Shown here piece by piece: positions 1-64,000 of a stretch of 64,000 bases of DNA. How positions within the stretch are numbered: position 1 is the first letter of the stretch; every line of letters begins with the position of its first letter. A program made the translations under genes and the position numbers. The DNA comes from Verrucomicrobiia bacterium (GTDB lineage Bacteria; Verrucomicrobiota; Verrucomicrobiia; Verrucomicrobiales; DEV007). The notes below the pieces were generated by a model. It was not told the origin of the DNA. It saw nothing but the letters and a program-made list of their open reading frames with translations, and ran no database searches. The stretch spans positions 62,001 to 126,000 of the forward strand of contig JAUICH010000005.1 in assembly GCA_030427505.1 (NCBI GenBank), in the 5' to 3' direction.

Positions 1-1
1 C

Positions 2-112
2 GTCACCTTCAAGCTCTCCCTGGAAACCGGCCCGGATGAACTTTGGGCAAAGTTCCTGGACGCGGAAGGCAAAGAACTGGGCGCGTACTACGCTTATGTG
101 AAGAAGCTCTGA
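2..112 (+). CDS. Sulfatase, C-terminal fragment (5' end outside window)
   Basis: An open frame enters from the left edge and ends at TGA 110-112, giving 36 residues. They end in a GAYYAYV segment followed by KKL. This tail, with a preceding D-E-L-W-A-K-F element, looks like the C-terminus of secreted S1-family arylsulfatases common in Planctomycetes and Verrucomicrobia. The two complete genes that follow on the same strand are also sulfatases, which supports the reading. Nothing catalytic lies in the visible part, so the assignment rests on the tail motif and the neighbourhood. Confidence 0.55.
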   Translation, partial: VTFKLSLETGPDELWAKFLDAEGKELGAYYAYVKKL

Positions 113-173
113 TCCAGTATTCAGCCCCACCGGTTCACCTTATTTCTCGAACAGTTTCTGGCTACCCCCCTGA

Positions 174-1730
174 ATGAAGACCATGCGCTTTCCACAACTG
201 AACTCCCCTTCCCTGCTCGCCGCCGCCCTGAGTATTGCGGCCCTTCTGTCGCTCCCGTCGGCCGGACGCGCGGCGGAGAAAAACATCATCTTCGTCATCG
301 CGGATGACGAAAGCCCCACCCTGGGATGCTATGGCGATCCGGTGGCGGTCACCCCAAACACCGACGCCCTGGCCGCGGATGGCACGGTTTTCCTGAATGC
401 CTTCGCCACCACGGCCAGCTGTAGCGCCAGCCGTTCGGTGGTGATGTCAGGACTGCACAACCACCGCAACGGCCAATACGGCCACCAGCACAGCTACCAC
501 AAGTTCTCTTCTTACTACAACGTGGTCAGCCTGGCCATGCCTCGCGTGATCGCGAATGCGGGCTACCGCACGGCGCACATCGGAAAATACCACGTAGCCC
601 CCGAGGAAGTTTACCACTACGAGACCTACCTGAAGGGCAATGGGCGCAACGCCGTGGAAATGGCGGACAACTGCAAGGAATTCATCACCAATCAGGACGA
701 CGAACGCCCGTTCTTCATCTACTTCGGCACGGCGGACCCGCACCGGGGCGGCGGTGACGACGACACTTCTTCCCTGGAGCTGAAACCCAACCTGTTTGGG
801 AACAAGCCAAATGACGGTCAGTACCCCGGAGTGAACGAAGTTTTCTACGACCCGAAAGACTTGCCCATTCCGCCTTTCCTTCCCGACACACCGGAGGCCC
901 GGGAAGAACTTGCGCAGTACTATCAGTCCTGCTCGCGGGTGGACCAGGGTATTGGCCGCCTGGTGGAGATCCTGAAAGAAGCGGATCTCTACGACAAAAC
1001 GATGATCGTCTTTACCTCCGACCACGGCATGGCCTTCCCCGGCGGCAAGACCACGACCTATGAAGGCGGTCTTCGGGTGCCCTTTGTCGTTCGCAATCCC
1101 TACGAAGAAAATCGCGGCGTGAAGCACGAAGCCCTGATCAGTCACATCGACATCACGCCCTCCCTGCTGGACTTCGCCGGCGGACTCGATCCAAAGACCA
1201 ACGGCCCGAAAAACTGGGTGGACCCTGACAAGTACTGGAAGGAAAAATCCTACGTGGCCATGGAAAACCGGGGGCCCCGCAATGGCTTCAAGAGCTATCA
1301 CGGAAAATCCTGGATTCCGATCCTGGGCCGGCCGGATGCCGAACACTGGGACATGATCTTCGCCTCCCACACCTTCCACGAAATCCAGATGTACTACCCC
1401 ATGCGCGTCGTGCGGGACAAAGAATACAAACTGATCTGGAACATCGCCCATGGCCTTCCCTATCCCTTCGCCTCCGATCTGTGGGCCGCCTCTACCTGGC
1501 AGGCGCAGTTTCAGAAAAGCATGGATGCCCCCTACGGCAACAAAACCGTGGGCGAATACATTCACCGTCCGGCTTTCGAGTTCTATCACATCGCCGAAGA
1601 TCCTGACGAAACCACCAACCTGGCCAGCGATCCCGCCTACGCCAAGAAGCTCCAAGAATACAAAGACAAATTGAAGGAACTCCAGGAGAAAACGGACGAC
1701 CCGTGGATCATGAAATGGGAGTATGAGTAA
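174..1730 (+). CDS. Secreted sulfatase, N-sulfoglucosamine sulfohydrolase-like
   Basis: A 518-residue S1-family sulfatase that would hydrolyse sulfate esters or N-sulfates of polysaccharides outside the cytoplasm. Residues 1-33 form a signal peptide ending near AGRA. Metal ligands D44 and D45 sit in an ADDES motif. The formylglycine motif is C83-S-A-S-R87, the C-x-A-x-R form. K138 and H140 (GKYH), H190 (ADPH), D283-H284 and K292 complete the active site. The stretch from GLHNHRNGQYG to GKYHVAPE closely parallels human heparan N-sulfatase (SGSH), so an N- or O-sulfated glycan is the likely substrate. No maturase gene for formylglycine is visible nearby. An alternative start is M4. No clear Shine-Dalgarno sequence precedes either start. 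Confidence 0.9.
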   Translation: MKTMRFPQLNSPSLLAAALSIAALLSLPSAGRAAEKNIIFVIADDESPTLGCYGDPVAVTPNTDALAADGTVFLNAFATTASCSASRSVVMSGLHNHRNGQYGHQHSYHKFSSYYNVVSLAMPRVIANAGYRTAHIGKYHVAPEEVYHYETYLKGNGRNAVEMADNCKEFITNQDDERPFFIYFGTADPHRGGGDDDTSSLELKPNLFGNKPNDGQYPGVNEVFYDPKDLPIPPFLPDTPEAREELAQYYQSCSRVDQGIGRLVEILKEADLYDKTMIVFTSDHGMAFPGGKTTTYEGGLRVPFVVRNPYEENRGVKHEALISHIDITPSLLDFAGGLDPKTNGPKNWVDPDKYWKEKSYVAMENRGPRNGFKSYHGKSWIPILGRPDAEHWDMIFASHTFHEIQMYYPMRVVRDKEYKLIWNIAHGLPYPFASDLWAASTWQAQFQKSMDAPYGNKTVGEYIHRPAFEFYHIAEDPDETTNLASDPAYAKKLQEYKDKLKELQEKTDDPWIMKWEYE

Positions 1731-1808
1731 ACCCACCCGGCTCCACGCGCCCAACCTACATTTCCAACATCCCCCCATTCAAGAATCCTTAACCGGAAGA
1801 ACTCTCTC

Positions 1809-3686
1809 ATGAACCCCCTCCGAATCTTGCTCACGGCAGTAGCGGCCCTGTTCTTTACAGGTATCGCTCAAGCGGCTGACTCGCCGAACATCCTCTGGAT
1901 CACCAGTGAAGACAATGGCCCCGAACTGGGTTGCTACGGCGATTCCTATTCCGTTTCGCCTCACCTGGATGCCCTGGCGGCCAAGGGGATGCGCTACACC
2001 AACTGCATTTCCAATGCACCGGTGTGCGCGCCGGCGCGAACGACTATTATTACGGGGGTTTACCCGCCTTCCACGGGTAGCGAACATATGCGCTCCATGA
2101 CGAACCTCCCGGCGGACTTCAAGATGTATCCGCAGTTTATGCAGGAAGCGGGTTACTACTGCGTAAACGTCACCAAGGAAGACTACAACCTGCAGAAGCC
2201 CGAAGAGTTCTGGGACGGGAAAAAGGGTAAGAACCACTGGCGGAACCGCGAAGACGGGCAGCCTTTCTTCGCCATTTTCAACTACACCATCAGCCACGAA
2301 AGCCGCATCCGGAACGAGATCGAACCGGAGAACCAGATTCACGATCCCGCCCTGGCCCGCGTGCCCGCCTACCACCCGGACACTCCGGAGGTGCGGAAGG
2401 ATTGGGCACAGTATTATGACCGTATTACCATGATGGACGTGCAGTGTGGGCAAAGCCTGGACGAAGTGAAAGAAGCGGGCCTGGATGAAGACACCATCGT
2501 CTTCTACTACGGCGACCACGGCTCAGGCATGCCGCGCAGCAAACGCTGGCCCTACAATTCCGGACTCGCCGTTCCGCTGATTGTCTACTTCCCGGAAAAA
2601 TGGAAGCACTTGGCGCCAAAGGACTACGAGCCCGGCGGCACCAGCGACCGGTTGGTGGGCTTTGTGGATTTGGCTCCCACGCTGTTGAGCCTGACCGGAC
2701 AGGAGCCTCCGGCCTGGATGCAGGGGCATGCTTTCGCGGGCAAGTATCAGACCCCGGAACAGGAATACAGCTTCGGTTTCCGGGGCCGGATGGACGAACG
2801 CTACGACCTCGTGCGCACGGTAAAGGGCAAGCGATACATCTACATCCGCAACTACATGCCGCACCGCATCTATGGGCAGTACATCGCCTACATGTTCCAA
2901 ACGCCTACCACTCAGGTGTGGCACGACCTCTACCACGCCGGAAAACTGAATGAGGCCCAATCCCACTTCTGGGAAAAGAAGCCGGCGGAAGAACTGTACG
3001 ACCTGGCCACGGACCCGGATGAAGTCCACAACCTGGCGGACTCACCGGATCATCAGGAAGTGCTGAAAAAGATGCGTGCCGCGCATCAAGCCTGGGAAAA
3101 GGAGATTCGTGATGTCGGTTTCCTTCCCGAGGCTGAAATCCATTCCCGTAGCGAAGGCTCGAGCCCCTACGAAGTCGGTCACGACCCGGCGAAGTATGAC
3201 TTCGACGCCATCTTTGCGGCGGCCAATCTGGCTACTTCATTGAAAAAGGAAGACCTGCCGGAGATCGTGAAGCTCCTCGGCAGTCCGGACAGCGCGGTGC
3301 GCTACTGGGGGGCCATTGGCCTGCTCTGTCACGAGGAAGCCGGCGTGGCGGCGGGACGTGACGCGCTGCTCAAAGCGCTAGGCGACGACTCCGCCAGCGT
3401 GCAGATCATGGCGGCGGAAACCCTGGGCCGGTTCAGCACGGACGAAGATGCCGCCAAGGCTCTGGATGTCCTGCTCAGCCACAGCAATCAAGTCACGGGC
3501 AACACCTTCGAAGCCATTCTGGCCGTCAATGCCCTGGACTACATGGACGAACGCGCCCTGCCGCGCCTGGAAGAGATCAAGGCCCTACCCGCAAAAGCAG
3601 GCAAAGACGCGCCGGAGCGCATGGGCGGCTACGTGGGAAACCTGCTGCCGAAAGTGATTTCGGATCTCGAACGAAATCCGAAATAA
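1809..3686 (+). CDS. Secreted sulfatase with C-terminal HEAT-like repeats
   Basis: A 625-residue S1-family sulfatase with a signal peptide (about 1-22, ending QAAD). The formylglycine motif is C73-A-P-A-R77. Metal-binding residues appear at E34-D35-N36 and at D236-H237 in a YYGDHGSG segment. The catalytic part ends near residue 450. Residues about 465-620 consist of helical pairs with HEAT-like spacing (for example LLGSPDSAVRYWGAIGLL and LGDDSASVQIMAAETLGRF). HEAT tails on sulfatases occur in Planctomycetes and Verrucomicrobia and probably bind substrate or partner proteins. It lies 78 bases after the previous sulfatase on the same strand, so the two may be cotranscribed. Confidence 0.9.
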   Translation: MNPLRILLTAVAALFFTGIAQAADSPNILWITSEDNGPELGCYGDSYSVSPHLDALAAKGMRYTNCISNAPVCAPARTTIITGVYPPSTGSEHMRSMTNLPADFKMYPQFMQEAGYYCVNVTKEDYNLQKPEEFWDGKKGKNHWRNREDGQPFFAIFNYTISHESRIRNEIEPENQIHDPALARVPAYHPDTPEVRKDWAQYYDRITMMDVQCGQSLDEVKEAGLDEDTIVFYYGDHGSGMPRSKRWPYNSGLAVPLIVYFPEKWKHLAPKDYEPGGTSDRLVGFVDLAPTLLSLTGQEPPAWMQGHAFAGKYQTPEQEYSFGFRGRMDERYDLVRTVKGKRYIYIRNYMPHRIYGQYIAYMFQTPTTQVWHDLYHAGKLNEAQSHFWEKKPAEELYDLATDPDEVHNLADSPDHQEVLKKMRAAHQAWEKEIRDVGFLPEAEIHSRSEGSSPYEVGHDPAKYDFDAIFAAANLATSLKKEDLPEIVKLLGSPDSAVRYWGAIGLLCHEEAGVAAGRDALLKALGDDSASVQIMAAETLGRFSTDEDAAKALDVLLSHSNQVTGNTFEAILAVNALDYMDERALPRLEEIKALPAKAGKDAPERMGGYVGNLLPKVISDLERNPK

Positions 3687-3714
3687 GCGCTCGGTGGTCT
3701 GATCTTGGTATCGG

Positions 3715-3739
3715 CGATGCCCTTAGCTCAAGGGCATCG
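3715..3739. terminator. Hairpin between convergent sulfatase and PhoD-like genes
   Basis: A perfect 10-bp inverted repeat (CGATGCCCTT, loop AGCTC, AAGGGCATCG) lies between two convergent genes and overlaps the stop codon of the minus-strand gene (3723-3725). There is no T-run on either side, so it is not a canonical intrinsic terminator. It may still end or stabilise both transcripts. Confidence 0.5.
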
Positions 3740-6518
3740 TGCTGATTGTCAGGGTTTTAGCCTTCTCTCCATCATAAGCCGTCACAAGCACCGTTTGACC
3801 GGCTTCCACGTCCACCAGCCCTGAAATCGGGACCCGCCCATCGCTAAGGCTGCGTGCACCTCTCAGGGGCCGGCCTTCCGTGGTGACGAAGCGGATGTCC
3901 GCGTTGGGGAGTGTCTTAATCTCCGGCAGGCGGCTGGTAATGGGGCGCCCTGTTACAGAGGCGGTCTCCGCGAGTTGACCGCCACCGCGCGGTTCTTCCG
4001 TGGGAGCATCGATCATGTTCCGCAGGCGATAGGCCATGGCGGGATCCGCCGGGCGGGGATCGAACTCCATTTCCAGAAAGTTCCAGTAGAAAGGCGCGCC
4101 TTCCTCATGGGGCTGGAGATCGGGAGTCGCGTACTGCTTGTGGTAGAGGGCGTACATTTCCAGGTCGCGGCCGTCCACGTCCTTCATCTTCGGGCCGAAG
4201 CCGGGGATCACCCCGCGCCCACCACTGCGGCCAATGGGACCAAAGGAACATTCCACCAGCCGGTGAGCGGTGTTTTTCATGATGGAACCATTGTGCACGT
4301 CGCCATAAACGGTCACGACTCCACTTCGTCCACTTAGCAACTCAAGCACGCGATCCGCGCCCGCCTTCACCCAGCCGGCGTAGTCCGCGACCACGCGGTC
4401 GCGCTGGTCAAAGCCCATGGGATTTGCCTTGCTCTGATTCCCGGAACCCGTCCAGATGGTGTGAATGCCATTGATCCCGGTCAGACAGATGACGGGCGAC
4501 GAATCCGTGTGCATGACTTCCTGTAGCCAGGCAAACTGTTCTTCGCCCAACAGGGCGCGGGTGGGATCGGTCCGGTCGTAGAGTGTATTGGCTTCGCCCC
4601 AGCCCTGGTCGTCCCAGATGTCCGTGTCCTGTGAAGTCCGCCACAGGCGGGAGTCCAGAATGACCAGCGTGAAATCCCGGTCCGGCATCTTCCAGGCGCG
4701 CCACTTTTTCGGATTCGCTTTGCCATCCACCTCTTCCGCGCCGGTGATGAGGTGATGAACGATCTGGAAGTTCCGCTGCAGGTATTCGGGATCCTGTCCC
4801 AGGAAGCGGTGGTTCCGGAGGATGAACTGCTCGGGCCCCTTGATGTCGTCCATCCCGTAGTCGTGATCGCCAGGATTGATGACATTCCAATGCCGCATCA
4901 TCTGCCACCGGCTGGTGGGACCGCAGATGGTGGTCGTGACAACCTTGTAAGCATCGTCCGTGCTGGGCGGGTATAGGACGAGTTCCATGTACCAGACGTC
5001 GTCCTCCCAGACCATGATCTGGAAGCCGTAATCTTCGAAATGTTTGTAGGCCTCCACCGTGGGTTGATCCCGGTACTGCCATTCCCGGCCGCCCCCCAGG
5101 ATCTTCAGTTCCCCGTCCCCGGTTCGCTGCTGCAGCCCGCTGTTGATGGCATGACAGCTCAGGCCGCACAGCTTGTAGGGAGCGGTCAGTTTTGGTAACC
5201 GCCCCACATAAGACCCACTCGCGGGCACGTCCCCCACAAAGGCGGTTCCCTCGCCCACGGAATCCGTGCCAATACGCGTATCCGCTGTTACATCCTTACC
5301 GTCCTTCCAGACCGTGTAGTAGAGCGTGTGTTCCGCCGGGCTAGCTGGCAGGGTAGCGGTCACGACTGACGTGAACCGCCGGAAATCGTTATTCACGATG
5401 GGCGCGCGGCCCGCCACGTGAATGCTTTCCCATCCGCCGTCCGGTTCAGGTTCGACGGAAATTCGAACCTCGGCCTCTTCTCCGTCCGGTGCAAAGAGAG
5501 ACACAAACTTCACCGTCCACTGGCCGTCCGGCCGTTTTGTCAGGGTATCTCCCAGCGGATAGCAGGTATAGCACTCCACTGGCGCGACACTCAGGGCCTC
5601 ATTTTCCTGGGGATCGATGGAGACGGATTGGATCTCGAAGTCGATTTGTCCGCGGGTGGAAATACCAAAGTAGCCATTGGGACCGTTGTCACGGGGAACC
5701 TCCCGACGTTTGAGAACGGCCTTTTCACCCTTCGCTTCAAACGTGGCCGTCATGGTGGCTTTGTCAGGATCGTCCCCGCTGACCTCCAGGGTCAGGACAA
5801 ACTCGTCGCCCGGTTCCATCGCGGGTGCCTGAGCCTTGTGAATGTCTCCATCCTTTCCGGCGGCCTTCTTTTTTCCATTCCCAAAGTCCAAATACGCAAA
5901 ATTCCCGTCATCCTTCCAGGCAGCCACGCCCATCTGTTTCCCAAGACCGTAGCCCTCCAGCAGGCTGGCGCCGCCAAAGGCAATGCCGATGTAGGCGAAG
6001 CCGGGCGTGTACATTTTCCAGCCGGGATCATCCCCTTCCAACAGGGCGAGGGCGGGCGCCAGGTACTTTCCCCGGAGCGCGACACGATAGTTGCCACTGA
6101 GTTTCCAGTCGGTGCGCCAGAGCACGCCTTCCGGAAGGCTCGGATCGTAGAGCGTGGTGTATTCTCCCCTCTCCTGGTGAGATTCGTAATGGTAGGGAAA
6201 ACCCGTCTTTCGGGCCCGTTCGCCCACGTTCCCAAACCGCCGCCGGAGAGCCCCGTCTTTCACCTGCCAGTAGCCAGGGTTCAGTGACTCCCAACCATGA
6301 CCGTGAAACAGCGAGTCCGGCCGGTCGAACATGTCCACCGCCACCTTACAGGGTAGCTCCCCAGCCGAGCCGCGAGCCTCCGGAGAAGACAGTAGACTGG
6401 CGGCGGCCGGAGGAAGGGCGAGGGCCGCTCCCGACACGGCGCCGGACTTGAGGAAGCGGCGGCGGGAAAAGTTTGACCGCTTGGGGGACGGCGAACCGAA
6501 GGGCTTGGAGTTCTTCAT
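3723..6518 (-). CDS. Tat-exported PhoD-like metallophosphoesterase
   Basis: A 931-residue protein with a twin-arginine signal (S18-R-R-R-F-L-K24 followed by an Ala-rich hydrophobic segment), so it is exported folded. The N-terminal third (about 55-310) is beta-rich and resembles a concanavalin/LamG-type carbohydrate-binding fold. The central part (about 440-800) has PhoD/metallophosphatase features: NPGDHDYGMDD near 549, an LVILDSR segment and GDVHNGS near 740, which would bind the catalytic metals. The C-terminus is a small beta domain. The family usually cleaves phosphodiesters or phosphomonoesters in the periplasm. The substrate cannot be told from sequence. Confidence 0.75.
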   Translation of the reverse strand: MKNSKPFGSPSPKRSNFSRRRFLKSGAVSGAALALPPAAASLLSSPEARGSAGELPCKVAVDMFDRPDSLFHGHGWESLNPGYWQVKDGALRRRFGNVGERARKTGFPYHYESHQERGEYTTLYDPSLPEGVLWRTDWKLSGNYRVALRGKYLAPALALLEGDDPGWKMYTPGFAYIGIAFGGASLLEGYGLGKQMGVAAWKDDGNFAYLDFGNGKKKAAGKDGDIHKAQAPAMEPGDEFVLTLEVSGDDPDKATMTATFEAKGEKAVLKRREVPRDNGPNGYFGISTRGQIDFEIQSVSIDPQENEALSVAPVECYTCYPLGDTLTKRPDGQWTVKFVSLFAPDGEEAEVRISVEPEPDGGWESIHVAGRAPIVNNDFRRFTSVVTATLPASPAEHTLYYTVWKDGKDVTADTRIGTDSVGEGTAFVGDVPASGSYVGRLPKLTAPYKLCGLSCHAINSGLQQRTGDGELKILGGGREWQYRDQPTVEAYKHFEDYGFQIMVWEDDVWYMELVLYPPSTDDAYKVVTTTICGPTSRWQMMRHWNVINPGDHDYGMDDIKGPEQFILRNHRFLGQDPEYLQRNFQIVHHLITGAEEVDGKANPKKWRAWKMPDRDFTLVILDSRLWRTSQDTDIWDDQGWGEANTLYDRTDPTRALLGEEQFAWLQEVMHTDSSPVICLTGINGIHTIWTGSGNQSKANPMGFDQRDRVVADYAGWVKAGADRVLELLSGRSGVVTVYGDVHNGSIMKNTAHRLVECSFGPIGRSGGRGVIPGFGPKMKDVDGRDLEMYALYHKQYATPDLQPHEEGAPFYWNFLEMEFDPRPADPAMAYRLRNMIDAPTEEPRGGGQLAETASVTGRPITSRLPEIKTLPNADIRFVTTEGRPLRGARSLSDGRVPISGLVDVEAGQTVLVTAYDGEKAKTLTISTMPLS

Positions 6519-6629
6519 TTCTGGGGGCTGGGGATTCTTCTGTTAGAGGAAACGCAAACAAGACGCAGCGCGTGAAATCTCCACCACGCTAGCAGCCCGG
6601 CCGGGAAGAAGCCACCCCGGCCATATGGC

Positions 6630-7535
6630 TTATCCCCGTATCACCCGGGCCACGTTTCCCTCTTCGATCACGAAATTCACTCTGTCCGCCTGCCAGCTTA
6701 GGCTCTTCAGCGCTTGCGCCTTTCCCTCCACGCGAATGATCCGCGACTTCAGTCCACGATCTTTCGCCACTTCCATGGCCCGGCTCTCGCTCAATCCCAG
6801 AAAGCTAAGATCCTCCCCAGCTTCGCCGCTGGCGCCTGAAGCATCCGGCTCTTTCAACCGACCAATTTCTACTTGAGTGGACAACCCGAGTTTCTTTTCC
6901 GCATTCACATAGTACCCCACCGGATGACCCGCTTCATCCACTTGGAACCACATCACTCCCGCGCCCACCCCGTTGGTCCCATCTGGACGGGTGTCATTGG
7001 CATGAGTGGATCGGGTGGAATCCAGCACCCGCACTTTGATCCGCCCGTCAGACTCCCGTTCCGGTTTGCCGGCAATCATGAGCGTGTGCCCCGTCGATTC
7101 GCCCCGCCGCAGTTCGTCTTTTCGCCATGCCAAGACATCCCCCGGCCGCGCCTCTAACAGGCTGGACACCCGCTCCCAGCTGGGGTCCCGGCCTTCGCCC
7201 GCGCGAGCGAACGTTTCGAAATACGTCACGGAGAGCGCCCGGGTCCGCCACGGTGCTTCCTCACCCCGCAGAGAAAGGTAGGCTTCCGGAAAATCCCGCC
7301 TCAAAGCGTAGCCAATCAGCCCAGAACAGTCGCAGCGGAAAGATCCCTTCCCCTCATCAATCTCCGTCTTGTGCTGATAGATCGTATCTTCCAGTCCCGC
7401 GAGGAATCCTTCCAGTCGTTCCGCCAGCCGGCCGGAAGGAGTGGCCGCGGTTTCCGCCGCCACTCCCGGCCCACTATAGTAAGCCAGAAATACTACAAGA
7501 GCTGAAATCCGGAGGAGCGGCACCTTCTCGTTCAT
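6630..7535 (-). CDS. Secreted NlpC/P60-like hydrolase with I78-like C-terminal domain
   Basis: A 301-residue protein with a signal peptide (about 1-27, ending GVAA). Residues 60-215 look like an NlpC/P60-type cysteine peptidase: FRCDCSGL with C70-S-G as the candidate nucleophile, a following GDVLAW strand, H150 in TGHTLMIAG, and a polar residue in LDST (D172). Residues 245-301 (LGLSESRAMEVAKDRGL ... DRVNFVIEEGNVARVIRG) resemble peptidase-inhibitor I78 / potato-inhibitor-like domains. A cell-wall amidase fused to its own inhibitor-like domain is the simplest reading. It is minus strand, about 110 bases upstream of the PhoD-like gene. Both domain calls come from motif recognition only. Confidence 0.6.
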   Translation of the reverse strand: MNEKVPLLRISALVVFLAYYSGPGVAAETAATPSGRLAERLEGFLAGLEDTIYQHKTEIDEGKGSFRCDCSGLIGYALRRDFPEAYLSLRGEEAPWRTRALSVTYFETFARAGEGRDPSWERVSSLLEARPGDVLAWRKDELRRGESTGHTLMIAGKPERESDGRIKVRVLDSTRSTHANDTRPDGTNGVGAGVMWFQVDEAGHPVGYYVNAEKKLGLSTQVEIGRLKEPDASGASGEAGEDLSFLGLSESRAMEVAKDRGLKSRIIRVEGKAQALKSLSWQADRVNFVIEEGNVARVIRG

Positions 7536-7726
7536 GTCCAGGGGAGGTTTGAATACAGAATGACGGATCCGGGGACGATCCAGGGAGCCCGTCCAGCAAT
7601 GCGCTCTATTGCGCTTCCGGACGAACGAAACAGTCTTAAGGCGAAAACCGCGACGAGATCAATCTTAAGTGAACGTCCCTTCGCCCACCTCTGCGGCAGC
7701 CCTCGACCCAGACGGCCAAGTGATCT

Positions 7727-8725
7727 TCACGCCAACCGCTTCGCCGCGTCCTTCGCGAAGTACGTCAGGATCATGTCCGCCCCGGCCCGCTTGATGCCGA
7801 GCAGGCTTTCCAGCATGACGGCTTCTTCATTCACCCAGCCATCCGCGGCGGCGGCTTTGATCATGAGGTACTCCCCACTCACCTGGTAGGCGGCAATGGG
7901 CAGGGTAACGGCATCCCGCAGCAGGCGGATGACGTCCTGGTAGGGGCCCGCCGGTTTCACCATCAGGATGTCCGCGCCTTCCTCAATGTCCAACTCCGCT
8001 TCGCGCAGCGCTTCGCGGGAGTTGGCTGGGTCCATCTGGTAACTCTTCTTGTCTCCGCTCTTGGGAGCGGACTCCAGGGCTCCCCGGAACGGCCCGTAGT
8101 AGGCAGAGGCATACTTGGCGGCATAGGAGAGAATGGAGACGCGCTCAAATTCTTCCGCGTCCAGGGCATCGCGAATGGCGGCCACGCGCCCGTCCATCAT
8201 GTCGCTGGGCGCCACGATGTCCGCGCCGGCGGCGGCATGGCACAGGGCCTGGCGGCACAGCACCTCCACGGTTTCGTCATTTAGGATGTGGATCTCGCCG
8301 CGTTCGTCCTTCCTTACCAATCCGTCGTGTCCATCGCTGTTGTAAGGGTCCAGGGCCACGTCCGTAATGACCACCGAAGTGGGATAGGCCGCCTTGATCG
8401 CCCGGATTGCCCGCGGCACTAAGCCCTCAGGATTGTGACACTCTTCTCCCCCCGGCGTCTTCAGCCCCTCTTCAATGGCTGGGAACAGGACGAAGGAACT
8501 GACGCCCACCTTTATCGCTTCGCCCACTTCCGCGAGCAGTCCTTCCACGCTCCAGCGTTTGCAGCCCGGCATGGAGGCAATGTCTTCATCCACCTCTTTC
8601 TCGTGAAGGAAGAGCGGATAGATCAGGTCCCCCGGCGCCAGCCGCGTCTCACGCACCAGTTCGCGGATGGCGTGGTTCTTCCGGTTGCGCCGCAGCCGGA
8701 CTGGCAGGTTCAGTCTTTGTGACAT
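7727..8725 (-). CDS. hemB: Delta-aminolevulinic acid dehydratase (porphobilinogen synthase)
   Basis: A 332-residue enzyme that condenses two 5-aminolevulinate molecules to porphobilinogen in tetrapyrrole synthesis in the cytoplasm. The Schiff-base lysines are visible in LSYAAKYASAYYGPFR and in MVKPAGPY. The metal-site loop reads DPYNSDGHDGL, with Asp in place of the Cys cluster of zinc enzymes, so this is the magnesium-dependent, zinc-independent type. Its start overlaps the end of the upstream cysS by 16 bases, so translation is probably coupled. Length is typical for the family. Confidence 0.96.
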   Translation of the reverse strand: MSQRLNLPVRLRRNRKNHAIRELVRETRLAPGDLIYPLFLHEKEVDEDIASMPGCKRWSVEGLLAEVGEAIKVGVSSFVLFPAIEEGLKTPGGEECHNPEGLVPRAIRAIKAAYPTSVVITDVALDPYNSDGHDGLVRKDERGEIHILNDETVEVLCRQALCHAAAGADIVAPSDMMDGRVAAIRDALDAEEFERVSILSYAAKYASAYYGPFRGALESAPKSGDKKSYQMDPANSREALREAELDIEEGADILMVKPAGPYQDVIRLLRDAVTLPIAAYQVSGEYLMIKAAAADGWVNEEAVMLESLLGIKRAGADMILTYFAKDAAKRLA

Positions 8726-10128
8726 AGCTCGTATCCCTCCCGTCCGTCTTTCACTTCCCAGCCCAGGCTGGCCAAGGCATCGCGCGCGGCATCCGCCGCC
8801 GCCCAGTTTTTCTCCTGCTTGGCCTTCCAGCGTTCCTCGGCCAGGGCTTTGACCTCTTCCGGCGCTTCCGCCTGTTCGGGCAAGGCGGGCAGCTTCAGAC
8901 CCAGGGCTTCCAGGATGAGGTGAAAGCCTTTCAGCTCCCGCGCGGCGTCTTCGGGACTCAGCGAAGCCGGGTTCACTTCCTTCAGCGCGGAAAACATCTT
9001 ACCCAAGGCATCCGGGGTGTTGAGATCGTCCAGCAGCGCGTTAAAGGCTCCGCCGAACGAACCCTTGTCCTCCAGGCCCTTGAGCGACTCGTAATCCAGT
9101 CCGGTCACCTCTTCTCCCGCAGCCTGCCGGAGGGCGGCTTCGAACTTTACCAGGCGCTGTATCGCGCGCCCGGCATCGTCCAGAGACTGTAACGTAAAGT
9201 TTAGGGGCTGACGGTAGAGGCCGGAAATCAGGACATACCGCACTTCCTCCGCCGTATGCCCTTTTTCCTTCAATTGTTCCAGGGTGTAGAGATTCCCCAG
9301 GGACTTGCTCATCTTGTGCCCGTCCACCAGCAGGTGGGTGATGTGGAACCAGTGCAGGGCAAAGGGCTTGCCCGTGGCGGCCTCGCTCTGGGCGATCTCG
9401 TTCTCGTGGTGGGGGAAAATCAGGTCCACTCCCCCGGAGTGAAGGTCGAAGGTGTCCCCCAAGTATTCCCGGCACATCGCGGAACATTCCAGATGCCAGC
9501 CCGGCCGCCCCTGTCCCCAGGGACTGTCCCAGTAATTGTCCCCATCTTCTGGCTTACGGCCTTTCCACAGGGCAAAGTCCGCCAGGGCATCCTTTTCATA
9601 TTCGTCGGCGGAAACAGCGGTGGCCGCGGCGGACGAGGTCGTGATCTCCCGCTCGTCCAGGTGAGACAGGCGGCCGTACTGCGGGAAAGAACTGACCCGG
9701 TAGTACACCGAGCCGTCTTCGCTCCGGTAGGCGTGGCCTTTCTCCATCAACTCCTCAATCAGCGCGATCTGCTGCGGAATGTGCCCCACCGCGCTGGGTT
9801 CGTGATGCGGCGGCAGGAGGTTCAGGGCCTCGCAATCCTGATGAAACTTTAACGTCCAGAACTGGGTAAATTCCCCCAAAGTCTTCCCACCGGCCTGTGA
9901 ATCACGGATTGTCTTATCATCAACATCCGTTAGATTTCTAACATGGCAGGTAGGCTGCCCGGAGAGTTCTAACACTCTTCTAAACGTATCTTGAACGACA
10001 AAGGTTCGGAAGTTACCAATATGAGCCGGCCCATAAACCGTCGGTCCGCAGCAATAAAAGCGGTAAATTTCCCCGCTGGAGGGCCGAATTTCCTGTTTAT
10101 TGCGCGACTGGGTTTCGTAAAGCTGCAT
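8710..10128 (-). CDS. cysS: Cysteinyl-tRNA synthetase
   Basis: A 472-residue class I aminoacyl-tRNA synthetase that charges tRNA-Cys. The N-terminus MQLYETQSRNK is the conserved family start, so ATG 10128 is preferred over the upstream in-frame ATG at 10191. The HIGH-like motif is GPAHIGNFR, the zinc-site region includes FYCCGPTVY and CSAMCREYLG ... FPHHENEIAQ, and the KMSKS motif is intact (KMSKSLGN). A C-terminal helical anticodon-binding region follows. It overlaps hemB by 16 bases and forms a two-gene operon with it. Confidence 0.96.
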   Translation of the reverse strand: MQLYETQSRNKQEIRPSSGEIYRFYCCGPTVYGPAHIGNFRTFVVQDTFRRVLELSGQPTCHVRNLTDVDDKTIRDSQAGGKTLGEFTQFWTLKFHQDCEALNLLPPHHEPSAVGHIPQQIALIEELMEKGHAYRSEDGSVYYRVSSFPQYGRLSHLDEREITTSSAAATAVSADEYEKDALADFALWKGRKPEDGDNYWDSPWGQGRPGWHLECSAMCREYLGDTFDLHSGGVDLIFPHHENEIAQSEAATGKPFALHWFHITHLLVDGHKMSKSLGNLYTLEQLKEKGHTAEEVRYVLISGLYRQPLNFTLQSLDDAGRAIQRLVKFEAALRQAAGEEVTGLDYESLKGLEDKGSFGGAFNALLDDLNTPDALGKMFSALKEVNPASLSPEDAARELKGFHLILEALGLKLPALPEQAEAPEEVKALAEERWKAKQEKNWAAADAARDALASLGWEVKDGREGYELCHKD

Positions 10129-10191
10129 TTGCTTGAGACGGCATTGATCTAGCTTACCTCTATTCATTTCAAGTGCGGTCTTTACAAACAT

Positions 10192-10340
10192 TGTTTTTGG
10201 TAATTATAATATTACCAAAATATTATGGATCATAAATTTTTCTCGAATTAGATTTTCAAATTTGCTATATTTTTTACTTTCAAAGCCGATCCAGCTATTA
10301 CACAAAAGTTAAATTGTAATCTGCCCGACCCACTTAATCG
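10192..10340. promoter_or_regulatory. AT-rich divergent promoter region between cysS and the FHA gene
   Basis: This stretch is much richer in A and T than its surroundings. A TATAAT on the plus strand (10205-10210) and an overlapping TATAAT on the minus strand (10203-10208) are plausible -10 elements for the two divergent transcripts. No convincing TTGACA partner is seen at the right distance for either. Confidence 0.4.
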
Positions 10341-10385
10341 ATGATAGCAGCTTCCACCTCACGGCGTTCCAGAAATTCTACGCTC

Positions 10386-13300
10386 ATGCTGTCGATCAAA
10401 ATCGGCAATGAGCCCACTGCCGTCTTCCCGATTGATGCTGGCACCGTCACCGTAGGCCGGCGGAAGGACAATCACATCGTACTGAAAGACCGGTTCATCT
10501 CTTCTTACCACGCCGAATTCCGCCGCCTGTCGGACGGCACCTATGAGATCGTCGACCGTGAATCCTTCAACGGCACCTTCGTCAACGGAGAGCGCGTGAC
10601 CCGCGCGAAAGTAAAAGCGGGCGACAACCTGAAGATCGGCACCATTCCGGCCCGCCTGATCTTGGAAGAGGGAGTGGTGGAAGATGCCCCGAGCGTCAGG
10701 GCGCCGCTCCAACTCCGCCCCCCGGTAGACTTTCACGAAGGGAACTCCCCCGATCTGAAGTTCCGGTCCTCCTCCCCCGCTCCGGAACTGCCGCTTTCTT
10801 CGGGCAATATCGAGTCCCGGATGGGGAACTTGCAGGCCCCGCCCTCTCAGAACTCCCTGGTCAGGATCAACAATCTGGAGCCGCCCAGAACCTCCGCCCC
10901 ACCTCGGCACGAAGACTTCGAAGCCAGGTCCGCCGCGCCGCAGGATTTCATGAGAAGAGATCCGTCCGATCAGAATTTCATCAATCACGAGCCGCCGAAG
11001 ATGCCACTTCTTCCTCTCGAAAGAGGCAACGAACTTTCTCACGGGGTCAGCCACCGGGAGGGCGGCGACCGCCTTCACCAGTTGGAGTCCGAGCTGGCCA
11101 ACGCCAAGGCCGAACTGGCCAAGGCTCGGCACCAGGATCCGTATTCCGATCGCGAATCGCATTCCCAGGCGCCGGATGCGTACCAGAACCGGGAAAGCCG
11201 CGAATCCGAACCGCTGCGGAGAGAACAGCGGGAGTTTGACGAGAGAACCCGCTCCGCCGAAGAGGAGTTGGCCGAGCTCCGGCGGAAACATGCTTCCTCT
11301 CAAGCGGGACGGGACAGAGTCCAGGGGCAAAGCTTCGAACCCGAAAAACCGCGGGGTCACTACGAACTCCATAGCCAGCTACACGGCGGCTCCGGTTCCA
11401 GCCTGGATGGACGGGACCCCGAGTTGCGCCAGGAACTCGAACGTCAAGGCCAAACCCAGCGCAATCTTGAGAACGAGAAGTACGCGCTCAACGAAGCCCT
11501 CACCAAGGCTCGCGAAGACGCGGATCGCCTGAGACAGGAAAAGTCCGCGCTGGAGGCCAGAACCTCCGAAATGCGGCACGACATCGAAAACCTGCACCAC
11601 CTGCGGGCAGAGTTGGAGCGGGCCCGGCAGGAAATCGCGAACAAGAACGCGGCCATCTCCGAACGGGACGCCCACATCGCCCAACTGGCGACGGACACCG
11701 AGTCCAGGCGCTACGAAGTCACCAACCTGGGACAGGAAGTCGCCACCCAGACCCAGATCATTTCAGGCAAGGAAGCGGAGTTGAATCAAACCCGGCGGCT
11801 GCTTCAAACCCGGGAAGAGGAACTGCAGAAACTCCGGGAAGAGATTGCCGGATTGTATCGCGACTTCGACAAGCTGCGCGGCGAACACGAGCAGGCCAGT
11901 TCCGCCGCGTCCGCGCAGTCCAGCCGGATCGCCAGCCTCGAACAGCAGTTGGAGGAACGGGCCAAGGCGTTCAAAGAGATCAGTCATCGCGCCAACCAGG
12001 ACAAGGAAGCCCTCGCGATCCGGGAGCACAAGATCGACTCCCTCACCGCCACCATCGAACGGCTCGAAGGCACCATCGCGGAGCGGGACAATCAGCTCCA
12101 CGCCGCGGCGGAAGAGCAGCGGAGCACTGAAGGCGATCTGGTCCAGTCCAACGAACAGATCGTGGCGCTCAATACCCGCATCTCGGAACTGGAAGAGGAA
12201 AAGAAAGGCCTGGAGTCAGATCTGGTCCAAACCAAGCAGGACGCGGACGACACCGTGGCCAAAGTCCAGACCACCTATGGCGACCTGAACCTCCTCACCG
12301 AAACGCTGACCGCCAAGCGGATGGAGGAAGAGAAGCTTTCCAAAGTCCTCGCCGACAAGGAAGCCACCATCCGCAGCCGCGAACTTCAGTTCGAAGAAGG
12401 CTGCAAGCGCCAGGAAGAACACTTTGCCAAACTCAAGGCCCAACACGAGGAAGCCTGCAAACAGCAGGACGCCGCGTTTGCCACCCGCAAAGCCCGCCAC
12501 GAGGAGGCCGTCCGCCAGCAGGAGGCCGAGTTCGAAACCCTGAAGGCTCAGCACCTGGAAGCCTGCCAGCAGCAGGAAGAGCACTTCGCCAACCTTCAGG
12601 AACAACACGAAGAAGCCTGGCGGCGGCAGGAAGAAAAATTCGCCAGCCTGGTGGCGCAGCACGCGGAAGTCATCGAGCAGCAGGATGCCGAACTCGCCGC
12701 CATGAAGGTGGAGTACGAGCACGCCCGGGAAGAACAAGAAGCCGAACTCGCCCATCGCAGAGCCCAGATTGAGGAAGAGCACCGCGAATACGAGGCACAG
12801 CTTTCCCAGGAAAAAGCCCGGATCGAAGAAAACTACCGCAATCACCTGGCGGACTTCGCCGCCCGGACCGCCCAGCTGGAAGAAGAACGCAAACAGCAGG
12901 AAGCGGAACTGGCCACCCTGAAATACCAGCACGAAGAAGCCTGCAAACAGCAGGAGGCTGACTTCGCCGCCCTGACCACGCGCCACGAAGACGCCTGCCG
13001 CCAGCAGGAAGCGGATTTCAAAGCCCTCACGGCACGGCGGGAAGCGGAACACGAGGAGGCTTGCCGCGAGCTCGAGTTCCAGTTCAACGAATTCAAGGCC
13101 CAGCTGGACCATTCGCGCAAACAGCTCGAAACCAAGTTCGCCGCCGACACCGAGCGGAGGGACAAGGAATGCCGGCAGCACGAAGCCGCCATCACGGCTC
13201 TCAAGACCGAGCAGGAACACGCCCGTCAGGTGCTTCAGGATCTGCAGGACGCCGCCGAGGAAAATCGCCGTCTCTCCGCGGAACTGGAACGCGAAGGCCA

Positions 13301-14456
13301 GACCCGCCACGCCTCCATCGAACAGCAGGTGAAGGCGGAACAGGAGAACCTGCACAAGATCGCATCCGGTCTCGCCGCGTCCGAAAGACAGCGCGCCGAC
13401 GTGGAAGAGTCGATCAAGGGTCTGGGCCGCCAGAAAGACAACCTCGAAACCCAGCTCGAAGTGCTGGGCGGGAAACTCGCCAAACTGAACGCGGAGATCG
13501 AGGCCAAGTCCGAGCTGCGCGAAGAACTGAACCGGGTCGAAAAACGCGCCCGCGAACTCGAAAAGCGGGAAGAGAAACTCTCCACCCGCGAGATGCGCGT
13601 CAAAGAACGGAAGGAAATCGAGCAGGCCGCCGAACAGCGCATCCGCGAGATCGAAAAAGCCGTTCGCGAGCGGGAGAAAGTCATGGCGCAATTCCAGACC
13701 GAAGCCGACGAGCGCATTAAAGAGGCCGACCGCGCCCTTCAAAAACGCCTGCTGGAACTGAAGATGGCGGAAGACCGCATCCACATGGCCGAACAAATGG
13801 ATTCCGAGATTGCGTCCAAGCAGAAGCGTCTCGACGAGATGAACGAAAAGCTGAACGACTACAGCGACTCCATCCAGCAGTTGCAAGGCGAGAGAAAGAC
13901 CCTGGAAGCCAACGTCAAGAAGTTCCAGTCCGGCGTGAATGCCGGCCCTGCCCCGCTGGCCAAAGCCGCTTCCAGAACCGTCGTTCCGGAAGACGTGGCC
14001 GCCGCCGAAAATCGCCTCAAAGAGATCCAGCAAAAAATCGAAGAGTGCGAGGACTACCAGCGCATTCTGCGGGAAGCCCTACGGCCGGACCAAGGCACGG
14101 TGCAGGTGCTCAGCCACCAGATCATCAAAAAGCTCGATCAACTGGAAGACCTCATCTACCGTTACAAAAAGAACAACCGGGGCGACGTCGTCACTCAGCT
14201 GGTTTCCCTGCGGGACAGCTTCCAGGACATCCTCAGCGATCATTCGGTCAAAGCTTTCACCTTTGCCCCGGGCACGGAACTCGACAAGAAGCGCCGCGAT
14301 CGCGTCGAGATCGTCGATACCCAATCCGTCTCGAAGAATGGAGATTCTTCGCCCCACATCATCGAAACGCTCCGGCCTGGCTACGTGGTGTGCGAGAACG
14401 GTAACGGAAGCGAAAAGGTTATCCGTAAGGCAGAGGTCATCGCAGCCAATACCTGA
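10386..14456 (+). CDS. FHA domain, long coiled coil and GrpE-like domain protein
   Basis: Start ATG 10386 is preferred because the FHA fold begins at once (MLSIKIG); the frame is open from an ATG at 10341. From the preferred start the protein has 1356 residues. Residues 1-90 are an FHA phosphothreonine-binding domain: G24-R25, DNHIVL, S39-S40-Y-H42, and N62-G63-T64. Residues about 95-240 are low-complexity and Pro-rich. About 240-1200 is almost uninterrupted coiled coil rich in Glu, Gln, Ala and Arg, including an 18-residue tandem repeat at 667-940. Residues about 1210-1356 resemble GrpE: a helical pair, then a beta-rich end (FTFAPGTELD, IIETLRPGYVV, VIRKAEVIAA). GrpE exchanges nucleotides on Hsp70. 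The next gene is an Hsp70, so the tail may act on it. There is no signal peptide. Confidence 0.78.
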   Translation: MLSIKIGNEPTAVFPIDAGTVTVGRRKDNHIVLKDRFISSYHAEFRRLSDGTYEIVDRESFNGTFVNGERVTRAKVKAGDNLKIGTIPARLILEEGVVEDAPSVRAPLQLRPPVDFHEGNSPDLKFRSSSPAPELPLSSGNIESRMGNLQAPPSQNSLVRINNLEPPRTSAPPRHEDFEARSAAPQDFMRRDPSDQNFINHEPPKMPLLPLERGNELSHGVSHREGGDRLHQLESELANAKAELAKARHQDPYSDRESHSQAPDAYQNRESRESEPLRREQREFDERTRSAEEELAELRRKHASSQAGRDRVQGQSFEPEKPRGHYELHSQLHGGSGSSLDGRDPELRQELERQGQTQRNLENEKYALNEALTKAREDADRLRQEKSALEARTSEMRHDIENLHHLRAELERARQEIANKNAAISERDAHIAQLATDTESRRYEVTNLGQEVATQTQIISGKEAELNQTRRLLQTREEELQKLREEIAGLYRDFDKLRGEHEQASSAASAQSSRIASLEQQLEERAKAFKEISHRANQDKEALAIREHKIDSLTATIERLEGTIAERDNQLHAAAEEQRSTEGDLVQSNEQIVALNTRISELEEEKKGLESDLVQTKQDADDTVAKVQTTYGDLNLLTETLTAKRMEEEKLSKVLADKEATIRSRELQFEEGCKRQEEHFAKLKAQHEEACKQQDAAFATRKARHEEAVRQQEAEFETLKAQHLEACQQQEEHFANLQEQHEEAWRRQEEKFASLVAQHAEVIEQQDAELAAMKVEYEHAREEQEAELAHRRAQIEEEHREYEAQLSQEKARIEENYRNHLADFAARTAQLEEERKQQEAELATLKYQHEEACKQQEADFAALTTRHEDACRQQEADFKALTARREAEHEEACRELEFQFNEFKAQLDHSRKQLETKFAADTERRDKECRQHEAAITALKTEQEHARQVLQDLQDAAEENRRLSAELEREGQTRHASIEQQVKAEQENLHKIASGLAASERQRADVEESIKGLGRQKDNLETQLEVLGGKLAKLNAEIEAKSELREELNRVEKRARELEKREEKLSTREMRVKERKEIEQAAEQRIREIEKAVREREKVMAQFQTEADERIKEADRALQKRLLELKMAEDRIHMAEQMDSEIASKQKRLDEMNEKLNDYSDSIQQLQGERKTLEANVKKFQSGVNAGPAPLAKAASRTVVPEDVAAAENRLKEIQQKIEECEDYQRILREALRPDQGTVQVLSHQIIKKLDQLEDLIYRYKKNNRGDVVTQLVSLRDSFQDILSDHSVKAFTFAPGTELDKKRRDRVEIVDTQSVSKNGDSSPHIIETLRPGYVVCENGNGSEKVIRKAEVIAANT
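12384..13205 (+). repeat. 15 tandem repeats encoding an 18-residue coiled-coil unit
   Basis: Inside the FHA protein gene there are twelve consecutive 54-base units (12384-13031), one 66-base unit (13032-13097) and two more 54-base units. Translated, the units follow the pattern A-Q-H-E-E-A-C-K-Q-Q-E-A-D-F-A-A-L-K. The most alike are those starting at 12438, 12492, 12924 and 12978. Eighteen residues equal five turns of an undistorted alpha helix (3.6 x 5), so each unit presents the same face. Confidence 0.85.
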
Positions 14457-14598
14457 CCGCCAGTTTTCCATTGTTCTCTTGAGAAAGCCGGAATTCCGTC
14501 ACTTTCGTAAGATTTCGGACAAATGACCCTTTAGGTTTTTTGAAAATCGGTTATTACAAGACTCGTCCTTGGCCCCTCTCAGTAGTCCCTGAATTAAT

Positions 14599-16086
14599 AT
14601 GGCGAAATACGTTGGCATTGACTTAGGAACCAGTACCTCGGGACTGGCCTATGTGCGTCCTGACGGTAATCCTGAGATCGTCCCCAACGCGGACGGCGAA
14701 CGTCTGACCCCCTCGGTCGTTTACTTCGACCAGTACGAAGGCATCAAGGTGGTGGGCTCCTCCGCGCGGGACGGAGGCGATCCGGACCGCACGGTTCACA
14801 ACATCAAGCGGCACATGGACGATCCGTCCTTCACGATCGAGATCGACGAACAGAAATGGACGCCGACGGAGATCTCCGCGATGATCCTTTCGAAGCTCAA
14901 GCGGGACTGTTCTCAGATCATCGGCGATATCAAAGAGATCGTGGTGACCGTTCCAGCCAACTTCAATGAGCTGGCGCGGAAAGCGACCGTGACGGCAGCC
15001 AAACTTGCCGGGCTCGGCGTTTCGCGCCTGGTGAACGAACCCACCGCTGCCGCCCTTTACTACGCCCAGTCCCGGAACATCGACGGCCGCGTCCTCGTTT
15101 ACGACCTGGGTGGAGGCACCTTGGACATCACGGTTCTGGAAATCGACGGCGACAATATCGACATCTTGCTTTCAGAGGGGGCCCGGCACCTCGGCGGCGC
15201 GAACTTCGACGAAATCCTGCTCGAAATCCTGGCCGACGAATATCGCAAGCAGAATGGCGCCGAGCTCTTCATCGATGAACGCCAGCGCCGCCGGGCGCTG
15301 ATGTTGGGAGAAGACGCCAAGAAGATGCTTTCCAAGCTCTACCGCATTACCGAGACGGTGGGCAATGACTCCGACGGCACCGCCCGGATCGAACTGAGCC
15401 GGGAAAACTTCGAAGCCGCCGTTTCCCGCCTTATCACCCGGACGATCATGCTGGTGGAACAGGCGCTGGATTCTCTGGATTTGAAGCCCTCCGACATCGA
15501 CCACGTCGTGCTGGTGGGTGGCAGCACGAGGATTCCCAAAGTTCAGCAGACCTTGGAGAAGTTCTTCGGGTTTTCCCCCATTTCCTGCGGAAACGTGGAC
15601 GAATGCGTGGCCCTCGGCGCGGCCCTTTTTGCCCAAAAAGCCCGCAAAGTATCGGAAGTCTGCAACATCAGCTACGGCACCCTGGCCTACATCGAAGATG
15701 CCCGGACCGGTACCGGTAGCATTCAAAATTCCATCGTCATTCCCAAGAACACCCCCATCCCGTGTTCCATGTCTCAGACCTACATCACGTCTGAGGACAA
15801 TGAAGAACTCATCGAGGTGGAGATCACTCAGGGAGAGGACAGCGATCCCCGCTACGTGGACATCATTGGAAAGATCGGGCTGGAGGTGCCTCCAGGCCGC
15901 CCGGCGGGTTGCGAGGTCACCGTGACTTACAGCTATGATGAGAACCAACGGGTTCACGCCCAGATTCTCGACGAACAGTCCGGACTTTCAAAAGACGTCT
16001 CCATCGAGTATAAAGGAGAGGGTGTTTTGTCGGACGAAGACATCGAGCGAAAGACTGCCTATCTGAAACAGATCAAGATCGCCTAA
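14599..16086 (+). CDS. Hsp70-family ATPase without helical lid
   Basis: A 495-residue Hsp70/DnaK homologue, about 140 residues shorter than DnaK. The nucleotide-binding domain (1 to about 360) has the phosphate-1 loop IDLGTSTSG (7-15), K70 in NIKRHM, VNEPTAAAL, and the phosphate-2 loop VYDLGGGTLD (167-176). VLVGGSTRIP near 310 is the adenosine motif. DnaK's T199 equivalent is Arg in ARHLGG. The conserved LLLD interdomain linker is absent; VCNISYGTLAYIE takes its place. Residues about 365-480 look like a reduced beta substrate domain, and no C-terminal helical lid follows. It lies 142 bases after the FHA/GrpE-like gene on the same strand. This suggests a dedicated chaperone or scaffold pair, not the general DnaK. 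Confidence 0.88.
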   Translation: MAKYVGIDLGTSTSGLAYVRPDGNPEIVPNADGERLTPSVVYFDQYEGIKVVGSSARDGGDPDRTVHNIKRHMDDPSFTIEIDEQKWTPTEISAMILSKLKRDCSQIIGDIKEIVVTVPANFNELARKATVTAAKLAGLGVSRLVNEPTAAALYYAQSRNIDGRVLVYDLGGGTLDITVLEIDGDNIDILLSEGARHLGGANFDEILLEILADEYRKQNGAELFIDERQRRRALMLGEDAKKMLSKLYRITETVGNDSDGTARIELSRENFEAAVSRLITRTIMLVEQALDSLDLKPSDIDHVVLVGGSTRIPKVQQTLEKFFGFSPISCGNVDECVALGAALFAQKARKVSEVCNISYGTLAYIEDARTGTGSIQNSIVIPKNTPIPCSMSQTYITSEDNEELIEVEITQGEDSDPRYVDIIGKIGLEVPPGRPAGCEVTVTYSYDENQRVHAQILDEQSGLSKDVSIEYKGEGVLSDEDIERKTAYLKQIKIA

Positions 16087-16128
16087 GCGCGCCTTTCATC
16101 GCGGCCGCCGCAAAGAAACGAGACAGCC

Positions 16129-16629
16129 ATGACGATCCGAAATCTCTGGAACAAGTTCCTCGGAAACGAGAAAGAAGAAGAGCCCGAATATCCCCCGGCT
16201 CCCGATTTGCTGGCGGAAGACTATCCGCCCATCGCTGAGCCTCCCCACACGGCTTCCCCTTTTCACCCTGAACCGGAGCCTTCCGGGGAGGAACCGGCCA
16301 TGGAACCCTCCTACGCTTATGAGGAGCCCGCCGCCACGCCCTTTACCCATCCGGAGCCGGAAGTGATTCCAGAGCCAGAGGCTCCCCAGCCCGTGGCCCG
16401 GCAACCCATTGACTTTTCTCAGCCTCTGACGGCATCTCCCGAAGAGCTCTGCGGCATCGACCCGGCCGCCATGAACCGGGACGAGATCCGGGCGCAGTTG
16501 GCCCTGCTCTACCGGCGCCACAATCACGCCGCCGGCAGCCTGAACAAAGAGCTTCGGGACGAGGCGGAAATGATGCTCGACGCCATCGTCATTTGCCGCG
16601 AGCGCTACGTCACGGCTGAGCTGAAGTAA
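16129..16629 (+). CDS. Acidic Pro/Glu-rich protein of the FHA-Hsp70 locus
   Basis: A 166-residue protein of unknown function, 42 bases downstream of the Hsp70 gene. Residues 1-20 form a short amphipathic helix (NLWNKFLGNEKEEE). Residues 20-100 are a disordered Pro/Glu linker. Residues about 103-166 (from SPEELCGIDPAAM to VICRERYVTAELK) look like a small helical domain. There is no signal peptide and no HPD motif, so it is not a J-protein. Position suggests a client adaptor or partner of the Hsp70, but no family was recognised. Confidence 0.65.
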   Translation: MTIRNLWNKFLGNEKEEEPEYPPAPDLLAEDYPPIAEPPHTASPFHPEPEPSGEEPAMEPSYAYEEPAATPFTHPEPEVIPEPEAPQPVARQPIDFSQPLTASPEELCGIDPAAMNRDEIRAQLALLYRRHNHAAGSLNKELRDEAEMMLDAIVICRERYVTAELK

Positions 16630-16632
16630 GCA

Positions 16633-16652
16633 TGGCTCTCTCTCCAGAGCCA
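16633..16652. terminator. Small hairpin between convergent genes
   Basis: A perfect 7-bp inverted repeat (TGGCTCT, loop CTCTCC, AGAGCCA) sits just after the stop of the acidic protein gene and before the end of the convergent CRTAC1-like gene. There is no T-run, so it is a weak terminator candidate. Confidence 0.35.
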
Positions 16653-16657
16653 GTAGG

Positions 16658-19003
16658 TTAGTCTCGGCTCGCCTTGGCCACTGGCCATTTCTCCCAATCC
16701 GGCTGCCCCTGTTTCAGCCGGATTCGCGAGTTCAGCGGCAGGTTGGTGTATTTGGTGACCGGCCATCCCTGGATTGGCCAGGTCACTTCCACGGCTTCCA
16801 CCGCCATGGCGTCTCCCACCCCCACCTCTACCCACAGACTATTCCCGCCAAAGGAACCTCCCGTTCCGGCGGTACGGAAAATGTCGTGCCGGATTTCGTC
16901 CTCATCGCTAACCGTTATCTTCACCTTTGCCCCCACGGCCAGCCGGTTCGCCGTCTCGCCTTCCAGCACCAGCGTCAGCCAGTGGTTCTCGTTTCCCGGG
17001 TTCTCGAACAGCACGTTTTGGTAGATGTCGCCCTCAAAAAATCCGCCCATCACGGCGTAAATGTCCTGATCGCCGTCGTTGTCAAAATCGGCAAAGGCCA
17101 CGCCATGTCCTTTCTGCAGGTGCCCGAATCCGCCCGCCAGGGTCACTTCCTTAAAGACATCACCGCCCCGGTTCCAGAACATGCGGTTGGGGACAATCGT
17201 CCTGAAGTCAGGCGCTCCCGTGCCCGCGTAGAAGTCTTCGTAGCCGTCATTGTCTAGATCTCCGTGATTGGCGCCCATGGCGTACATCACGCGGGCCAGG
17301 TCCCGGACTTCGGTGACATCGGCGAACGTTCCGTCTCCGTGGTTTTCGTATAGACGGGGCAGTTCGCACTCCGCTGGTTTCCCCAGGAGTTCAGCCGCGT
17401 AGTCCTGTCCCTGGCGTCCGGACCGTTTCAAATCGTACCCCGCCACGAACAGGTCTTCGTTGCCATCATTGTTAAAGTCCCAGAACCACGCCGGAAAACT
17501 CTGCCGGGGTTCCGTTACACCGGCCGGTTCCGCCACGTCCTCAAACCACCAGCCGCCTTCCGCCTCCGGCCCACTGTTCCGGTAGAGCCGGTTCGGCCCG
17601 TCCCTCAGGGAAAGGTAGAGGTCCGGATACCCATCGCCATTGTAGTCGCCCGCCACGGCGCCTTTCACATAGTCCCTCGCGTCCAGGCCCACCTCGGCGG
17701 CTATTTCACGGAACGTGCCGTCTTTCTGGTTGTGAAAGAATTCGCCCGGATGGACCGCCTCCGCCACGGATTCGTTGCCGATGAAAAGGTCCAGCCAACC
17801 ATCTTGATCGAAGTCCGCCCAGGCCGCCGTCTGAGTCGGCCGGTATGACAAGACGCCCGCGTCCGCGGTCACGTCTTCAAATTTCAGTTCCCCCAGATTG
17901 CGCAGGAGCGTGTTTGGATGATTCCCGTGGGGCGCCAACCAGGCGCCTCGCAACACCAGCAGGTCGGCCAGACCGTCGTTGTCGTAGTCGGCTTGAACGC
18001 AGTTCAAGCCACCGGTCACGTCTTTCAACCCCGCGGCTTCGGTAACGTCGTCAAACGTTCCGTCTCCATTGTTCCGAAAGAGATGACAGGGATCCATCAG
18101 CCCCATGGAGGTAACAAAAAGGTCCATGTCTCCGTCGCCATCGAAGTCTTCCGCGCAGCACCCTCCCGCATTCGCCAGCACGTCTAATTTCCATTCTCCC
18201 GCCCGGTCCATGAACCGGGGAAAGTCCGGCATCTCCGCTTCATCCAGACCGGGGATGAGAAACTCCTCCGGCACTTCGTCCGGATATTCCCCCAGGGTCA
18301 TATAGGCCAGATTCAGCAGCCACCTCGCCTCCAGATTGTCCGGCAGTTGCTTCAAGATCGCGGCATACACGGTGATGGCACCACGCGAGCCTTCCTCCAA
18401 TTCATGCTGCCCACTTTCCCGGATCGGGAGGATACAGGACTCGCACTGGTGTTGCTGAAGGCAATTCTGCTGCTCGCCCAGCCGCAGAAGACCGACGGCC
18501 AGCATCTGCCACACCTGCCGGCGGAGCGGAGCGGCCTTCTCCCCAGCCTCCGGACCTTCCAGAGCCGCTTTCAATTCTCCCATGATCTCCAGGCTTTTCT
18601 CCGTCTCCCCCGCCAGGAGCCATTCCTGGCCTTCCTGAAACCGCCATTTCAGCCGTTCCTCTCCTTTTGCGGCGGCGGCCCGCTTCCCAAAAAGCTCAGC
18701 CCGGCGGCGATTCAGAAACCGGTTCTCTTCCGGCTCCGCCGTCTCGGCCAGTTTGGCCAGCCCTTCGCCGACTGTCAGGCCGGCAAACTCTTCCGGCACG
18801 GCGGGCAGGCAGGACTCCCGTGGGATGGGCTGGCGCCGTCCCTCTTCCGCCACGACGTCATTCTCGACAATCGTTTCGAGAGGTTGAGGCCGCTCGCATC
18901 CACAAAAGAATCCCAACACTGAAGCCACGGCCACCAACCCCCACGCCCCAGCCACACGGAGTCGCACCCGTGGAGGGTTTGGAGCCTTTCCATTCTCAGC
19001 CAC
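16658..19003 (-). CDS. CRTAC1-type FG-GAP repeat protein with ASPIC/UnbV domain
   Basis: A 781-residue exported protein. The N-terminus has a hydrophobic signal segment with cysteines (GFFCGCERP) that may be a non-standard lipobox. Residues about 40-240 are helical and TPR-like. Residues about 250-640 hold repeated FG-GAP/VCBS calcium-loop units (for example DFDGDGDMDLFV, DYDNDGLADLLV, DFDNDGDQDIYA) expected to form a beta propeller. The C-terminus (about 655-770, NENHWLTLVLEGE ... VEVTWP) is the ASPIC/UnbV domain. Such proteins are abundant in Planctomycetes and Verrucomicrobia and are probably adhesive or polysaccharide-binding at the cell surface. It begins 30 bases after mgtE on the same strand. 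Confidence 0.88.
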   Translation of the reverse strand: MAENGKAPNPPRVRLRVAGAWGLVAVASVLGFFCGCERPQPLETIVENDVVAEEGRRQPIPRESCLPAVPEEFAGLTVGEGLAKLAETAEPEENRFLNRRRAELFGKRAAAAKGEERLKWRFQEGQEWLLAGETEKSLEIMGELKAALEGPEAGEKAAPLRRQVWQMLAVGLLRLGEQQNCLQQHQCESCILPIRESGQHELEEGSRGAITVYAAILKQLPDNLEARWLLNLAYMTLGEYPDEVPEEFLIPGLDEAEMPDFPRFMDRAGEWKLDVLANAGGCCAEDFDGDGDMDLFVTSMGLMDPCHLFRNNGDGTFDDVTEAAGLKDVTGGLNCVQADYDNDGLADLLVLRGAWLAPHGNHPNTLLRNLGELKFEDVTADAGVLSYRPTQTAAWADFDQDGWLDLFIGNESVAEAVHPGEFFHNQKDGTFREIAAEVGLDARDYVKGAVAGDYNGDGYPDLYLSLRDGPNRLYRNSGPEAEGGWWFEDVAEPAGVTEPRQSFPAWFWDFNNDGNEDLFVAGYDLKRSGRQGQDYAAELLGKPAECELPRLYENHGDGTFADVTEVRDLARVMYAMGANHGDLDNDGYEDFYAGTGAPDFRTIVPNRMFWNRGGDVFKEVTLAGGFGHLQKGHGVAFADFDNDGDQDIYAVMGGFFEGDIYQNVLFENPGNENHWLTLVLEGETANRLAVGAKVKITVSDEDEIRHDIFRTAGTGGSFGGNSLWVEVGVGDAMAVEAVEVTWPIQGWPVTKYTNLPLNSRIRLKQGQPDWEKWPVAKASRD

Positions 19004-19033
19004 GGCGGAGAGTAAGATTCGGGGCGGTTGGGG

Positions 19034-20407
19034 TTACAGCTTGTCCAGCGTCATGCTGGCAAAGCTAAGCACAAGGAAGAAGCCGCACATGTCCGTCACG
19101 GTGGTCAACAGCGGACCGGAGGCCAGGGCCGGGTCGATCTTGAAGCCTTTCAACACCAGCGGCACCAGTCCGCCCAGGAGCACGGACAGCATGGTATTCA
19201 ATGCCAGGGCTGTTCCCACGACCATGCCCAGATAAACATTGTTCTGCCAGAAGGCGGCAATCGCGCCGAGGAGCACCCCCAGCGCCAGCCCGTTGATCAG
19301 GCCCAGACTCCCCTCCTTTGCAAACACCCGCCACACTTCCTTGGGCCGGATAAGGCCGAGGGCCAGTTCCCGGATGCTCACCGCCACGGCCTGGTTGCCG
19401 GAACACCCGCTCATGTCCGAAATAATCGGCAGGAACACCGCCAGCACGATGGCCGCCTGGAGCGTGTCCTGATACATGGAAATAACGCTCGCCGCGATGA
19501 GATTCAGCACAATGTTCGGCGCCAGCCAGGACAGGCGGCGGATGCAGCGCAAGTAGAGCGGCAGGCTACGCAGTTCTTCCCCGCCCACAATCCCGCTTAC
19601 CCGGAGGAAAGTATTTTTGACCCGCTTCTCGGTGGCCTCAGCCACGGAGGACTCCAGCAACACCCCCAGCAAACGCCCGTCGGCGTCCACGACCGGCACG
19701 CCCAGGAAATGGTGGTCGGCGAAAAACGTTACCAGCTCATCCAAGCTCGTGGTATCCCGCACGGAAAGCGGGTTTGGAATCATGATCTCGGAGAGTTGCC
19801 GTTGCGGCGCCGAAAGGAGCAAGTCCCGCAAGCGAAGCACCCCCCTCAAACGGCCGCGAGGCCCGGTCACGTAGGCATACTGCACTTCGTAGTCGGAATA
19901 CTCGTGCACGTTCTCACGCATTTTCTCCACGGCTTCCTTGATGGTGAGTCCTTGGAAAAAGGAGAGAAAATCTGGAATCATCAGGCCGCCGGCGGAGTCT
20001 GAATCATACTCCAGCAGGCGCCGGCACTCCGCCGCGTCTTCCAGCGGCATCGCTTCCAGGATGGCTTCCGCGTCCCGCGTGGCCATCTCTTCCAGGATGT
20101 CCGCCTGCTCGTCGACAGCCAGTTCTTCCACGATGGCGGCCGCCTCGGCCGGTTCCATCTCCTCAATCATCCCGGCCGCCTGCTCTACTTCCAGGTCTTC
20201 CAGGATCCACGCCGCTTCGGCGGGCTTCAGCATCCGCAGCACGCGCGTCCGCTCCTCGTCATTCAGGCGGGAAAGGGCTAGCGCCCGGCCGTCGTGGGTG
20301 AGCTCCTGAAGGTAAAGCTCCAACTGATCCCGCTGATCTTCGGCAATCAATTGCTGGATCAGTTCCCAGGGACGTTCCGGATTCGCGGCTGTCTGGGTGG
20401 CGCTCAC
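19034..20407 (-). CDS. mgtE: MgtE-family magnesium transporter
   Basis: A 457-residue inner-membrane Mg2+ channel/transporter. Residues 1-130 are the acidic helical N domain with repeated E-P-A-E-A-A segments. Residues about 130-260 are a pair of CBS domains that sense cytoplasmic Mg2+. Residues about 275-457 carry five transmembrane helices with the pore-region sequence LPIISDMSGCSGNQAVAVS. The start codon is GTG at 20407, inferred from the family N-terminus. It lies 30 bases upstream of the CRTAC1-like gene and may be cotranscribed with it. No M-box leader was recognised. Confidence 0.92.
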   Translation of the reverse strand: MSATQTAANPERPWELIQQLIAEDQRDQLELYLQELTHDGRALALSRLNDEERTRVLRMLKPAEAAWILEDLEVEQAAGMIEEMEPAEAAAIVEELAVDEQADILEEMATRDAEAILEAMPLEDAAECRRLLEYDSDSAGGLMIPDFLSFFQGLTIKEAVEKMRENVHEYSDYEVQYAYVTGPRGRLRGVLRLRDLLLSAPQRQLSEIMIPNPLSVRDTTSLDELVTFFADHHFLGVPVVDADGRLLGVLLESSVAEATEKRVKNTFLRVSGIVGGEELRSLPLYLRCIRRLSWLAPNIVLNLIAASVISMYQDTLQAAIVLAVFLPIISDMSGCSGNQAVAVSIRELALGLIRPKEVWRVFAKEGSLGLINGLALGVLLGAIAAFWQNNVYLGMVVGTALALNTMLSVLLGGLVPLVLKGFKIDPALASGPLLTTVTDMCGFFLVLSFASMTLDKL

Positions 20408-20744
20408 TCTTCCATCCCTAACCGCGCCCCGGCACTTGGCAAGAGCGATTTACTGGGAACCCGAAGGTCACTCAGTCCTAAAGGGATACCCCACTCTTCG
20501 AGACAGCCGAAAAGCTCCGCCAAAAGCCCCCGCATGATAAAAGTCCTCCAATGAGACCCTTTTCCGGCACAATTCGCCCCTTCGGGACAATTTCCCTGTA
20601 CCGGCCCCCTCCAGTGGCAACACCGCTCGGAAAATGGCGGCATCACGAAAGTTGACTTCGTCCGTTTTCCCTGTTTAGGGTGATCGGCTAATCAAATCCG
20701 CGGGAAACAACCAGAAGAACTCGCAAAAACCCACACGTAACTCC
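20408..20744. promoter_or_regulatory. Divergent intergenic region, mgtE and small secreted protein
   Basis: A 337-base region between divergent genes. On the plus strand TTGACT (20652-20657), an 18-base gap and TAGGGT (20676-20681) form a plausible promoter for the 20745 gene. A 42-codon minus-strand frame (20532-20404) overlaps the mgtE GTG by GTGA, but nothing else supports it as a gene. No riboswitch fold was recognised. Confidence 0.35.
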
Positions 20745-21224
20745 ATGAATTATCGTTTTATTCTCCCGGCAGCGATCGTCGCCGTCCTGATGGCCACCGC
20801 CACCGCGCAGGCTCAGCAGGAAGCACCCGCCGCCGCCCCCGCGGCGCCCACCGCTCCCGGGCCGAAACTTTCCCCCGAACAGCAGGTCACGGCCTTCTAC
20901 GCCGCCTGCAAAGCGAACGCGGTCGGATCGGGCCTGGAAGAGATGCTCAAGGCCAACCCCTTCGTGAAGGAAGAGGACCTTTCCCAGATCAAAGCCGGTT
21001 TCGAGCGGCTCGTCATCCCCATGGGAGCGTTCATCGATTTTGAGATCCTGAAGAAGGATGAAATCAGCAAACGCACCGTGAATGTCCGCTGCGTCGCCCA
21101 CTTCCAGAAGCAACCCTTCGTGAACGAGTTCATGTTCTACGATCCGGGTAACGGCGAATGGCGTCTGGTGCATCTTCGCTACGACTCCAACGTCGCCACG
21201 ATGTTTGTTCCCTTCACGGAATAA
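20745..21224 (+). CDS. Small secreted protein of unknown function
   Basis: A 159-residue protein with a clear signal peptide (about 1-24, ending AQAQ) and a short Ala/Pro linker. Residues about 44-159 (SPEQQVTAFYAACKANAV to VATMFVPFTE) resemble the cystatin- or NTF2-like small alpha+beta folds seen in many exported hypothetical proteins. The C-terminal part has Y-D-P-G-N-G-E-W-R-L-V-H strands. No catalytic residues stand out. It is monocistronic: a strong terminator follows. Confidence 0.8.
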   Translation: MNYRFILPAAIVAVLMATATAQAQQEAPAAAPAAPTAPGPKLSPEQQVTAFYAACKANAVGSGLEEMLKANPFVKEEDLSQIKAGFERLVIPMGAFIDFEILKKDEISKRTVNVRCVAHFQKQPFVNEFMFYDPGNGEWRLVHLRYDSNVATMFVPFTE

Positions 21225-21252
21225 GCTTTTTACCCAGCCAATTTCAAAAACG

Positions 21253-21290
21253 AAAAAGCCGGAGATGCGCCAAGCATCCTCCGGCTTTTT
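21253..21290. terminator. Bidirectional intrinsic terminator
   Basis: An A-run, the arm GCCGGAG-ATGC, a short loop, the arm GCAT-CCTCCGGC and a T-run lie between the convergent genes ending at 21224 and 21331. There is a one-base bulge in the stem. A-tracts and T-tracts on the two sides allow it to work in both directions. Confidence 0.88.
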
Positions 21291-21330
21291 CTTTGGTTAA
21301 GTTTCTTGCCTGAAGATCGCGGGGCGGGAA

Positions 21331-22371
21331 TCAATCCCCATCCAGGAGACGGCCAATGCCGCCCAGCACGGAGCCTTCGCCCTGCGACCGTCCGCCGGAG
21401 GAAGGCGCGTGCGCGATGATGCGGTCCGCCATCCGGGAGAACGGAAGGCTTTGCAGCCACACCTTGCCGGTGCCGCGCAGGGTAGCCAGGAAGAGCCCCT
21501 CCCCACCGAAGAACATGGACTTGAGATTCCCCGCCCGCTCGATGTTGTACTCGATGCCCGGGGCAAAGGCCACCAGGCAGCCGGTATCCACCCGCAGCGT
21601 TTCGCCTTTCAGTTCTTTCTCAATGATCGTCCCCCCAGCGTGGATAAAGGCCAGCCCGTCGCCTTCCAGCTTCTGGAGGATAAAGCCCTCTCCGCCGAAG
21701 AAGCCTGCTCCCAGGCGTCGATTGAAGGCGATCGAGACCCGCGTGCCATAAGCCGCGCAGAGGAAGGCGTCTTTCTGACAGAGAACGGAACCGCCAATCT
21801 CTTTCAAATTCATCACCACGATCTTTCCGGGATAGGGAGCCGCGAAAGCGACGCGCCGTTTGCCGCCGCCGCCCCGGTGCGTGAAGTGCGTCATGAAAAG
21901 CGACTCCCCGGTCAGGGCCCGTTTTCCGACGGAGAGCAACTTGCCCATAAGCCCTTCGTTCGGCGTGGAGCCGTCCCCCATTCGCGCTTCGAAGACAATG
22001 TCCTGCTCCAGGTAGTTCATGGCTCCGGCCTCGGCGATCACGGTTTCGCCCGGGTCCAGTTCCACTTCCACGATCTGCATGTCGTCCCCGAAGACCTCGT
22101 AGTCCACGTCATGAGATTTCAGGCTCGGCCCGAAACCTCCGCCACCGCCTCCACCACTCATTGGCGGCGGCGTGCTGGACTGCTGGGGTGGCGGCGACGC
22201 CTGCGCGAAAAGATTCGGCAGCGCCTGCGCCGCGGGCGTCCAGTTTTCCATGCCCGCGGTCCATACCCGCGTGTTCGGATTGATCGTTCCGTTTTGCACC
22301 AGCCCGGGAAGGGCGTCCTCGGTCGTCTGCCGCTGCTGGTTGTCTGGTGTCGCGTAGTGCCAGGTTTTCAT
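21331..22371 (-). CDS. AIM24/TIGR00266-family protein with N-terminal GYF_2 domain
   Basis: A 346-residue cytoplasmic protein. Residues 1-55 form a GYF_2-type domain ([13 protein letters not shown] ... [16 protein letters not shown]). A Gly/Pro linker follows (about 60-85). Residues about 88-310 are the AIM24-type beta barrel ([20 protein letters not shown], then [17 protein letters not shown], with a closing [22 protein letters not shown]). The family is widespread and related to a yeast mitochondrial biogenesis protein, but its bacterial function is not established. It lies 42 bases downstream of ilvD on the same strand. Confidence 0.85.
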
Positions 22372-22413
22372 GGTTAGGATGGTGGTTCCAGAGACGGTGA
22401 AAGGGTGGCGGAA

Positions 22414-24162
22414 TCAAAGTTCCTTGTCGGTCACGGCGCCTTCCGATGCCGGGCTGACCAGGGCGGCATACTTTGCCAGGACTCCTCGCTTGTAGCGTGG
22501 CTTGGGCTGCTTCCACTTCCTCAGCCGCTCGTCCAGTTCGGTCTGTGATATTTCCAGCGTGATGGTCCGCTTACGGGTATCGATGGAAATTTCGTCTCCA
22601 TTCTTGATCACCGCAATCGGTCCGCCCACACAGGCCTCGGGCGTGATGTGGCCGATCACGAAGCCGTGACTGCCACCCGAAAAACGCCCGTCCGTGATGA
22701 GGGCAACGTCTTTGCCCAGGCCCCGGCCCATGACGGCACTCGTGGGTCCCAGCATTTCGCGCATGCCCGGACCGCCCTTGGGCCCTTCCATGCGGATGAC
22801 GATGACGTCTCCCTTTTTAATCTTGCCGCCCAAGATGGCCTCCATGGCCTTTTCCTCGGAGTCGTGTACCTTGGCCTTCCCTTTGAAGATCTCCCCTTCC
22901 TTACCGGAGATCTTTGCCACCGCGCCGCCGGGCGCCAGGTTCCCGTACAGGATAACCAGGTGACCGTCTTTCTTGATCGGATCGTCAAAGGAACGGATGA
23001 CCGTCTGGCCCGCCGGGTAAGTTGGTTTCACCTTGGAAAGGTTCTGCGCCAGGGTCTTACCCGTGACGGTCAGGCAGTCGCCATGCAGCAGCCCTTTGTT
23101 CAGGAGCATCTTCATGAGTGGCAGGGTGCCGCCGATCTCCACCAGACGCTGCATCATGTGTTTGCCGCTGGGCTTCAGATCCGCCAGCACGGGCACCTTT
23201 TTCCCGATCCGGGTGAAGTCGTCGATTTTCAGCTTCACATCCGCGGCGTGGGCGATGGCCAGCAGGTGCAGCACGGCGTTGGTGGAACCGCCCAGAGCCA
23301 TCACCACGGTAATGGCGTTTTCAAAGGCTTCGCGGGTCATGATGTCCCGGGGCAGGATGTTCTTTTCGATCATGTTCATCACCGCCACGCCGGCGTCGAA
23401 ACAGTCCATCATCTTCTCGTCGGAAATCGCCGCCTGGGCCGAGCTGTTCGGCAGGCTCATCCCCATGGCTTCGATGGCGGAGGCCATGGTGTTCGCGGTG
23501 TACATTCCGCCGCAGGAGCCCTCTCCCGGAATGGCGGTCTCCGTGATTTGTTCCAGTTCCTCGCCGTCAATCTCTCCACTGGCGTGTTTCCCCACGGCTT
23601 CGAACACGGACACCACGTCCGTGTCCTGCCCCTTGTGGCAGCCCGGTTGAATGGTGCCGCCATAGACAAAGATCGAGGGCCGGTTCATTCGGGCCATGGC
23701 GATCAGGCAGCCCGGCATGTTCTTGTCGCAACCACCCAGAGCCACAAAGCCGTCCATGCCTTCGCAACCCACCACGGTCTCGATGGAGTCCGCGATCACT
23801 TCGCGGGACACCAGGGAATATTTCATCCCCTCCGTGCCCATGGAAATGCCGTCGGAAACCGTGATGGTGTTGAAGATGACGGGCTTGCCGCCCGCGGCGT
23901 CGACGCCTTTCTCGCTCTGCTTCGCCAGACGGTCTATGTGCATGTTGCACGGCGTGACCATGCCCCATGTGGAGGCGATGCCGATCTGGGACTTTTTGAA
24001 ATCTTCCCGCGAAAATCCGACCGCGTGCAGCATGGCGCGGCTTGGCGCTCGATCCGGCCCGTCCAATACTTCCGAAGAATACTTCCGGTGGGCCGGGGAG
24101 GCCGTCTGGGGGGACTTCGAGGGGGCTTTCTTCGCGGACTGGGTACCTGTCTTCTTACTCAT
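22414..24162 (-). CDS. ilvD: Dihydroxy-acid dehydratase
   Basis: A 582-residue Fe-S enzyme of branched-chain amino acid synthesis that dehydrates 2,3-dihydroxy-isovalerate and -methylvalerate to the 2-oxo acids. Cluster and active-site motifs are intact: [22 protein letters not shown] and [18 protein letters not shown] 24162 (MSKKTGTQ) is preferred over the longer open frame starting at 24255, because the upstream residues are not family-like. A basic Lys/Ser-rich N-terminal extension of about 30 residues remains even with this start. Divergent from serA. Confidence 0.94.
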
Positions 24163-24262
24163 GGTGGCTGAATAAAAGACGTTTCGCCACCACTCCCGCA
24201 ACGTCAAGAAGCATCCGCCCCGCGGACTGTGACTGAGGGAGTTTCGGCGCCCCAATTATCGG

Positions 24263-24290
24263 TTGCCAAGCGATGACCCCGGCATCTAAT
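24263..24290 (+). promoter_or_regulatory. Putative serA promoter with very short leader
   Basis: TTGCCA (24263-24268), a 16-base spacer and TCTAAT (24285-24290) resemble a sigma-70 promoter. Transcription would start near 24297, only a few bases before the serA ATG at 24301. No Shine-Dalgarno is seen. Confidence 0.45.
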
Positions 24291-24300
24291 TAGGCGCCCC

Positions 24301-25896
24301 ATGGAGAAACCCAAGATTCTCGTAGCCGATGCCATTTCAGAGATTGGCATCGAAGAATTGCGTAACGACCCCGCTCTCGAGGTAGACGTGAAATTCGGCC
24401 TGAAAGAGGACGAACTCGTCGCCATCGCCGCCGAATACTCCGGCATCATTGTCCGCTCCGCCACCAAGATCACGGCCCCCGTCATCGAAGCCGCCACCAA
24501 GCTCAAGGCCATTGGCCGTGCTGGCGTGGGCGTGGACAACATCGACATTCCAGCCGCGTCCAAGCGGGGAATCATCGTGATGAACACCCCCGCGGGAAAC
24601 ACCATTTCCACCGCGGAACACGCCTTCAGTTTGCTGACTTCCCTGGCCCGCCAGATCCCGCAGGCCCACGCCAGCGTCATCGCTGGAAAGTGGGAAAGGA
24701 AGAAGTTTGAAGGGGTGGAACTCTACAAGAAGACCCTGGCCATCCTCGGCATGGGCCGCATCGGCACGGAAATCGCCAAGCGCGCCATGGCGTTCGGCAT
24801 GCGCGTCGTCGCGTACGACCCCTACCTCGCCGCCGCCAAAGCCAAACTGATGCGCGTCGAGCTTTTCGAAGACCTGGATGAGTGCGTCGCCCAGGCGGAT
24901 TTCATTACCCTTCACATGCCGAAGACTAAGGAGACGCACCACATGATCAACCGGGAGCGCATCGGGAAGATGAAGCCCGGGGTGCGCATCATTAACTGCG
25001 CCCGCGGCGGCCTGGTGGATGAAGAAGCCCTACTGGAAGCGCTGAAGGAAGGAAAAGTAGCGGGTGCCTCCCTGGACGTTTATGAGGTGGAGCCCCCGCC
25101 GCCGGACTTTGGGTTCTACGGTTTGGAAAATGTGGTGCTGACGCCTCACCTGGGCGCTTCGACCACCGAGGCCCAGGAAAACGTGGGTATCGAAATCGCC
25201 CACACCATCCGGGACTGCGTGCTGAACGGCATCGTGGTGAACTCGGTGAACATGCCGAACATCGACGAGAAGACGATGTCCGAGATCGGGCCCTACCTGC
25301 ACCTCGCCGAGGTGCTGGGCAAACTGCTGGCCCAACTGGCGCCCAAGCAGCCGGAGTTCTTCCGCATCAATTACAATGGCAAGGTCAGTGACCTGGATAC
25401 CACGCTGATCACCCGCTCGGGCCTGAAGGGATTCCTCCAGTTCGCATCGGGGGGTGATGTGGTAAACGTCATCAACGCGCCCAACTTTGCGGAAAACCGC
25501 GGGGTACGCGTCACGGAAAGCCGCCTGGCGGAGCCTTCAGAGTTTACGGACCTGATCGAAGTGGAAACCGGCAACGACGGTGAAACCGTGGCCGTGGCGG
25601 GCACGTTCTTCGGCAATCAGCCGCGTATCGTGAAAGTGCTGGACCGGTTTGTGGAAGCTTCCCCGGAAGGCCAACTCTTGGTGCTGGAAAACACGGACAC
25701 GCCCGGCATCATTGGAAGTCTCGGCAAGGTTCTCGGAGACGCGGGGATCAACATCGCGAGCATGTCCCTGAGCCGGAACAAGGTGGGCGGACACGCCATC
25801 AGCATTCTGAACCTGGACTCAGCGCCCGAGGACAAACTGCTGGAAGAACTTGTGGCCCTGGATGGCATCCATCAGGCAAAGTCCATCGCTCTCTGA
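24301..25896 (+). CDS. serA: D-3-phosphoglycerate dehydrogenase
   Basis: A 531-residue enzyme of the long type I form, the first step of serine synthesis (3-phosphoglycerate to 3-phosphohydroxypyruvate with NAD). The Rossmann motif is G150-M-G-R-I-G155. Catalytic residues are R235 (CARGG), E264 (EVEP) and H283 (TPHLGAST). After the catalytic domain (to about 310) comes the allosteric substrate-binding domain (about 315-450) and a C-terminal ACT domain (about 458-531, VLENTDTPGIIGSLG), which usually binds serine for feedback inhibition. Confidence 0.97.
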   Translation: MEKPKILVADAISEIGIEELRNDPALEVDVKFGLKEDELVAIAAEYSGIIVRSATKITAPVIEAATKLKAIGRAGVGVDNIDIPAASKRGIIVMNTPAGNTISTAEHAFSLLTSLARQIPQAHASVIAGKWERKKFEGVELYKKTLAILGMGRIGTEIAKRAMAFGMRVVAYDPYLAAAKAKLMRVELFEDLDECVAQADFITLHMPKTKETHHMINRERIGKMKPGVRIINCARGGLVDEEALLEALKEGKVAGASLDVYEVEPPPPDFGFYGLENVVLTPHLGASTTEAQENVGIEIAHTIRDCVLNGIVVNSVNMPNIDEKTMSEIGPYLHLAEVLGKLLAQLAPKQPEFFRINYNGKVSDLDTTLITRSGLKGFLQFASGGDVVNVINAPNFAENRGVRVTESRLAEPSEFTDLIEVETGNDGETVAVAGTFFGNQPRIVKVLDRFVEASPEGQLLVLENTDTPGIIGSLGKVLGDAGINIASMSLSRNKVGGHAISILNLDSAPEDKLLEELVALDGIHQAKSIAL

Positions 25897-25920
25897 CGGA
25901 GCGGAACAAATTTGACGGCG

Positions 25921-25946
25921 GCGGAGAAAGCTCAGGCTTTCTCCGC
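25921..25946. terminator. Perfect hairpin between serA and convergent HPr gene
   Basis: An 11-bp perfect inverted repeat (GCGGAGAAAGC, loop TCAG, GCTTTCTCCGC) overlaps the HPr stop codon and follows the serA stop by 24 bases. No T-run follows. It is probably a shared transcript end for the convergent pair. Confidence 0.5.
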
Positions 25947-26213
25947 GACGCTCGGTTCGACGGCATCGCCATCGAAGACGCTTTCAATGGCGGCCAGGGC
26001 TTCCTGCTCGTCTTCGCCCACGGCTTCCACCTCCAGGATGGAGTTCATCCCGGCGCACAGCACGAGAATGCTCATGATGCTGGTGGCATCCGCCGCCACG
26101 GACCCGATTCGAAGGAAAATCCGGGAGCGAAATTTCCGGGCCGTTTCAACCAAACGGGCCGCGGGACGAAGGTGCAAGCCTTCCTGCCAGCGCACGCAAA
26201 CCTTGGTTTTCAT
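25932..26213 (-). CDS. HPr-family phosphocarrier protein
   Basis: A 93-residue HPr. The active-site segment is G12-L-H14-L-R16-P17-A-A, with the phosphorylatable His and the adjacent Arg both present. The regulatory serine region reads T44-S45-I-M-S, so phosphorylation by HPr kinase is possible. No PTS enzyme I, EII or HPr kinase gene is in the window, so it may serve regulation or a PTS encoded elsewhere. The C-terminus carries a short acidic tail. Convergent with serA, divergent from rplM. Confidence 0.88.
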   Translation of the reverse strand: MKTKVCVRWQEGLHLRPAARLVETARKFRSRIFLRIGSVAADATSIMSILVLCAGMNSILEVEAVGEDEQEALAAIESVFDGDAVEPSVAEKA

Positions 26214-26274
26214 GGATTAGCATAGGGCCTTGCGTGAAAACTTCAAATGGCCAAAGTTAGCGGGTAAACTCCTC

Positions 26275-26303
26275 TTGACACGCCTTTACGTCGAACGTAG
26301 CTT
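26275..26303 (+). promoter_or_regulatory. Putative rplM-rpsI promoter
   Basis: A perfect TTGACA (26275-26280) is followed after 17 bases by TAGCTT (26298-26303), which keeps the first two and last bases of TATAAT. It lies about 70 bases before the rplM start. Confidence 0.5.
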
Positions 26304-26369
26304 CCGCACTCCCGTTCGCTGGGGGCCGGTTGGATTGTTTTTCTCCGTGGTCAGCGACACTTTTTTCCG

Positions 26370-26804
26370 ATGATGAAGACTTTTTCCGCAAAAGCCGAAG
26401 AAATTGAACGCCAGTGGTGGGTCATTGACGCCAAGGACAAGGTCCTGGGTGAAGTGGCCGTTGCGGCTGCCGTATTGCTGCGTGGCAAGCACAAGCCGAT
26501 TTTCACGCCTCATGTGGATTGTGGAGATTTTGTGGTGGTGATCAATGCTGACCAGGTGCGCCTGACCGGCAAGAAGGAAGACGCCAAGATTTACACCCGT
26601 TTCAGCGGCTACGTGGGCGGAAAGAAAGTCGAAACGCCCCGTGAAGTCCGCCGCAACCATCCCGAACGCATCGTGGAACGCGCCGTGCACGGCATGATCC
26701 CCCACAACCGGCTGGGCCGTCAGATCTTCAAGAAGCTCAAAATTTACAATGGAGCGGAGCATCCGCACCAGGCGCAGGAACCCCAGCCGTTTGCCCTTTC
26801 CTAA
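26370..26804 (+). CDS. rplM: 50S ribosomal protein L13
   Basis: A 144-residue early-assembly protein of the large ribosomal subunit. Conserved segments are visible: [15 protein letters not shown] near residues 13-27, [18 protein letters not shown], and [22 protein letters not shown] with the following GAEHPHQAQ. Length is typical for bacteria. It is followed after 60 bases by rpsI, the usual L13-S9 operon order. Confidence 0.98.
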
Positions 26805-26864
26805 GGCGAGCGGAAAATTCCCCCTTCCCCCTCTTTCTATCGGTATCCACTCTCTCCTTAGTTC

Positions 26865-27260
26865 ATGAGCGAAACGAACACGACCAGTGCAACCGGGCGC
26901 CGCAAGCGCGCCGTGGCTCGCGTCTCCATCTCGGAAGGCAGCGGCAAGATGACCGTCAATAACCGGGCATTCGAAGATTACTTCCCCACGGTGTCTCTTC
27001 AGAACCGCGTGCTGGAGCCCTTTCACACCGTCAACAAGACCAACCAATTCGACGTTTTCGTGAACGCTCGCGGCGGCGGAGTGAACGGTCAGGTAGACGC
27101 CATTCGCCTGGGCATCGCGCGCGCCCTCATCAAAGTGGAGCCCGAGCTGCGCGGCGAGCTTAAGGAAGGCGGCTTCCTCAGCCGCGACAGCCGCGAAAAA
27201 GAGCGGAAGAAACCCGGCCAGCCCGGCGCCCGCAAACGCTTCCAGTTCTCCAAGCGTTAA
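26865..27260 (+). CDS. rpsI: 30S ribosomal protein S9
   Basis: A 131-residue small-subunit protein whose basic C-terminal tail reaches the P-site tRNA. Conserved segments are ATGRRKRAVARVSI near the start, GGGVNGQVDAIRLGIARAL, and LSRDSREKERKKPGQPGARK ending in FSKR (the family's S-K-R end). It is second in the rplM-rpsI operon and is followed by a strong terminator. Confidence 0.98.
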   Translation: MSETNTTSATGRRKRAVARVSISEGSGKMTVNNRAFEDYFPTVSLQNRVLEPFHTVNKTNQFDVFVNARGGGVNGQVDAIRLGIARALIKVEPELRGELKEGGFLSRDSREKERKKPGQPGARKRFQFSKR

Positions 27261-27291
27261 TTCTGGAAGCTCTTTGCAAGTTACCAATTTC

Positions 27292-27327
27292 AAAAAAACC
27301 GGAGTCAAAGTTGGCTCCGGTTTTTTT
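27292..27327 (+). terminator. Intrinsic terminator of rplM-rpsI
   Basis: A run of seven A, the arm ACCGGAG, a loop, the arm CTCCGGT and a run of seven T lie 32 bases after the rpsI stop. This is a textbook intrinsic terminator. Confidence 0.93.
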
Positions 27328-27540
27328 GTGTCTCGCCCCGGACACCAAATGGACCCCTGGGGGCGTATCCCATTTTCGTGTCGAATCGCTGCTGCCGCCG
27401 GGCGAACACGGCATGGCCTTGGCCGTGCCCGCCGTTGACTTGCGAAGCGGCGGGGCGTTTAATGAGAATGCGCTCGGCGGCTCTTTAGAAGAAACACCAG
27501 CGTCACAAGACTCCTGTCCTACCCCCGTTTACCCCTTTTT

Positions 27541-28584
27541 GTGAAGATGCTCCTTCGACTTTTCCTGGCACCCGTCACCCGTCTCATCCCGGCTGCTTTG
27601 CTGGCTGGCGCCTGTTTGTTTCCGTTAGCGATTTACAGCCAGGAAGCTGAAGAACCCGGAACCCTGAGCGTGGAAGCCGCCGGTGCTGGTGCTGGCGCCG
27701 CTGAAAAGCCACGGGACGACTCCGGTCTGTGGGAAGACAATTTTGTGATCGCCAAGAGCAAAGCCTACAAAGAGAACAAAGACCTCTTCATGCTGTTCAC
27801 CGGCTCGGATTGGATCGAACTTTGCCAGATCTACGAGAAAGACATTCTCAATCAGCCTGCTTTTCGCGCCGAACTTGGCGACCAGTTCATCATGCTGAAA
27901 CTGGACTTTCCCCAAAAAACGCCGCAGCCCAACAACATACGCCTCCAGAACCAGCTTCTGTTCGCCAAATACCGTATCCGGGGGTTTCCCACTGTCATTC
28001 TGGCGGACGACGATGCCCGGCCCTACGCCGTGCTGGGCTACCAGAAAAGCAGTCCGAAAGCCCACGGCGCGCTCGTCGCGACGCTCCAACTGACCCGGCA
28101 GCGCCGGGACCAGAAGCTGGAGGCAGCCGATAAGGCGGAAGGAGTGGAAAAGGCCAAGCTACTGGCGGAGGCCATTCCCGTCTTACCAGGCAACTTGGCG
28201 GCCCGTTTCTACCGGGACGAAATGGAGCAGGCCATCAAAGCGGACCCGGAGAACCAAACCGGCAAAGCGGCGGAGTTCAAACGCCTGATTGCAGACGTGG
28301 ACTACTCTAACAAGATGTCCAAACTGAACGATGAGGTCCGCTGGTCGGAAATGATCGAGCTGACCGACACCTACATCGTTGAAAACAAACTCCAGGGCCT
28401 GGAAAAACAAAATGCTCTGCTCAACAAATTGGGCATTCAGGAAAAACAAGGTAATGTAGTGGAGATGCTGCGCACCCTGCAGGAAATCATCGCCATCGAC
28501 CCAACTTCGGGGCCCGGACAGAAGGCTCAAGGTGTCATCGCCAAGATGCGGAGCAATCAGTTTCAGAACTCCCTGAACCCCTAG
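27541..28584 (+). CDS. Exported thioredoxin-like protein with one active-site Cys
   Basis: A 347-residue protein with a signal peptide (about 1-34, ending YSQE). Residues about 60-175 form a thioredoxin-like domain of the DUF255/thioredoxin_7 type. The usual W-C-x-x-C site reads W91-I-E-L-C95, so the first Cys is lost and only the resolving Cys remains. A cis-Pro is kept at P150 (RGFPTV). Residues 185-347 are helical and TPR-like. The start may be GTG 27541 or ATG 27547. A LysM lipoprotein gene follows after 10 bases, so the two are probably one operon. Confidence 0.8.
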   Translation: MKMLLRLFLAPVTRLIPAALLAGACLFPLAIYSQEAEEPGTLSVEAAGAGAGAAEKPRDDSGLWEDNFVIAKSKAYKENKDLFMLFTGSDWIELCQIYEKDILNQPAFRAELGDQFIMLKLDFPQKTPQPNNIRLQNQLLFAKYRIRGFPTVILADDDARPYAVLGYQKSSPKAHGALVATLQLTRQRRDQKLEAADKAEGVEKAKLLAEAIPVLPGNLAARFYRDEMEQAIKADPENQTGKAAEFKRLIADVDYSNKMSKLNDEVRWSEMIELTDTYIVENKLQGLEKQNALLNKLGIQEKQGNVVEMLRTLQEIIAIDPTSGPGQKAQGVIAKMRSNQFQNSLNP

Positions 28585-28594
28585 ATTCCCCTCC

Positions 28595-29131
28595 ATGCCG
28601 CCCGCCACGTCTTTCCGCAAACGTCCTGGAACTTCGTTTTCGCTTCAATGCGCGGCGGCAAGCCTGTGCGCCGTCCTCCTGTCTGGGTGCGTCAACCCGG
28701 GATATCCCTCCGCTTCCGTCACGGCGGAAAAGATCGCCACGCCGTCCAATAGCCTGCCACACCACGAATACCCTTTTGACGACAAAGGCAACTACCGGAA
28801 AGACTGGGTAGTGCCTCCGCGCGGGCGAAGCTCGACCTCTTCATCTTCGGGCTCCTATGCCAGTAGCAGTGGCGGCAGCACTACCCGGCGCTCCACTTCC
28901 ACGTCCTCTTCGTCGTCGTCGTCCTCCTCCCGGACGAGCAGCAGCACTTCCTCGTCCTCATCATCTTCAGCCGCCAAGCCAAAACCGGCGGCCCGGTACC
29001 ACAAGGTCCAAAGTGGCGACACCCTCTACGGCATCAGCCGCAAGTACGGCGTGAGTGTCAGCAGCCTCAAGTCCGTCAACGGATTGAGTTCGGATCTAAT
29101 CCGGATTGGCCAAACACTGAGAATTCCCTAG
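28595..29131 (+). CDS. LysM-domain lipoprotein with Ser-rich linker
   Basis: A 178-residue lipoprotein. The lipobox is LLSGC with C32 as the acylated residue. Residues about 80-130 are a Ser-dominated low-complexity linker. Residues about 133-178 form a LysM domain (YHKVQSGDTLYGISRKYG ... SDLIRIGQTLRIP), which binds peptidoglycan. It should anchor to a membrane and reach the cell wall. It follows the thioredoxin-like gene by 10 bases. A paralogue with a nearly identical LysM end is encoded at 30961-31425. Confidence 0.9.
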   Translation: MPPATSFRKRPGTSFSLQCAAASLCAVLLSGCVNPGYPSASVTAEKIATPSNSLPHHEYPFDDKGNYRKDWVVPPRGRSSTSSSSGSYASSSGGSTTRRSTSTSSSSSSSSSRTSSSTSSSSSSSAAKPKPAARYHKVQSGDTLYGISRKYGVSVSSLKSVNGLSSDLIRIGQTLRIP

Positions 29132-29175
29132 AGCTGCCGGACCGTCACACGTCCGTTTGACAGGAACAGGAGCGT

Positions 29176-29817
29176 CTACTTCTTGCCCTTGGGCTTCTTG
29201 GATTTCTTCTTTTTGCCGCCCTTTTCGCTGTCCTTTGCGTCCGGCTTGGCCTTGGCCTTGGCCTTTTTCTTTTTCTTTTTCTTTTTCTTCTTCGCCTCGG
29301 CGGCTTCCTTCTCCTTTTTCCGGATCAGTTTTTTCAGCTTCGGCCAGTATTCTTCCCCGGCGATGTAGCCCACACAGTGGGGGCTGCCACAATAACAGGG
29401 GTGATCTTCGTAATTCTCGAGGTCGAAGTTGTAGTTAAAATAGAGTTCCTCACCCTTTTGGATATCCCGCAGGGCGGTAATCCAAATCCGGCCGCGAATG
29501 ATCAGGGCTTCGCAATTTGGATCGCAGGAGTGATTGATCAGCCGCGCGTCGTTTTCGGGAATATTGCCATCGATGTCATACTTCTTGTTCAGGACAAAGA
29601 TGTAGACCTGGGCATCGCCGGTCTTCTTGGCCACCTCGATGTGCGCCCAGGCACGGCGTTCGGACTCGGCTTTCGTGATCTTTTCACCGACGTATTCGAT
29701 GACCCGCTCGCTGTATCCTATGTCTTCAACGGCAAAGAGTCCTTTGCCGTGAATGCCTGAATCGCGTACTTCCACCCGCGAAGCGGCCTGGGTTTGAAGC
29801 TCCTTTGTCTTAGCCAT
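29176..29817 (-). CDS. SET-domain protein lysine methyltransferase with Lys-rich tail
   Basis: A 213-residue protein. Residues about 14-135 are a SET domain: GIHGKGLFAVEDI near the start, the cofactor-binding N95-H-S-C-D-P-N-C, and GEELYFNYNF with Y129 as candidate catalytic tyrosine. Residues 141-150 form a post-SET zinc motif (CYCGSPHCVG). Residues about 161-213 are almost all Lys with some Ala and Gly, like histone H1 tails, and may bind nucleic acid. The target could be a DNA-binding or ribosomal protein; this is not known. Its start overlaps the end of the upstream DsbD-N gene by 8 bases. Confidence 0.88.
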   Translation of the reverse strand: MAKTKELQTQAASRVEVRDSGIHGKGLFAVEDIGYSERVIEYVGEKITKAESERRAWAHIEVAKKTGDAQVYIFVLNKKYDIDGNIPENDARLINHSCDPNCEALIIRGRIWITALRDIQKGEELYFNYNFDLENYEDHPCYCGSPHCVGYIAGEEYWPKLKKLIRKKEKEAAEAKKKKKKKKKKAKAKAKPDAKDSEKGGKKKKSKKPKGKK

Positions 29818-30757
29818 TCGTGCCGGCGAGAGGGATGGAAACTCTCATAGCGGTGACTTTTCCTTCATCACCGTCTTTCGTCCAACCGTTTTCGCTTTTC
29901 AGCACTCCTTTCAGCACATCGGGCATTTCCTCCACGTAGCGAGACTTTTTCAGGGTCAGCGTGAAGGCTCCGCCGCTGTTGGCTTCAAACACCTGAGGAT
30001 CGTCTGACTCAGTTACTCCATCTTCGGAAAAGAAGACCACCTCTCGAAATTCCCCGGCGGAGCGGCCGTCTGTATCAGGAAGTTTCGCCACGAGAACGAT
30101 CTCTTCCTTCGCCTTGTCGAAACGGGCAGACAGATCCCAGGCAGGAACCTCTTCGGGAAACTCGCTCCGGCTCTTTTCGAAAAGCGCGTGCCAAGGTTCG
30201 TCCCAGGCAGAGGCTCCCGCTGGCGCGACATCCAACGCCAAGTCGAAGTCCTGCCAACCAGGGTGACAGGTATTGGCGCAAGTCATCCAGGAGGCGCGGG
30301 CTCTGAGGTGCACTTTCCCATCCGCTTCGAGATCGAGCTTTTCCGGTGGGGTAATGTCCACCAGAAGGCACGTCTCCCGCTCGTAACCCCATACGGGCAG
30401 GGTGGCCATGTCCGTCAGTTCCGGGGCGGGCCACTGAATGTCTCCCGCGACGAATCCTTCGGGAAGATTCCAGTTTAAGCTGGTCGGCACCCCCACGATG
30501 CCGGGATGCTTCCAGTAGGTGTGCCAGCCTTTTTCGTGTTTCAGGTAAACTCCCACGGTGAAGGTCTGGCCTGGCTGAATGGCATTCACCTCAGATACCA
30601 GGCGAATATCCAACCTGCCTCCACGAAAATCTCCGTCCACTTTTTCCGCCTCGGCCGCTCCGGCCATCCATCCGCCCACGGCGGATAGAGAAAAAACCAG
30701 CGTCAGCCCTCTGGCGATCCATTGGCGCAACGGCCCACCAATAACGTCTTTAAACAT
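29810..30757 (-). CDS. Stand-alone DsbD/ScsB N-terminal-like periplasmic protein
   Basis: A 315-residue exported protein (hydrophobic segment about 16-36). It matches the immunoglobulin-like N-terminal domain of DsbD/ScsB: GWHTYWKHPGIVGVPTSLNW, the following GFVAGDIQWPAPE, VWGYE, and C160-x-x-x-C164 in SWMTCANTCHPG. In full-length proteins this domain accepts electrons from the membrane domain and reduces periplasmic partners. Here no membrane or thioredoxin domain follows, so it may depend on a separate CcdA-like protein. It overlaps the downstream SET gene by 8 bases. Confidence 0.82.
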   Translation of the reverse strand: MFKDVIGGPLRQWIARGLTLVFSLSAVGGWMAGAAEAEKVDGDFRGGRLDIRLVSEVNAIQPGQTFTVGVYLKHEKGWHTYWKHPGIVGVPTSLNWNLPEGFVAGDIQWPAPELTDMATLPVWGYERETCLLVDITPPEKLDLEADGKVHLRARASWMTCANTCHPGWQDFDLALDVAPAGASAWDEPWHALFEKSRSEFPEEVPAWDLSARFDKAKEEIVLVAKLPDTDGRSAGEFREVVFFSEDGVTESDDPQVFEANSGGAFTLTLKKSRYVEEMPDVLKGVLKSENGWTKDGDEGKVTAMRVSIPLAGTNG

Positions 30758-30960
30758 GACAGGGAACTACAACGAACGGCATGCCCGGAGAAATTGCAAC
30801 CGCCCCGGCAAACGAAAAGCTCACGAAAAGAGGATAGACGGCGGGACGAAAACGGCAGAGAATGGGAATCCCTGCCGCGACCCAATAGGGGGTTGCTTTC
30901 TTATTTTTGATATCCTAATCTTCAAGAGTACTGAATAAAAACTATCGTCTCAGCGTTCTC

Positions 30961-31425
30961 ATGAACTCCAAGTCTCCGGTCTTCCGACGCACCCTCAAGA
31001 TTTTGTCGCTGCAAGTGGTCCCCCTTGCGCTCCTTTCCGCCGCCGCGGTTTCCTGTAAGAGCCAGGGCTACTCCCAGAACCCTTACGAAGACAGCCCCTA
31101 CTACGGCCCTCAGGGCGGCCAGTCCACGGACTACGTGGATGTTTCTCCGGTGCCTTCCGATCCCTACAGCGGCGGCGGTGGCTACCAAGGGGGCTCCTCC
31201 AGCGGCTATCAGGCGCCCCCGCCGGCGGCTCCTTCCGCTCCTCCAGCCCCGCCTTCTTACACTGGGGGCACCGCCTCTGGTTCCACCCACACGGTGGTCA
31301 AGGGCGACACGCTTTACAGTCTTTCCCGCCGCTATGGCACCACGGTGGACGCCATCAAGGCAGCGAACGGTTTGACGTCTGACCTCATCCGGATCGGCCA
31401 GACCCTCACCATTCCGTCCCGCTAA
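30961..31425 (+). CDS. LysM-domain lipoprotein with Gly/Pro-rich linker
   Basis: A 154-residue lipoprotein with lipobox AAVSC (C32). The linker at about 35-108 is rich in Tyr, Gly, Pro and Ser. Residues about 108-154 are a LysM domain (THTVVKGDTLYSLSRRYG ... SDLIRIGQTLTIP). It is a paralogue of the 28595 gene with a different linker. It is probably a peptidoglycan-binding envelope protein and stands alone, followed by a terminator. Confidence 0.9.
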   Translation: MNSKSPVFRRTLKILSLQVVPLALLSAAAVSCKSQGYSQNPYEDSPYYGPQGGQSTDYVDVSPVPSDPYSGGGGYQGGSSSGYQAPPPAAPSAPPAPPSYTGGTASGSTHTVVKGDTLYSLSRRYGTTVDAIKAANGLTSDLIRIGQTLTIPSR

Positions 31426-31481
31426 GACACTTTAGGGTCCGGTATTGTTTGGTTGATTGATTGTAATGGAATTCCAGGCCG

Positions 31482-31517
31482 AGGCCTCTGCTGTCTGAGT
31501 GGCGGCAGAGGCCTTTT
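31482..31517 (+). terminator. Intrinsic terminator after LysM gene
   Basis: The arms AGGCCTCTGC (31482-31491) and GCAGAGGCCT (31504-31513) are perfect complements with a 12-base loop and are followed by TTTT. It lies about 57 bases after the LysM stop codon. Confidence 0.85.
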
Positions 31518-31639
31518 GCCGTACCAGAAGCCCTACCAAAGCGGCAAAAAGGACTTCAGAAGAAACCTGAGAGCGCCGTCGTGCGGAGCTTTGGCGCTTC
31601 CCGGATTTTGAAAGGAAGGGAAACCCAGCCGGGAGGGCC

Positions 31640-32455
31640 TTATGCGGCGGCCGCTTCGGCCTTCTGATCGTCCAACACGTTTACGAAACGGGTGCAGATC
31701 TCCCGGATGCGGATGAAGTGTCCCCGCGAAGGTCCGGAAACGGTGTTCTCCATGAGAATGAGTTCGGAGAACCCGGTCACGGAGCCGATCATGTTCCGGA
31801 AGTCATGCCGAAGCTCCTTGTCATGAAGTGGTGACTCTGACTTGCCCTCCGCCGACGCTTTGATCCGGGCCAGCTTCTCCATGATCATGCTGCTGGAGTG
31901 ATCGACAAAGCCAAAGGACTCTTCCCCGTCTTCGCCGAACTCGGCCTCTTTGCCGCGCAAATTGTCCACCAAGACCCGGATCTGCCCCATCATCTGCTGA
32001 AGATCAGCCAAAACACGATGCCATTCGGCGCCGCCAGAAACCGCACCGCCGTGGGCGGAGCCCGCCGGGACCGACTGTAGATTGTGCGATTGCGAGCCCT
32101 GGCCCACGGAAGCCAGAATGGTCTTCACGGTGGTGGCGGCTTCATTCACGTCCACCGGTTTGGAAAGAACCTGAACGTAGCCGGACGGGAAATTCACTTC
32201 GCCGCCCGCGTGGTAGCCCACCACGGGCACCGCCGAAACCGAGGGATGATTTTTGAGACTCTCCACCATCGGGCTCCCCTCCGGGTAGTTGACCGACGTG
32301 CCCAAGACAATCAGGTCTGGTCCGTGATGAACGGCGATTTCAAAAGCTTCCTGAAAATTATCCACGCGCGCGGCCCGGAATCCGTGAGATTCGAGCCCAC
32401 GAGTCAGGTTCTCGGCGGATTCGGGGTCGGAGTCGACAATGAGGATGCGTTGCAT
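31640..32455 (-). CDS. Pseudo-receiver protein with His-box-like C-terminal domain
   Basis: A 271-residue cytoplasmic protein (start ATG 32455, where the receiver fold MQRILIVDSD begins; the frame is open to 32494). Residues 1-115 form a response-regulator receiver fold with D8, D10 and K99 (LSKP). The phosphoacceptor Asp is replaced by G52 (DLIVLGTS). Residues about 140-260 are helical. H217 in ELRHDFRNMIGSVTGFSELI resembles the H-box of histidine kinase dimerisation domains. No ATPase domain follows. It could be a phosphotransfer or docking protein. Confidence 0.78.
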   Translation of the reverse strand: MQRILIVDSDPESAENLTRGLESHGFRAARVDNFQEAFEIAVHHGPDLIVLGTSVNYPEGSPMVESLKNHPSVSAVPVVGYHAGGEVNFPSGYVQVLSKPVDVNEAATTVKTILASVGQGSQSHNLQSVPAGSAHGGAVSGGAEWHRVLADLQQMMGQIRVLVDNLRGKEAEFGEDGEESFGFVDHSSSMIMEKLARIKASAEGKSESPLHDKELRHDFRNMIGSVTGFSELILMENTVSGPSRGHFIRIREICTRFVNVLDDQKAEAAAA

Positions 32456-32607
32456 GACGGTAAAACGAAACTTTCCAATTTTGTTAATTAACACGAATTA
32501 CTATAATAATAAAGATTTTTCCTAAGATTTCCGAAAATTATACGAACAATAACCCTTGGAGACAGGTCGTTTTCCTGAAAAGACGGCTCTAATTCCTGCC
32601 CCTTTTC

Positions 32608-32635
32608 TTGACAAAGGCTCAATCGAAGGTAGCAG
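32608..32635 (+). promoter_or_regulatory. Possible promoter of the azurin-like gene
   Basis: TTGACA (32608-32613) followed by 16 bases and TAGCAG (32630-32635). The -10 match is weak. The rest of the divergent region (32456-32607) is AT-rich and carries TATAAT at 32502-32507 with a less well spaced TTGTTA upstream. Confidence 0.3.
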
Positions 32636-32720
32636 AGTTTTCCCGCCTTTTGTCTCTCCTCACACTGGACGAAGGGCCTACCTTCCCGAAGAACCTCAAA
32701 CCTCGAAGCTTTTCCACATC

Positions 32721-33185
32721 ATGAAAAAGACACTTGCCCTCCTCGCTCTTACCGCTTTTGCGTTCGGTCACTTCGTCGCTCCGCTGCAGGCGGAAGAAGA
32801 GGCTGCTGAGATCAAGATTACCGTCAAGGATCCCCTGCTCTACGATATCAAAGAGATCGCGGTGAAGCCGGGCCAGAAGGTGAAGCTGACGCTGGTCGTG
32901 CCGGCCAACCTGATGGTGCCCCAACCCCACAATCTGCTGATTGTGAAGCCCGGCAAGATGCAGGCCGTGGGCATGGCCTCTCTGGGTATGGCTGCCGATC
33001 CCAAGGCCGTGGAAAAGAGCTACGTGCCTGAGTCAGATGACATCCTTTTCCACACCTCTCTGGTGCAACTGGGCGCGGAAGAAACCATCGAATTCACGGC
33101 ACCCGCCGAAGCTGGCGACTACCCCTACCTCTGCACCTTCCCGGGTCACTTTGCGACCATGAACGGTGTGATGAAGGTTCAGTAA
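32721..33185 (+). CDS. Azurin/plastocyanin-like cupredoxin
   Basis: A 154-residue exported blue-copper protein (ATG 32721, signal peptide about 1-24, ending LQAE). The type 1 copper ligands are all present: H70 in PQPHNLLIVKPG, then C138, H143 and M147 in CTFPGHFATMNG, the azurin spacing. It should shuttle single electrons in the periplasm. No obvious redox partner gene adjoins it, though cytochrome-type proteins are encoded a few kb away. Strong terminators follow. Confidence 0.93.
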   Translation: MKKTLALLALTAFAFGHFVAPLQAEEEAAEIKITVKDPLLYDIKEIAVKPGQKVKLTLVVPANLMVPQPHNLLIVKPGKMQAVGMASLGMAADPKAVEKSYVPESDDILFHTSLVQLGAEETIEFTAPAEAGDYPYLCTFPGHFATMNGVMKVQ

Positions 33186-33219
33186 GGCTCGTCCTTACTC
33201 TGTAGAAAGTTCAAACCAG

Positions 33220-33256
33220 ACGCCGCCGCTTCCTCATGGGGAACGGCGGCGTTTTT
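33220..33256 (+). terminator. Intrinsic terminator of the cupredoxin gene
   Basis: The arms CGCCGCCG (33221-33228) and CGGCGGCG (33244-33251) enclose a 15-base loop and are followed by five T. Confidence 0.88.
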
Positions 33257-33273
33257 GTGTCCGGGTTTCCAAC

Positions 33274-33316
33274 AAAAAGGCAGGTCCCCCTTTCAGAGAA
33301 AGAGGACCTGCCTTTT
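33274..33316 (-). terminator. Intrinsic terminator between convergent genes
   Basis: AAAAAGGCAGGTCC and GGACCTGCCTTTT are complementary over 13 positions around a 16-base loop. The A-run and T-run let it work for the minus-strand DUF1552 gene and as a second stop for the cupredoxin transcript. Confidence 0.85.
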
Positions 33317-33349
33317 GTGAGATCTATCTTTCTACCCGGACGCTCCGCG

Positions 33350-34675
33350 TCAGGCCAGCGGCAGCGCGCCTTCGGCGCAGAATTCTTCGTTGCCGAAGGT
33401 CTTGAGGTTGTGGCCCATGGCGTGGGCGACGGAGAGCCACAGGCGGTTGTGCGGCGTCTTGTCGAACTCCTGCATCCTTCCAGTCTTAAGGCCCGAGTTT
33501 TTGCCGCCAATGACCACGAAGGGCAGGTTGTCCAGGGTGTGGACGTTTCCTTTGCCCAATTCGTTGAGCCAGACGATCACGGTGTGGTCCAGCATGCTGC
33601 CATCCGCGCCGGGTTCCGGCGTTTCGGAGAGACGCTTGGTCAGGTAGGCCAGTTCGCCGCAGAACCACTCGTTGATCTTGGTGAGTTTTTCGAAGGCGTC
33701 TTCGTTCTTGTCCGGCTCGTGGGAAAGGCCGTGGTGGCCTTCCTCGATGCCCAGCCAGTGCATGCGGGCCTGGCCGACGGAGCGCATGTATTGGAGAGTG
33801 GCCACACGGGCCATGTCATTGGCAAAAGAATTCACCAACAGGTCAATCTGCATGCGGCTGAGCTGCGGCGTGTTGTGATCGACCAGTTCGATCTCCGGAT
33901 CGAGTTCGGGAACGGGGTGATTCAGTTGCGCGTCGCTGTCGTCTCGCTGGAGCTCGGTCTCCATCTCGCGCACCAGCGTCAGGTGTTCGTCCAGCATGGC
34001 GCGGTCTTCGGCGCTAAGCTTCGTGGAGACACGGGCCAGGTCGTCCTTCACCCCATCCAGGATGGAAACGAGGCTGTCCTTGTCCTTCATCTTGCCATAG
34101 AGCTTGCCGAGCATCTGGTGCGGGTCGTCCACCGGCGCCACGGGTTTGTTCGGCCCGGCGTAGCACATGCGGGTCCACGGGTCAGCCCGGTCGGGAACGG
34201 CCACGCCAAACTCCAGGGAACCGAAGCGCGTCTGCGTTTCCGGGCGGCTCTGGAAGAAATTCTTCAACTCCTGGTCGATGGAGATGCCGCTGGCCCAGCC
34301 CGCGGGCGTGTCGGAACCGCCCTGGATGTTCCCGGGGAACAGCTCCGTGCCGGTGAGCAGACAGCTCATGCCGCGCATGTGGCGGTCGCCATCCCCGCCG
34401 ACCCGGTTGGAAACGCCTTTCAGCAGCATCAGCCGGTCCTGGAAAGGCTCCAGCGGCTTGAGGATGCGCGGCAGGTTCAGTTTTCCCTCTGCCTGTTCCG
34501 GCCAGAAATTGTCCGGGATGGTGCCGTTCGGAGAAAACATGATGACAAGCCGTTTCCTGCCAGCGCCACTGGCGGCCATGGCGGAGTTCAAGCCGGGTAA
34601 TCCGGAAAGGAAGGGCAGCACAGCGGCGGAAACTCCCAGATCGCGAAGGAAGCGGCGGCGGTTCAGTGTTTTCAT
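33350..34675 (-). CDS. DUF1552 family Tat-exported protein
   Basis: A 441-residue protein with a twin-arginine signal (RRRFLRDLG within [14 protein letters not shown]). Conserved DUF1552 segments include [26 protein letters not shown], a G-D-R-H-M-R-G segment near residue 95, and [11 protein letters not shown] in the C-terminal half. The family is widespread in Planctomycetes and Verrucomicrobia, nearly always beside a DUF1592-type cytochrome gene, as here (60 bases downstream of it). Its function is not established. The domain layout recalls the DUF1501 proteins in this window. Confidence 0.9.
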
Positions 34676-34734
34676 GAATTTATGGCTATAAAGGAATGTG
34701 TATTTAGATTAGTGACGGGGCAAGGGCTGGACGT

Positions 34735-37449
34735 TCAATTCTGCTTGGCCACGGTTGCGGGCGGAGCCGGTTCGGTGGCCTTGGTCTGATTGCTGTCCGG
34801 TTGAGGTTTCGGCGCCTGCGGTTTCTGAGGCTGAGTTTGCGGTTGGGGCTTGGGCTGTGGCGGAGTATCAGGCTTCTTGGGCTCTGGTTGAGGTTTCGAT
34901 TGCGGTTTGGCTTCCTCTTTCTTGGGCTCCGATTGCTTGGCGGCCGGCATGGGTACGGGCTGCTTTTGAGGTTCCACTTTCTTCGGCTCAGGCTGTTTCT
35001 TCGGCTCAGGCTTCTTGGGTTCCGGGGGTTTCGGGGCCGGTTTCACCGGTTCCGGCAGGCCATGGGTGGCCGAAACCATGGCGATCTCCACCAGCAGGCC
35101 GCGGATATTGTAGTTCGAACTCTCGAATCCCTTGCGCAGTTGGTCCAGCGTGGCCACGCCGTAGGCGTTCGCGGGCTGCTTTACGCTGTGATGGAACAAC
35201 TGACGCACAAAGGCCCGGTGGGCGGACGGGCTCTTCACGGCAAAGTCCGCCACGTCCCGCGCGCTGGCAAACTGCACGGTCGTTCCTTCGTCGGTCTTGA
35301 AGGTGCTCTTGGCGTCGATGGGTTTGTCGTTCTTTTCCTTGGTCCGCCAGCGGCCAATGGCGTCGAAGTTTTCCAAGCTGAAGCCCAGCGGGTTGATGAC
35401 CGAGTGGCAGGCCATGCAGGCTTTGGCGCGGGTCAGTTCGGTCACCTTCTGACGCATGGTCAGGGAGGGATCGAAATCCGCGTCTTTGAACTCCACGGCC
35501 TCCGGCGGCGGCTTCAGGGTCATGCCCACGATATTCCGCGTCAGGAAGACTCCGCGATGGATGGGAGAAGTGTTGTTGTGATAGGCAAAGGCAGACAGCA
35601 GGAAGGGGTGGGTCACCACGCCGCTCCGCTTCTCGTTGGTGAAGGACACCTTCTGGAAGGTGCCCGCGGGCACTTTGTCCGGTTTGCCATAGAGACCGGC
35701 CAGGCGGTCGTTAAGGAACAGGTAGTCGGCCAGCAGCAGGTCGCGGTAGTCAGACTTTTCGCCCCACACCACGTCGTCCAGGAACAGGTCCAGCGACACG
35801 CGCAGGTCAGCCATGACCATTTCATCAAAGGCGGGAAAGGCTTTGCTGTCCTTGCTGAGGTTCTGGGCGCGGTCCAGTTCCAGCCAGTGGTGGAAGAAGC
35901 CCTGCATCTTGGCCCGGGCGCGCGGGTCTTTCACCATGCGCTGGGCCTGGGCCCGGACTTTGTCCGGAGTGGTGAGCTGATTTTTTCGCGCGGCATCCCA
36001 GAGCGCGCTGTCCGGACCGGAGTCCCACAGCGCCATCGCCAGGCGGTTTGCCACGTCGTAGCTGTCCGCCACCTCGCCTGACGCGGCTTCGGGATAGAGG
36101 AAACGCGGCGAAGTGAGGGCAAACATCACGGCGCGTTTCGCGCCTATCTCCAGGCTCTCCGCCCCTTCGAAATGGTGATCCACCAGTTGCTTCCGCTGCT
36201 CTTCGCTGAGGGGCCGGCGGAAGGCTGCCTCTATAAAGCGCTTCGCGAAGTCATGGACTTCCTTGTCCCGGTCGGCGGCGCCGTCCTTGGTGCCAGCCAG
36301 TTGATTCAGGTGCTCCGTCACGTAGGTGGCCGCTTCGATGGCGCCCCCAGTCACGGCTTCAAACCACTCTTTTGAAATGCCCAGACCGCGCTCGTAGCCG
36401 TAACTGCGGTCGTCCGGCGGGAAAGGCGTGCTTACTACCATGGACTCCCGCACCCGCTCCGGAGACAGGCTGCGCGCGGGAACCGGCTGGAGGATGCCAT
36501 GCGGCGGCTTCCACAACAGCTCGATGGAGGCATTGAGTTCCTTGTATTTGAAATACTCCAGGCGTAGCGGGTAGGCGCGCCCGCCGAGAAGAAAGATGCT
36601 GCCTTCTTCCTCTCGCGGTTCGTTCCCGGCCGCCACCCAGGCGTCGATGAGCTGGCCGGGCTTGTTCGCGTCGGTCTGCTCGTTGTTCACCCACAGCCGC
36701 GCTCCGTTCCGGGTGCGGATCACGAACTGGTAGGTGCCGGTTTCCTCCACCATCACGGAACCGTCCCAGCGGACCGCGAACTCGTCTTTGCTGAACTTCT
36801 CATTGTCCGGTCCGCCGTCACCGTAGTCGAAGGCGATCACGGGATCGACCCGCTCGAAGGTCTGGTCGTTCCCTTTGCGGAAGCGGTCGCGCTCGCTCTT
36901 CTTGTCGTCGTCCGGGCTTTTCTTCTCCACGCGGAAGCGGTAGTTCCCGTAGTAGGTGCCTTTCAGCCCGCGCGCTTCGCCCACCGGACGGCCGTAGCCG
37001 CCCATGAACAGTCCCACCAGGTCCGCCACGCTGTTTTTGTATTGTGGCACGGTCAGGCGGGAAAACTGGATCGGCGGCAGGCTGATCCGGGCCTGAGCTT
37101 CCGGGGAGTAAAAGGCGCGGTAAATATAGTCCGCCACCTGCTTTGCGTCTTCCCCCACGCAGAGGCTTTCGTCGTAGTCTGGCATCGTACGATCGATCCG
37201 CCCAGCCAGAGAGGCGATGCTACGGTCGCCGTAGAGCGGCTCTTCGTATTCGCCCGCGACGCCCTCGCCATTGTCCCCATGGCACTCGGTGCAGAGTTTC
37301 TGGTAGATGGCGAACCCGGGGTGTTCTTTGCCCGGTTCCTCCACGGCTTCTCCAGTAGAGACAAAACCAAACACGGCCGCCGCCGCCAGGCAAAGGCACG
37401 GCAGGCCGCCCATCGCGAGAGCCCGTCGAAAATGAAAGAAACGATACAT
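34735..37449 (-). CDS. DUF1592-type cytochrome c protein with PA14 domain and Pro/Lys tail
   Basis: A 904-residue exported protein (ATG 37449, signal MYRFFHFRRALAMGG; the frame is open to 37659). A CxxCH haem site, C-T-E-C-H, lies near the mature N-terminus in YQKLCTECHGDNGEG. Next come DUF1587-like (PPIQFSRLTVPQYKNSV), a PA14-like sugar-binding region (about 180-330), then DUF1595/DUF1592/DUF1588/DUF1585 segments (FRRPLSEEQRK, FALTSPRFLYPE, FLNDRLAGLYG, KACMACHSVINPLGFSLENFD; the last holds a second CxxCH). The last 100 residues are a Pro/Lys/Gln repeat tail. It is divergent from the dehydrogenase gene and upstream of the DUF1552 gene. Confidence 0.9.
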   Translation of the reverse strand: MYRFFHFRRALAMGGLPCLCLAAAAVFGFVSTGEAVEEPGKEHPGFAIYQKLCTECHGDNGEGVAGEYEEPLYGDRSIASLAGRIDRTMPDYDESLCVGEDAKQVADYIYRAFYSPEAQARISLPPIQFSRLTVPQYKNSVADLVGLFMGGYGRPVGEARGLKGTYYGNYRFRVEKKSPDDDKKSERDRFRKGNDQTFERVDPVIAFDYGDGGPDNEKFSKDEFAVRWDGSVMVEETGTYQFVIRTRNGARLWVNNEQTDANKPGQLIDAWVAAGNEPREEEGSIFLLGGRAYPLRLEYFKYKELNASIELLWKPPHGILQPVPARSLSPERVRESMVVSTPFPPDDRSYGYERGLGISKEWFEAVTGGAIEAATYVTEHLNQLAGTKDGAADRDKEVHDFAKRFIEAAFRRPLSEEQRKQLVDHHFEGAESLEIGAKRAVMFALTSPRFLYPEAASGEVADSYDVANRLAMALWDSGPDSALWDAARKNQLTTPDKVRAQAQRMVKDPRARAKMQGFFHHWLELDRAQNLSKDSKAFPAFDEMVMADLRVSLDLFLDDVVWGEKSDYRDLLLADYLFLNDRLAGLYGKPDKVPAGTFQKVSFTNEKRSGVVTHPFLLSAFAYHNNTSPIHRGVFLTRNIVGMTLKPPPEAVEFKDADFDPSLTMRQKVTELTRAKACMACHSVINPLGFSLENFDAIGRWRTKEKNDKPIDAKSTFKTDEGTTVQFASARDVADFAVKSPSAHRAFVRQLFHHSVKQPANAYGVATLDQLRKGFESSNYNIRGLLVEIAMVSATHGLPEPVKPAPKPPEPKKPEPKKQPEPKKVEPQKQPVPMPAAKQSEPKKEEAKPQSKPQPEPKKPDTPPQPKPQPQTQPQKPQAPKPQPDSNQTKATEPAPPATVAKQN

Positions 37450-37672
37450 AGGTAAGGGGTGGGTCTTTCCGTGGAGCCATTTTCCGGCCATTTCCAATGC
37501 GGGAAGACTGGTTTTTCTGACCCTTGCGGGGGAGAGACGTTGAACGAATTCCACACCTATAGGCGGAAAATGGTCAAAATTGGACAAAATCCGCTTCTTC
37601 TGGGAATGCGGATCGGCCCTTCCCGTGCCATTTTTTTGTGTTCCCCCGTCGAAACCCATCCCTACCCCCCCT

Positions 37673-39085
37673 ATGTCCAGAGGCGACTTCTTCGAAAGCG
37701 TATCCCACTACTTTGACCGCGCGGCCAGTTTCACCAAGATTCCGGCTGGCCTCGTCAAACAGGTGAAATCCTGTAATGCCGTGTTCCGCATGCGTTTCCC
37801 GGTGCGGCAGGACGACGGTAGCATCACCGTGGTGGAAGCCTTCCGCGCGGAGCACAGCTATCACCGGCTGCCGACAAAGGGCGGCATCCGCTTCAGCCGG
37901 CAGGTGGATCTGAATGAAACCATCGCCCTGGCGGCGCTGATGACCTACAAGTGCGCCATCGTGGGCGTGCCCTTTGGAGGAGCGAAGGGCGGAGTGAAGA
38001 TCGATCCACGGGCGGCTTCGGATGGTTTTCGGGAACGGGTCACACGGCGCTACACGGCGGAGCTGATCCGGAAAAACTTCATCGGTCCGGACATCGATGT
38101 GCCCGCGCCCGACTACGGCACCGGGGAACGGGAAATGGGCTGGATTGTCGACACTTACAAAAACCTCAAAATGAACGAGGGCGACGTGTATGCCTGCGTC
38201 ACCGGAAAGCCTGTTTCCATGCAGGGCATTCCCGGGCGCAAGGCGGCCACCGGCCGGGGCGTTTACTACGGCATCCGTGCCGCGCTGGAGCATGCCGAAG
38301 ACATTAAAGCCTTCGACCTGACACCCGGCACCCAGGGGAAACGTGTCATCGTTCAGGGCCTGGGCAACGTGGGCTACCATGCGGCGCGGATCCTCCAGGA
38401 CGACGGGGGCGCCATCATCACCGGCATCGCGGAACGAGAGGGCGGTATTTTCAACAAGCACGGTCTGGACGTGGAAGCGGTGGTCCAACACCGTCAGGAA
38501 ACGGGCTCGGTCCTGAACTTTCCCGGCGCGGAAAACATCGACGACTCCGCCGCCTTACTAGAGCACGAGTGCGACATCCTCATTCCCGCCGCGCTGGAAA
38601 ACCAGATCACGAAAAAGAACGCCGGACGCATCCAGGCAAAAGTCGTCGCGGAAGCCGCCAATGGTCCGGTCGATTCCGATGGTGAGGCTATCCTGCGAGA
38701 GCGGAACATCCTCATGATTCCGGACCTCTACCTGAACGCGGGCGGAGTGACGGTCTCCTACTTCGAGTGGCTGAAGAACAAGGCCGGCGTCAGTTTCGAC
38801 CGCATGATCTCCCGGCACGAGGAACTCATCAAACGAGAATTGCTCGACGAAATGGAGATCCTGTCCGGTCAGAAAATTCCTGTCCTGCAACGGGATCGCC
38901 TCATCGAAGGCCCCAGCGAGGAGGAACTGGTGAACGCCGCGCTGGAGCACACCATGATCCGGGCCTATCGCCGCATTCACCACTTCTGGACAGAGCGCGA
39001 CTTACCGGACCTGCGGACGGCGGCTTTTGTCTGTGCCCTGGAACGGGTAGCGGAAAGCTACGAACTTCACGGGATCTTCCCGTGA
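37673..39085 (+). CDS. Glu/Leu/Phe/Val family dehydrogenase, probably glutamate dehydrogenase
   Basis: A 470-residue cytoplasmic enzyme that interconverts glutamate and 2-oxoglutarate plus ammonia, or acts on a related amino acid. ATG 37673 (MSRGDFFESV) is chosen because the residues upstream are not family-like. Substrate-site lysines lie in PTKGGIRFS and MTYKCAIVGVPFGGAKGG. The dinucleotide-binding site is VQGLGNVGYHAA. The C-terminal part has LNAGGVTVSYFEWLKN. Substrate preference cannot be settled from these motifs. It may supply or recycle ammonia alongside the urt/fmdA cluster. Confidence 0.9.
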   Translation: MSRGDFFESVSHYFDRAASFTKIPAGLVKQVKSCNAVFRMRFPVRQDDGSITVVEAFRAEHSYHRLPTKGGIRFSRQVDLNETIALAALMTYKCAIVGVPFGGAKGGVKIDPRAASDGFRERVTRRYTAELIRKNFIGPDIDVPAPDYGTGEREMGWIVDTYKNLKMNEGDVYACVTGKPVSMQGIPGRKAATGRGVYYGIRAALEHAEDIKAFDLTPGTQGKRVIVQGLGNVGYHAARILQDDGGAIITGIAEREGGIFNKHGLDVEAVVQHRQETGSVLNFPGAENIDDSAALLEHECDILIPAALENQITKKNAGRIQAKVVAEAANGPVDSDGEAILRERNILMIPDLYLNAGGVTVSYFEWLKNKAGVSFDRMISRHEELIKRELLDEMEILSGQKIPVLQRDRLIEGPSEEELVNAALEHTMIRAYRRIHHFWTERDLPDLRTAAFVCALERVAESYELHGIFP

Positions 39086-39595
39086 TGCACTTACTACCGG
39101 GCAGCGAGAACGCGGGTTTCCATGGGAAACCACAGAGGACTCAGAGGGCACAGAGAAACTGGGAGGGGTGAGTCATATCGTTTCCGTGAGGTTGTTGCCA
39201 ATTTGAGCGCTGATGTCTCCATTTAGACCACGGATAGCTCAGATATCACAGATGCAATCTGGGTGGCTGGCGCTTGAATCCACCATCGAGGCTATCTGTG
39301 TAATCCGTGGTTTTTAGAATCGGTCTTTCCGATCTAAAACTGTCCTGCTACGGGCTCCACGGCTTCAGTGTCCCCAACCCATCCTCTCTGTGCTCTCTGA
39401 GTCCTCTGTGGTTCAACCCTGGGGATTGCCACGCTTCAAGGCTTGAAGGGAATTACATTGCTTTCCGGTCCAAAAACCCCGATTTTAGGGAAGTGTTCCC
39501 CTCCGTTTCCACAACGGCGGGAAAATTCAGTCGCTTATCAAAGCGCTGGCTGTAACCGGCGTGCGACAAGTTGCGTCTTTGTTTGGGGAATTTCC
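39086..39595. repeat. Gene-free stretch with nested inverted repeat
   Basis: The outer arms, 39128-39156 and 39385-39413, are 29 bases each and complementary at 28 positions (AACCACAGAGGACTCAGAG ...). The inner arms 39227-39253 and 39294-39311 share ACCACGGAT ... CACAGAT ends. The sequence class recalls short accessory repeats (CCTCTGTGGTT and ATCCGTGGT families) scattered in many bacterial genomes. No coding sequence was found in it. The rest of the stretch has nothing notable. Confidence 0.75.
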
Positions 39596-42196
39596 ATGAA
39601 AACGCCCCCCCTGTTCCCACTATCGAGATGCCTGGGTTTGTTGCTCGGGCTGGGAAGCTTCGTTTCTCTTTCTGGCACGTTCTCAACAGCCGCGGAACCG
39701 GCTGGAGTCACGAACGGGGTTTCCGCCTCTGAAAAGGACGGCCCCGCCGGTATCGCTTTTTTCGAATCGAAGATTCGTCCGGTGCTCGTCGAGCAGTGCT
39801 ACGAATGCCACTCTGCTGAAGCGGGCAAGAGCAAGGGGAACCTCCTGCTGGACTCGCGTCACAACATTCGGCTGGGTGGCGACACGGGTCCCGCCATTGT
39901 GCCAGAGGACCCAGAGGGCAGCCTGCTCTTGGCGGCGATCGCTCATACCGATCCTGATCTGGAAATGCCTCCGAAGAAGGCGCCGCTGGGCCCAGCCATC
40001 GTTGCCGACTTCCGGACATGGATTGAAATGGGCGCACCGGACCCGCGCGAAGGCAGCGCAAAAATGACTGAGCGTGCTCCGGTGACGGTGGAGGAAGGCC
40101 GCAAATTCTGGGCGTACCAAAAACCTCAGCCACACCAGCCACCGAAGACGAGCGATCCCGACTGGGCACGGCGGCCGCTGGATCACTTCGTTCTAGCAGG
40201 ACTGGACGCTCACGGACTGACTCCGTCCCCCGATGCCGCACCGCCCGTGCTCTTGCGCCGGCTGTATTTCGACCTTATTGGCCTGCCGCCCAGCCCTAAA
40301 CAGCTGCGTGCTTTCGAAAAGAGGCTCGAGTCGAAAGGGCTGGACCAGGCCCTGGCCACGGAGGTGGATGCGCTACTGGCTTCCGAACAGTTTGGCGAAC
40401 GCTGGGGCCGTCATTGGCTGGACGTGGCGCGGTATGCCGAGTCGAACGGGAAGGAGTCGAACCTGACCTATCCCCACGCGTGGCGCTACCGGAACTATGT
40501 AATCGATTCCGTCAATGACGACACGCCCTATGACCAGTTCCTGACCGAGCAGATCGCGGGCGACTTGCTTCCCTTTGATACTGGCGCGGAGCGGGCCGAA
40601 CACCTCATCGCCACCGGTTTTCTCGCCCTGGGGGCGAAGGGGCTGAACGAGATGAACAAGCTCCAGTTTTTCGCGGACCTGATCGACGAACAGATCGACA
40701 CCGTGACTCGAGCCGTCATGGCGACTTCCGTGGCCTGCGCCCGCTGTCACGACCACAAGTTTGATCCCTACAGCATGCGCGACTACTACGCGCTGGCGGG
40801 AATCTTCGCCTCCACGGAAACCTTCTTTGGCACCGCCATCGGCTCGGAGAACAATGTGGGAGGCGAGCTGATCACCTTGCCCGAATTGGAAGGCCAGGTC
40901 ATTCCCAATCCTTCTTTGGGCCCAGAGAAGGTACAGCAACTCAAGGACCAGATGGTGGAACTGGACCGGCGCGAGGCCGAGGGCCGGAAGGACGGCACCC
41001 TGACCTTGCAGGAAGCCATTGGCATTTATTGGAAACGTGGCGGCATTGAAGGAACGCTGGACACGGTGGACGACCAGGGCAATGCCCTGCCGCTTTGCAT
41101 GGGCGTGCTGGAACGCAACCAGGTGATCGACGCCCGCTACCTGGAAAACGGAGAGATCAGCAAGCCCGGCGAGATAATTCCACGCGACTATCCAAAAGTC
41201 ATTAAGCTGACCACTATTCCTAAGCCTCCGGATAAGGAAAGCGGCCGGTTGGAATTTGCCCAGTGGCTGACTCATCCCGATCACCCTTTAACCGCTCGCG
41301 TCATGGCAAACCGGGTGTGGAGCCACCTCTTTGGTAAAGGCATTGTGCCCACGGTGGACAATTTTGGGTTCACCGGAAAACGGCCCACTCACCCGGAGTT
41401 GCTCGACCACCTGGCGCTGAACTTTGTTGAGAACGGCTGGTCGGTAAAGCGCCTGGTGAAAGAGATTGTTCTCTCTCGCGCCTATCGTCAAAGCTCAGAC
41501 TTCCGCGAAGACTATTTCCTGAAAGATCCCGACAACACCTGGGTGTGGCGGGCGGACAAGCGGAGACTGGACGCGGAGTGCATTCGCGATGCCATGCTGG
41601 CGGTGTCCGGCCAGTTGGACCTGACGCGGCCGGAGGCGTCGCTTGTTGCCTATCAAGGCAACAAATCCGTCTCCCTATTCGGTTTCGACAAGCGCATCCC
41701 ACCGGACCTGGACGGGAGTCTGCAACGCTCTGTTTACCTGCCGGTGGTGCGGGACAAGCTGCCAGACGTGCTGGACCTCTTCGACTTCGCGGAACCGAGC
41801 ATGGTCATGGGTGAACGCGAAACGACCAACGTCCCGGTGCAGGCGCTCTACCTGATGAACAGCCCCTTTGTCCAGGAACAGGCCGCCGCCCTGGCGGCCC
41901 GGCTGGAAAAAGAGCGCGAAACGCGGCCTCAGCAAATTCGCTACGCCTTTCAGCTCTGCTTCAATCGCGCCCCTGACAGGGAGGAGATGAAGCTGGCCAG
42001 CCAGTTCCTTGCCGCCGCTGATCGGATACAGCAAGAGGAGCGGGAAAAGGAACAGGCTCCCAGCCCTGACACTGTGACCAAGACCGCCGCGAAACCGGGC
42101 GCCGAGACACCCGAACCCGCCCCGGTCTCCCTTTCCCCCATGGCCAGCTACTGTCAGGCCCTCCTGGCAACGGCGGAATTCCGCAACCTGGATTAA
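39596..42196 (+). CDS. PSD1-type planctomycete cytochrome c (DUF1549/DUF1553)
   Basis: An 866-residue exported protein (ATG 39596, signal about 1-35; the longer frame to 39443 is not family-like). The N-terminal haem-binding domain has C-Y-E-C-H in FFESKIRPVLVEQCYECHS. DUF1549 follows with LRRLYFDLIGLPP, FGERWGRHWLDVARYAES and ARCHDHKFDP. DUF1553 forms the C-terminal half (PLTARVMANRVW, GFTGKRPTHPELLDHLA, and NVPVQALYLMNSPFVQ). The last 60 residues are a low-complexity tail. The downstream DUF1501 gene (51 bases on) is the usual partner. Function is unproven; polysaccharide degradation or redox roles are proposed for the pair. Confidence 0.92.
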   Translation: MKTPPLFPLSRCLGLLLGLGSFVSLSGTFSTAAEPAGVTNGVSASEKDGPAGIAFFESKIRPVLVEQCYECHSAEAGKSKGNLLLDSRHNIRLGGDTGPAIVPEDPEGSLLLAAIAHTDPDLEMPPKKAPLGPAIVADFRTWIEMGAPDPREGSAKMTERAPVTVEEGRKFWAYQKPQPHQPPKTSDPDWARRPLDHFVLAGLDAHGLTPSPDAAPPVLLRRLYFDLIGLPPSPKQLRAFEKRLESKGLDQALATEVDALLASEQFGERWGRHWLDVARYAESNGKESNLTYPHAWRYRNYVIDSVNDDTPYDQFLTEQIAGDLLPFDTGAERAEHLIATGFLALGAKGLNEMNKLQFFADLIDEQIDTVTRAVMATSVACARCHDHKFDPYSMRDYYALAGIFASTETFFGTAIGSENNVGGELITLPELEGQVIPNPSLGPEKVQQLKDQMVELDRREAEGRKDGTLTLQEAIGIYWKRGGIEGTLDTVDDQGNALPLCMGVLERNQVIDARYLENGEISKPGEIIPRDYPKVIKLTTIPKPPDKESGRLEFAQWLTHPDHPLTARVMANRVWSHLFGKGIVPTVDNFGFTGKRPTHPELLDHLALNFVENGWSVKRLVKEIVLSRAYRQSSDFREDYFLKDPDNTWVWRADKRRLDAECIRDAMLAVSGQLDLTRPEASLVAYQGNKSVSLFGFDKRIPPDLDGSLQRSVYLPVVRDKLPDVLDLFDFAEPSMVMGERETTNVPVQALYLMNSPFVQEQAAALAARLEKERETRPQQIRYAFQLCFNRAPDREEMKLASQFLAAADRIQQEEREKEQAPSPDTVTKTAAKPGAETPEPAPVSLSPMASYCQALLATAEFRNLD

Positions 42197-42247
42197 GCTT
42201 TTTGCTTAGCTTTTTAGAAAACCATTCTATCGAAAGGAATACGGCAA

Positions 42248-43711
42248 ATGTCGAAACACTTTCTCCGCCGCTCCGTCCAGGCGCCGCTCTACTCCCGCCG
42301 GCACGCCCTGAAAAGCCTGTCGTCCGGTTTCGGCTACCTGGCCTTTGCCGCCCTGGCACATGAAGCAGCCGCGAACTCCCTTGTGCCTTCCTCCGCCGTG
42401 GCCGGCCAGGGCCTGGCGCCCAAGCCACCTCACTTCCCCGCGCGGGCTAAGCGCGTCATCTTCCTCTGCATGCGTGGCGGCCCCTCTCACTTGGACCTCT
42501 TTGACTACAAGCCGGAGCTGGCCGCCATGGATGGCAAAACGGCTAAGGTGGGGCCTTTCAAGAACGGCATTCAGCTCCTGGGGCCGCAGACGGCTTTTTC
42601 CCAGCACGGCCAGTCGGGCCTGTGGATCACGGATCTATACCCCCACATAGCCGAGCACGCGGATGACCTGTGTGTCATCAACAGCATGCAGACGGATCTG
42701 CCGAACCACGCGCAGGCCTTCGTGCAGTTGCACACCGGCAGCTTTCAGTTTGTGCGGCCGTCCTTTGGAGCGTGGTCGCTCTATGGTCTGGGCACGGAAA
42801 ACGAGAACCTGCCCGGCTTCATCACGCTCAATCCCCCGTCCGACAACGGCGGCGCGCAGAACTATGGCAGTGCATTTCTTCCCGCCATCTGCCAGGGCAC
42901 CAAAATCGGCGGCGCGCAGTTGCCGGATCTTTACGCTGCTTTGCTGGGGAAACAGGACGAGCCCGGACCTCCGCTGAAGAACATCGAAAACGACCGCCTC
43001 TCCCGCGGCGTGCAACGCAAACAGCTGGACCTCATCAAACACCTGAACCAGCACAAGCTGCGGAAGGAAACCTACCAACCGGAAATCGAAGGCGCGATTG
43101 AATCCTTCGAGTTGGCCTTCCGCATGCAGGACGAGGTACCCAACGTGTTGGACGTGCGCGATGAGCCGCAACACATTCTGGATCTCTACGGTATCGGTCA
43201 GAAGAACGACCGCTTCGCCCGCCAGTGTCTCCTGGCCCGCCGCATGGCGGAGGCCGGGGTGCGCTTCATCGAAGTGACCGCGCCGGATAACTGGGACCAC
43301 CACCGTGCCCTCAAAGACATGATCGCCAAGACCTGCGAAGGAACCGACCAAGCCATCGGCGCGCTTTTGACCGACCTCAAGCAGCGCGGTCTCCTGAAAG
43401 ACACTCTCGTCGTCTGGGCCGGCGAGTTTGGCCGCACCCCTTATGGCCAGAGTTTCAACGGCCGCGATCACAACAACAAGGGCTACACCCTCTGGATGGC
43501 TGGCGGCGGCGTGAAAGGCGGCCTGGCCTACGGCGCGACGGACGAACTCGGTTACGAGGCCGTGGAAAACCCCGTCCACATTCACGACTGGCACGCGACG
43601 ATGCTCCACCTGCTAGGCCTGGATCACAAGCGGCTCACCTACAATTACGGTGGCCGGAATTTCCGGCTAACGGATGTGTATGGGGAGGTGGTGACGGATG
43701 TGGTCGGGTAA
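42248..43711 (+). CDS. DUF1501 family Tat protein
   Basis: A 487-residue protein with a twin-arginine-like signal (YSRRHALKSLSSG near residues 16-28). Core DUF1501 segments: KRVIFLCMRGGPSHLDLFDYKP, then TDLPNHAQAFVQLHTG, and DTLVVWAGEFGRTPYGQSF with GRDHNNKGYTLWMAGGG near the C-terminus, resembling alkaline phosphatase/sulfatase-fold metal loops. It pairs with the upstream PSD1-type cytochrome gene. The family is typical of Planctomycetes and Verrucomicrobia; the reaction is not established. Confidence 0.92.
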   Translation: MSKHFLRRSVQAPLYSRRHALKSLSSGFGYLAFAALAHEAAANSLVPSSAVAGQGLAPKPPHFPARAKRVIFLCMRGGPSHLDLFDYKPELAAMDGKTAKVGPFKNGIQLLGPQTAFSQHGQSGLWITDLYPHIAEHADDLCVINSMQTDLPNHAQAFVQLHTGSFQFVRPSFGAWSLYGLGTENENLPGFITLNPPSDNGGAQNYGSAFLPAICQGTKIGGAQLPDLYAALLGKQDEPGPPLKNIENDRLSRGVQRKQLDLIKHLNQHKLRKETYQPEIEGAIESFELAFRMQDEVPNVLDVRDEPQHILDLYGIGQKNDRFARQCLLARRMAEAGVRFIEVTAPDNWDHHRALKDMIAKTCEGTDQAIGALLTDLKQRGLLKDTLVVWAGEFGRTPYGQSFNGRDHNNKGYTLWMAGGGVKGGLAYGATDELGYEAVENPVHIHDWHATMLHLLGLDHKRLTYNYGGRNFRLTDVYGEVVTDVVG

Positions 43712-43743
43712 GTCGTTTGGTTCCGAATTCCTTTAATTCTTCC

Positions 43744-44184
43744 ATGACGAAACTCGCTGGTTCCATACTCTGTGGCTTGATCTCGTTGTTCACCAATACA
43801 GCGCTATCAGAAAGTCATCCGTATTTCGGCGACAGTGAAACACTCTCCGTTAGCCTTACTTTCAACGAGGAAGAGACATCGGTCGAAGACCAACAGGAGC
43901 TGGCAGCATTGGACAAGGTATTCCAACAGCTTCCCTCTCATGTACCGGCTTGCCTTACGCTGACACCGTCATGGCTATGGAGAGATGCCTTCATTCTGCA
44001 TATTCGTAAGCAATCCGGCGAAAATTTTCAGCTACTTACTGACGGGAATGTAGTGATCACGACAAACGATTCCGGAATTTTTCTGGAGAACGAAGTCAGC
44101 AAGATTCAGGATTCAAAGGCGGGCAAGTCTCTTTGGAAATGGGCGGAGAAAATTCTCGCTACAAAGGCTGAAGCTGATCGCTAG
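43744..44184 (+). CDS. Small secreted protein of unknown function
   Basis: A 146-residue protein starting at ATG 43744, where the hydrophobic signal segment MTKLAGSILCGLISLF begins; the frame is open from 43717. The mature part is acidic, with a Glu-rich stretch (EEETSVEDQQELAALD). No family was recognised. It lies between a DUF1501 gene and the HigA-like gene. Its coding looks less GC-biased than its neighbours, which may point to recent acquisition. Confidence 0.6.
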   Translation: MTKLAGSILCGLISLFTNTALSESHPYFGDSETLSVSLTFNEEETSVEDQQELAALDKVFQQLPSHVPACLTLTPSWLWRDAFILHIRKQSGENFQLLTDGNVVITTNDSGIFLENEVSKIQDSKAGKSLWKWAEKILATKAEADR

Positions 44185-44203
44185 GGTCCGATATGCTTCC
44201 GCA

Positions 44204-44527
44204 GTGTGTGTCACGGCAGGCTTCAAAGCCATAGAGAAAACAAACGGAGCCATTGACATACCTCTCGGTCCCACCGAGATCGCACCTGGAGAAATCCTGG
44301 AAGAGGAATTCTTGTCTCCCCTCGGCTTATCCCAAGCCGAACTGGCCAAACGGATGGGAGTCACGCGCATTCGAATCAGCGAAATCGTCCGGGGAAAGCG
44401 CGCCATTACTCCGGAAACAGCCATCTTATTGGGCCGGGCTCTCAACACATCCGCGCAATTCTGGATGAATCTACAAACGTCTCACGACCTGGCCCTAGCG
44501 GCTATCAAACTCGACAGCGTTGCCTGA
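44204..44527 (+). CDS. HigA-family antitoxin (XRE helix-turn-helix), no HigB partner seen
   Basis: A 107-residue (GTG start) XRE-type DNA-binding protein. The family signature is present: PGEILEEEFLSPLGLSQAELA, MGVTRIRISEIVRGKRAITPE, and SAQFWMNLQTSHDLALA at the end. HigA antitoxins normally follow a short RelE-fold HigB toxin gene. Here the upstream 20 bases and the preceding gene carry no HigB-like sequence, so the antitoxin is orphaned or the toxin gene is lost. The first 20 residues are not family-like, so the true start may be later. Confidence 0.85.
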   Translation: MCVTAGFKAIEKTNGAIDIPLGPTEIAPGEILEEEFLSPLGLSQAELAKRMGVTRIRISEIVRGKRAITPETAILLGRALNTSAQFWMNLQTSHDLALAAIKLDSVA

Positions 44528-44605
44528 CAAAACTATCCCCCGTTTACCCAAGTCTCCCCTCCCCCTACTTGCGCTCCCGCGTCTCTGCCTCATAATAAAG
44601 GAACG

Positions 44606-45109
44606 GTGAAGTTCCGTCTCCTGCCTACGCCCCCCGAGCTGTTCCGCCAGTACGAGCGCGGGGAGCTTTCCCGTGAACAGCTTCAGTCCGCCATGGCGGT
44701 GCATGCGCGCGGGTTGATCGAGGAAATGCAGGAGGCTCACAAGAACCCGATAGCCGCGTACATCGAACAGTTGCGGAACCGCGCCACCGCCGCCCGCCTT
44801 TCCGGGAGGCACGGCGGAGCGAGAGTGCGGGAGGTGCTGGTCGCGCTGGGTGAGATCCCCAACTTTCCGCCCGCGCAAATTCTCTGGAACGCCGACCATG
44901 AGGACGTGCCGCTGCATTGTTTTTTCCGGACGAAACACGATCCGGTCTTCCGCGTCCTTCGCCTGAAGATAAAGCCCATGGAAGCAAAAGTGGCGGTGGA
45001 ATACGGCAGCACCACGGAGAATGACATCGTGAAAGAGACCATTCTTCTGAAGCGGAATCTGCTTCATCGCCTGGAGATGGTGGAGCGGAAACAGTCCGGC
45101 TTGAGTTAG
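44606..45109 (+). CDS. Cytoplasmic protein of unknown function
   Basis: A 167-residue protein from GTG 44606, preceded by AAAGGA (44597-44602) at a short distance. Residues 1-75 are helical (FRQYERGELSREQLQSAMAVH) and residues 80-165 are mixed alpha and beta. There is no signal peptide and no membrane segment. No family was recognised. The charged, evenly composed sequence and the plausible ribosome site support it as a real gene. Confidence 0.55.
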   Translation: MKFRLLPTPPELFRQYERGELSREQLQSAMAVHARGLIEEMQEAHKNPIAAYIEQLRNRATAARLSGRHGGARVREVLVALGEIPNFPPAQILWNADHEDVPLHCFFRTKHDPVFRVLRLKIKPMEAKVAVEYGSTTENDIVKETILLKRNLLHRLEMVERKQSGLS

Positions 45110-45511
45110 CTCTCTCGTCATGCCGTGGCGACCGGCCTTTCGCATGACAAGAGGCGCAGTTGCAGAGGCGTCCCGGAAGGAGGAGCTCACCTCCTTTGAA
45201 AAGCGCATCTTCGGGGACCGGCTCTCTCCAGGAAAGAGCTACGAGAAACCAAAGCCTGTTCGAGTCTATTCGGGGCTATTCCCAACCAAGTCCTGAATCC
45301 GTTTCCGGGCTCCCAGTCGAATAATGTGGGCAATGTCATTATCTCTTTGGAGCGGCACCTTTCGATCTTTGACCAACCGGTCTCGTCCGGCCATGGATTC
45401 CGGGCGCGGACTGCCGGATAGAATTGACACCCCAGGCGTTTGGCATTCTCCTTGCTCTTAGGGGAAACGCCCAGAAACCAACTTCCATTCCCCCAGAAAA
45501 CAAACCAACAC
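45110..45511. other. Gene-free stretch upstream of ATP-grasp operon
   Basis: A 402-base interval. A hairpin with arms AAGGAGG (45177-45183) and CCTCCTT (45190-45196) lies near its start and may end the preceding transcript. TTGACA occurs at 45424-45429 about 85 bases before the next start, but no good -10 partner is seen. No tRNA or other RNA gene was recognised. Confidence 0.4.
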
Positions 45512-46969
45512 GTGCTTTTCGACAGCTACAAGACAGACGGCTTTTTTGACGAAATGTTCGGCAACGGCGGCGGTGACGCGCCCCGCGATCACTACGGTCA
45601 AATTTGGGATCGCTTCAGCGTGATGAACGATGAAGAACTCCAGGGGAAGAAAGGCGCTCTGGACCGGTCCTTCCTCGTCAACGGCATTACGTTTACGGTT
45701 TACTCGGACAACGCCGGCACAGAGCGCATTTTCCCGTTCGATCCCATTCCGCGCATCATCCCGCCCAGCGAATGGGAGACCGTGGAGACCGGCCTGATCC
45801 AGCGTATTACGGCGCTGAACCTCTTCCTCTACGACGTCTATCACGAAGCGAAAATCGTGAAGGACGGCATCGTCCCGATGGACATTATCGAGTCCGCGGA
45901 GCACTACCGGCCCGAGTTCAAAGGGCTGAATCTGCCAAACGACGTCTACATTCACATTTGCGGCACGGACCTGGTACGGGATGACAAGGGCGATTACCTG
46001 GTCCTGGAGGATAATGGCCGTTGCCCGTCCGGCGTCTCCTACGTGCTGGAAAACCGCGCGGCCATGAAGCGCACCTTTCCCCGCCTGTATGGGAACATGA
46101 ACGTGCGGCCGGTGGACGACTACCCGCTACAGCTCCTACAAACCATGCGCTACGTGGCGCCCCACGGAAAGACGGACCCGGTCTGCGTGGTTCTGACCCC
46201 GGGCGTGTATAACAGCGCGTATTTCGAGCACACCTTCCTGGCCCGCCAGATGGGTATCGAGCTGGTGGAAGGGCGTGACCTTGTGGCCGTGGATGGCCAT
46301 GTTTACATGCGAACCACGAAGGGGCTCGTCCATGTGGACGTCATCTATCGCCGCCTGGACGATGATTTCCTGGACCCCACGGTATTCCGGAAAGACTCGA
46401 TGCTGGGCGTGCCCGGCATCGTGGAAGCCTACCGCCGGGGCAACGTGGCGCTTTGCAACGCCATCGGCGCCGGGGTCGCGGACGACAAAGTGACCTACGC
46501 CTATGTGCCGGACATGATCCGCTACTACCTGGATCAAGACCCGATTCTTAACAATGTGCCGACCTACCTGGCCTGGCGCGAGGAAGACCGGAAGTACATC
46601 CTGGAAAACATGGAATCCCTGGTCGTCAAAGCCGCCAACGAGTCCGGCGGCTATGGCATGATCATCGGTCCCAAGGCCACCAAGGAAGAGATCGCCACTT
46701 TCCGCGAACGCGTCAAAGCCACGCCGCGAAACTACATTGCCCAACCGGTCGTCTCCCTTTCGCGCCATCCCACTGTCTGTGAAAACGGCAAAGCGGAAGG
46801 CCGTCATGTGGACCTCCGGCCCTTTGTGCTGTATGGAGACCGAGTCCGGGTGCTGCCCGGCGGCCTGACTCGAGTGGCCCTGAGAAAGGGTTCTCTGGTG
46901 GTGAATTCCTCCCAGGGCGGCGGCTCCAAGGATACCTGGGTGCTCCGCTCGAGTTTGGGCGAGAGTTAA
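45512..46969 (+). CDS. Circularly permuted ATP-grasp protein (DUF404/DUF407)
   Basis: About 485 residues from GTG 45512 ([16 protein letters not shown]), where family similarity begins; the frame is open from 45440. Conserved parts: FDEMFGNGG and [10 protein letters not shown] at the start, [57 protein letters not shown] (ATP-binding loop) and [13 protein letters not shown]. The family is predicted to ligate amino acids or peptides. The alpha-E and transglutaminase genes follow at once, the known gene order for this group. Its native product is unknown. Confidence 0.9.
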
Positions 46970-46996
46970 GAATCCCGGTCACCCCCTTTCTACGCC

Positions 46997-48004
46997 ATGC
47001 TGTCACGAGTCGCAGATAGTCTGTATTGGATGTCCCGCTACATTGAGCGGGCAGGAAACATTGCCCGCCTTGTCGAGGTGAATATGGAGGTCCTTCTGGA
47101 CCTCAGCCTGGAGCAACAGGGCAGCCGGGAGTCCTACTGGTACCCTTTGCTGGACGCCACGGCGCTCACGGAAAAATACCAAGCCCTGGAAGATGAGTCG
47201 AAGCGCCCTGAAGTTCCGGAATTTTTGACCCTGTCTCTGGAAAATCCGGACAGCATTCGCTCCTGCATCGCCCAGGCCCGGGAGAACGCCAGGATGGTTC
47301 GCGACCAGATTTCGGACGAGATGTGGCTGGAGCTGAACTCCCTGCACCTCTTTCTTTCGTCGCCCGCCGCCGCGGCGCTGTGGCATCGGGATCCGGAAGA
47401 TTTTTGCACCCAGATCATCCGCTTTTCCCTTCTGTTCCAAGGCATTACGGACGCCACCATTCCGCACGACGAAGGCTGGCAGTTCATCCGAACGGGCCGT
47501 TTCCTGGAGCGCGCGGACAAGACCACGCGCATCCTGGACATACCGCACCGCCTTCAGAGTGGACGCGGCCCCCTGCCCTGGGCCACGGTGCTCAGCTCCT
47601 GCAGCGCCCGGGCGGCCTACCGCCAGCTCTACGGTGGAGAGGTGACGGAAAGGCTCGCCACCAATCTGCTCATTTTTTCCGATGTTTTTCCCCGGTCGGT
47701 CCGTTTTTGCCTGCGCATGGTGGATGAGGCGCTTCACGCCATCTCCGGCACGCCGCGGGGCCAATACAGCATCGAAGCCGAGCGCCTCACGGGTTCGGCT
47801 CTGGCCAGCCTGGACTTCGCCGGCCCGGACGAAGTCGAAATGATGGGTCTGCCCGCCTACGCGGATCAGCTTCAGACCAAGTTCAATGACATCGGGCAGC
47901 AAGTATTCGCCACCTACGTTCTTCTTCCCTCCGAAGTCGCCTTGCAGATCACGGAGCAACAGCGCTTGGTTTATGCCTACACCTCCCAGTCCCAGCAACA
48001 GTGA
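46997..48004 (+). CDS. Alpha-E domain protein (DUF403)
   Basis: A 335-residue all-helical protein. The signature N-terminus is MLSRVADSLYWMSRYIERAGNIARLV, and the closing part has DEALHAISGTP and SLDFAGPDEV. It lies 27 bases after the ATP-grasp gene and overlaps the next gene by 32 bases. The family always travels with permuted ATP-grasp and transglutaminase genes and is thought to assist the peptide-ligating enzyme. No catalytic residues are obvious. Confidence 0.92.
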   Translation: MLSRVADSLYWMSRYIERAGNIARLVEVNMEVLLDLSLEQQGSRESYWYPLLDATALTEKYQALEDESKRPEVPEFLTLSLENPDSIRSCIAQARENARMVRDQISDEMWLELNSLHLFLSSPAAAALWHRDPEDFCTQIIRFSLLFQGITDATIPHDEGWQFIRTGRFLERADKTTRILDIPHRLQSGRGPLPWATVLSSCSARAAYRQLYGGEVTERLATNLLIFSDVFPRSVRFCLRMVDEALHAISGTPRGQYSIEAERLTGSALASLDFAGPDEVEMMGLPAYADQLQTKFNDIGQQVFATYVLLPSEVALQITEQQRLVYAYTSQSQQQ

Positions 48005-48935
48005 CGCCTCCTCCTTGGCGGAGATCCTCGCGGCTGTTGAACAAGGCGAATCCATCGTTCACGGCTCTCCGGACCGCCAGCAGATCTTCCGCATTTTTCA
48101 CCGGACGGTTTATACCTATGGAGAAAAGGCGCGGCGCAGTACCAATGAAGTGCGCCTGACGCCCAAAGAAAATCCGTGGCAAAAGGTCACCTTTTTCCTG
48201 CTCACGATTCGACCCGCTACCCATGTGAAGCAGTTCCGCGACCTCCACGGCAACAATGTTCATCACTTCGAAATCACGGAAAACCACAGCCGCCTGGTCA
48301 TCGAAGCCCAATCCATTGTCCGGAAGACTTGTAAGGTAGATTTCGAGGCCTTCCCCTATGGATCGCCCATGGATGCCCTGCGGGAATGCCGCCGAATCGA
48401 CCACTGCCACGAGTTCCTGGAGCCGAGTCACTTTATCGAAGTCACTCCGGACATCTGGCGCGCCGCGGTGGATGCCAGAGGCCTTTCGGAAGACGTCTTC
48501 CAAACGGCCTACAACATCATGACGTTTGTTTACAAACGCTTTGGCTATGTGCCGGGCGCCACGCATGTGGGCACCTCGGCCATGGAAGCGTTCAAGGCGA
48601 AAAGCGGTGTCTGTCAGGACTTCGCCCACGTCATGATTGCCATGTGCCGGGCGCTCGGTATTCCCGCGCGCTACGTTTCCGGGTACCTGTTCGACCCCGC
48701 GCACGATGACTTACGCGGCACGCAGGCTTCTCACGCCTGGGTGGAAATCTTTGTGCTGGGCCGGGGCGGCTGGTTCGGCCTGGACCCCACGAACAACAAG
48801 GTCGTGGACGAACACTACGTGTCCGTCGCGACGGGCCGGGACTACAATGACGTGTCCCCCGCCCGCGGCACTTTCTTCGGCGGCGGCGCTCACCGCACCC
48901 TGGATGTGACCGTGTCGGTGGACCGGGCGGAATAG
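47973..48935 (+). CDS. Transglutaminase-like cysteine protease family protein
   Basis: A 320-residue protein from ATG 47973, overlapping the alpha-E gene by 32 bases; the frame is open to 47886. The N-terminal beta region (IFHRTVYTYGEKARRSTNEVRLTP) is typical. The catalytic triad is C214 (SGVCQDFAHVMI), H254 (SHAWVEIF) and D271 (GLDPTNN). Such proteins are predicted to cleave or transfer peptides made by the ATP-grasp partner. Third gene of the operon. No signal peptide was seen. Confidence 0.93.
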   Translation: MPTPPSPSNSDASSLAEILAAVEQGESIVHGSPDRQQIFRIFHRTVYTYGEKARRSTNEVRLTPKENPWQKVTFFLLTIRPATHVKQFRDLHGNNVHHFEITENHSRLVIEAQSIVRKTCKVDFEAFPYGSPMDALRECRRIDHCHEFLEPSHFIEVTPDIWRAAVDARGLSEDVFQTAYNIMTFVYKRFGYVPGATHVGTSAMEAFKAKSGVCQDFAHVMIAMCRALGIPARYVSGYLFDPAHDDLRGTQASHAWVEIFVLGRGGWFGLDPTNNKVVDEHYVSVATGRDYNDVSPARGTFFGGGAHRTLDVTVSVDRAE

Positions 48936-48992
48936 GTGTCCGGCCCGGCGCGCCAAATCCCAGCGCGTTCTTTTAGACCGGGCCTTCTTGCG

Positions 48993-50456
48993 TCAGGCAA
49001 TGATGTCTTTCACGACATTGCCATAAACGTCCGTGAGCCGGAAGTTCCGTCCCGAGTAGCGGTAGGTGAGTTGCTCGTGATCGAAGCCCAGGAGGTGGAG
49101 GATGGTGGCGTGCAGGTCGTGCACGTGCACGGGATTTTCGACGGCGCTAAGGCCGACTTCGTCGGTGGCCCCATACACCATACCGCCTTTTACCCCGCCG
49201 CCCGCCATCCAGACCGTGAATCCGTCGGTGTGGTGATCCCGGCCCACTTTATCGGTTACCGGAATCTGCACGGTCGGGGTACGGCCCATTTCTCCGCCCC
49301 AGATGACGAGGGTGTCCTTGAGCATGCCACGCTGCTTCAGGTCCTCCAAAAGCGCTGCAATGGGTTGGTCTGACTCCTGGCACATCCGCTTCAGGTTGCC
49401 TTCCACGTTCTGGTGGTGGTCCCAGGGCTGCCCGGCGCCGTGATACACTTGAATGTAGCGGACCCCACGCTCCGCCAGACGGCGGGCCATGAGAAGCTGG
49501 CGGCCCTGGAGATCTTCACCATACATTTCGCGAATGGCCTGCGGTTCTTTGCTGATGTCGAAGGCGTCGAGCGCTTCGCTCTGCATGCGGAAAGCCAGTT
49601 CCAGTGAGTGGATGCGGGCTTCCAGATCCGGGTCCCCTTCGCGCTGGGCCTGGTGGATGCCATTGAGGTCCTGGATGAAGCTGAGTTGCTTGCGCTGCTG
49701 CTTGCGCAGCATGTATTCGTTTTGAATGTTCGCGATGAGCGCTTCGGGATCTTCGTTCTGGGTATCCACATGCGTGCCCTGGTAGATGCCGGGCAGGAAA
49801 GCGTTCCGCCAGTTGGCGGACTGAGCAGTGGGCAGCCCCTTCGGACACATCACCACAAATCCAGGCAGGCTCTGGTTTTCCGTACCTAACCCATAAAGCA
49901 ACCAGGATCCCACGCTGGGCCGGGGAAGCGCAATGGAGCCGGTGTTCATCATCATGAGACCGGGCTCGTGGTTCGGCACATCGCTCTGCATGGAACGGAT
50001 GACGCAGAGGTCGTCGGCGTGTTTGGCGACATTCGGAAACAGCTCGCTGATTTCCATGCCGCTCTGGCCATGCTTGCTGAACTTAAAGGGCGAGGCGTGG
50101 GCCACGCCGCCAAGGCGGCGGTCTTTAGCAAGTTTTTCGCTGAGCACTTTGCCTTCCCACTTGGCGAGCATCGGCTTAGGATCAAAGGTGTCCACCTGTG
50201 ACGGACCGCCGTTCATGAAGAGGTGAATCACCCGCTTGGCACGCGCCGGGAATTGCGGCATGCGGGGCTCCAGCGGCGAGGTGGGTGCCGTAGACGCCCA
50301 GGCGCTTTGCTGAGAAAGCAGGTTACCCAGCGCCAGCGTGCCGAGCCCCATGCCAGCGGTAGCGAGAGCCTGCCGGCGAGTCAGGGCGCGCCGAAATACC
50401 GGCTGGCAACAGGTGCAATTGACACCGTGCGAGGTTTTGGAGGAAGAGCTTTTCAT
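48993..50456 (-). CDS. DUF1501 family Tat protein
   Basis: A 487-residue protein with a Tat-like signal (LTRRQALATAGMGLGTLALG, preceded by a Cys pair C14/C16-C17 in CTCCQ). Core segments: KRVIHLFMNGGPSQVDTFDPKP, DTLVIWGGEMGRTPT, and RDHHTDGFTVWMAGGG. It is the downstream partner of the 50507-53935 cytochrome gene (50 bases apart). The paralogue is the 42248 gene, whose layout is the same. Confidence 0.92.
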   Translation of the reverse strand: MKSSSSKTSHGVNCTCCQPVFRRALTRRQALATAGMGLGTLALGNLLSQQSAWASTAPTSPLEPRMPQFPARAKRVIHLFMNGGPSQVDTFDPKPMLAKWEGKVLSEKLAKDRRLGGVAHASPFKFSKHGQSGMEISELFPNVAKHADDLCVIRSMQSDVPNHEPGLMMMNTGSIALPRPSVGSWLLYGLGTENQSLPGFVVMCPKGLPTAQSANWRNAFLPGIYQGTHVDTQNEDPEALIANIQNEYMLRKQQRKQLSFIQDLNGIHQAQREGDPDLEARIHSLELAFRMQSEALDAFDISKEPQAIREMYGEDLQGRQLLMARRLAERGVRYIQVYHGAGQPWDHHQNVEGNLKRMCQESDQPIAALLEDLKQRGMLKDTLVIWGGEMGRTPTVQIPVTDKVGRDHHTDGFTVWMAGGGVKGGMVYGATDEVGLSAVENPVHVHDLHATILHLLGFDHEQLTYRYSGRNFRLTDVYGNVVKDIIA

Positions 50457-50506
50457 GGCTTCGGGGCCTTTCTTAGATATATCAGTTAAACGCCACGGAA
50501 TACCGA

Positions 50507-53500
50507 TCAGTCCACGAACAGGAACTCATTGGTCATCATCATGGCATGGGCCACCTGTTCCCACGGCTTGAGCGGTGGGGGCGGCGGGGGTGAAAAGTCA
50601 CTCTGGAGACTCCAGACGGTCTGGACGCCCACGGGCATTTCTTCCGCCGGCCCGCGCAGTTTGATGACCGGGGCCCAGCGATAGGCGTCTGAGGTGGGCG
50701 AATCGCCCGGGGTCACGATGAAATCGATCACTTCGCCGGCACCCACATTGTACTGTTTGACCAAGGTCTCTGTCTTGGAATGGTGAGCGTCCCATTCGCC
50801 CAGCACGCCACCCCTGCTAGCCAGGATGGTGGCGCGAACGCCATCCCCATTTTCGCTGGCGTGTTCGAGTTCGCCGCGAATGATGATGGAAGCGTCATAG
50901 GGTGCGCGCCAGCGCAGGACCGTACCCTGGTCATTGTTCCGGCCCGGGTGCCCACCGGTGGCGTTTAGGTTGGCGTGGCCGACCTCACTATTTGGGTAGG
51001 CTCGTCCCCCTTGGTAGCGTTTCCCTTGGGGGTTCCAGTAGGGCAATCGGCGGAAGCGTTCTCCGGCCGCTTTGTCAGGATCCGCCGGGCCGTAACCGTA
51101 GTACCAGGGACCCGCCACCGGACTGGCGACGGAATCGACAGCGTTGTTCACAAACTGAACCGCCAACTGCCGCTCTCTATCGGTAGGCTGGCGCTGGAAG
51201 AACCGGTCATAGATAAAGTCGACCCGCTTCTCCGGCGCTTCGATGGCATTAAACTCCTTACTCTTCACCAGAGATCTCGCCTGATCGATGGTGAAAGGAT
51301 CGTTCATGCTGTAGAGCGCCTGCTGAGGCACCATGGTTTCCGGGCGTTCCGGCGAGGTCTGGTCCGGGGAGGGAAAGTCGAAGGTGGAGAAAACGTCGTC
51401 CAGGTTCACGCGGTCGATGTAGCTATACACCGTGCGGCGGACACTGAACGGCTGTGCACTGATATCGACGGGACGTCCGCCAAATTTCGGATCGAGATTG
51501 CCGCTGGCGGACAGCATGGCGTCACGCATGGCCTCGAAGTCCAGACGCTCACGGTTGGCGCGCCAGTATAGAGAGTTCTCGGGATCGGCCTCAGCGGCCT
51601 CCGCCCGGTTCGTGCTTTGCTGGCGATAGGTGCTGGAATTCACAATGGTGCGGATGAGGGCTTTCACCGACCAATCGTTCTCCACGAAGCTAGCGGCCAG
51701 CCAGTCGAGCAGTTCCGGTTCCACCGGTTCGGGCGTTTGGAGCCCCAAGTCACCAGGGCTGCCCGCGATGAGGGCGCTGCCCATGAGGTGACGCCAGACC
51801 CGGTCCGCCATGACGCGGGTGGTGAACTGGTTGTCCGGCCGGGCAATGGCTTCGGCCAATTCCCGGCGGCCACTGCCTTCAGTAAAGGGTTTTTCCGGTC
51901 CGTTAAAGATGGTGAGGAAACGGCGGGGCACCACCTCGCCGCGACGCTTCGGATCTCCCCGCTCGAACACGGGTGAATTCACGGGGTTCTCTTTATCCGC
52001 CAGAACCATGGCGCGAGCTGGAGCGCCGGGGTGGGACGCCTCCACATCCTGAATGGCCACATCCAATTTCTGTAAAGCGTTGCGGCCCGCGCCCAAAAGG
52101 CGGGAGGCGCCTTCCACCCGGTCTTCGCTGAAATGGAAGGGACCAGTCTCTGCCAGCATGATGGCGGCCACCTGGTTGAGCGGCGGTTTCATGGCCTTGT
52201 TAGGATCTTCCGGCTGTCCGGCTTTTTTCCATTCGGCCATGGCGTTCTCAAACGTGGTGCCGTAGTCCGCCAGAAACTCCCGGCGATTCTTCGGCGGGCT
52301 CTCCTTCAATTCCGCCAGGATGGCGGGGTTTACTTTCACCTTGGCGTCAGGGCCTTCCCATTCCTTCAGCTTCGCCTGGAGCGCGGCCGGGAACTTGGCA
52401 TCGGGCACGTTGATCAATTCCGCCCAGGGGATGAAGACCGGGTGAGCGCTCCAGCCTTTGGCCTTCGGAATGTTAGCCATGTTCTGACTCAGCGGGGTGA
52501 GCGCGGTTTCCTTGAACTTCTTACCAGTAATGAGTTTCCTGACGTCAGCACTCTTGGCCACGTTGATCTGGTAAACGGCGTCCATGTACGCTTTGGGATT
52601 GTCACGCACGTCGTTGGTGGCTTCGGTCTTCAGCTTAGCGACGTAATCGGCACGGTCTTTCTGGGCGGCGGCGAGTTGCTTCTCGTAGTCGGCTACTTCT
52701 TTCGGATCTGTGGCTTTGCCCGTATTGATAACGGGGAAGCTCTCCGGGTCCTCCGTGCTGGCGAAAACGCCTTGGAGAGCATAGAAGTCAGTGGTGGGGA
52801 TGGGGTCGAACTTGTGGTCGTGACAGCGGGCGCAGCCAACGGTCAAGCCCATGAGCCCGCGAGTCACGACATCGATGCGATCGTTGATAAGCTCGTTGTT
52901 ATTGTTTCGGAAACGCGGCCCCACGGTCAGGAAACCCAGCGCGGCGAGTTCCGGCGCGTGCGGATCTTTGAAGTAATAGTCCGCCGCCAACTGTTCGCGG
53001 ATGAACTGGTCGTAGGGCTTGTCGCTGTTAAAGGCATCAATGACGTAGTCCCGGTAGGTGTAGGCGAAGGGATAGCGCAGGTCCGCGGCGGCGAGAAAGT
53101 CGCGGGTGTCCGCGTAGCGGGCGATGTCCAGCCAGTAGCGGGCCCATCTTTCGCCGAAGTGCGGCGAACGGAGCAAGCGCTCCACCTGCTTCTGGTAGGC
53201 ATTCTCTGAGTGGTCGTTCTCAAAAGCCTTCACTTCTTCCATCGTCGGCGGCAGACCGATGAGGTCGTAGCTGAGCCGGCGCAGCAGAGTGCGGCGGTCC
53301 GCCTCAGGCGACGGCGAGAGTTCTGCTTCATCGAGCTTCGCCAGGACAAACGAATCCACGGGCGTCTTCACCCACCCCTTTTCCTCAGGAGTCTTGGCCA
53401 CCGGAATGGCGGGTTTCACGACGGGCTGGAACGACCAGTGGGTTTCAGCTTTCTCAGTGAGGTATTCCTGATCGCCAAGGCGGGAAAAATCGGTCTCGCC

Positions 53501-53935
53501 ATGGTCTTTCTCGGGCCCGGGAGCGCCTATCTGGATCCAGCGCTTTAGGAGATTGATCTCGCGGGCCGGCAATTTCTCGTCCGGCGGCATTTCGAAATCC
53601 GGGTCTTCATACTCGACGTATGTGACCAGCAGACTGTCTTTCAGATTCCGCGGCACCACGGCGGGCCCGGTATCGCCCCCTTCAAGCCAACCCGAAGCGC
53701 GGTCGAGCAGAAGACCGCCTTTCTGCTTTCCTTCCTGCTCCGAGTGGCATTCGTAGCAGCGGTTGATCAGGATAGGGCGGATATTGTTCTCAAAGAACTC
53801 CGTGCCGGTCTTGCTGTTCGGGCCGGGCTGTTTTTTCGCTGGAGCGGCGGGAGCCCCCAGGAGCAGCGGCGAAGCGACCAGCAGCACAGCCAAAGCGCAG
53901 ACAAGGGCGACTTCCGTTCGTAAGCTCCACTTCAT
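50507..53935 (-). CDS. PSD1-type planctomycete cytochrome c (DUF1549/DUF1553)
   Basis: A 1142-residue exported protein (ATG 53935, signal MKWSLRTEVALVCALAVLLV; alternative start at 53965). The N-terminal haem motif is C-Y-E-C-H in FFENNIRPILINRCYECHSE. DUF1549 has RLSYDLIGLPPTMEEVKAF, FGERWARYWLDIARYADT and ARCHDHKFDP. A long helical insertion of about 270 residues (KQLAAAQKDRADYVAKLK ... FHFSEDRVEGASRL) precedes DUF1553 (RVMADRVWRH, DFEAMRDAMLSASGNL, VPQQALYSMNDPF). The last 180 residues look like a beta-rich extra domain. Larger than the 39596 paralogue by about 275 residues. Upstream partner of the DUF1501 gene. Confidence 0.9.
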   Translation of the reverse strand: MKWSLRTEVALVCALAVLLVASPLLLGAPAAPAKKQPGPNSKTGTEFFENNIRPILINRCYECHSEQEGKQKGGLLLDRASGWLEGGDTGPAVVPRNLKDSLLVTYVEYEDPDFEMPPDEKLPAREINLLKRWIQIGAPGPEKDHGETDFSRLGDQEYLTEKAETHWSFQPVVKPAIPVAKTPEEKGWVKTPVDSFVLAKLDEAELSPSPEADRRTLLRRLSYDLIGLPPTMEEVKAFENDHSENAYQKQVERLLRSPHFGERWARYWLDIARYADTRDFLAAADLRYPFAYTYRDYVIDAFNSDKPYDQFIREQLAADYYFKDPHAPELAALGFLTVGPRFRNNNNELINDRIDVVTRGLMGLTVGCARCHDHKFDPIPTTDFYALQGVFASTEDPESFPVINTGKATDPKEVADYEKQLAAAQKDRADYVAKLKTEATNDVRDNPKAYMDAVYQINVAKSADVRKLITGKKFKETALTPLSQNMANIPKAKGWSAHPVFIPWAELINVPDAKFPAALQAKLKEWEGPDAKVKVNPAILAELKESPPKNRREFLADYGTTFENAMAEWKKAGQPEDPNKAMKPPLNQVAAIMLAETGPFHFSEDRVEGASRLLGAGRNALQKLDVAIQDVEASHPGAPARAMVLADKENPVNSPVFERGDPKRRGEVVPRRFLTIFNGPEKPFTEGSGRRELAEAIARPDNQFTTRVMADRVWRHLMGSALIAGSPGDLGLQTPEPVEPELLDWLAASFVENDWSVKALIRTIVNSSTYRQQSTNRAEAAEADPENSLYWRANRERLDFEAMRDAMLSASGNLDPKFGGRPVDISAQPFSVRRTVYSYIDRVNLDDVFSTFDFPSPDQTSPERPETMVPQQALYSMNDPFTIDQARSLVKSKEFNAIEAPEKRVDFIYDRFFQRQPTDRERQLAVQFVNNAVDSVASPVAGPWYYGYGPADPDKAAGERFRRLPYWNPQGKRYQGGRAYPNSEVGHANLNATGGHPGRNNDQGTVLRWRAPYDASIIIRGELEHASENGDGVRATILASRGGVLGEWDAHHSKTETLVKQYNVGAGEVIDFIVTPGDSPTSDAYRWAPVIKLRGPAEEMPVGVQTVWSLQSDFSPPPPPPLKPWEQVAHAMMMTNEFLFVD

Positions 53936-54281
53936 CAACCGGTTATGAGGGACAAGATATTTCATGAAATCTACTACCGAAAGAGGCGTCAATGATCGGG
54001 GTATCAAGATGCCTTAAGGTCGCCGCTCTTCGGGGCGATCTCAACTCACGCAATAAGGGGAGCCCCCTATTCGAGCGGGAGAATTACGGGAAAGGCTCCT
54101 CTTCTGAGATCACCTTCTATACGAACGGCGCGGGCCACATCGTTCCGAAGGCGAGAAAGTGAGTAGAAAGACTCATGGGAGATTCAACTCCCTTAACTAA
54201 TAGCTCAATTAGTTATGAGCCAGGCACCCTATTACAGGGCGCGCACGATCTCCAGCGACGGGCGCGAACCTGGGTATTGCC

Positions 54282-55274
54282 TCAGGCCGCTTTGTTGATC
54301 GCCACTTTCATCCGGTCGTGAATCTCCTGAGCCCGGAGTTCGATCAGACCGATCAAGACCTCAGCCGCCCAGGGGAGCGGATCTTTTTTCCAACTGTAGG
54401 CGGCCCAGGTACGTTTCATCCCGGGTACTCTCCAGCGAAGCGGCTGCAAGTACTTGGTCGCGTCCGGTCCTGTCTGGACCACCCAGGAAGGCATCACGGC
54501 CACGGAATTGCTGACCAAAGCGATAGCCTGCAGACCCTCTATACTTGGCAACTCACTCGTTTCAGCCGGAACCGGGGCAGCCTGGGAAGCAAACGCATCC
54601 AGCAATTGCCGGTGTGCGCCAGAATCGCTCGTCAGAACGGTGTACGGCTGCAAGTCTCTTAACTGAATCTCTCTCGTCTTCAACAGAGGGTGCCCAGGAG
54701 AAACACAACACACCAGGGTCTCTTCGAACAGGTTTCGCTTCTGCAGTCCTTCGGGAAGGTCTCCTGGAAGGCTGAAAACCAAATCGAGGCGGCCCGCTCC
54801 CAAGCCAGACCTCACCTGTTGTTGTGAAGTAATGGGTACAATCGTAAGCGCGACCTCCGGCATGCACTCCTGAAAGTCCGGCAATATGGCCGGCAAGAGC
54901 CGGGAACAGAGCAATTCCGGAACCGCCAGCCGTAGCGTGTCTCCTTGAGATTCGATCGACTGCGCCGTGTCACGCAGTTCGTGAATGCGGCGCAACACGT
55001 CATTCACTAAGGGAATCAGCTGTTGACCCGCCCGGGTGAGGGTCACTTTCGGCCCTCTTCTCAGAAAGAGAGAACACCCCAACTCCGCCTCCAGACTGCG
55101 AATGCCGTGGCTGATAGCGGACGGAACGACATTCAGACTCTGAGCGGCTGTGCCAAAACTCTGGGTACGGGCGGCAAGAACGAAGGCCTGGAGCCTTCGA
55201 AGGTCGATATTCGTGAGGTTGGCGGATGCCAAGTCCGATGCATCGAGATCGGAAGCTTCATTTTTTTTCATCAT
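54282..55274 (-). CDS. LysR-family regulator, divergent from urtA
   Basis: A 330-residue regulator. The helix-turn-helix (about residues 24-85: DLRRLQAFVLAARTQSFGTAAQSLNV ... GIRSLEAELG ... FLRRG) is typical, followed by an effector-binding domain (about 110-325). The N-terminus has a 20-residue Asp/Ala-rich extension. Divergent orientation from urtA makes it the likely controller of the urt-fmdA cluster, with an amide or nitrogen signal as effector. No effector can be read from sequence. Confidence 0.92.
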   Translation of the reverse strand: MMKKNEASDLDASDLASANLTNIDLRRLQAFVLAARTQSFGTAAQSLNVVPSAISHGIRSLEAELGCSLFLRRGPKVTLTRAGQQLIPLVNDVLRRIHELRDTAQSIESQGDTLRLAVPELLCSRLLPAILPDFQECMPEVALTIVPITSQQQVRSGLGAGRLDLVFSLPGDLPEGLQKRNLFEETLVCCVSPGHPLLKTREIQLRDLQPYTVLTSDSGAHRQLLDAFASQAAPVPAETSELPSIEGLQAIALVSNSVAVMPSWVVQTGPDATKYLQPLRWRVPGMKRTWAAYSWKKDPLPWAAEVLIGLIELRAQEIHDRMKVAINKAA

Positions 55275-55634
55275 ACACTAGGCAAATTTTCGAGCGGTGC
55301 CGTTCCGCCGCAGTCCTTCAAGATGACTCTCTTCAACAGGCGGCGGCCAGTCGTGACCGGCTGAAATTCACGGGCAGAAGCCACATCTTTCTACGCTTTC
55401 AGCAACTCTAACGGAAACACCATTCGTGCCAGAGGCGTGTGACAACCTCGACCAATCGCACGGTGAAAATCTTTCAATATAGGCCCTCAGATCGTGGCAT
55501 ACGCGATGCTCGATCACGTTTTGCTCCGCGCTAACAGCAAACTGTCATCGACAGCAAGGCGTGGAGTGGCCGGGCGCCTGGCGGCGCCAGACCGCTTCAA
55601 ATTGAGACGTGATAAACGCAGACTGAATGTATCC
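55275..55634. promoter_or_regulatory. LysR-urtA divergent regulatory region
   Basis: A 360-base region. A perfect 13-base palindrome CTGGCG-G-CGCCAG sits at 55578-55590, about 45 bases before the urtA start, and is an operator candidate. An imperfect palindrome GGCCAGTCGTGACCGGC lies near 55345-55361. CAATATAGG near 55475-55483 could contain a -10 element. No canonical T-N11-A LysR box was confirmed. Confidence 0.35.
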
Positions 55635-56909
55635 ATGAACTATCGTAATTCACTATATACAAACCAAACAGACACCCCGTTGCGCCGGCGGCATTCGTCG
55701 AAATGGCGCGCGGCGATCGCCCTGTTGGCGGCCACGGGTCTGACATTGGCCAGCTCCCATGCCAACCCTCCGACTTCGGAAGTAAACACCACTGGTCTAG
55801 CCGTGACCGATACCGAGGTGACGGTAGGTCAACTTCACTCCGCCACCGGCACCATGGCGATTAGTGAGACCGGTTCCATTCAGGCCGAACAACTGGCCAT
55901 CGAACAAATCAACGCCGCGGGGGGTGTCCTGGGCCGGCAGATCAAAGTCATCCAGGAAGACGGCGCCAGTGACTGGCCCACCTTCGCGGAGAAGGCCAAA
56001 AAGCTGCTGGTGAACGACAAAGTAGCCGCCGTCATGGGCTGCTGGACATCCGCTTCCCGCAAGGCGGTGCTGCCGGTGTTCGAGAAAGAAAACGGCATGC
56101 TCTATTACCCGACCTTTTACGAAGGTCTGGAGCAGTCCAAGAACGTTATCTACACAGGCCAGGAAGCCACGCAGCAGATCATCGCCGGTCTGGACTGGAT
56201 CGCCAAGGAGAAGGACGCCAAGACCTTCTACCTGATCGGGTCCGACTACATCTGGCCGCGAACGTCCAACAAGATTGCGCGCAAGCACATCGAGAACGTG
56301 CTGGGTGGCAAGGTTGTGGGTGAAGAGTACTACGCCCTGGGCCACACGCAGTTCGGTTCGCTGATCAACAAGATCAAGCTGAAGAAACCGGACGTGGTTT
56401 ACGCCATTGTCGTGGGCGGCAGCAACGTGTCCTTCTACAAGCAGTTGAAGGCCGCCGGTGTCACCGCTGAAAAGCAGACGGTGCTGACCATCTCCGTGAC
56501 GGAAGATGAAGTGCTCGGGATTGGTGGGGAGAACCTCGTCGGGTTCTACTCCGCGATGAAATACTTCCAGAGCCTGGAAAACCCGAACAACGAAGCCTTC
56601 GTGAAAGCCTTCAAAGAGAAATATGGCGAAGACTCCGTGATCGGGGACGTGACGCAGGCCGCTTACCTCGGCCCCTGGCTGTGGAAAATGGCGGTGGAAA
56701 AAGCCGGCAGCTTTGACGTGGACAAAGTGGCGGAGGCCTCTCCCGGCATCGAGTTCGATCAGGCGCCGGAGGGCTACGTAAAGATTCACCCGAACCATCA
56801 CCTGTGGAGCAAGCTCCGCATCGGTCAATGGCAGGAAGACGGTCAGGCAAAGGTGCTCTATGAGTCCGAGCTCATCGAACCTGATCCGTTCCCGGAAGGT
56901 TACCAGTAA
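55635..56909 (+). CDS. urtA: Urea-type ABC transporter substrate-binding protein UrtA
   Basis: A 424-residue exported binding protein. ATG 55635 is preferred: it gives MNYRNSLYTNQ with a signal segment (AAIALLAATGLTLASSHA); the longer frame to 55494 is not family-like. Family segments: HSATGTMAISETG, then AAGGVLGRQIKVIQEDGASD, GCWTSASRKAVLPVF, and YLIGSDYIWPRTSNKI. It would capture urea or a short amide in the periplasm and deliver it to UrtBC. A long hairpin (56926-57005) follows before urtB. Confidence 0.92.
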   Translation: MNYRNSLYTNQTDTPLRRRHSSKWRAAIALLAATGLTLASSHANPPTSEVNTTGLAVTDTEVTVGQLHSATGTMAISETGSIQAEQLAIEQINAAGGVLGRQIKVIQEDGASDWPTFAEKAKKLLVNDKVAAVMGCWTSASRKAVLPVFEKENGMLYYPTFYEGLEQSKNVIYTGQEATQQIIAGLDWIAKEKDAKTFYLIGSDYIWPRTSNKIARKHIENVLGGKVVGEEYYALGHTQFGSLINKIKLKKPDVVYAIVVGGSNVSFYKQLKAAGVTAEKQTVLTISVTEDEVLGIGGENLVGFYSAMKYFQSLENPNNEAFVKAFKEKYGEDSVIGDVTQAAYLGPWLWKMAVEKAGSFDVDKVAEASPGIEFDQAPEGYVKIHPNHHLWSKLRIGQWQEDGQAKVLYESELIEPDPFPEGYQ

Positions 56910-56925
56910 AATGGGTCGTTAGCGA

Positions 56926-57005
56926 GCGCATTGCCGGGCAGGAGGAACGAGGCCACCACAGACTCGTTCCCATCTCCCGGAGAGGCACCCTGCCCGGCAA
57001 TGCGC
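56926..57005 (+). other. Long two-part hairpin between urtA and urtB
   Basis: A perfect 17-bp outer repeat (GCGCATTGCCGGGCAGG at 56926-56942 with its complement at 56989-57005) encloses a perfect 8-bp inner repeat (GGAACGAG at 56944-56951, CTCGTTCC at 56963-56970). No T-run follows, so it is more likely to stabilise the urtA mRNA or limit read-through into urtB than to act as an intrinsic terminator. Confidence 0.75.
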
Positions 57006-57152
57006 ACTTTCCCGGAAGCCCCGGTTGACTTCGCGGGGCGGACTCCAATGCCAACCAGCGCACACCCTTCTCTATCTCTTTAACCGGTCAATTTTTCATC
57101 CTCTCTCGGTGCCGCTCAGGCGGTCCCTTCAATCACTCACTCTCTTTTTCGT

Positions 57153-58076
57153 ATGGAATACTCGTGGGAAGATCTAAGAGCCATTTTCGTGATGCAGGGA
57201 TTTGCCGGCATCAGTTTATTCAGCGTTCTGCTGCTCATGGGCTTGGGGCTGGCCCTCATCTTCGGGCAGATGGGCGTCATTAACATGGCGCACGGAGAGT
57301 TCATGGCTCTCGGCGCATACACCGTTTACTTCTGTTCCGAGCTTACCCAGTCCCTGGCTCCCAGTTTCGGGCCTTACTACTTCGTCATCGCTATCGGGCT
57401 CGCGTTCCTGGGCAGCGCGTTGCTGGGAGCGCTGGTGGAATGGGCCATGATACGCCACCTCTACCACCGGCCGCTGGACACCCTGCTCGCGACATGGGGC
57501 CTCAGTCTCATTCTTCAACAGACTTACCGGTCCATCTTTGGCGCGCGCGAAGTCACCCCTGAGTTGCCGGGCTGGCTGATGGGCTCCTTCAGCGTGTCCG
57601 ACACCATCGACATCCCGATCAATGGTGTCTTTGTTCTGGGCCTGGCCATCGCGGTCACCTGCGGGGTGCTGCTCTTCATGTTCCGGACACCGTTCGGGCT
57701 CCGGCTGCGGGCCACGGTGCAGAACCGCAAGATGAGCGGCGCGGTCGGCATCAACACGGAAAAGGTGGACCGCCTGGCCTTCGCCATAGGCTGCGGCATC
57801 GCGGGCATCGCGGGCGCGGCCTTCACCACTATCGGCTCCACGGGGCCGGACAGCGGCAGCCGCTACATTGTGGATGCGTTCCTGGTGGTGGTCTTCGGCG
57901 GCGCGGCCAGCTTGTTTGGCTCGGTGGTCTCCGCCTTCGGCATCGCGCAGGCGCAGTCGATCCTGGAGTTCTTCCTGGAGGGCACCATGGGGAAAGTCGC
58001 CACCCTGTTCTTCATCGTGGTGGTGCTGATGTTCCGCCCCCAAGGCCTGTTCCCCGGCAAGGTGCGCTCTAACTAA
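57153..58076 (+). CDS. urtB: Urea ABC transporter permease UrtB
   Basis: A 307-residue membrane permease of the branched-chain amino acid (LivH) type. Six to eight transmembrane helices are visible (LFSVLLLMGLGLALIFGQMG, AIGLAFLGSALLGALVE, GLSLILQQTY, VLMFRPQGLFPGKVR at the end). The GVINMAHGEFMALGAYTVYF segment is characteristic. Short form, without the long periplasmic N-domain found in some UrtB. It is second in the urtABCDE operon, 243 bases after urtA. Confidence 0.94.
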   Translation: MEYSWEDLRAIFVMQGFAGISLFSVLLLMGLGLALIFGQMGVINMAHGEFMALGAYTVYFCSELTQSLAPSFGPYYFVIAIGLAFLGSALLGALVEWAMIRHLYHRPLDTLLATWGLSLILQQTYRSIFGAREVTPELPGWLMGSFSVSDTIDIPINGVFVLGLAIAVTCGVLLFMFRTPFGLRLRATVQNRKMSGAVGINTEKVDRLAFAIGCGIAGIAGAAFTTIGSTGPDSGSRYIVDAFLVVVFGGAASLFGSVVSAFGIAQAQSILEFFLEGTMGKVATLFFIVVVLMFRPQGLFPGKVRSN

Positions 58077-58118
58077 CACTGCCACCAAAGATCAACTGGA
58101 GCTTTCGAGCATTCGCGT

Positions 58119-59309
58119 ATGTTTAAGACACTATTTAAAAACCGTGGGGAGTGGATCGCCTTCCTGGCGACCATCATTCTCCTGGCCGTCATCCTGCCGC
58201 TGGTCATGCCGATCTTCCGGCTGAACCTGATAGGCAAATACCTCACCTACGGTTTCGTGGCCGTGGGGCTGGTGCTGTTGTGGGGCCGCTGCGGGGTGCT
58301 GAGCCTGGGTCAGGGGGTCTTCTTCGGCCTGGGCGGCTATTGCATGGCCATGTTCCTGAAACTGGAGGCCTCCGACCCAGAGAGCACGGCCATTCAGTCC
58401 ACGCCCGGCATTCCGGATTTCATGGACTGGAACCAGCTCACGGAACTGCCCGCTTTCTGGGTGCCGTTCAAGAGTTTTCCCTTCACCGTCTTGGCGGTCA
58501 TCGCGGTGCCCACGTTGGTGGCATTTGTCATCGGCTGGGCCCTTTTCCAGCGAAGAGTTGGGGGCGTTTACTTCGCCATCATCACCCAGGCCATCGCCCT
58601 GATCCTTTCCCTCGGCATCGACGGGAACCAGGGCTGGACCGGTGGCCGTAACGGCATCACCGACTTGCGCACCCTGCTGGGGTGGGACATCCGGTCGGAA
58701 TCGGCCCAGTACATCCTCTACTTTGTAAACCTGATCTTACTCTTCGGGTGTGTGCTGGTGTCGAAATATGTTACCAACACACGAATAGGACGGGTGCTCG
58801 TGGCCATTCGAGACCGGGAGGACCGGGTGCGGTTCTCCGGGTACAACGTGGCGGTCATGCGAGCGGTGACCTTCGCCATCGCGGCCATGTTCGCCGGAAT
58901 TGGTGGCGCCATGTTCGTCCTGCAAGTGGGCTTTATGTCGCCCTCGCTGATCGGGATCGTTCCATCCATCGAAATGGTCATCTTCTGCGCGGTGGGTGGG
59001 CGTCTGTCCGTGATTGGCGCGGTCTTCGGAGCCATCATCGTGAACCTCGGAAAGACGACCTTCTCCGAGGCCTCGCCTGAACTGTGGCTTTACCTGATGG
59101 GCGGCACCTTCATCGCCGTGGTGATGTTCTTCCCGAAAGGGCTCGCCGGTCTCATGGAAAAACTCTTCAGCCTGAAGGCCGTGAAAGCCGGTTTCGCCAG
59201 CCTCGGCTCCAAGATGAAAGGGCTCGTTTCCAAATCCGATGCCAAGGCTGAAGAGGAGACCTCCTCCACCACGCCTCTCGAAACGCCAACCACCAACTCC
59301 GGGAAGTAA
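58119..59309 (+). CDS. urtC: Urea ABC transporter permease UrtC
   Basis: A 396-residue LivM-type permease. Characteristic segments: LIGKYLTYGFVAVGLVLLWGRCGVLSLGQGVFFGLGGY near residues 45-80, QGWTGGRNGITDL, and a C-terminal cytoplasmic tail rich in Lys and Thr. It would form the transmembrane pore with UrtB. Its TAA stop shares an A with the ATG of urtD (TAATG, 59307-59311), so translation is coupled. Confidence 0.94.
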   Translation: MFKTLFKNRGEWIAFLATIILLAVILPLVMPIFRLNLIGKYLTYGFVAVGLVLLWGRCGVLSLGQGVFFGLGGYCMAMFLKLEASDPESTAIQSTPGIPDFMDWNQLTELPAFWVPFKSFPFTVLAVIAVPTLVAFVIGWALFQRRVGGVYFAIITQAIALILSLGIDGNQGWTGGRNGITDLRTLLGWDIRSESAQYILYFVNLILLFGCVLVSKYVTNTRIGRVLVAIRDREDRVRFSGYNVAVMRAVTFAIAAMFAGIGGAMFVLQVGFMSPSLIGIVPSIEMVIFCAVGGRLSVIGAVFGAIIVNLGKTTFSEASPELWLYLMGGTFIAVVMFFPKGLAGLMEKLFSLKAVKAGFASLGSKMKGLVSKSDAKAEEETSSTTPLETPTTNSGK

Positions 59310-60064
59310 TGATCAAACCAACCGACCAACAAACATTCCTCCTGGAAGTAGAGGGTCTGGGAGTCTCCTTCGACGGCTTCAAGGCCGTGGACGACTTCAA
59401 CTTCTACATGGACCGCGGCCAGGTGCACGTCATCATCGGACCTAACGGCGCCGGTAAGACCACGGTTCTCGACCTGATCTGCGGGCGCACCAAGGCGACC
59501 TCGGGGAACATCCGGTTCAACGGAAAAGAGATCCGTGGCATGAACGAGCACAACATCGTGCGCCTCGGTGTGGGCCGGAAGTTCCAGAACCCTTCCATCT
59601 ACGAAGGGCTGACAGTACTGGAGAACCTGGAGCTGTCTCATCCGAAAGGCCGGGGCGTGTTCAGTTGCATGGTCTTCCGCCGGACGGAGGACATTCAGAA
59701 ACGCATTGAGGAAGTGGCCGAAGAAATCGGACTGCTGGAGTTCCTCGAAACGGAGGCCAGCATCCTAAGCCACGGTCAGAAACAGTGGCTGGAAATCGGC
59801 ATGCTCCTCATGCAGGACTCCGACCTGGTGATGCTGGACGAACCCGTGGCGGGCATGAGCGTCCGGGAACGGGCGGAGACGGTGAACCTCATCAAGAAGA
59901 TCTCCAAGAACCGCTCCATCGTGGTGATCGAGCACGACATGGAGTTCGTGAAGCAGATCGCCGACCGCGTGACCGTGATGCACCTGGGCAAAGTGATTGC
60001 CGAGGGCTCCATGGAGCACGTGCAGCAGAACCCAAAAGTCATCGAAGTTTACATCGGGCACTAA
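59309..60064 (+). CDS. urtD: Urea ABC transporter ATPase UrtD
   Basis: A 251-residue LivG-type ATPase. Walker A is GPNGAGKTTVLDLICG. The signature segment is LSHGQKQWLEIGMLL, with His replacing Gly in the second position of the usual LSGGQ. Walker B is DLVMLDEPVAGM. With UrtE it powers uptake. It starts inside the urtC stop codon. Confidence 0.95.
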   Translation: MIKPTDQQTFLLEVEGLGVSFDGFKAVDDFNFYMDRGQVHVIIGPNGAGKTTVLDLICGRTKATSGNIRFNGKEIRGMNEHNIVRLGVGRKFQNPSIYEGLTVLENLELSHPKGRGVFSCMVFRRTEDIQKRIEEVAEEIGLLEFLETEASILSHGQKQWLEIGMLLMQDSDLVMLDEPVAGMSVRERAETVNLIKKISKNRSIVVIEHDMEFVKQIADRVTVMHLGKVIAEGSMEHVQQNPKVIEVYIGH

Positions 60065-60077
60065 GCCCGCCACTGCC

Positions 60078-60767
60078 ATGCTAGACGTACAACATCTGAA
60101 GGTGGCCTACGGCCAGAGCGTCGTCATTGAAGACATGAGCTTCAAGGTGGACCAGGGAGAAATCCTGGGCATCATCGGGCGCAACGGCATGGGTAAGACC
60201 ACGCTCTTCCGGAGTCTCATCGGGATGATTCCTTCCGCGGGCGGGAAAGTGGAGCTGGGCGAAAAGGAGATCACCCACGACGCGTCCTACAAGCGGGTGG
60301 CCAAGGGCCTGTCCTTTGTGCCTCAGGGCCGGATGATCTTTCCCTATCTGACCGTTTACGAAAACCTCGTCAGCGGTTCGCGAAACGGAAGCAAGGAAGA
60401 AGACCTTCTGGAAGTCTACTCCCTCTTTCCCGTTCTCCAGGAAATGCGGAACCGCAAAGGCGGCAACCTGTCCGGCGGCCAACAGCAACAGCTCGCGATC
60501 GGCCGAGCGTTGATGACGAAGCCCAGCGTGCTTCTGCTCGACGAGCCGACTGAAGGCATTCAGCCCTCGATCATCAAGGACATCTCGCGGTCCCTCCGGG
60601 AAATCCGCAAGTTAAAGAATCTCACCATCGTAGTCAGCGAACAGGTGCTCAGCTTCATGCAGGACACCTGCGACCGGCTGATGGTGATCGAAAAAGGTTC
60701 GATCGTCCGCGAGGACAAGACGGCAGACGTCGACGCGGAAGCCATCCGCAAAATGCTGGCGGTCTAA
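60078..60767 (+). CDS. urtE: Urea ABC transporter ATPase UrtE
   Basis: A 229-residue LivF-type ATPase from ATG 60078 (MLDVQHLKVAYGQSVV), the family start; the upstream frame is not family-like. Walker A is GIIGRNGMGKTTLFRSL, the signature LSGGQQQQLAIGRALM, and Walker B SVLLLDEPTEGIQPSII. It follows urtD by 13 bases. Confidence 0.95.
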   Translation: MLDVQHLKVAYGQSVVIEDMSFKVDQGEILGIIGRNGMGKTTLFRSLIGMIPSAGGKVELGEKEITHDASYKRVAKGLSFVPQGRMIFPYLTVYENLVSGSRNGSKEEDLLEVYSLFPVLQEMRNRKGGNLSGGQQQQLAIGRALMTKPSVLLLDEPTEGIQPSIIKDISRSLREIRKLKNLTIVVSEQVLSFMQDTCDRLMVIEKGSIVREDKTADVDAEAIRKMLAV

Positions 60768-60825
60768 CCGGACCACACGCTCTCCCTGAGCCAAAACAAG
60801 AGTACATCATCCACAACATCAAGAC

Positions 60826-62043
60826 ATGGAAACACTGATTAAAGTCGATCTGAGCGCCACGCCGGAGTCCCAGGATTGCCTGCACAACCGCTGGCATCCT
60901 GACATCCCCATGGTGGCGACCGTCAAGCCCGGGGCCGAGTTCCGGGTGGAGTGCATTGACTGGACCGGGGGCCAGATCAATAACGACAACAACGCGCGGG
61001 ACATCCTGGAAGTGGACCTGACGAAGGTGCACTACCTGAGCGGCCCCATCGGCGTGGAAGGCGCCGAGCCCGGCGACCTTCTGGTGGTGGATCTGCTGGA
61101 CGTGGGCGTGTTGCCCGAGTCCGAATGGGGTTTCACCGGCCTCTTCGCCAAGTCCAACGGAGGCGGCTTCCTGACCGAACACTATCCAGACGCGCGAAAA
61201 GCGTGCTGGGATTTCCACGGCGTTTACACCTCGTCCCGCCATGTGCCGGGCGTGGAATTCGCGGGCATCATGCACCCGGGCCTGATCGGCTGTCTGCCGT
61301 CCCCGGACCTGCTGAAAACCTGGAACACCCGGGAGAAAGCGCTCTTCGACACGGACCCGGATCGCGTGCCCGCACTGGCCACCATTCCCTACGCGCCCAC
61401 CGCGCACATGGGCCGGATGACCGGCGATGCCGCCGCCGCGGCCGCCGCCGAAGGCGCCCGCACCGTGCCGCCGCGCGAGCATGGGGGCAACTGCGACATC
61501 AAGGACCTGACCCGCGGCTCGAAGATCTTCTTCCCGGTTTACGTTCCGGGTGGCGGTCTTTCCATGGGTGACATCCACTTCTCCCAGGGGGATGGGGAAA
61601 TCACCTTCTGCGGCGCCATCGAAATGGCCGGCTACCTGGACCTGCGCGTGAACCTGATCAAGGGCGGCATGGCCAAGTACGGCGTAGTGAACCCGATCTT
61701 CATGCCCAGCCCCATCCAGCCGAACTACACCAGCCACCTCATCTTCGAAGGCATCTCCGTGGACGAGGAAGGCAAGCAGTACTACTTGGACGCCCATGTG
61801 GCTTACCGCCGCGCCTGTTTGAATGCCATCGAGTACCTGAAGAAATTCGGCTACACCGGCGAGCAAGCCTACGCCATCCTGGGCACCGCTCCGGTGCAGG
61901 GCAAGATCAGCGGTATCGTCGATATCCCGAACGCCTGCGCCACGCTCTACCTGCCCACGGAGATCTTCGACTTCGACATCACGCCTTGTGCCGATGGGCC
62001 GACCGTGAAGACGTTCGATTCCGACCTTGCCGTGGTCAGCTAA
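60826..62043 (+). CDS. fmdA: Formamidase (acetamidase/formamidase family)
   Basis: A 405-residue enzyme that hydrolyses formamide (and perhaps small aliphatic amides) to formate and ammonia. Conserved segments: VECIDWTGGQINNDNNA, YLSGPIGVEGAEPGDLL, AGIMHPGLIGCLPS, REHGGNCDIKDL, and GDIHFSQGDGEITFCGAIE. It follows urtE by 58 bases and is probably in the same operon. With fmdB next, the cluster is the arrangement seen in methylotrophic and nitrogen-scavenging bacteria. No urease genes are in the window. Confidence 0.95.
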   Translation: METLIKVDLSATPESQDCLHNRWHPDIPMVATVKPGAEFRVECIDWTGGQINNDNNARDILEVDLTKVHYLSGPIGVEGAEPGDLLVVDLLDVGVLPESEWGFTGLFAKSNGGGFLTEHYPDARKACWDFHGVYTSSRHVPGVEFAGIMHPGLIGCLPSPDLLKTWNTREKALFDTDPDRVPALATIPYAPTAHMGRMTGDAAAAAAAEGARTVPPREHGGNCDIKDLTRGSKIFFPVYVPGGGLSMGDIHFSQGDGEITFCGAIEMAGYLDLRVNLIKGGMAKYGVVNPIFMPSPIQPNYTSHLIFEGISVDEEGKQYYLDAHVAYRRACLNAIEYLKKFGYTGEQAYAILGTAPVQGKISGIVDIPNACATLYLPTEIFDFDITPCADGPTVKTFDSDLAVVS

Positions 62044-62070
62044 GCCAACTAGTCACAACCGGGTTTACCC

Positions 62071-62433
62071 ATGCCCTTGTATCCATTCGAATGCCTCAGC
62101 TGCGGAGAAGAGTTCGCTCTTTTCCGCGGCATCGGGGAAAGAGGAGAACCCGCCGCATGCCAGACATGCGGCGGCGAAGCCAGGCGCATCGTATGTGCGC
62201 CGAATCTTTCCCTCATGAGTCCGGTGCGCCGCATGGCCGCCGCCACCAACGAACGCAGCCAGCACGAACCCCGCATGAGCAAGGCCGGCCGCGGCCATGT
62301 CTGCCGGAGCGGTTGCGGTTGTGGTGGTCCGTCGTCCAAAGGCGCGGCCGCGCCACCACTGAAGCGGACGCCGCTGGGAGAAGTCAAAACACAGAAGAAA
62401 CCCAACGCCCGGCCCTGGATGCTGGGTCACTAG
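62071..62433 (+). CDS. fmdB: FmdB-family zinc ribbon protein
   Basis: A 120-residue protein. The N-terminal zinc ribbon has two Cys pairs (C8-L-S-C11 and C30-Q-T-C33). A second Cys-rich patch (VCRSGCGCGG) lies near residues 77-86. The C-terminus RPWMLGH matches FmdB proteins beside formamidase genes, so the end is native. Its TAG stop lies within the CTAG end of a MITE-like element (62430-62433). FmdB is usually treated as a regulatory or accessory factor of formamidase. Confidence 0.9.
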   Translation: MPLYPFECLSCGEEFALFRGIGERGEPAACQTCGGEARRIVCAPNLSLMSPVRRMAAATNERSQHEPRMSKAGRGHVCRSGCGCGGPSSKGAAAPPLKRTPLGEVKTQKKPNARPWMLGH

Positions 62434-62649
62434 GCAGTGTGGACGAATTGGAGAGCGGACCGGAAATGAAGCAAAGGAAAGAGAATTCAGCGCCACGAAG
62501 CGGCGAATACCTGGAGAGGCGGCCCAACTTTCGCCTGGCTTCGTTCCCGCTCACTTTATTGGGGGTAGGCCCAATGCCGTTCACGGCGCCTTACCCGGCA
62601 AAAAATGGTCTCGCGCCGGTCCGCCCTCAATTTGTCCACACTGCCTAGG
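62430..62649. mobile_element. MITE-like element with terminal inverted repeats
   Basis: A 220-base element. The left arm (62430-62463) and right arm (62617-62649) match as inverted repeats: CTAGGCAGTGTGGAC, then AATT, then GCGGACCGG, with about 29 of 33 positions identical and one indel. Both ends carry CTAG, consistent with a TA or CTAG target as in Tc1/mariner/IS630-type elements. No transposase frame lies inside. It sits directly at the fmdB stop codon. Confidence 0.78.
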
Positions 62650-62720
62650 TGAGAATACAAACCGTCGGGGAGGCCGGTTTCGTTCCATGCCCACAATGAA
62701 GACAGGCAAAGAAATCGTCC

Positions 62721-63692
62721 ATGAAACTGATGCCAAACCGAGTCCATGATCCTGGCAAGCGGTCGGTAAATAGAATCGTCATGGGATACGTCAATTCCCT
62801 GGACGCGCTGCCCCTCATGGCGGCCGGCCGGGAGGCGGCGAAGTCCGGCGATACCTCCTGGGTACCGGTAACGTGTCAAAGTGAGTCAAACCTGGTTCGC
62901 CAGTTGTCTGACGGAACCCTGCAGGGCGGCTTGGTCCCGTTTGACCTGTTTGCCACCCAGATTCTTAGCGAGCCCGTGGAAACCGTCAGCCGCTGGCGGG
63001 TGCTGGCGGTTCAACCACGGAGTAGCTGGGAATTCCTGCTGACAGGCCGGGCCAATCGGCTGATTTCCCGGGCAGGCACGCCGGGACGGAGGACACCGCC
63101 CGTGGCCCAGGAATTCCGGATCGCCATGAGCGGTCCGCGATCCACCATTCGGCGAGGTGTGGATCTGTGGCTTCGCCAGCAGCAGTTGGACAGCACTTTT
63201 GTGACCAGCTATCACCTGCTTCCCCTGAAGCTTATGCACAAAGCGCTGGAGAGCGAGATAGTGGAAGCCCTAGTCCTGCCCGCGCCTGGTGGTACCATCG
63301 CTCAAATAAGAGGTCTGGGTACCGTGGTCTCCCCAGTCCAGGAGATGTCCTGCGACTTGGGCATGCTCCTGGTAGTGGACAGGAATGCTCTGAATGCGCA
63401 ACGAACCGGTGTCGGCGAAGAGATTCAGGCCTTGGTAAAGGAATCTTCTTCTCACGCGCGCGGCCGGGATCTCTCGGATCCATCCCTCTCGACTGAGATC
63501 CGAATTCTTTTTGAAGAATTGGATGCCCGCGGCACCAACCGCGCGATCGGCCTGAGTGGAGATCTCCACCCCATGCAATTCGAACCGGCGGCGGACTATT
63601 TCTCTTCCCGGCTGGAATACTTGAGTGAACTGGGCTTCTGGAATGGCGATGACGTGGCAGCCATGGATGTGGCTCTGGCCCTCACGCGATAG
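62721..63692 (+). CDS. NrtA/NasS-like substrate-binding protein without signal peptide
   Basis: A 323-residue protein of the periplasmic-binding type II (nitrate/bicarbonate NrtA/CmpA-like) fold: IVMGYVNSLDALPLMAAGREA at the start, LRQQQLDSTFVTSYHLLPLKLM in the middle. No signal peptide or lipobox is visible, unlike transporter subunits. Cytoplasmic relatives such as NasS sense nitrate and control an ANTAR partner. Its position beside the amide cluster suggests a nitrogen-source sensor. No ANTAR protein is visible before the window ends. Confidence 0.65.
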   Translation: MKLMPNRVHDPGKRSVNRIVMGYVNSLDALPLMAAGREAAKSGDTSWVPVTCQSESNLVRQLSDGTLQGGLVPFDLFATQILSEPVETVSRWRVLAVQPRSSWEFLLTGRANRLISRAGTPGRRTPPVAQEFRIAMSGPRSTIRRGVDLWLRQQQLDSTFVTSYHLLPLKLMHKALESEIVEALVLPAPGGTIAQIRGLGTVVSPVQEMSCDLGMLLVVDRNALNAQRTGVGEEIQALVKESSSHARGRDLSDPSLSTEIRILFEELDARGTNRAIGLSGDLHPMQFEPAADYFSSRLEYLSELGFWNGDDVAAMDVALALTR

Positions 63693-64000
63693 CAAAAATT
63701 GCCCGGCGGATTTTCCAAAGAACTCTTCTTTCGCAAGACCATCCCCCCTCGAACCGTCCCTTCCTGTTTGGCTCCGGAAGCGATTTCGTTTTATACTTCC
63801 ATACTCCAACCAGCTTCTCCGGAGAATGGTGGCGCGGAGGCTACGACCCGAGCCGGAAGAAGCCCAACTGGCAAGGGAGAAAGAAAGAATGACAGCGCAG
63901 GACACTCTTCTGCCCAGTCAGAGCTTTCCGGGTTACGAACAAGGTTAACCAGATCCGGTTCCGATTCTCTTTCGAGACACTCCTTTTCTTCTCATGGGCG
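63693..64000. other. Window-end stretch without recognised gene
   Basis: The last 308 bases hold no family-like frame. A possible start codon (63994-63996) lies at the very end, so a new gene may begin there. No RNA gene or clear terminator was seen. Confidence 0.3.

Follow-up and report, generated by a model that had tools for sequence, protein, structure and literature searches.

Several described systems pair an Hsp70 with partner proteins in ways that resemble the locus analysed here. In the DnaK/DnaJ/GrpE trio, the linker residues of DnaK boost the ATPase of its NBD 40-fold, and the HPD motif of DnaJ touches linker residue L391 as well as R167, with HPD and the VLLLD linker in contact with each other (PMC8215388). 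DnaK that lacks its lid has peptide on and off rates 10–100 times faster (PMC7083937). In the eukaryotic RAC, Ssz1 is a lidless Hsp70 with a complete SBD-beta, a changed linker and a J-domain-type partner, Zuo1 (PMC7083937). However, Ssz1 binds ATP and does not hydrolyse it, the J-domain of Zuo1 works on another Hsp70 (Ssb), and RAC has no GrpE or FHA part. Pam16 (Tim16), which acts with Pam18 in the mitochondrial import motor, has a J-like fold in which no HPD is functional; the motor also includes an Hsp70 and an exchange factor of the GrpE type, and contains neither an FHA domain nor a coil. Among the specialised Hsp70s of bacteria, HscC has a dedicated J partner (DjlB/DjlC) that is membrane-associated, and it carries a 4–8 residue L1,2 insertion and a lobe I deletion (PMC8215388); it retains a lid and is believed to work without GrpE. 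Lastly, a truncated Hsp70 and DnaJ fusions occur together with Hsp70 and GrpE in the gene neighbourhoods of GAP1-N2 GTPase conflict systems (Kaur et al. 2020, PMC7159879), but these systems are centred on a GTPase and an FNIII protein, and their truncated Hsp70 lacks the entire peptide-binding domain. A published description that combines FHA, GrpE, DnaK and a coiled coil in the sense set out below was not found in the open-access papers searched, in keeping with a preliminary description of this DNA that had recognised no described system with such a layout, and the three-gene set is apparently undescribed.

The set lies in a 64,000-nucleotide stretch of DNA (the window, meaning the whole stretch that was analysed) and consists of three real, co-directional open reading frames on the + strand, the strand of every window coordinate given here. 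Gene 1 (10386–14456, 1356 aa) fuses an FHA domain, a probably disordered linker, a long coiled coil and a GrpE. Gene 2 (14599–16086, 495 aa) encodes a lidless Hsp70 (PF00012, 9.9e-100), and gene 3 (16129–16629), an ORF call that adjoins the Hsp70 in orthologous loci, encodes its small 166-aa partner. The gaps between the genes are 142 nt and 42 nt. An alternative ATG for gene 1 lies upstream at 10341; the start at 10386 (MLSIKIG...) fits because the FHA domains of orthologues start a few residues in. Upstream of gene 1 is a sigma-70-like promoter-like site, TTTACA-18-TATAAT (10181–10210), which agrees with the consensus at 11 of 12 bases and is a consensus match only, three such sites having been found against 1.4 expected. 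No known RNA family was detected at the locus. The locus is probably a complete but altered DnaK/DnaJ/GrpE trio: its Hsp70 and GrpE correspond to the canonical parts by homology, its third protein probably corresponds by a J-like fold, and the ATPase residues are intact. Unlike in the canonical trio, the Hsp70 has neither lid nor VLLLD linker, the GrpE is fused to an FHA domain via a long coil, and the J-like domain has no HPD. It also exists alongside a complete canonical set, with grpE, dnaJ and dnaK located apart from it in the same genome.

The case for such a trio begins with the tail of gene 1, where a GrpE-like end had been proposed at about residues 1210–1356; profile comparison and predicted structure both match GrpE, and we place the domain at residues 1207–1352 (14004–14441). 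PF01025 scores 31.5 bits on the isolated tail (cut-off 25.8) and 29.8 bits in a six-frame search; on the whole gene 1 protein the score is 24.9 bits, just under the cut-off. Homologous tails match it in 21 of 28 cases (best 2.3e-12). When the tail profile was compared with PDB sequences, the first match was a GrpE (4ani_A, E 3.9e-7). AlphaFold2 modelled the last 240 residues with a pLDDT of 90.8 as a long helix, three further helices and then six strands, and all seven Foldseek matches of this model at E < 0.001 were GrpE chains (probability 1.00, E 1.4e-5 to 4.9e-4). VIA-align placed the tail on E. coli GrpE (1dkg_A) with Z 12.8 over 144 residues and an rmsd of 14.4, a value that is large because the long helix is oriented differently; with M. 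tuberculosis GrpE (8gb3_E) it gave Z 10.1 and an rmsd of 2.6 over 100 residues. As modelled, the tail is a true GrpE fold, and gene 1 tails keep the GrpE beta-domain with strongly conserved residues (GY, LRKAEV). Tail matches outside the order at E < 1e-4 were weak and covered the helical part only (profile positions 2–121 of 227), and hence were not counted as fusions. GrpE dimerises via a parallel pair of N-terminal helices, so the gene 1 coil would continue the GrpE stalk. A separate canonical GrpE is present in all 13 relatives checked, as well as in the genome of the locus, which makes the fused copy a dedicated one; one lineage nevertheless does without it, and elsewhere it may serve a different Hsp70. 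At G003:C18:124814–125323 and 125371–126804, a relative has yet another stand-alone GrpE-like gene beside a gene for a 623-aa Hsp70, and the two form an additional DnaK/GrpE paralogue pair.

At the opposite end of gene 1, the FHA domain first described at residues 1–90 (10386–10655) is matched by Pfam (3e-17, residues 21–85). It keeps R25, S39 and N62, and R25, S39, H42, N62 and G63 occur in 53 of 53 aligned homologues. The invariance of these phosphopeptide residues makes phosphothreonine binding plausible. Between the two folded ends, the coil is shorter than the roughly 960 residues originally given. Nearly all prolines in this region fall in residues 91–345 (10656–11420), a Pro/Gly-containing segment that is probably disordered, judging from its composition per 50-residue block. 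None falls in residues 346–1187 (11421–13946), the 842-aa coil, which composition and the long AlphaFold2 helix within the modelled part indicate to be helical. Heptad periodicity (period 3.5) is strong at residues 350–650 and 960–1190. An 18-residue repeat occupies residues 656–960, with identities of 0.35, 0.31 and 0.29 at lags of 18, 36 and 54, and suggests that coil length changes through gain and loss of repeats. If helical throughout, the 842 residues would span about 125 nm. Matches of gene 1 to PADLOC JetC/LmuB and NCBIfam SMC models were confined to the coil and were judged to be coiled-coil similarity.

Gene 2 has 2v7y_A as its closest solved relative (E 7.1e-86) and, unlike HscC, scores highest against DnaK models. 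The ATPase residues D8, K70, E171, D194, T199 and D201, plus R167 and N170, are each present in 72 of 72 aligned lidless Hsp70s, in contrast to the non-hydrolysing Ssz1. The earlier reading of an Hsp70 with neither helical lid nor LLLD linker extends to the whole family: the SBD-alpha lid is absent in 71 of 71 full-length orthologues, and DVLL(LD) is replaced by EVCN (15655–15666), each of whose four residues is found in 72 of 72. The canonical DnaK of the same genome has DVLLLD, and the DnaK-type VLLLD linker is absent from the lidless Hsp70s. The linker is followed by a complete SBD-beta (15667–16083) with a 4-residue insertion near L1,2, and the protein stops before the helical lid, where residue ~522 of the genome's own DnaK aligns. 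Its subdomain IIB loop is also shorter than in that DnaK. Orthologues are 65–82% identical throughout Verrucomicrobiales. From the published behaviour of the DnaK linker and of lidless DnaK, we infer that this Hsp70 binds clients weakly and rapidly and that its cycle departs from the standard one; it would probably be an ATP-dependent holder more than a refolding engine.

Gene 3 had been taken for a small, acidic, Pro/Glu-rich linker protein. The Pro/Glu-rich segment is there and is variable, but the protein is more than a linker, since a conserved domain makes up its last ~65 residues, and M115, L124, R130, N132, S137, L138 and L150 in this domain are invariant (n = 52 sequences). AlphaFold2 gives this domain (residues 100–166, 16426–16626) a short helix at 104–108 and helices at 117–135 and 140–161, with pLDDT > 90 over most of it. 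The top two Foldseek matches are J-domains, 2ctw (probability 0.89) and 2qsa (0.85), at E 0.7–0.9 and thus not individually significant, and most of the first seven matches are J-domain proteins, each at E 0.7 or more. VIA-align with the J-domain 6rzy_A gave Z 6.3 and an rmsd of 3.4 over 65 residues, tied with unrelated ribosomal L29-type proteins; with Tim16 (2guz_B) it gave Z 5.3 and an rmsd of 2.4 over 59 residues. Comparison of the gene 3 profile with the J-domains of relatives by hhalign scored 18.2 (P 0.0065), a score reached by none of 150 column shuffles and exceeded by one of 81 unrelated windows, and paired LCGI...YRRHN of gene 3 with ILGV...KYHPD of the J-domain. By eye, DnaJ residues 6–57 are spaced like gene 3 residues 104–156 with one insertion, and the invariant N132 falls at H33 of HPD. 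Searches of gene 3 against Pfam (including DnaJ), PDB sequences, PHROGs and PADLOC returned no usable match. The domain is probably a degenerate J-domain, which the preliminary description overlooked, and we consider true J ancestry somewhat more likely than not. Because none of 51 dereplicated orthologues has an HPD motif, we term gene 3 J-like and not a J-protein. Its N-terminus (MTIRNLWNKFLG, 16129–16164) is a basic amphipathic helix and a probable membrane anchor. Family means are a hydrophobic moment of 0.65 against 0.34 for shuffled sequences, with 3.0 K/R and 0.2 D/E per 11 residues, the mean being somewhat inflated by the choice of the best-scoring start Met for each protein; AlphaFold2 places a helix at residues 4–10 with low confidence. 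The presence of such a terminus throughout the family suggests peripheral membrane binding.

The spread of these genes bears on whether they work together. An SBD-beta profile scan of 84,980 species genomes found 93 relatives; 80 loci were kept, all consistent with Verrucomicrobiales. A few bins labelled Akkermansia muciniphila probably reflect automatic naming, since family f2 of the same order, which forms the bulk of the complete-genome sample, has no lidless Hsp70 gene. The three genes were found to co-occur in relatives across Verrucomicrobiales, a point left for checking when the locus was first described. Neither this check nor the comparison of the tail with GrpE, both proposed with the preliminary description, refuted it. 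An automatic rule placed gene 3 directly 3' of gene 2 in 75 of 77 loci (median gap 29 nt), and inspection of the remaining two, L088 and L143, found it within an over-extended ORF. Presence of the Hsp70 and of gene 3 agrees in 53 of 57 relatives (both in 26; Fisher p 8e-12, kinship uncorrected), and the four discordant cases are mostly at contig ends. Of the partners of the Hsp70, gene 3 is the most constant, a point that was likewise overlooked. The immediate upstream neighbour of the Hsp70 is gene 1 in 57 of 70 loci (median gap 43 nt). Twelve genomes were searched among the 13 loci without a direct upstream copy, and eight have gene 1 elsewhere; the thirteenth locus, L113, is a second copy in G018, a genome with a complete set. 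This genome, to which L073 and L074 belong, holds two Hsp70–gene 3 pairs; what precedes the second (L074 8660–11985) is an ammonium-transporter-like gene instead of FHA-GrpE. Presence of the Hsp70 and of the GrpE tail agrees in 41 of 57 relatives (Fisher p 0.001).

The composition of gene 1 is itself variable. Complete ORFs range from 294 to 2086 aa, and the lengths of all orthologues lie between about 280 aa, in proteins that lack a coil, and about 2,090 aa. The coil-less forms, in genus g4, are FHA-GrpE fusions of 276–294 aa with the Hsp70 and gene 3 downstream of them (L063 8268–9152, L071 5914–6744). Since the coil is absent there and its length is otherwise free, long reach is a variable and not the core function, and the data give no support to the weight that it had been given as a general principle. 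In genus g7 (G006, G020, and L109 in G475), FHA-coil genes without a GrpE end stand beside the Hsp70 and gene 3 (L065 9647–12874, L066 9131–12265, L109 3578–6712), and the g7 genome searched (L109/G475) gave no GrpE-tail match. Conversely, 11 of the 57 relatives, including the single-contig genome G040, have the tail without a lidless Hsp70. Consequently, the GrpE end and the lidless Hsp70 are not obligate partners. One genus has FHA-GrpE and no lidless Hsp70; the product of the next gene there is ~146 aa long and contains paired cysteines (CPTC...CEEC) as well as probable membrane helices (L061 3032–3475, L076 8669–9109). Elsewhere, seven loci have another FHA-domain gene upstream of the cassette (L163 2–631, L140 1–678 and five more), and a single 335-aa frame in G019 (L086 4537–5544) consists of FHA, a partial GrpE tail and the SBD of the Hsp70, with no NBD, probably through a deletion or an assembly join. 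The flanks of the 80 loci yielded no conserved fourth gene (kinase, phosphatase or GTPase). Recurrent neighbours such as cysS and a pseudouridine synthase look like shared synteny.

The reading we place first, at about an even chance of being right, is a second Hsp70 machine that is addressed by phosphorylation, with the fused GrpE exchanging nucleotide and the FHA domain supplying the address. Gene 3 would probably sit on the membrane via its amphipathic helix, and its degenerate J-domain would probably hold the lidless Hsp70 as a stable pair. The Hsp70 would keep its ATPase and, without lid and canonical linker, probably bind clients weakly and fast. Gene 1 is expected to form a GrpE-like dimer: its pair of GrpE heads would attach to the NBD of the Hsp70 and carry out nucleotide exchange, and a pair of FHA heads, at the other end of the stalk, would bind a phosphothreonine of a kinase-marked partner. 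A Ser/Thr kinase signal would then bring the module to a particular site or keep it there. The original suggestion, a tether between exchange activity and a phosphorylated site, remains plausible. This model draws on the GrpE fold, the FHA and ATPase residues, the co-occurrence of Hsp70 and gene 3, the linkage of gene 1, the separate canonical GrpE, the J-like signal and the joint absence of HPD and VLLLD; against it stand the g7 genes, the tail-only relatives, the shorter IIB loop, the weak J matches and the lack of a conserved kinase neighbour. A more specific version is tentative. Both HPD on the J side and VLLLD on the Hsp70 side are absent from the set, and the trigger formed by these two elements may have been dismantled on both sides, leaving a membrane-tethered pair that is reset by an FHA-stalked GrpE at phosphothreonine sites, as a switch run by a Ser/Thr kinase.

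That one genus has lost the GrpE end, with FHA-coil, Hsp70 and gene 3 persisting, speaks for an alternative, a scaffold that performs no nucleotide exchange. Its GrpE end would be a dimerisation and docking head, and its coil would serve structurally, as a rod or filament. An ATP-switched adaptor composed of the lidless Hsp70 and gene 3 would be attached to it, and the FHA domain would direct it to a phosphorylated site, for example a complex at the division site, the pole or the membrane. The extreme variation in coil length points the same way, and the altered linker and missing lid argue against a normal chaperone cycle. However, every ATPase residue checked is invariant, and a GrpE beta-domain with conserved GY and LRKAEV exceeds what a dimer clamp needs. 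We regard this scaffold as possible, at roughly one chance in four.

The relatives that carry the FHA-GrpE tail without a lidless Hsp70, together with the several genomes in which gene 1 is unlinked from the Hsp70, could also mean that gene 1 is a second, phospho-localised GrpE of the housekeeping DnaK, and that the lidless Hsp70 and gene 3 are a regulatory pair of their own, with nothing but the operon in common with gene 1. Against this, gene 1 is the immediate upstream neighbour of the lidless Hsp70 in most loci and their presence is associated, and we consider such a division of labour unlikely. That these are decaying Hsp70 paralogues, neighbours by chance with no common function, would account for the loss of lid, linker and HPD relative to the canonical proteins, but is refuted by the conservation of sequence across the order, of catalytic residues and new linker in all 72 proteins, and of synteny, and its probability is negligible.

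Set against the described systems, the addressed Hsp70 machine would work most like a cross between RAC, with its lidless Hsp70 and J partner, and an Hsp70 motor at a membrane, but with a GrpE and an FHA reader that are missing from those combinations. The likeness to Pam16 is one of fold, no sequence relationship having been shown, and the cassette has no Pam18 homologue. As for the GAP1-N2 systems, no GTPase or FNIII gene recurs as a neighbour in the 80 loci, and PADLOC matches neither the Hsp70 nor gene 3. Because the set is present in the cultured genera Brevifollis and Verrucomicrobium, as well as in Prosthecobacter MAGs, it is open to experiment. If the model is true, it would provide a direct physical link from Ser/Thr phosphorylation to the Hsp70 cycle in bacteria, one in which the addressing part is the exchange factor and not the J-protein. 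The order-wide occurrence of natural lidless Hsp70s with a new invariant linker and intact ATPase residues offers a natural experiment on which parts are needed for Hsp70 allostery.

Follow-up and report, generated by a model that had tools for sequence, protein, structure and literature searches.

A FHA–coiled-coil–GrpE-like protein with an 18-residue repeat array, encoded beside a lidless Hsp70 in a Verrucomicrobiota order

The window analyzed here, a 64,000-nucleotide stretch of contig JAUICH010000005.1 from a Verrucomicrobiia bacterium, contains three consecutive genes on the forward strand. The first is an open reading frame of 1371 amino acids (10341–14456, +) in which an FHA domain is followed by a disordered stretch, a coiled coil of about 840 residues, and a GrpE-like C-terminal domain. 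The second encodes an Hsp70 of 495 amino acids (14599–16086, +), and the third a small partner protein, here called P3 (16129–16629, +). Residues are numbered from the start of the full reading frame, although Met16, at position 10386, is the likelier true start of the first protein because several relatives begin at the equivalent position. Two genes upstream of this frame run in the opposite direction; from a reading of their sequence, we take them to be cysS and hemB. Of the 40 loci fetched from relatives, 8 contain a homologue of the first, cysS, which in several cases adjoins the FHA gene.

The FHA domain (residues 36–100; 10446–10640, +) matches Pfam PF00498 with 63.2 bits against a cut-off of 20.7. 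Across 33 aligned members, the arginine of the GR motif is retained in 32, the serine and histidine of SxxH in 32 and 33, respectively, and, in the NGT and VNG motifs, the threonine in 29, the first asparagine in 26, and the second in all 33. These residues are presumably the phosphothreonine contacts, and since they are mostly conserved, docking to a phosphorylated partner is plausible.

At the opposite end of the protein, the 157-residue C-terminal domain (residues 1215–1371; 13983–14453, +) is well supported as GrpE-like by the agreement of Pfam, a PDB profile search, and the predicted fold. PF01025 (cut-off 25.8) scores 31.1 bits on the domain alone and 29.8 in a six-frame search, but 24.9, slightly below the cut-off, on the full-length protein; 17 of 22 family members match it, with E-values up to 0.01. 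A 22-member profile searched against the PDB returned the GrpE structure 4ani as its top match (E 0.0023). The fold was predicted as a single chain from eight sequences, with a mean pLDDT of 78.6 and a pTM of 0.58 in a run in which four of the five models had a mean pLDDT of only 52–56. With this model, the first eight Foldseek matches were all GrpE chains, and VIA-align gave six GrpE entries Z-scores of 10.0–12.7 over 137–148 residues, higher than the Z of 8.6 (over 54 residues) of the next, unrelated, short helix match; the rmsd values to the GrpE chains are large, at 8.5–15 Å. The model predicts a long helix or stalk, a helical bundle, and a beta wing, in the same order as in GrpE (PF01025; 1dkg, 4ani), and the wing region is kept, with the best conserved columns of the domain located there. 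Unlike GrpE, to which it is about 12–22% identical in structural alignment, the domain is linked to an FHA domain by a stretch that can reach about 1600 residues. The first-pass annotation of this DNA had called the protein chaperone-linked, which was right but understated, since the protein carries a GrpE-like domain of its own at the C-terminus.

Between the two domains, a heptad coiled coil (residues 372–681; 11454–12383, +) leads into an array of 18-residue units (residues 682–955; 12384–13205, +), and a second heptad coil follows (residues 956–1214; 13206–13982, +). The array consists of 12 contiguous 18-mers (682–897), the insert ARRE (898–901), and 3 further 18-mers (902–955). Unit alignment thereby matches the earlier count of fifteen units, fourteen of 18 residues and one of 22, the latter being an 18-mer plus a 4-residue stutter; the residues given at that time, 667–940, denote the same segment counted from Met16. 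In an identity autocorrelation over residues 665–943, lag 18 ranked highest (identity 0.372, z = 15.0), followed by lags 36 (z = 11.0) and 54 (z = 9.5), and the maximum over every lag in 500 shuffles was z = 3.98, so that the tandem repeat claimed from the sequence is real. A profile built from the units of the array picked up 13 of the 15, missed the degenerate pair 790–825, and placed an additional borderline unit at 664–681 (score 12.6 versus a shuffle maximum of 13.6). At the DNA level, Tandem Repeats Finder reports a 54-bp period.

The apolar residues of the array peak at a Fourier period of 3.60, compared with 3.50 and 3.49 in the preceding and following coils, respectively, and the 18/5 reading, with 18 residues as 5 x 3.6 and each unit returning to the same helix face, is therefore right. 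Neither plain heptads nor a repeat at chance level, either of which the first-pass annotation had named as evidence against its own reading, is found. Unit positions 3, 7, 10, 14, and 17 share one 80-degree face, and their 4-3-4-3-4 spacing amounts to two heptads plus a stutter. Of the 15 units, 10 have Phe at position 14 and all have Phe, Leu, or Ile there; Cys occupies position 7 in just 7 of 15, so that the regular Phe and Cys positions noted earlier are borne out in part. The core is partly polar, with His predominating at position 3 and Gln at position 10. A role of the H-x3-C pattern in metal binding was rejected because no more than 7 of the 15 units carry the Cys.

The 18/5 period itself is already known: the available text of PMC4786415 describes it as two heptads plus a stutter, in the form of a delocalized stutter, and puts a straight helix at 3.63 residues per turn. 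Judged by its period of 3.60, the array would be almost, but not exactly, straight, which agrees with the earlier proposal of a nearly straight rod. The array resembles known 18/5 coiled coils in placing 18 residues over five turns, as measured here, and differs from them in running through fifteen tandem units in a row within a heptad rod; it offers a clean natural 18/5 segment for use in coiled-coil work. With the helix rising 0.15 nm per residue, the array computes to ~41 nm and the coil as a whole (residues 372–1214) to ~126 nm. About one third of a very long rod would thus be made nearly straight.

The neighboring Hsp70 (PF00012, 334.9 bits) is 36% identical over 491 residues to the genome's own DnaK. 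Its nucleotide-binding domain and the beta part of its substrate domain align with DnaK-type Hsp70s, and the helical lid is absent, because the alignment ends at DnaK residue 524 of 654, where the reading frame stops. Among the matches listed, its orthologues form a clade of their own at 65–82% identity, and almost all of the remaining Hsp70s of these genomes are at most 40% identical to it; it scores under all of the NCBIfam cut-offs listed for Hsp70s. The genome also encodes an ordinary GrpE and two other long Hsp70s, and the genes in the window therefore constitute an extra set. Elsewhere in the genome (G000:C6:179811-182189), another Hsp70, with a 622-amino-acid frame, has an adjoining J-domain reading frame and forms a separate extra pair.

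P3 comprises 166 residues, modeled as a low-confidence proline-rich N-terminal part and a confidently predicted, conserved helical C-terminal domain. A relationship to J-domains was pursued because these were the first three Foldseek matches, albeit weak ones (E 0.6 and up), and because the hhalign score of P3 against J-domains, 16.7, exceeded those of 100 column-shuffled profiles. A decoy control removed the claim, with pieces of the stalk scoring 16.85 and Hsp70 blocks 22.9. In VIA-align, J-domains reached Z 6.5 at best and were interspersed with unrelated hairpins, and the HPD motif is absent from all 28 P3 core sequences (that of the window and 27 others). P3 is accordingly described only as possibly J-like. 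The idea that it is a split-off Hsp70 lid was also unsupported (hhalign E 0.66 against the C-terminal parts of two of the genome's own Hsp70s, a profile of two sequences). Pfam searches with six P3 members gave one stray weak match in a single member, and a PDB profile search with P3 gave no matches. Four P3 relatives (L078, L079, L081, and L082) begin with the basic-apolar sequences MIKKFF, MIKKLF, MFKKLF, and MIRRLF, which could be a membrane-binding helix.

The distribution of the three genes was surveyed in 57 related genomes, all from outside the genus of the window's genome. The GrpE-like domain was found in 35 and P3 in 27, and at least 29, fragments counted, have an Hsp70 sharing no less than 65% identity with the window's copy. 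Taking the Hsp70 from among the matches listed, Hsp70 and P3 occur together in 26 of these 29 genomes, and the GrpE-like domain is found in 24 of the 29 genomes with the Hsp70 versus 11 of the 28 without it (Fisher 0.001, kinship ignored); five genomes thus have the Hsp70 without a GrpE-like match and 11 the GrpE-like domain without the lidless Hsp70. At 22 of 40 fetched loci, a reading frame with an FHA and/or GrpE-like domain, in one case a truncated remnant, lies beside the orthologous Hsp70 on the same strand. In one genus (g7; L046 and L048), an FHA–coil protein that carries no GrpE tail lies beside the lidless Hsp70 and P3.

The gene order FHA–GrpE-like, Hsp70, P3 is seen repeatedly within a single Verrucomicrobiota order. 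Among 288 genomes sampled from the phylum, 7 yielded the GrpE-like domain and 8 yielded P3; apart from one weak P3 match, all of these belong to that order, and the gene order was not clearly seen outside it. These profile searches with the GrpE-like domain and P3 covered the phylum; beyond it, a pattern scan used the GrpE-like part. Named genomes yielded no match to the whole protein and, when searched with the GrpE-like part, seven loci from Verrucomicrobiota MAGs (Verrucomicrobiales, Verrucomicrobiia). Phage records gave just one weak match, to the FHA domain only.

Two rearranged loci were also encountered. In L128, a 335-amino-acid reading frame (2038–3045, −) holds an FHA domain, a partial GrpE-like domain, and the C-terminal part of an Hsp70, as if an internal deletion had fused two genes; an assembly error is possible. 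L035 (4246–5564) and L077, which are the same contig from two collections, contain, next to P3, only a GrpE-like domain (182 amino acids) and a C-terminal piece of an Hsp70 (a 121-amino-acid reading frame); the operon has here shrunk to a remnant.

The linker between the FHA and GrpE-like domains ranges from 20 residues (L059) to 1606 (L050). It is steady in g13 (979–1136), g24 (1159–1213), and g4 (20–21), and variable within g2 (212–1296); a linker of merely 20–21 residues in g4 indicates that a long rod is not essential. Among the stalks examined, a lag of 18 is the top repeat only in the window's protein, ranking second, and weakly, in L048. The relatives peak at other lags, with 29 in L047, 22 in L046, 14 and its multiples in L053, and 49, 53, 57, or 60 elsewhere. 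The first-pass annotation had likened the array to a ruler, and as a general rule this is not supported, given that two genomes are nearly rodless and two are without the GrpE tail; nor is a ruler of fixed length across the family. Most stalks have a period near 3.5 in their strong windows. Those of genus g7, with different sequences, have periods of 3.56–3.64 in every strong window (5 of 5 and 7 of 7). In L047 (reading frame 4441–9486, −), a 29-residue repeat (18 + 11) starts at about residue 748 and shows 92% protein and 96% DNA identity, the latter marking it as a recent, fresh expansion.

Based on these data, we propose, with a probability of about 0.55, that the locus encodes a second, dedicated Hsp70 machine, in which a rod would tether the nucleotide exchange factor to phosphorylated partners. 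Compared with the 18-residue repeats, which are local, the arrangement as a whole is of greater interest. Its architecture is well supported, and from this we infer a function. According to the available text of PMC4753570, GrpE forms a dimer on a stalk, with a wing that opens the nucleotide cleft of Hsp70; the protein described here can therefore be read as a GrpE whose stalk is enormously extended and carries a phosphopeptide reader at the far end. The stalk is probably a parallel dimeric coiled coil, of which the array forms one lineage-specific segment, and the client of the GrpE-like domain is most likely the neighboring lidless Hsp70, with P3 as a further cofactor. The FHA domain would dock on a phosphorylated partner, the rod would keep the GrpE-like wing at a distance from this anchor, with the 18/5 units rendering about 41 nm of it nearly straight, and the wing would speed ADP release from Hsp70 at that place. 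By this route, Ser/Thr phosphorylation would determine where in the cell Hsp70 turns over.

Whether the array has a role of its own within such a rod is a narrower question. Tandem duplication in a spacer of indifferent sequence could have produced it by neutral drift, with the helical phase kept because a broken phase would disrupt the coil and with no function attached to 18/5 as such. This account concerns the array only, is compatible with a tethered exchange factor, and to us falls not far short of an even chance. It fits the restriction of lag 18 to the window's protein, the differing periods of the relatives, including the recent one in L047, and the plain 3.5 of most stalks. The g7 stalks, however, also reach 3.56–3.64 with other sequences, and the codon usage of the units points away from drift. 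Synonymous codons are shared between them at 0.677 versus 0.629 (329 of 2000 permutations), and thus not above chance; recent duplication was rejected as the source of the window's array on this ground, and the units are taken to be old or constrained. That the unit pattern nevertheless persists suggests that it is held by selection. The array might instead be a stable single alpha-helix of the charged, ER/K-like type rather than a coiled coil, given its richness in Glu, Gln, Lys, and Arg and the His and Gln that fill core positions 3 and 10. We regard this as very improbable, as an apolar stripe runs along positions 7, 14, and 17, with no exception at position 14, and strong heptad coils flank the array on both sides.

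A further alternative is that the coil forms filaments or a cell-organizing scaffold, to which the FHA domain recruits phosphorylated partners, while the GrpE-like end serves mainly as a dimerization cap and the Hsp70 assembles or remodels the scaffold. A very long coil whose sequence changes as its heptad phase stays steady in most relatives would suit such a role, as would a length that is steady within some genera and the retention of the FHA domain, coil, Hsp70, and P3 by members of g7 that have no GrpE tail. More generally, GrpE-like domains without the Hsp70, FHA–coil proteins without the tail, and two genomes nearly devoid of a rod show that neither rod nor pairing is obligatory, and the scaffold role therefore remains a serious rival. 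We nonetheless consider it unlikely, because the GrpE-like domain retains the wing in addition to the helices, with its best conserved columns there, and because g4 retains both the FHA and the GrpE-like part while having hardly any coil. The tethered exchange factor is our preferred reading.

If it is true, the joining of a GrpE-like domain to a phosphopeptide reader by a rod whose length varies widely, together with a dedicated Hsp70, would place Hsp70 turnover in space and tie it to kinase signaling. The available text of PMC4753570 describes GrpE as the one type of exchange factor encoded in eubacterial genomes. No description of an FHA–GrpE fusion was found in the open-license PubMed Central literature, and within the literature searched there, the combination of the FHA–coil–GrpE fusion, lidless Hsp70, and P3 is undescribed. 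There is also a likeness to the Hsp70 and GrpE genes of the GAP1-N2 conflict systems (PMC7159879), which likewise add to the housekeeping chaperones an Hsp70 that has a GrpE-type partner of its own; the available text of that paper describes neither an FHA–coil–GrpE fusion nor a P3-like gene, and the three genes of the window, by Pfam, include no GTPase. Carried to its furthest, the proposal would be of a phosphorylation-addressed Verrucomicrobiota Hsp70 machine in which a lidless Hsp70 works with a degenerate J-like cofactor and an exchange factor on a rod reaching about 200 nm at most, the length of which is reset in each lineage by phase-preserving tandem duplication, such that clients are released at a defined distance from a phosphorylated anchor. 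As a whole, this extended version is speculative and rather doubtful. The natural range of linker lengths provides a ready-made series for testing the effect of rod length.

Elsewhere in the window, a GYF_2 domain is fused to an AIM24 domain (21331–22371, −), and two pairs of PSCyt1/DUF1549/DUF1553 and DUF1501 proteins (39443–43711, +, and 48993–54007, −) lie in opposite orientation within 15 kb.
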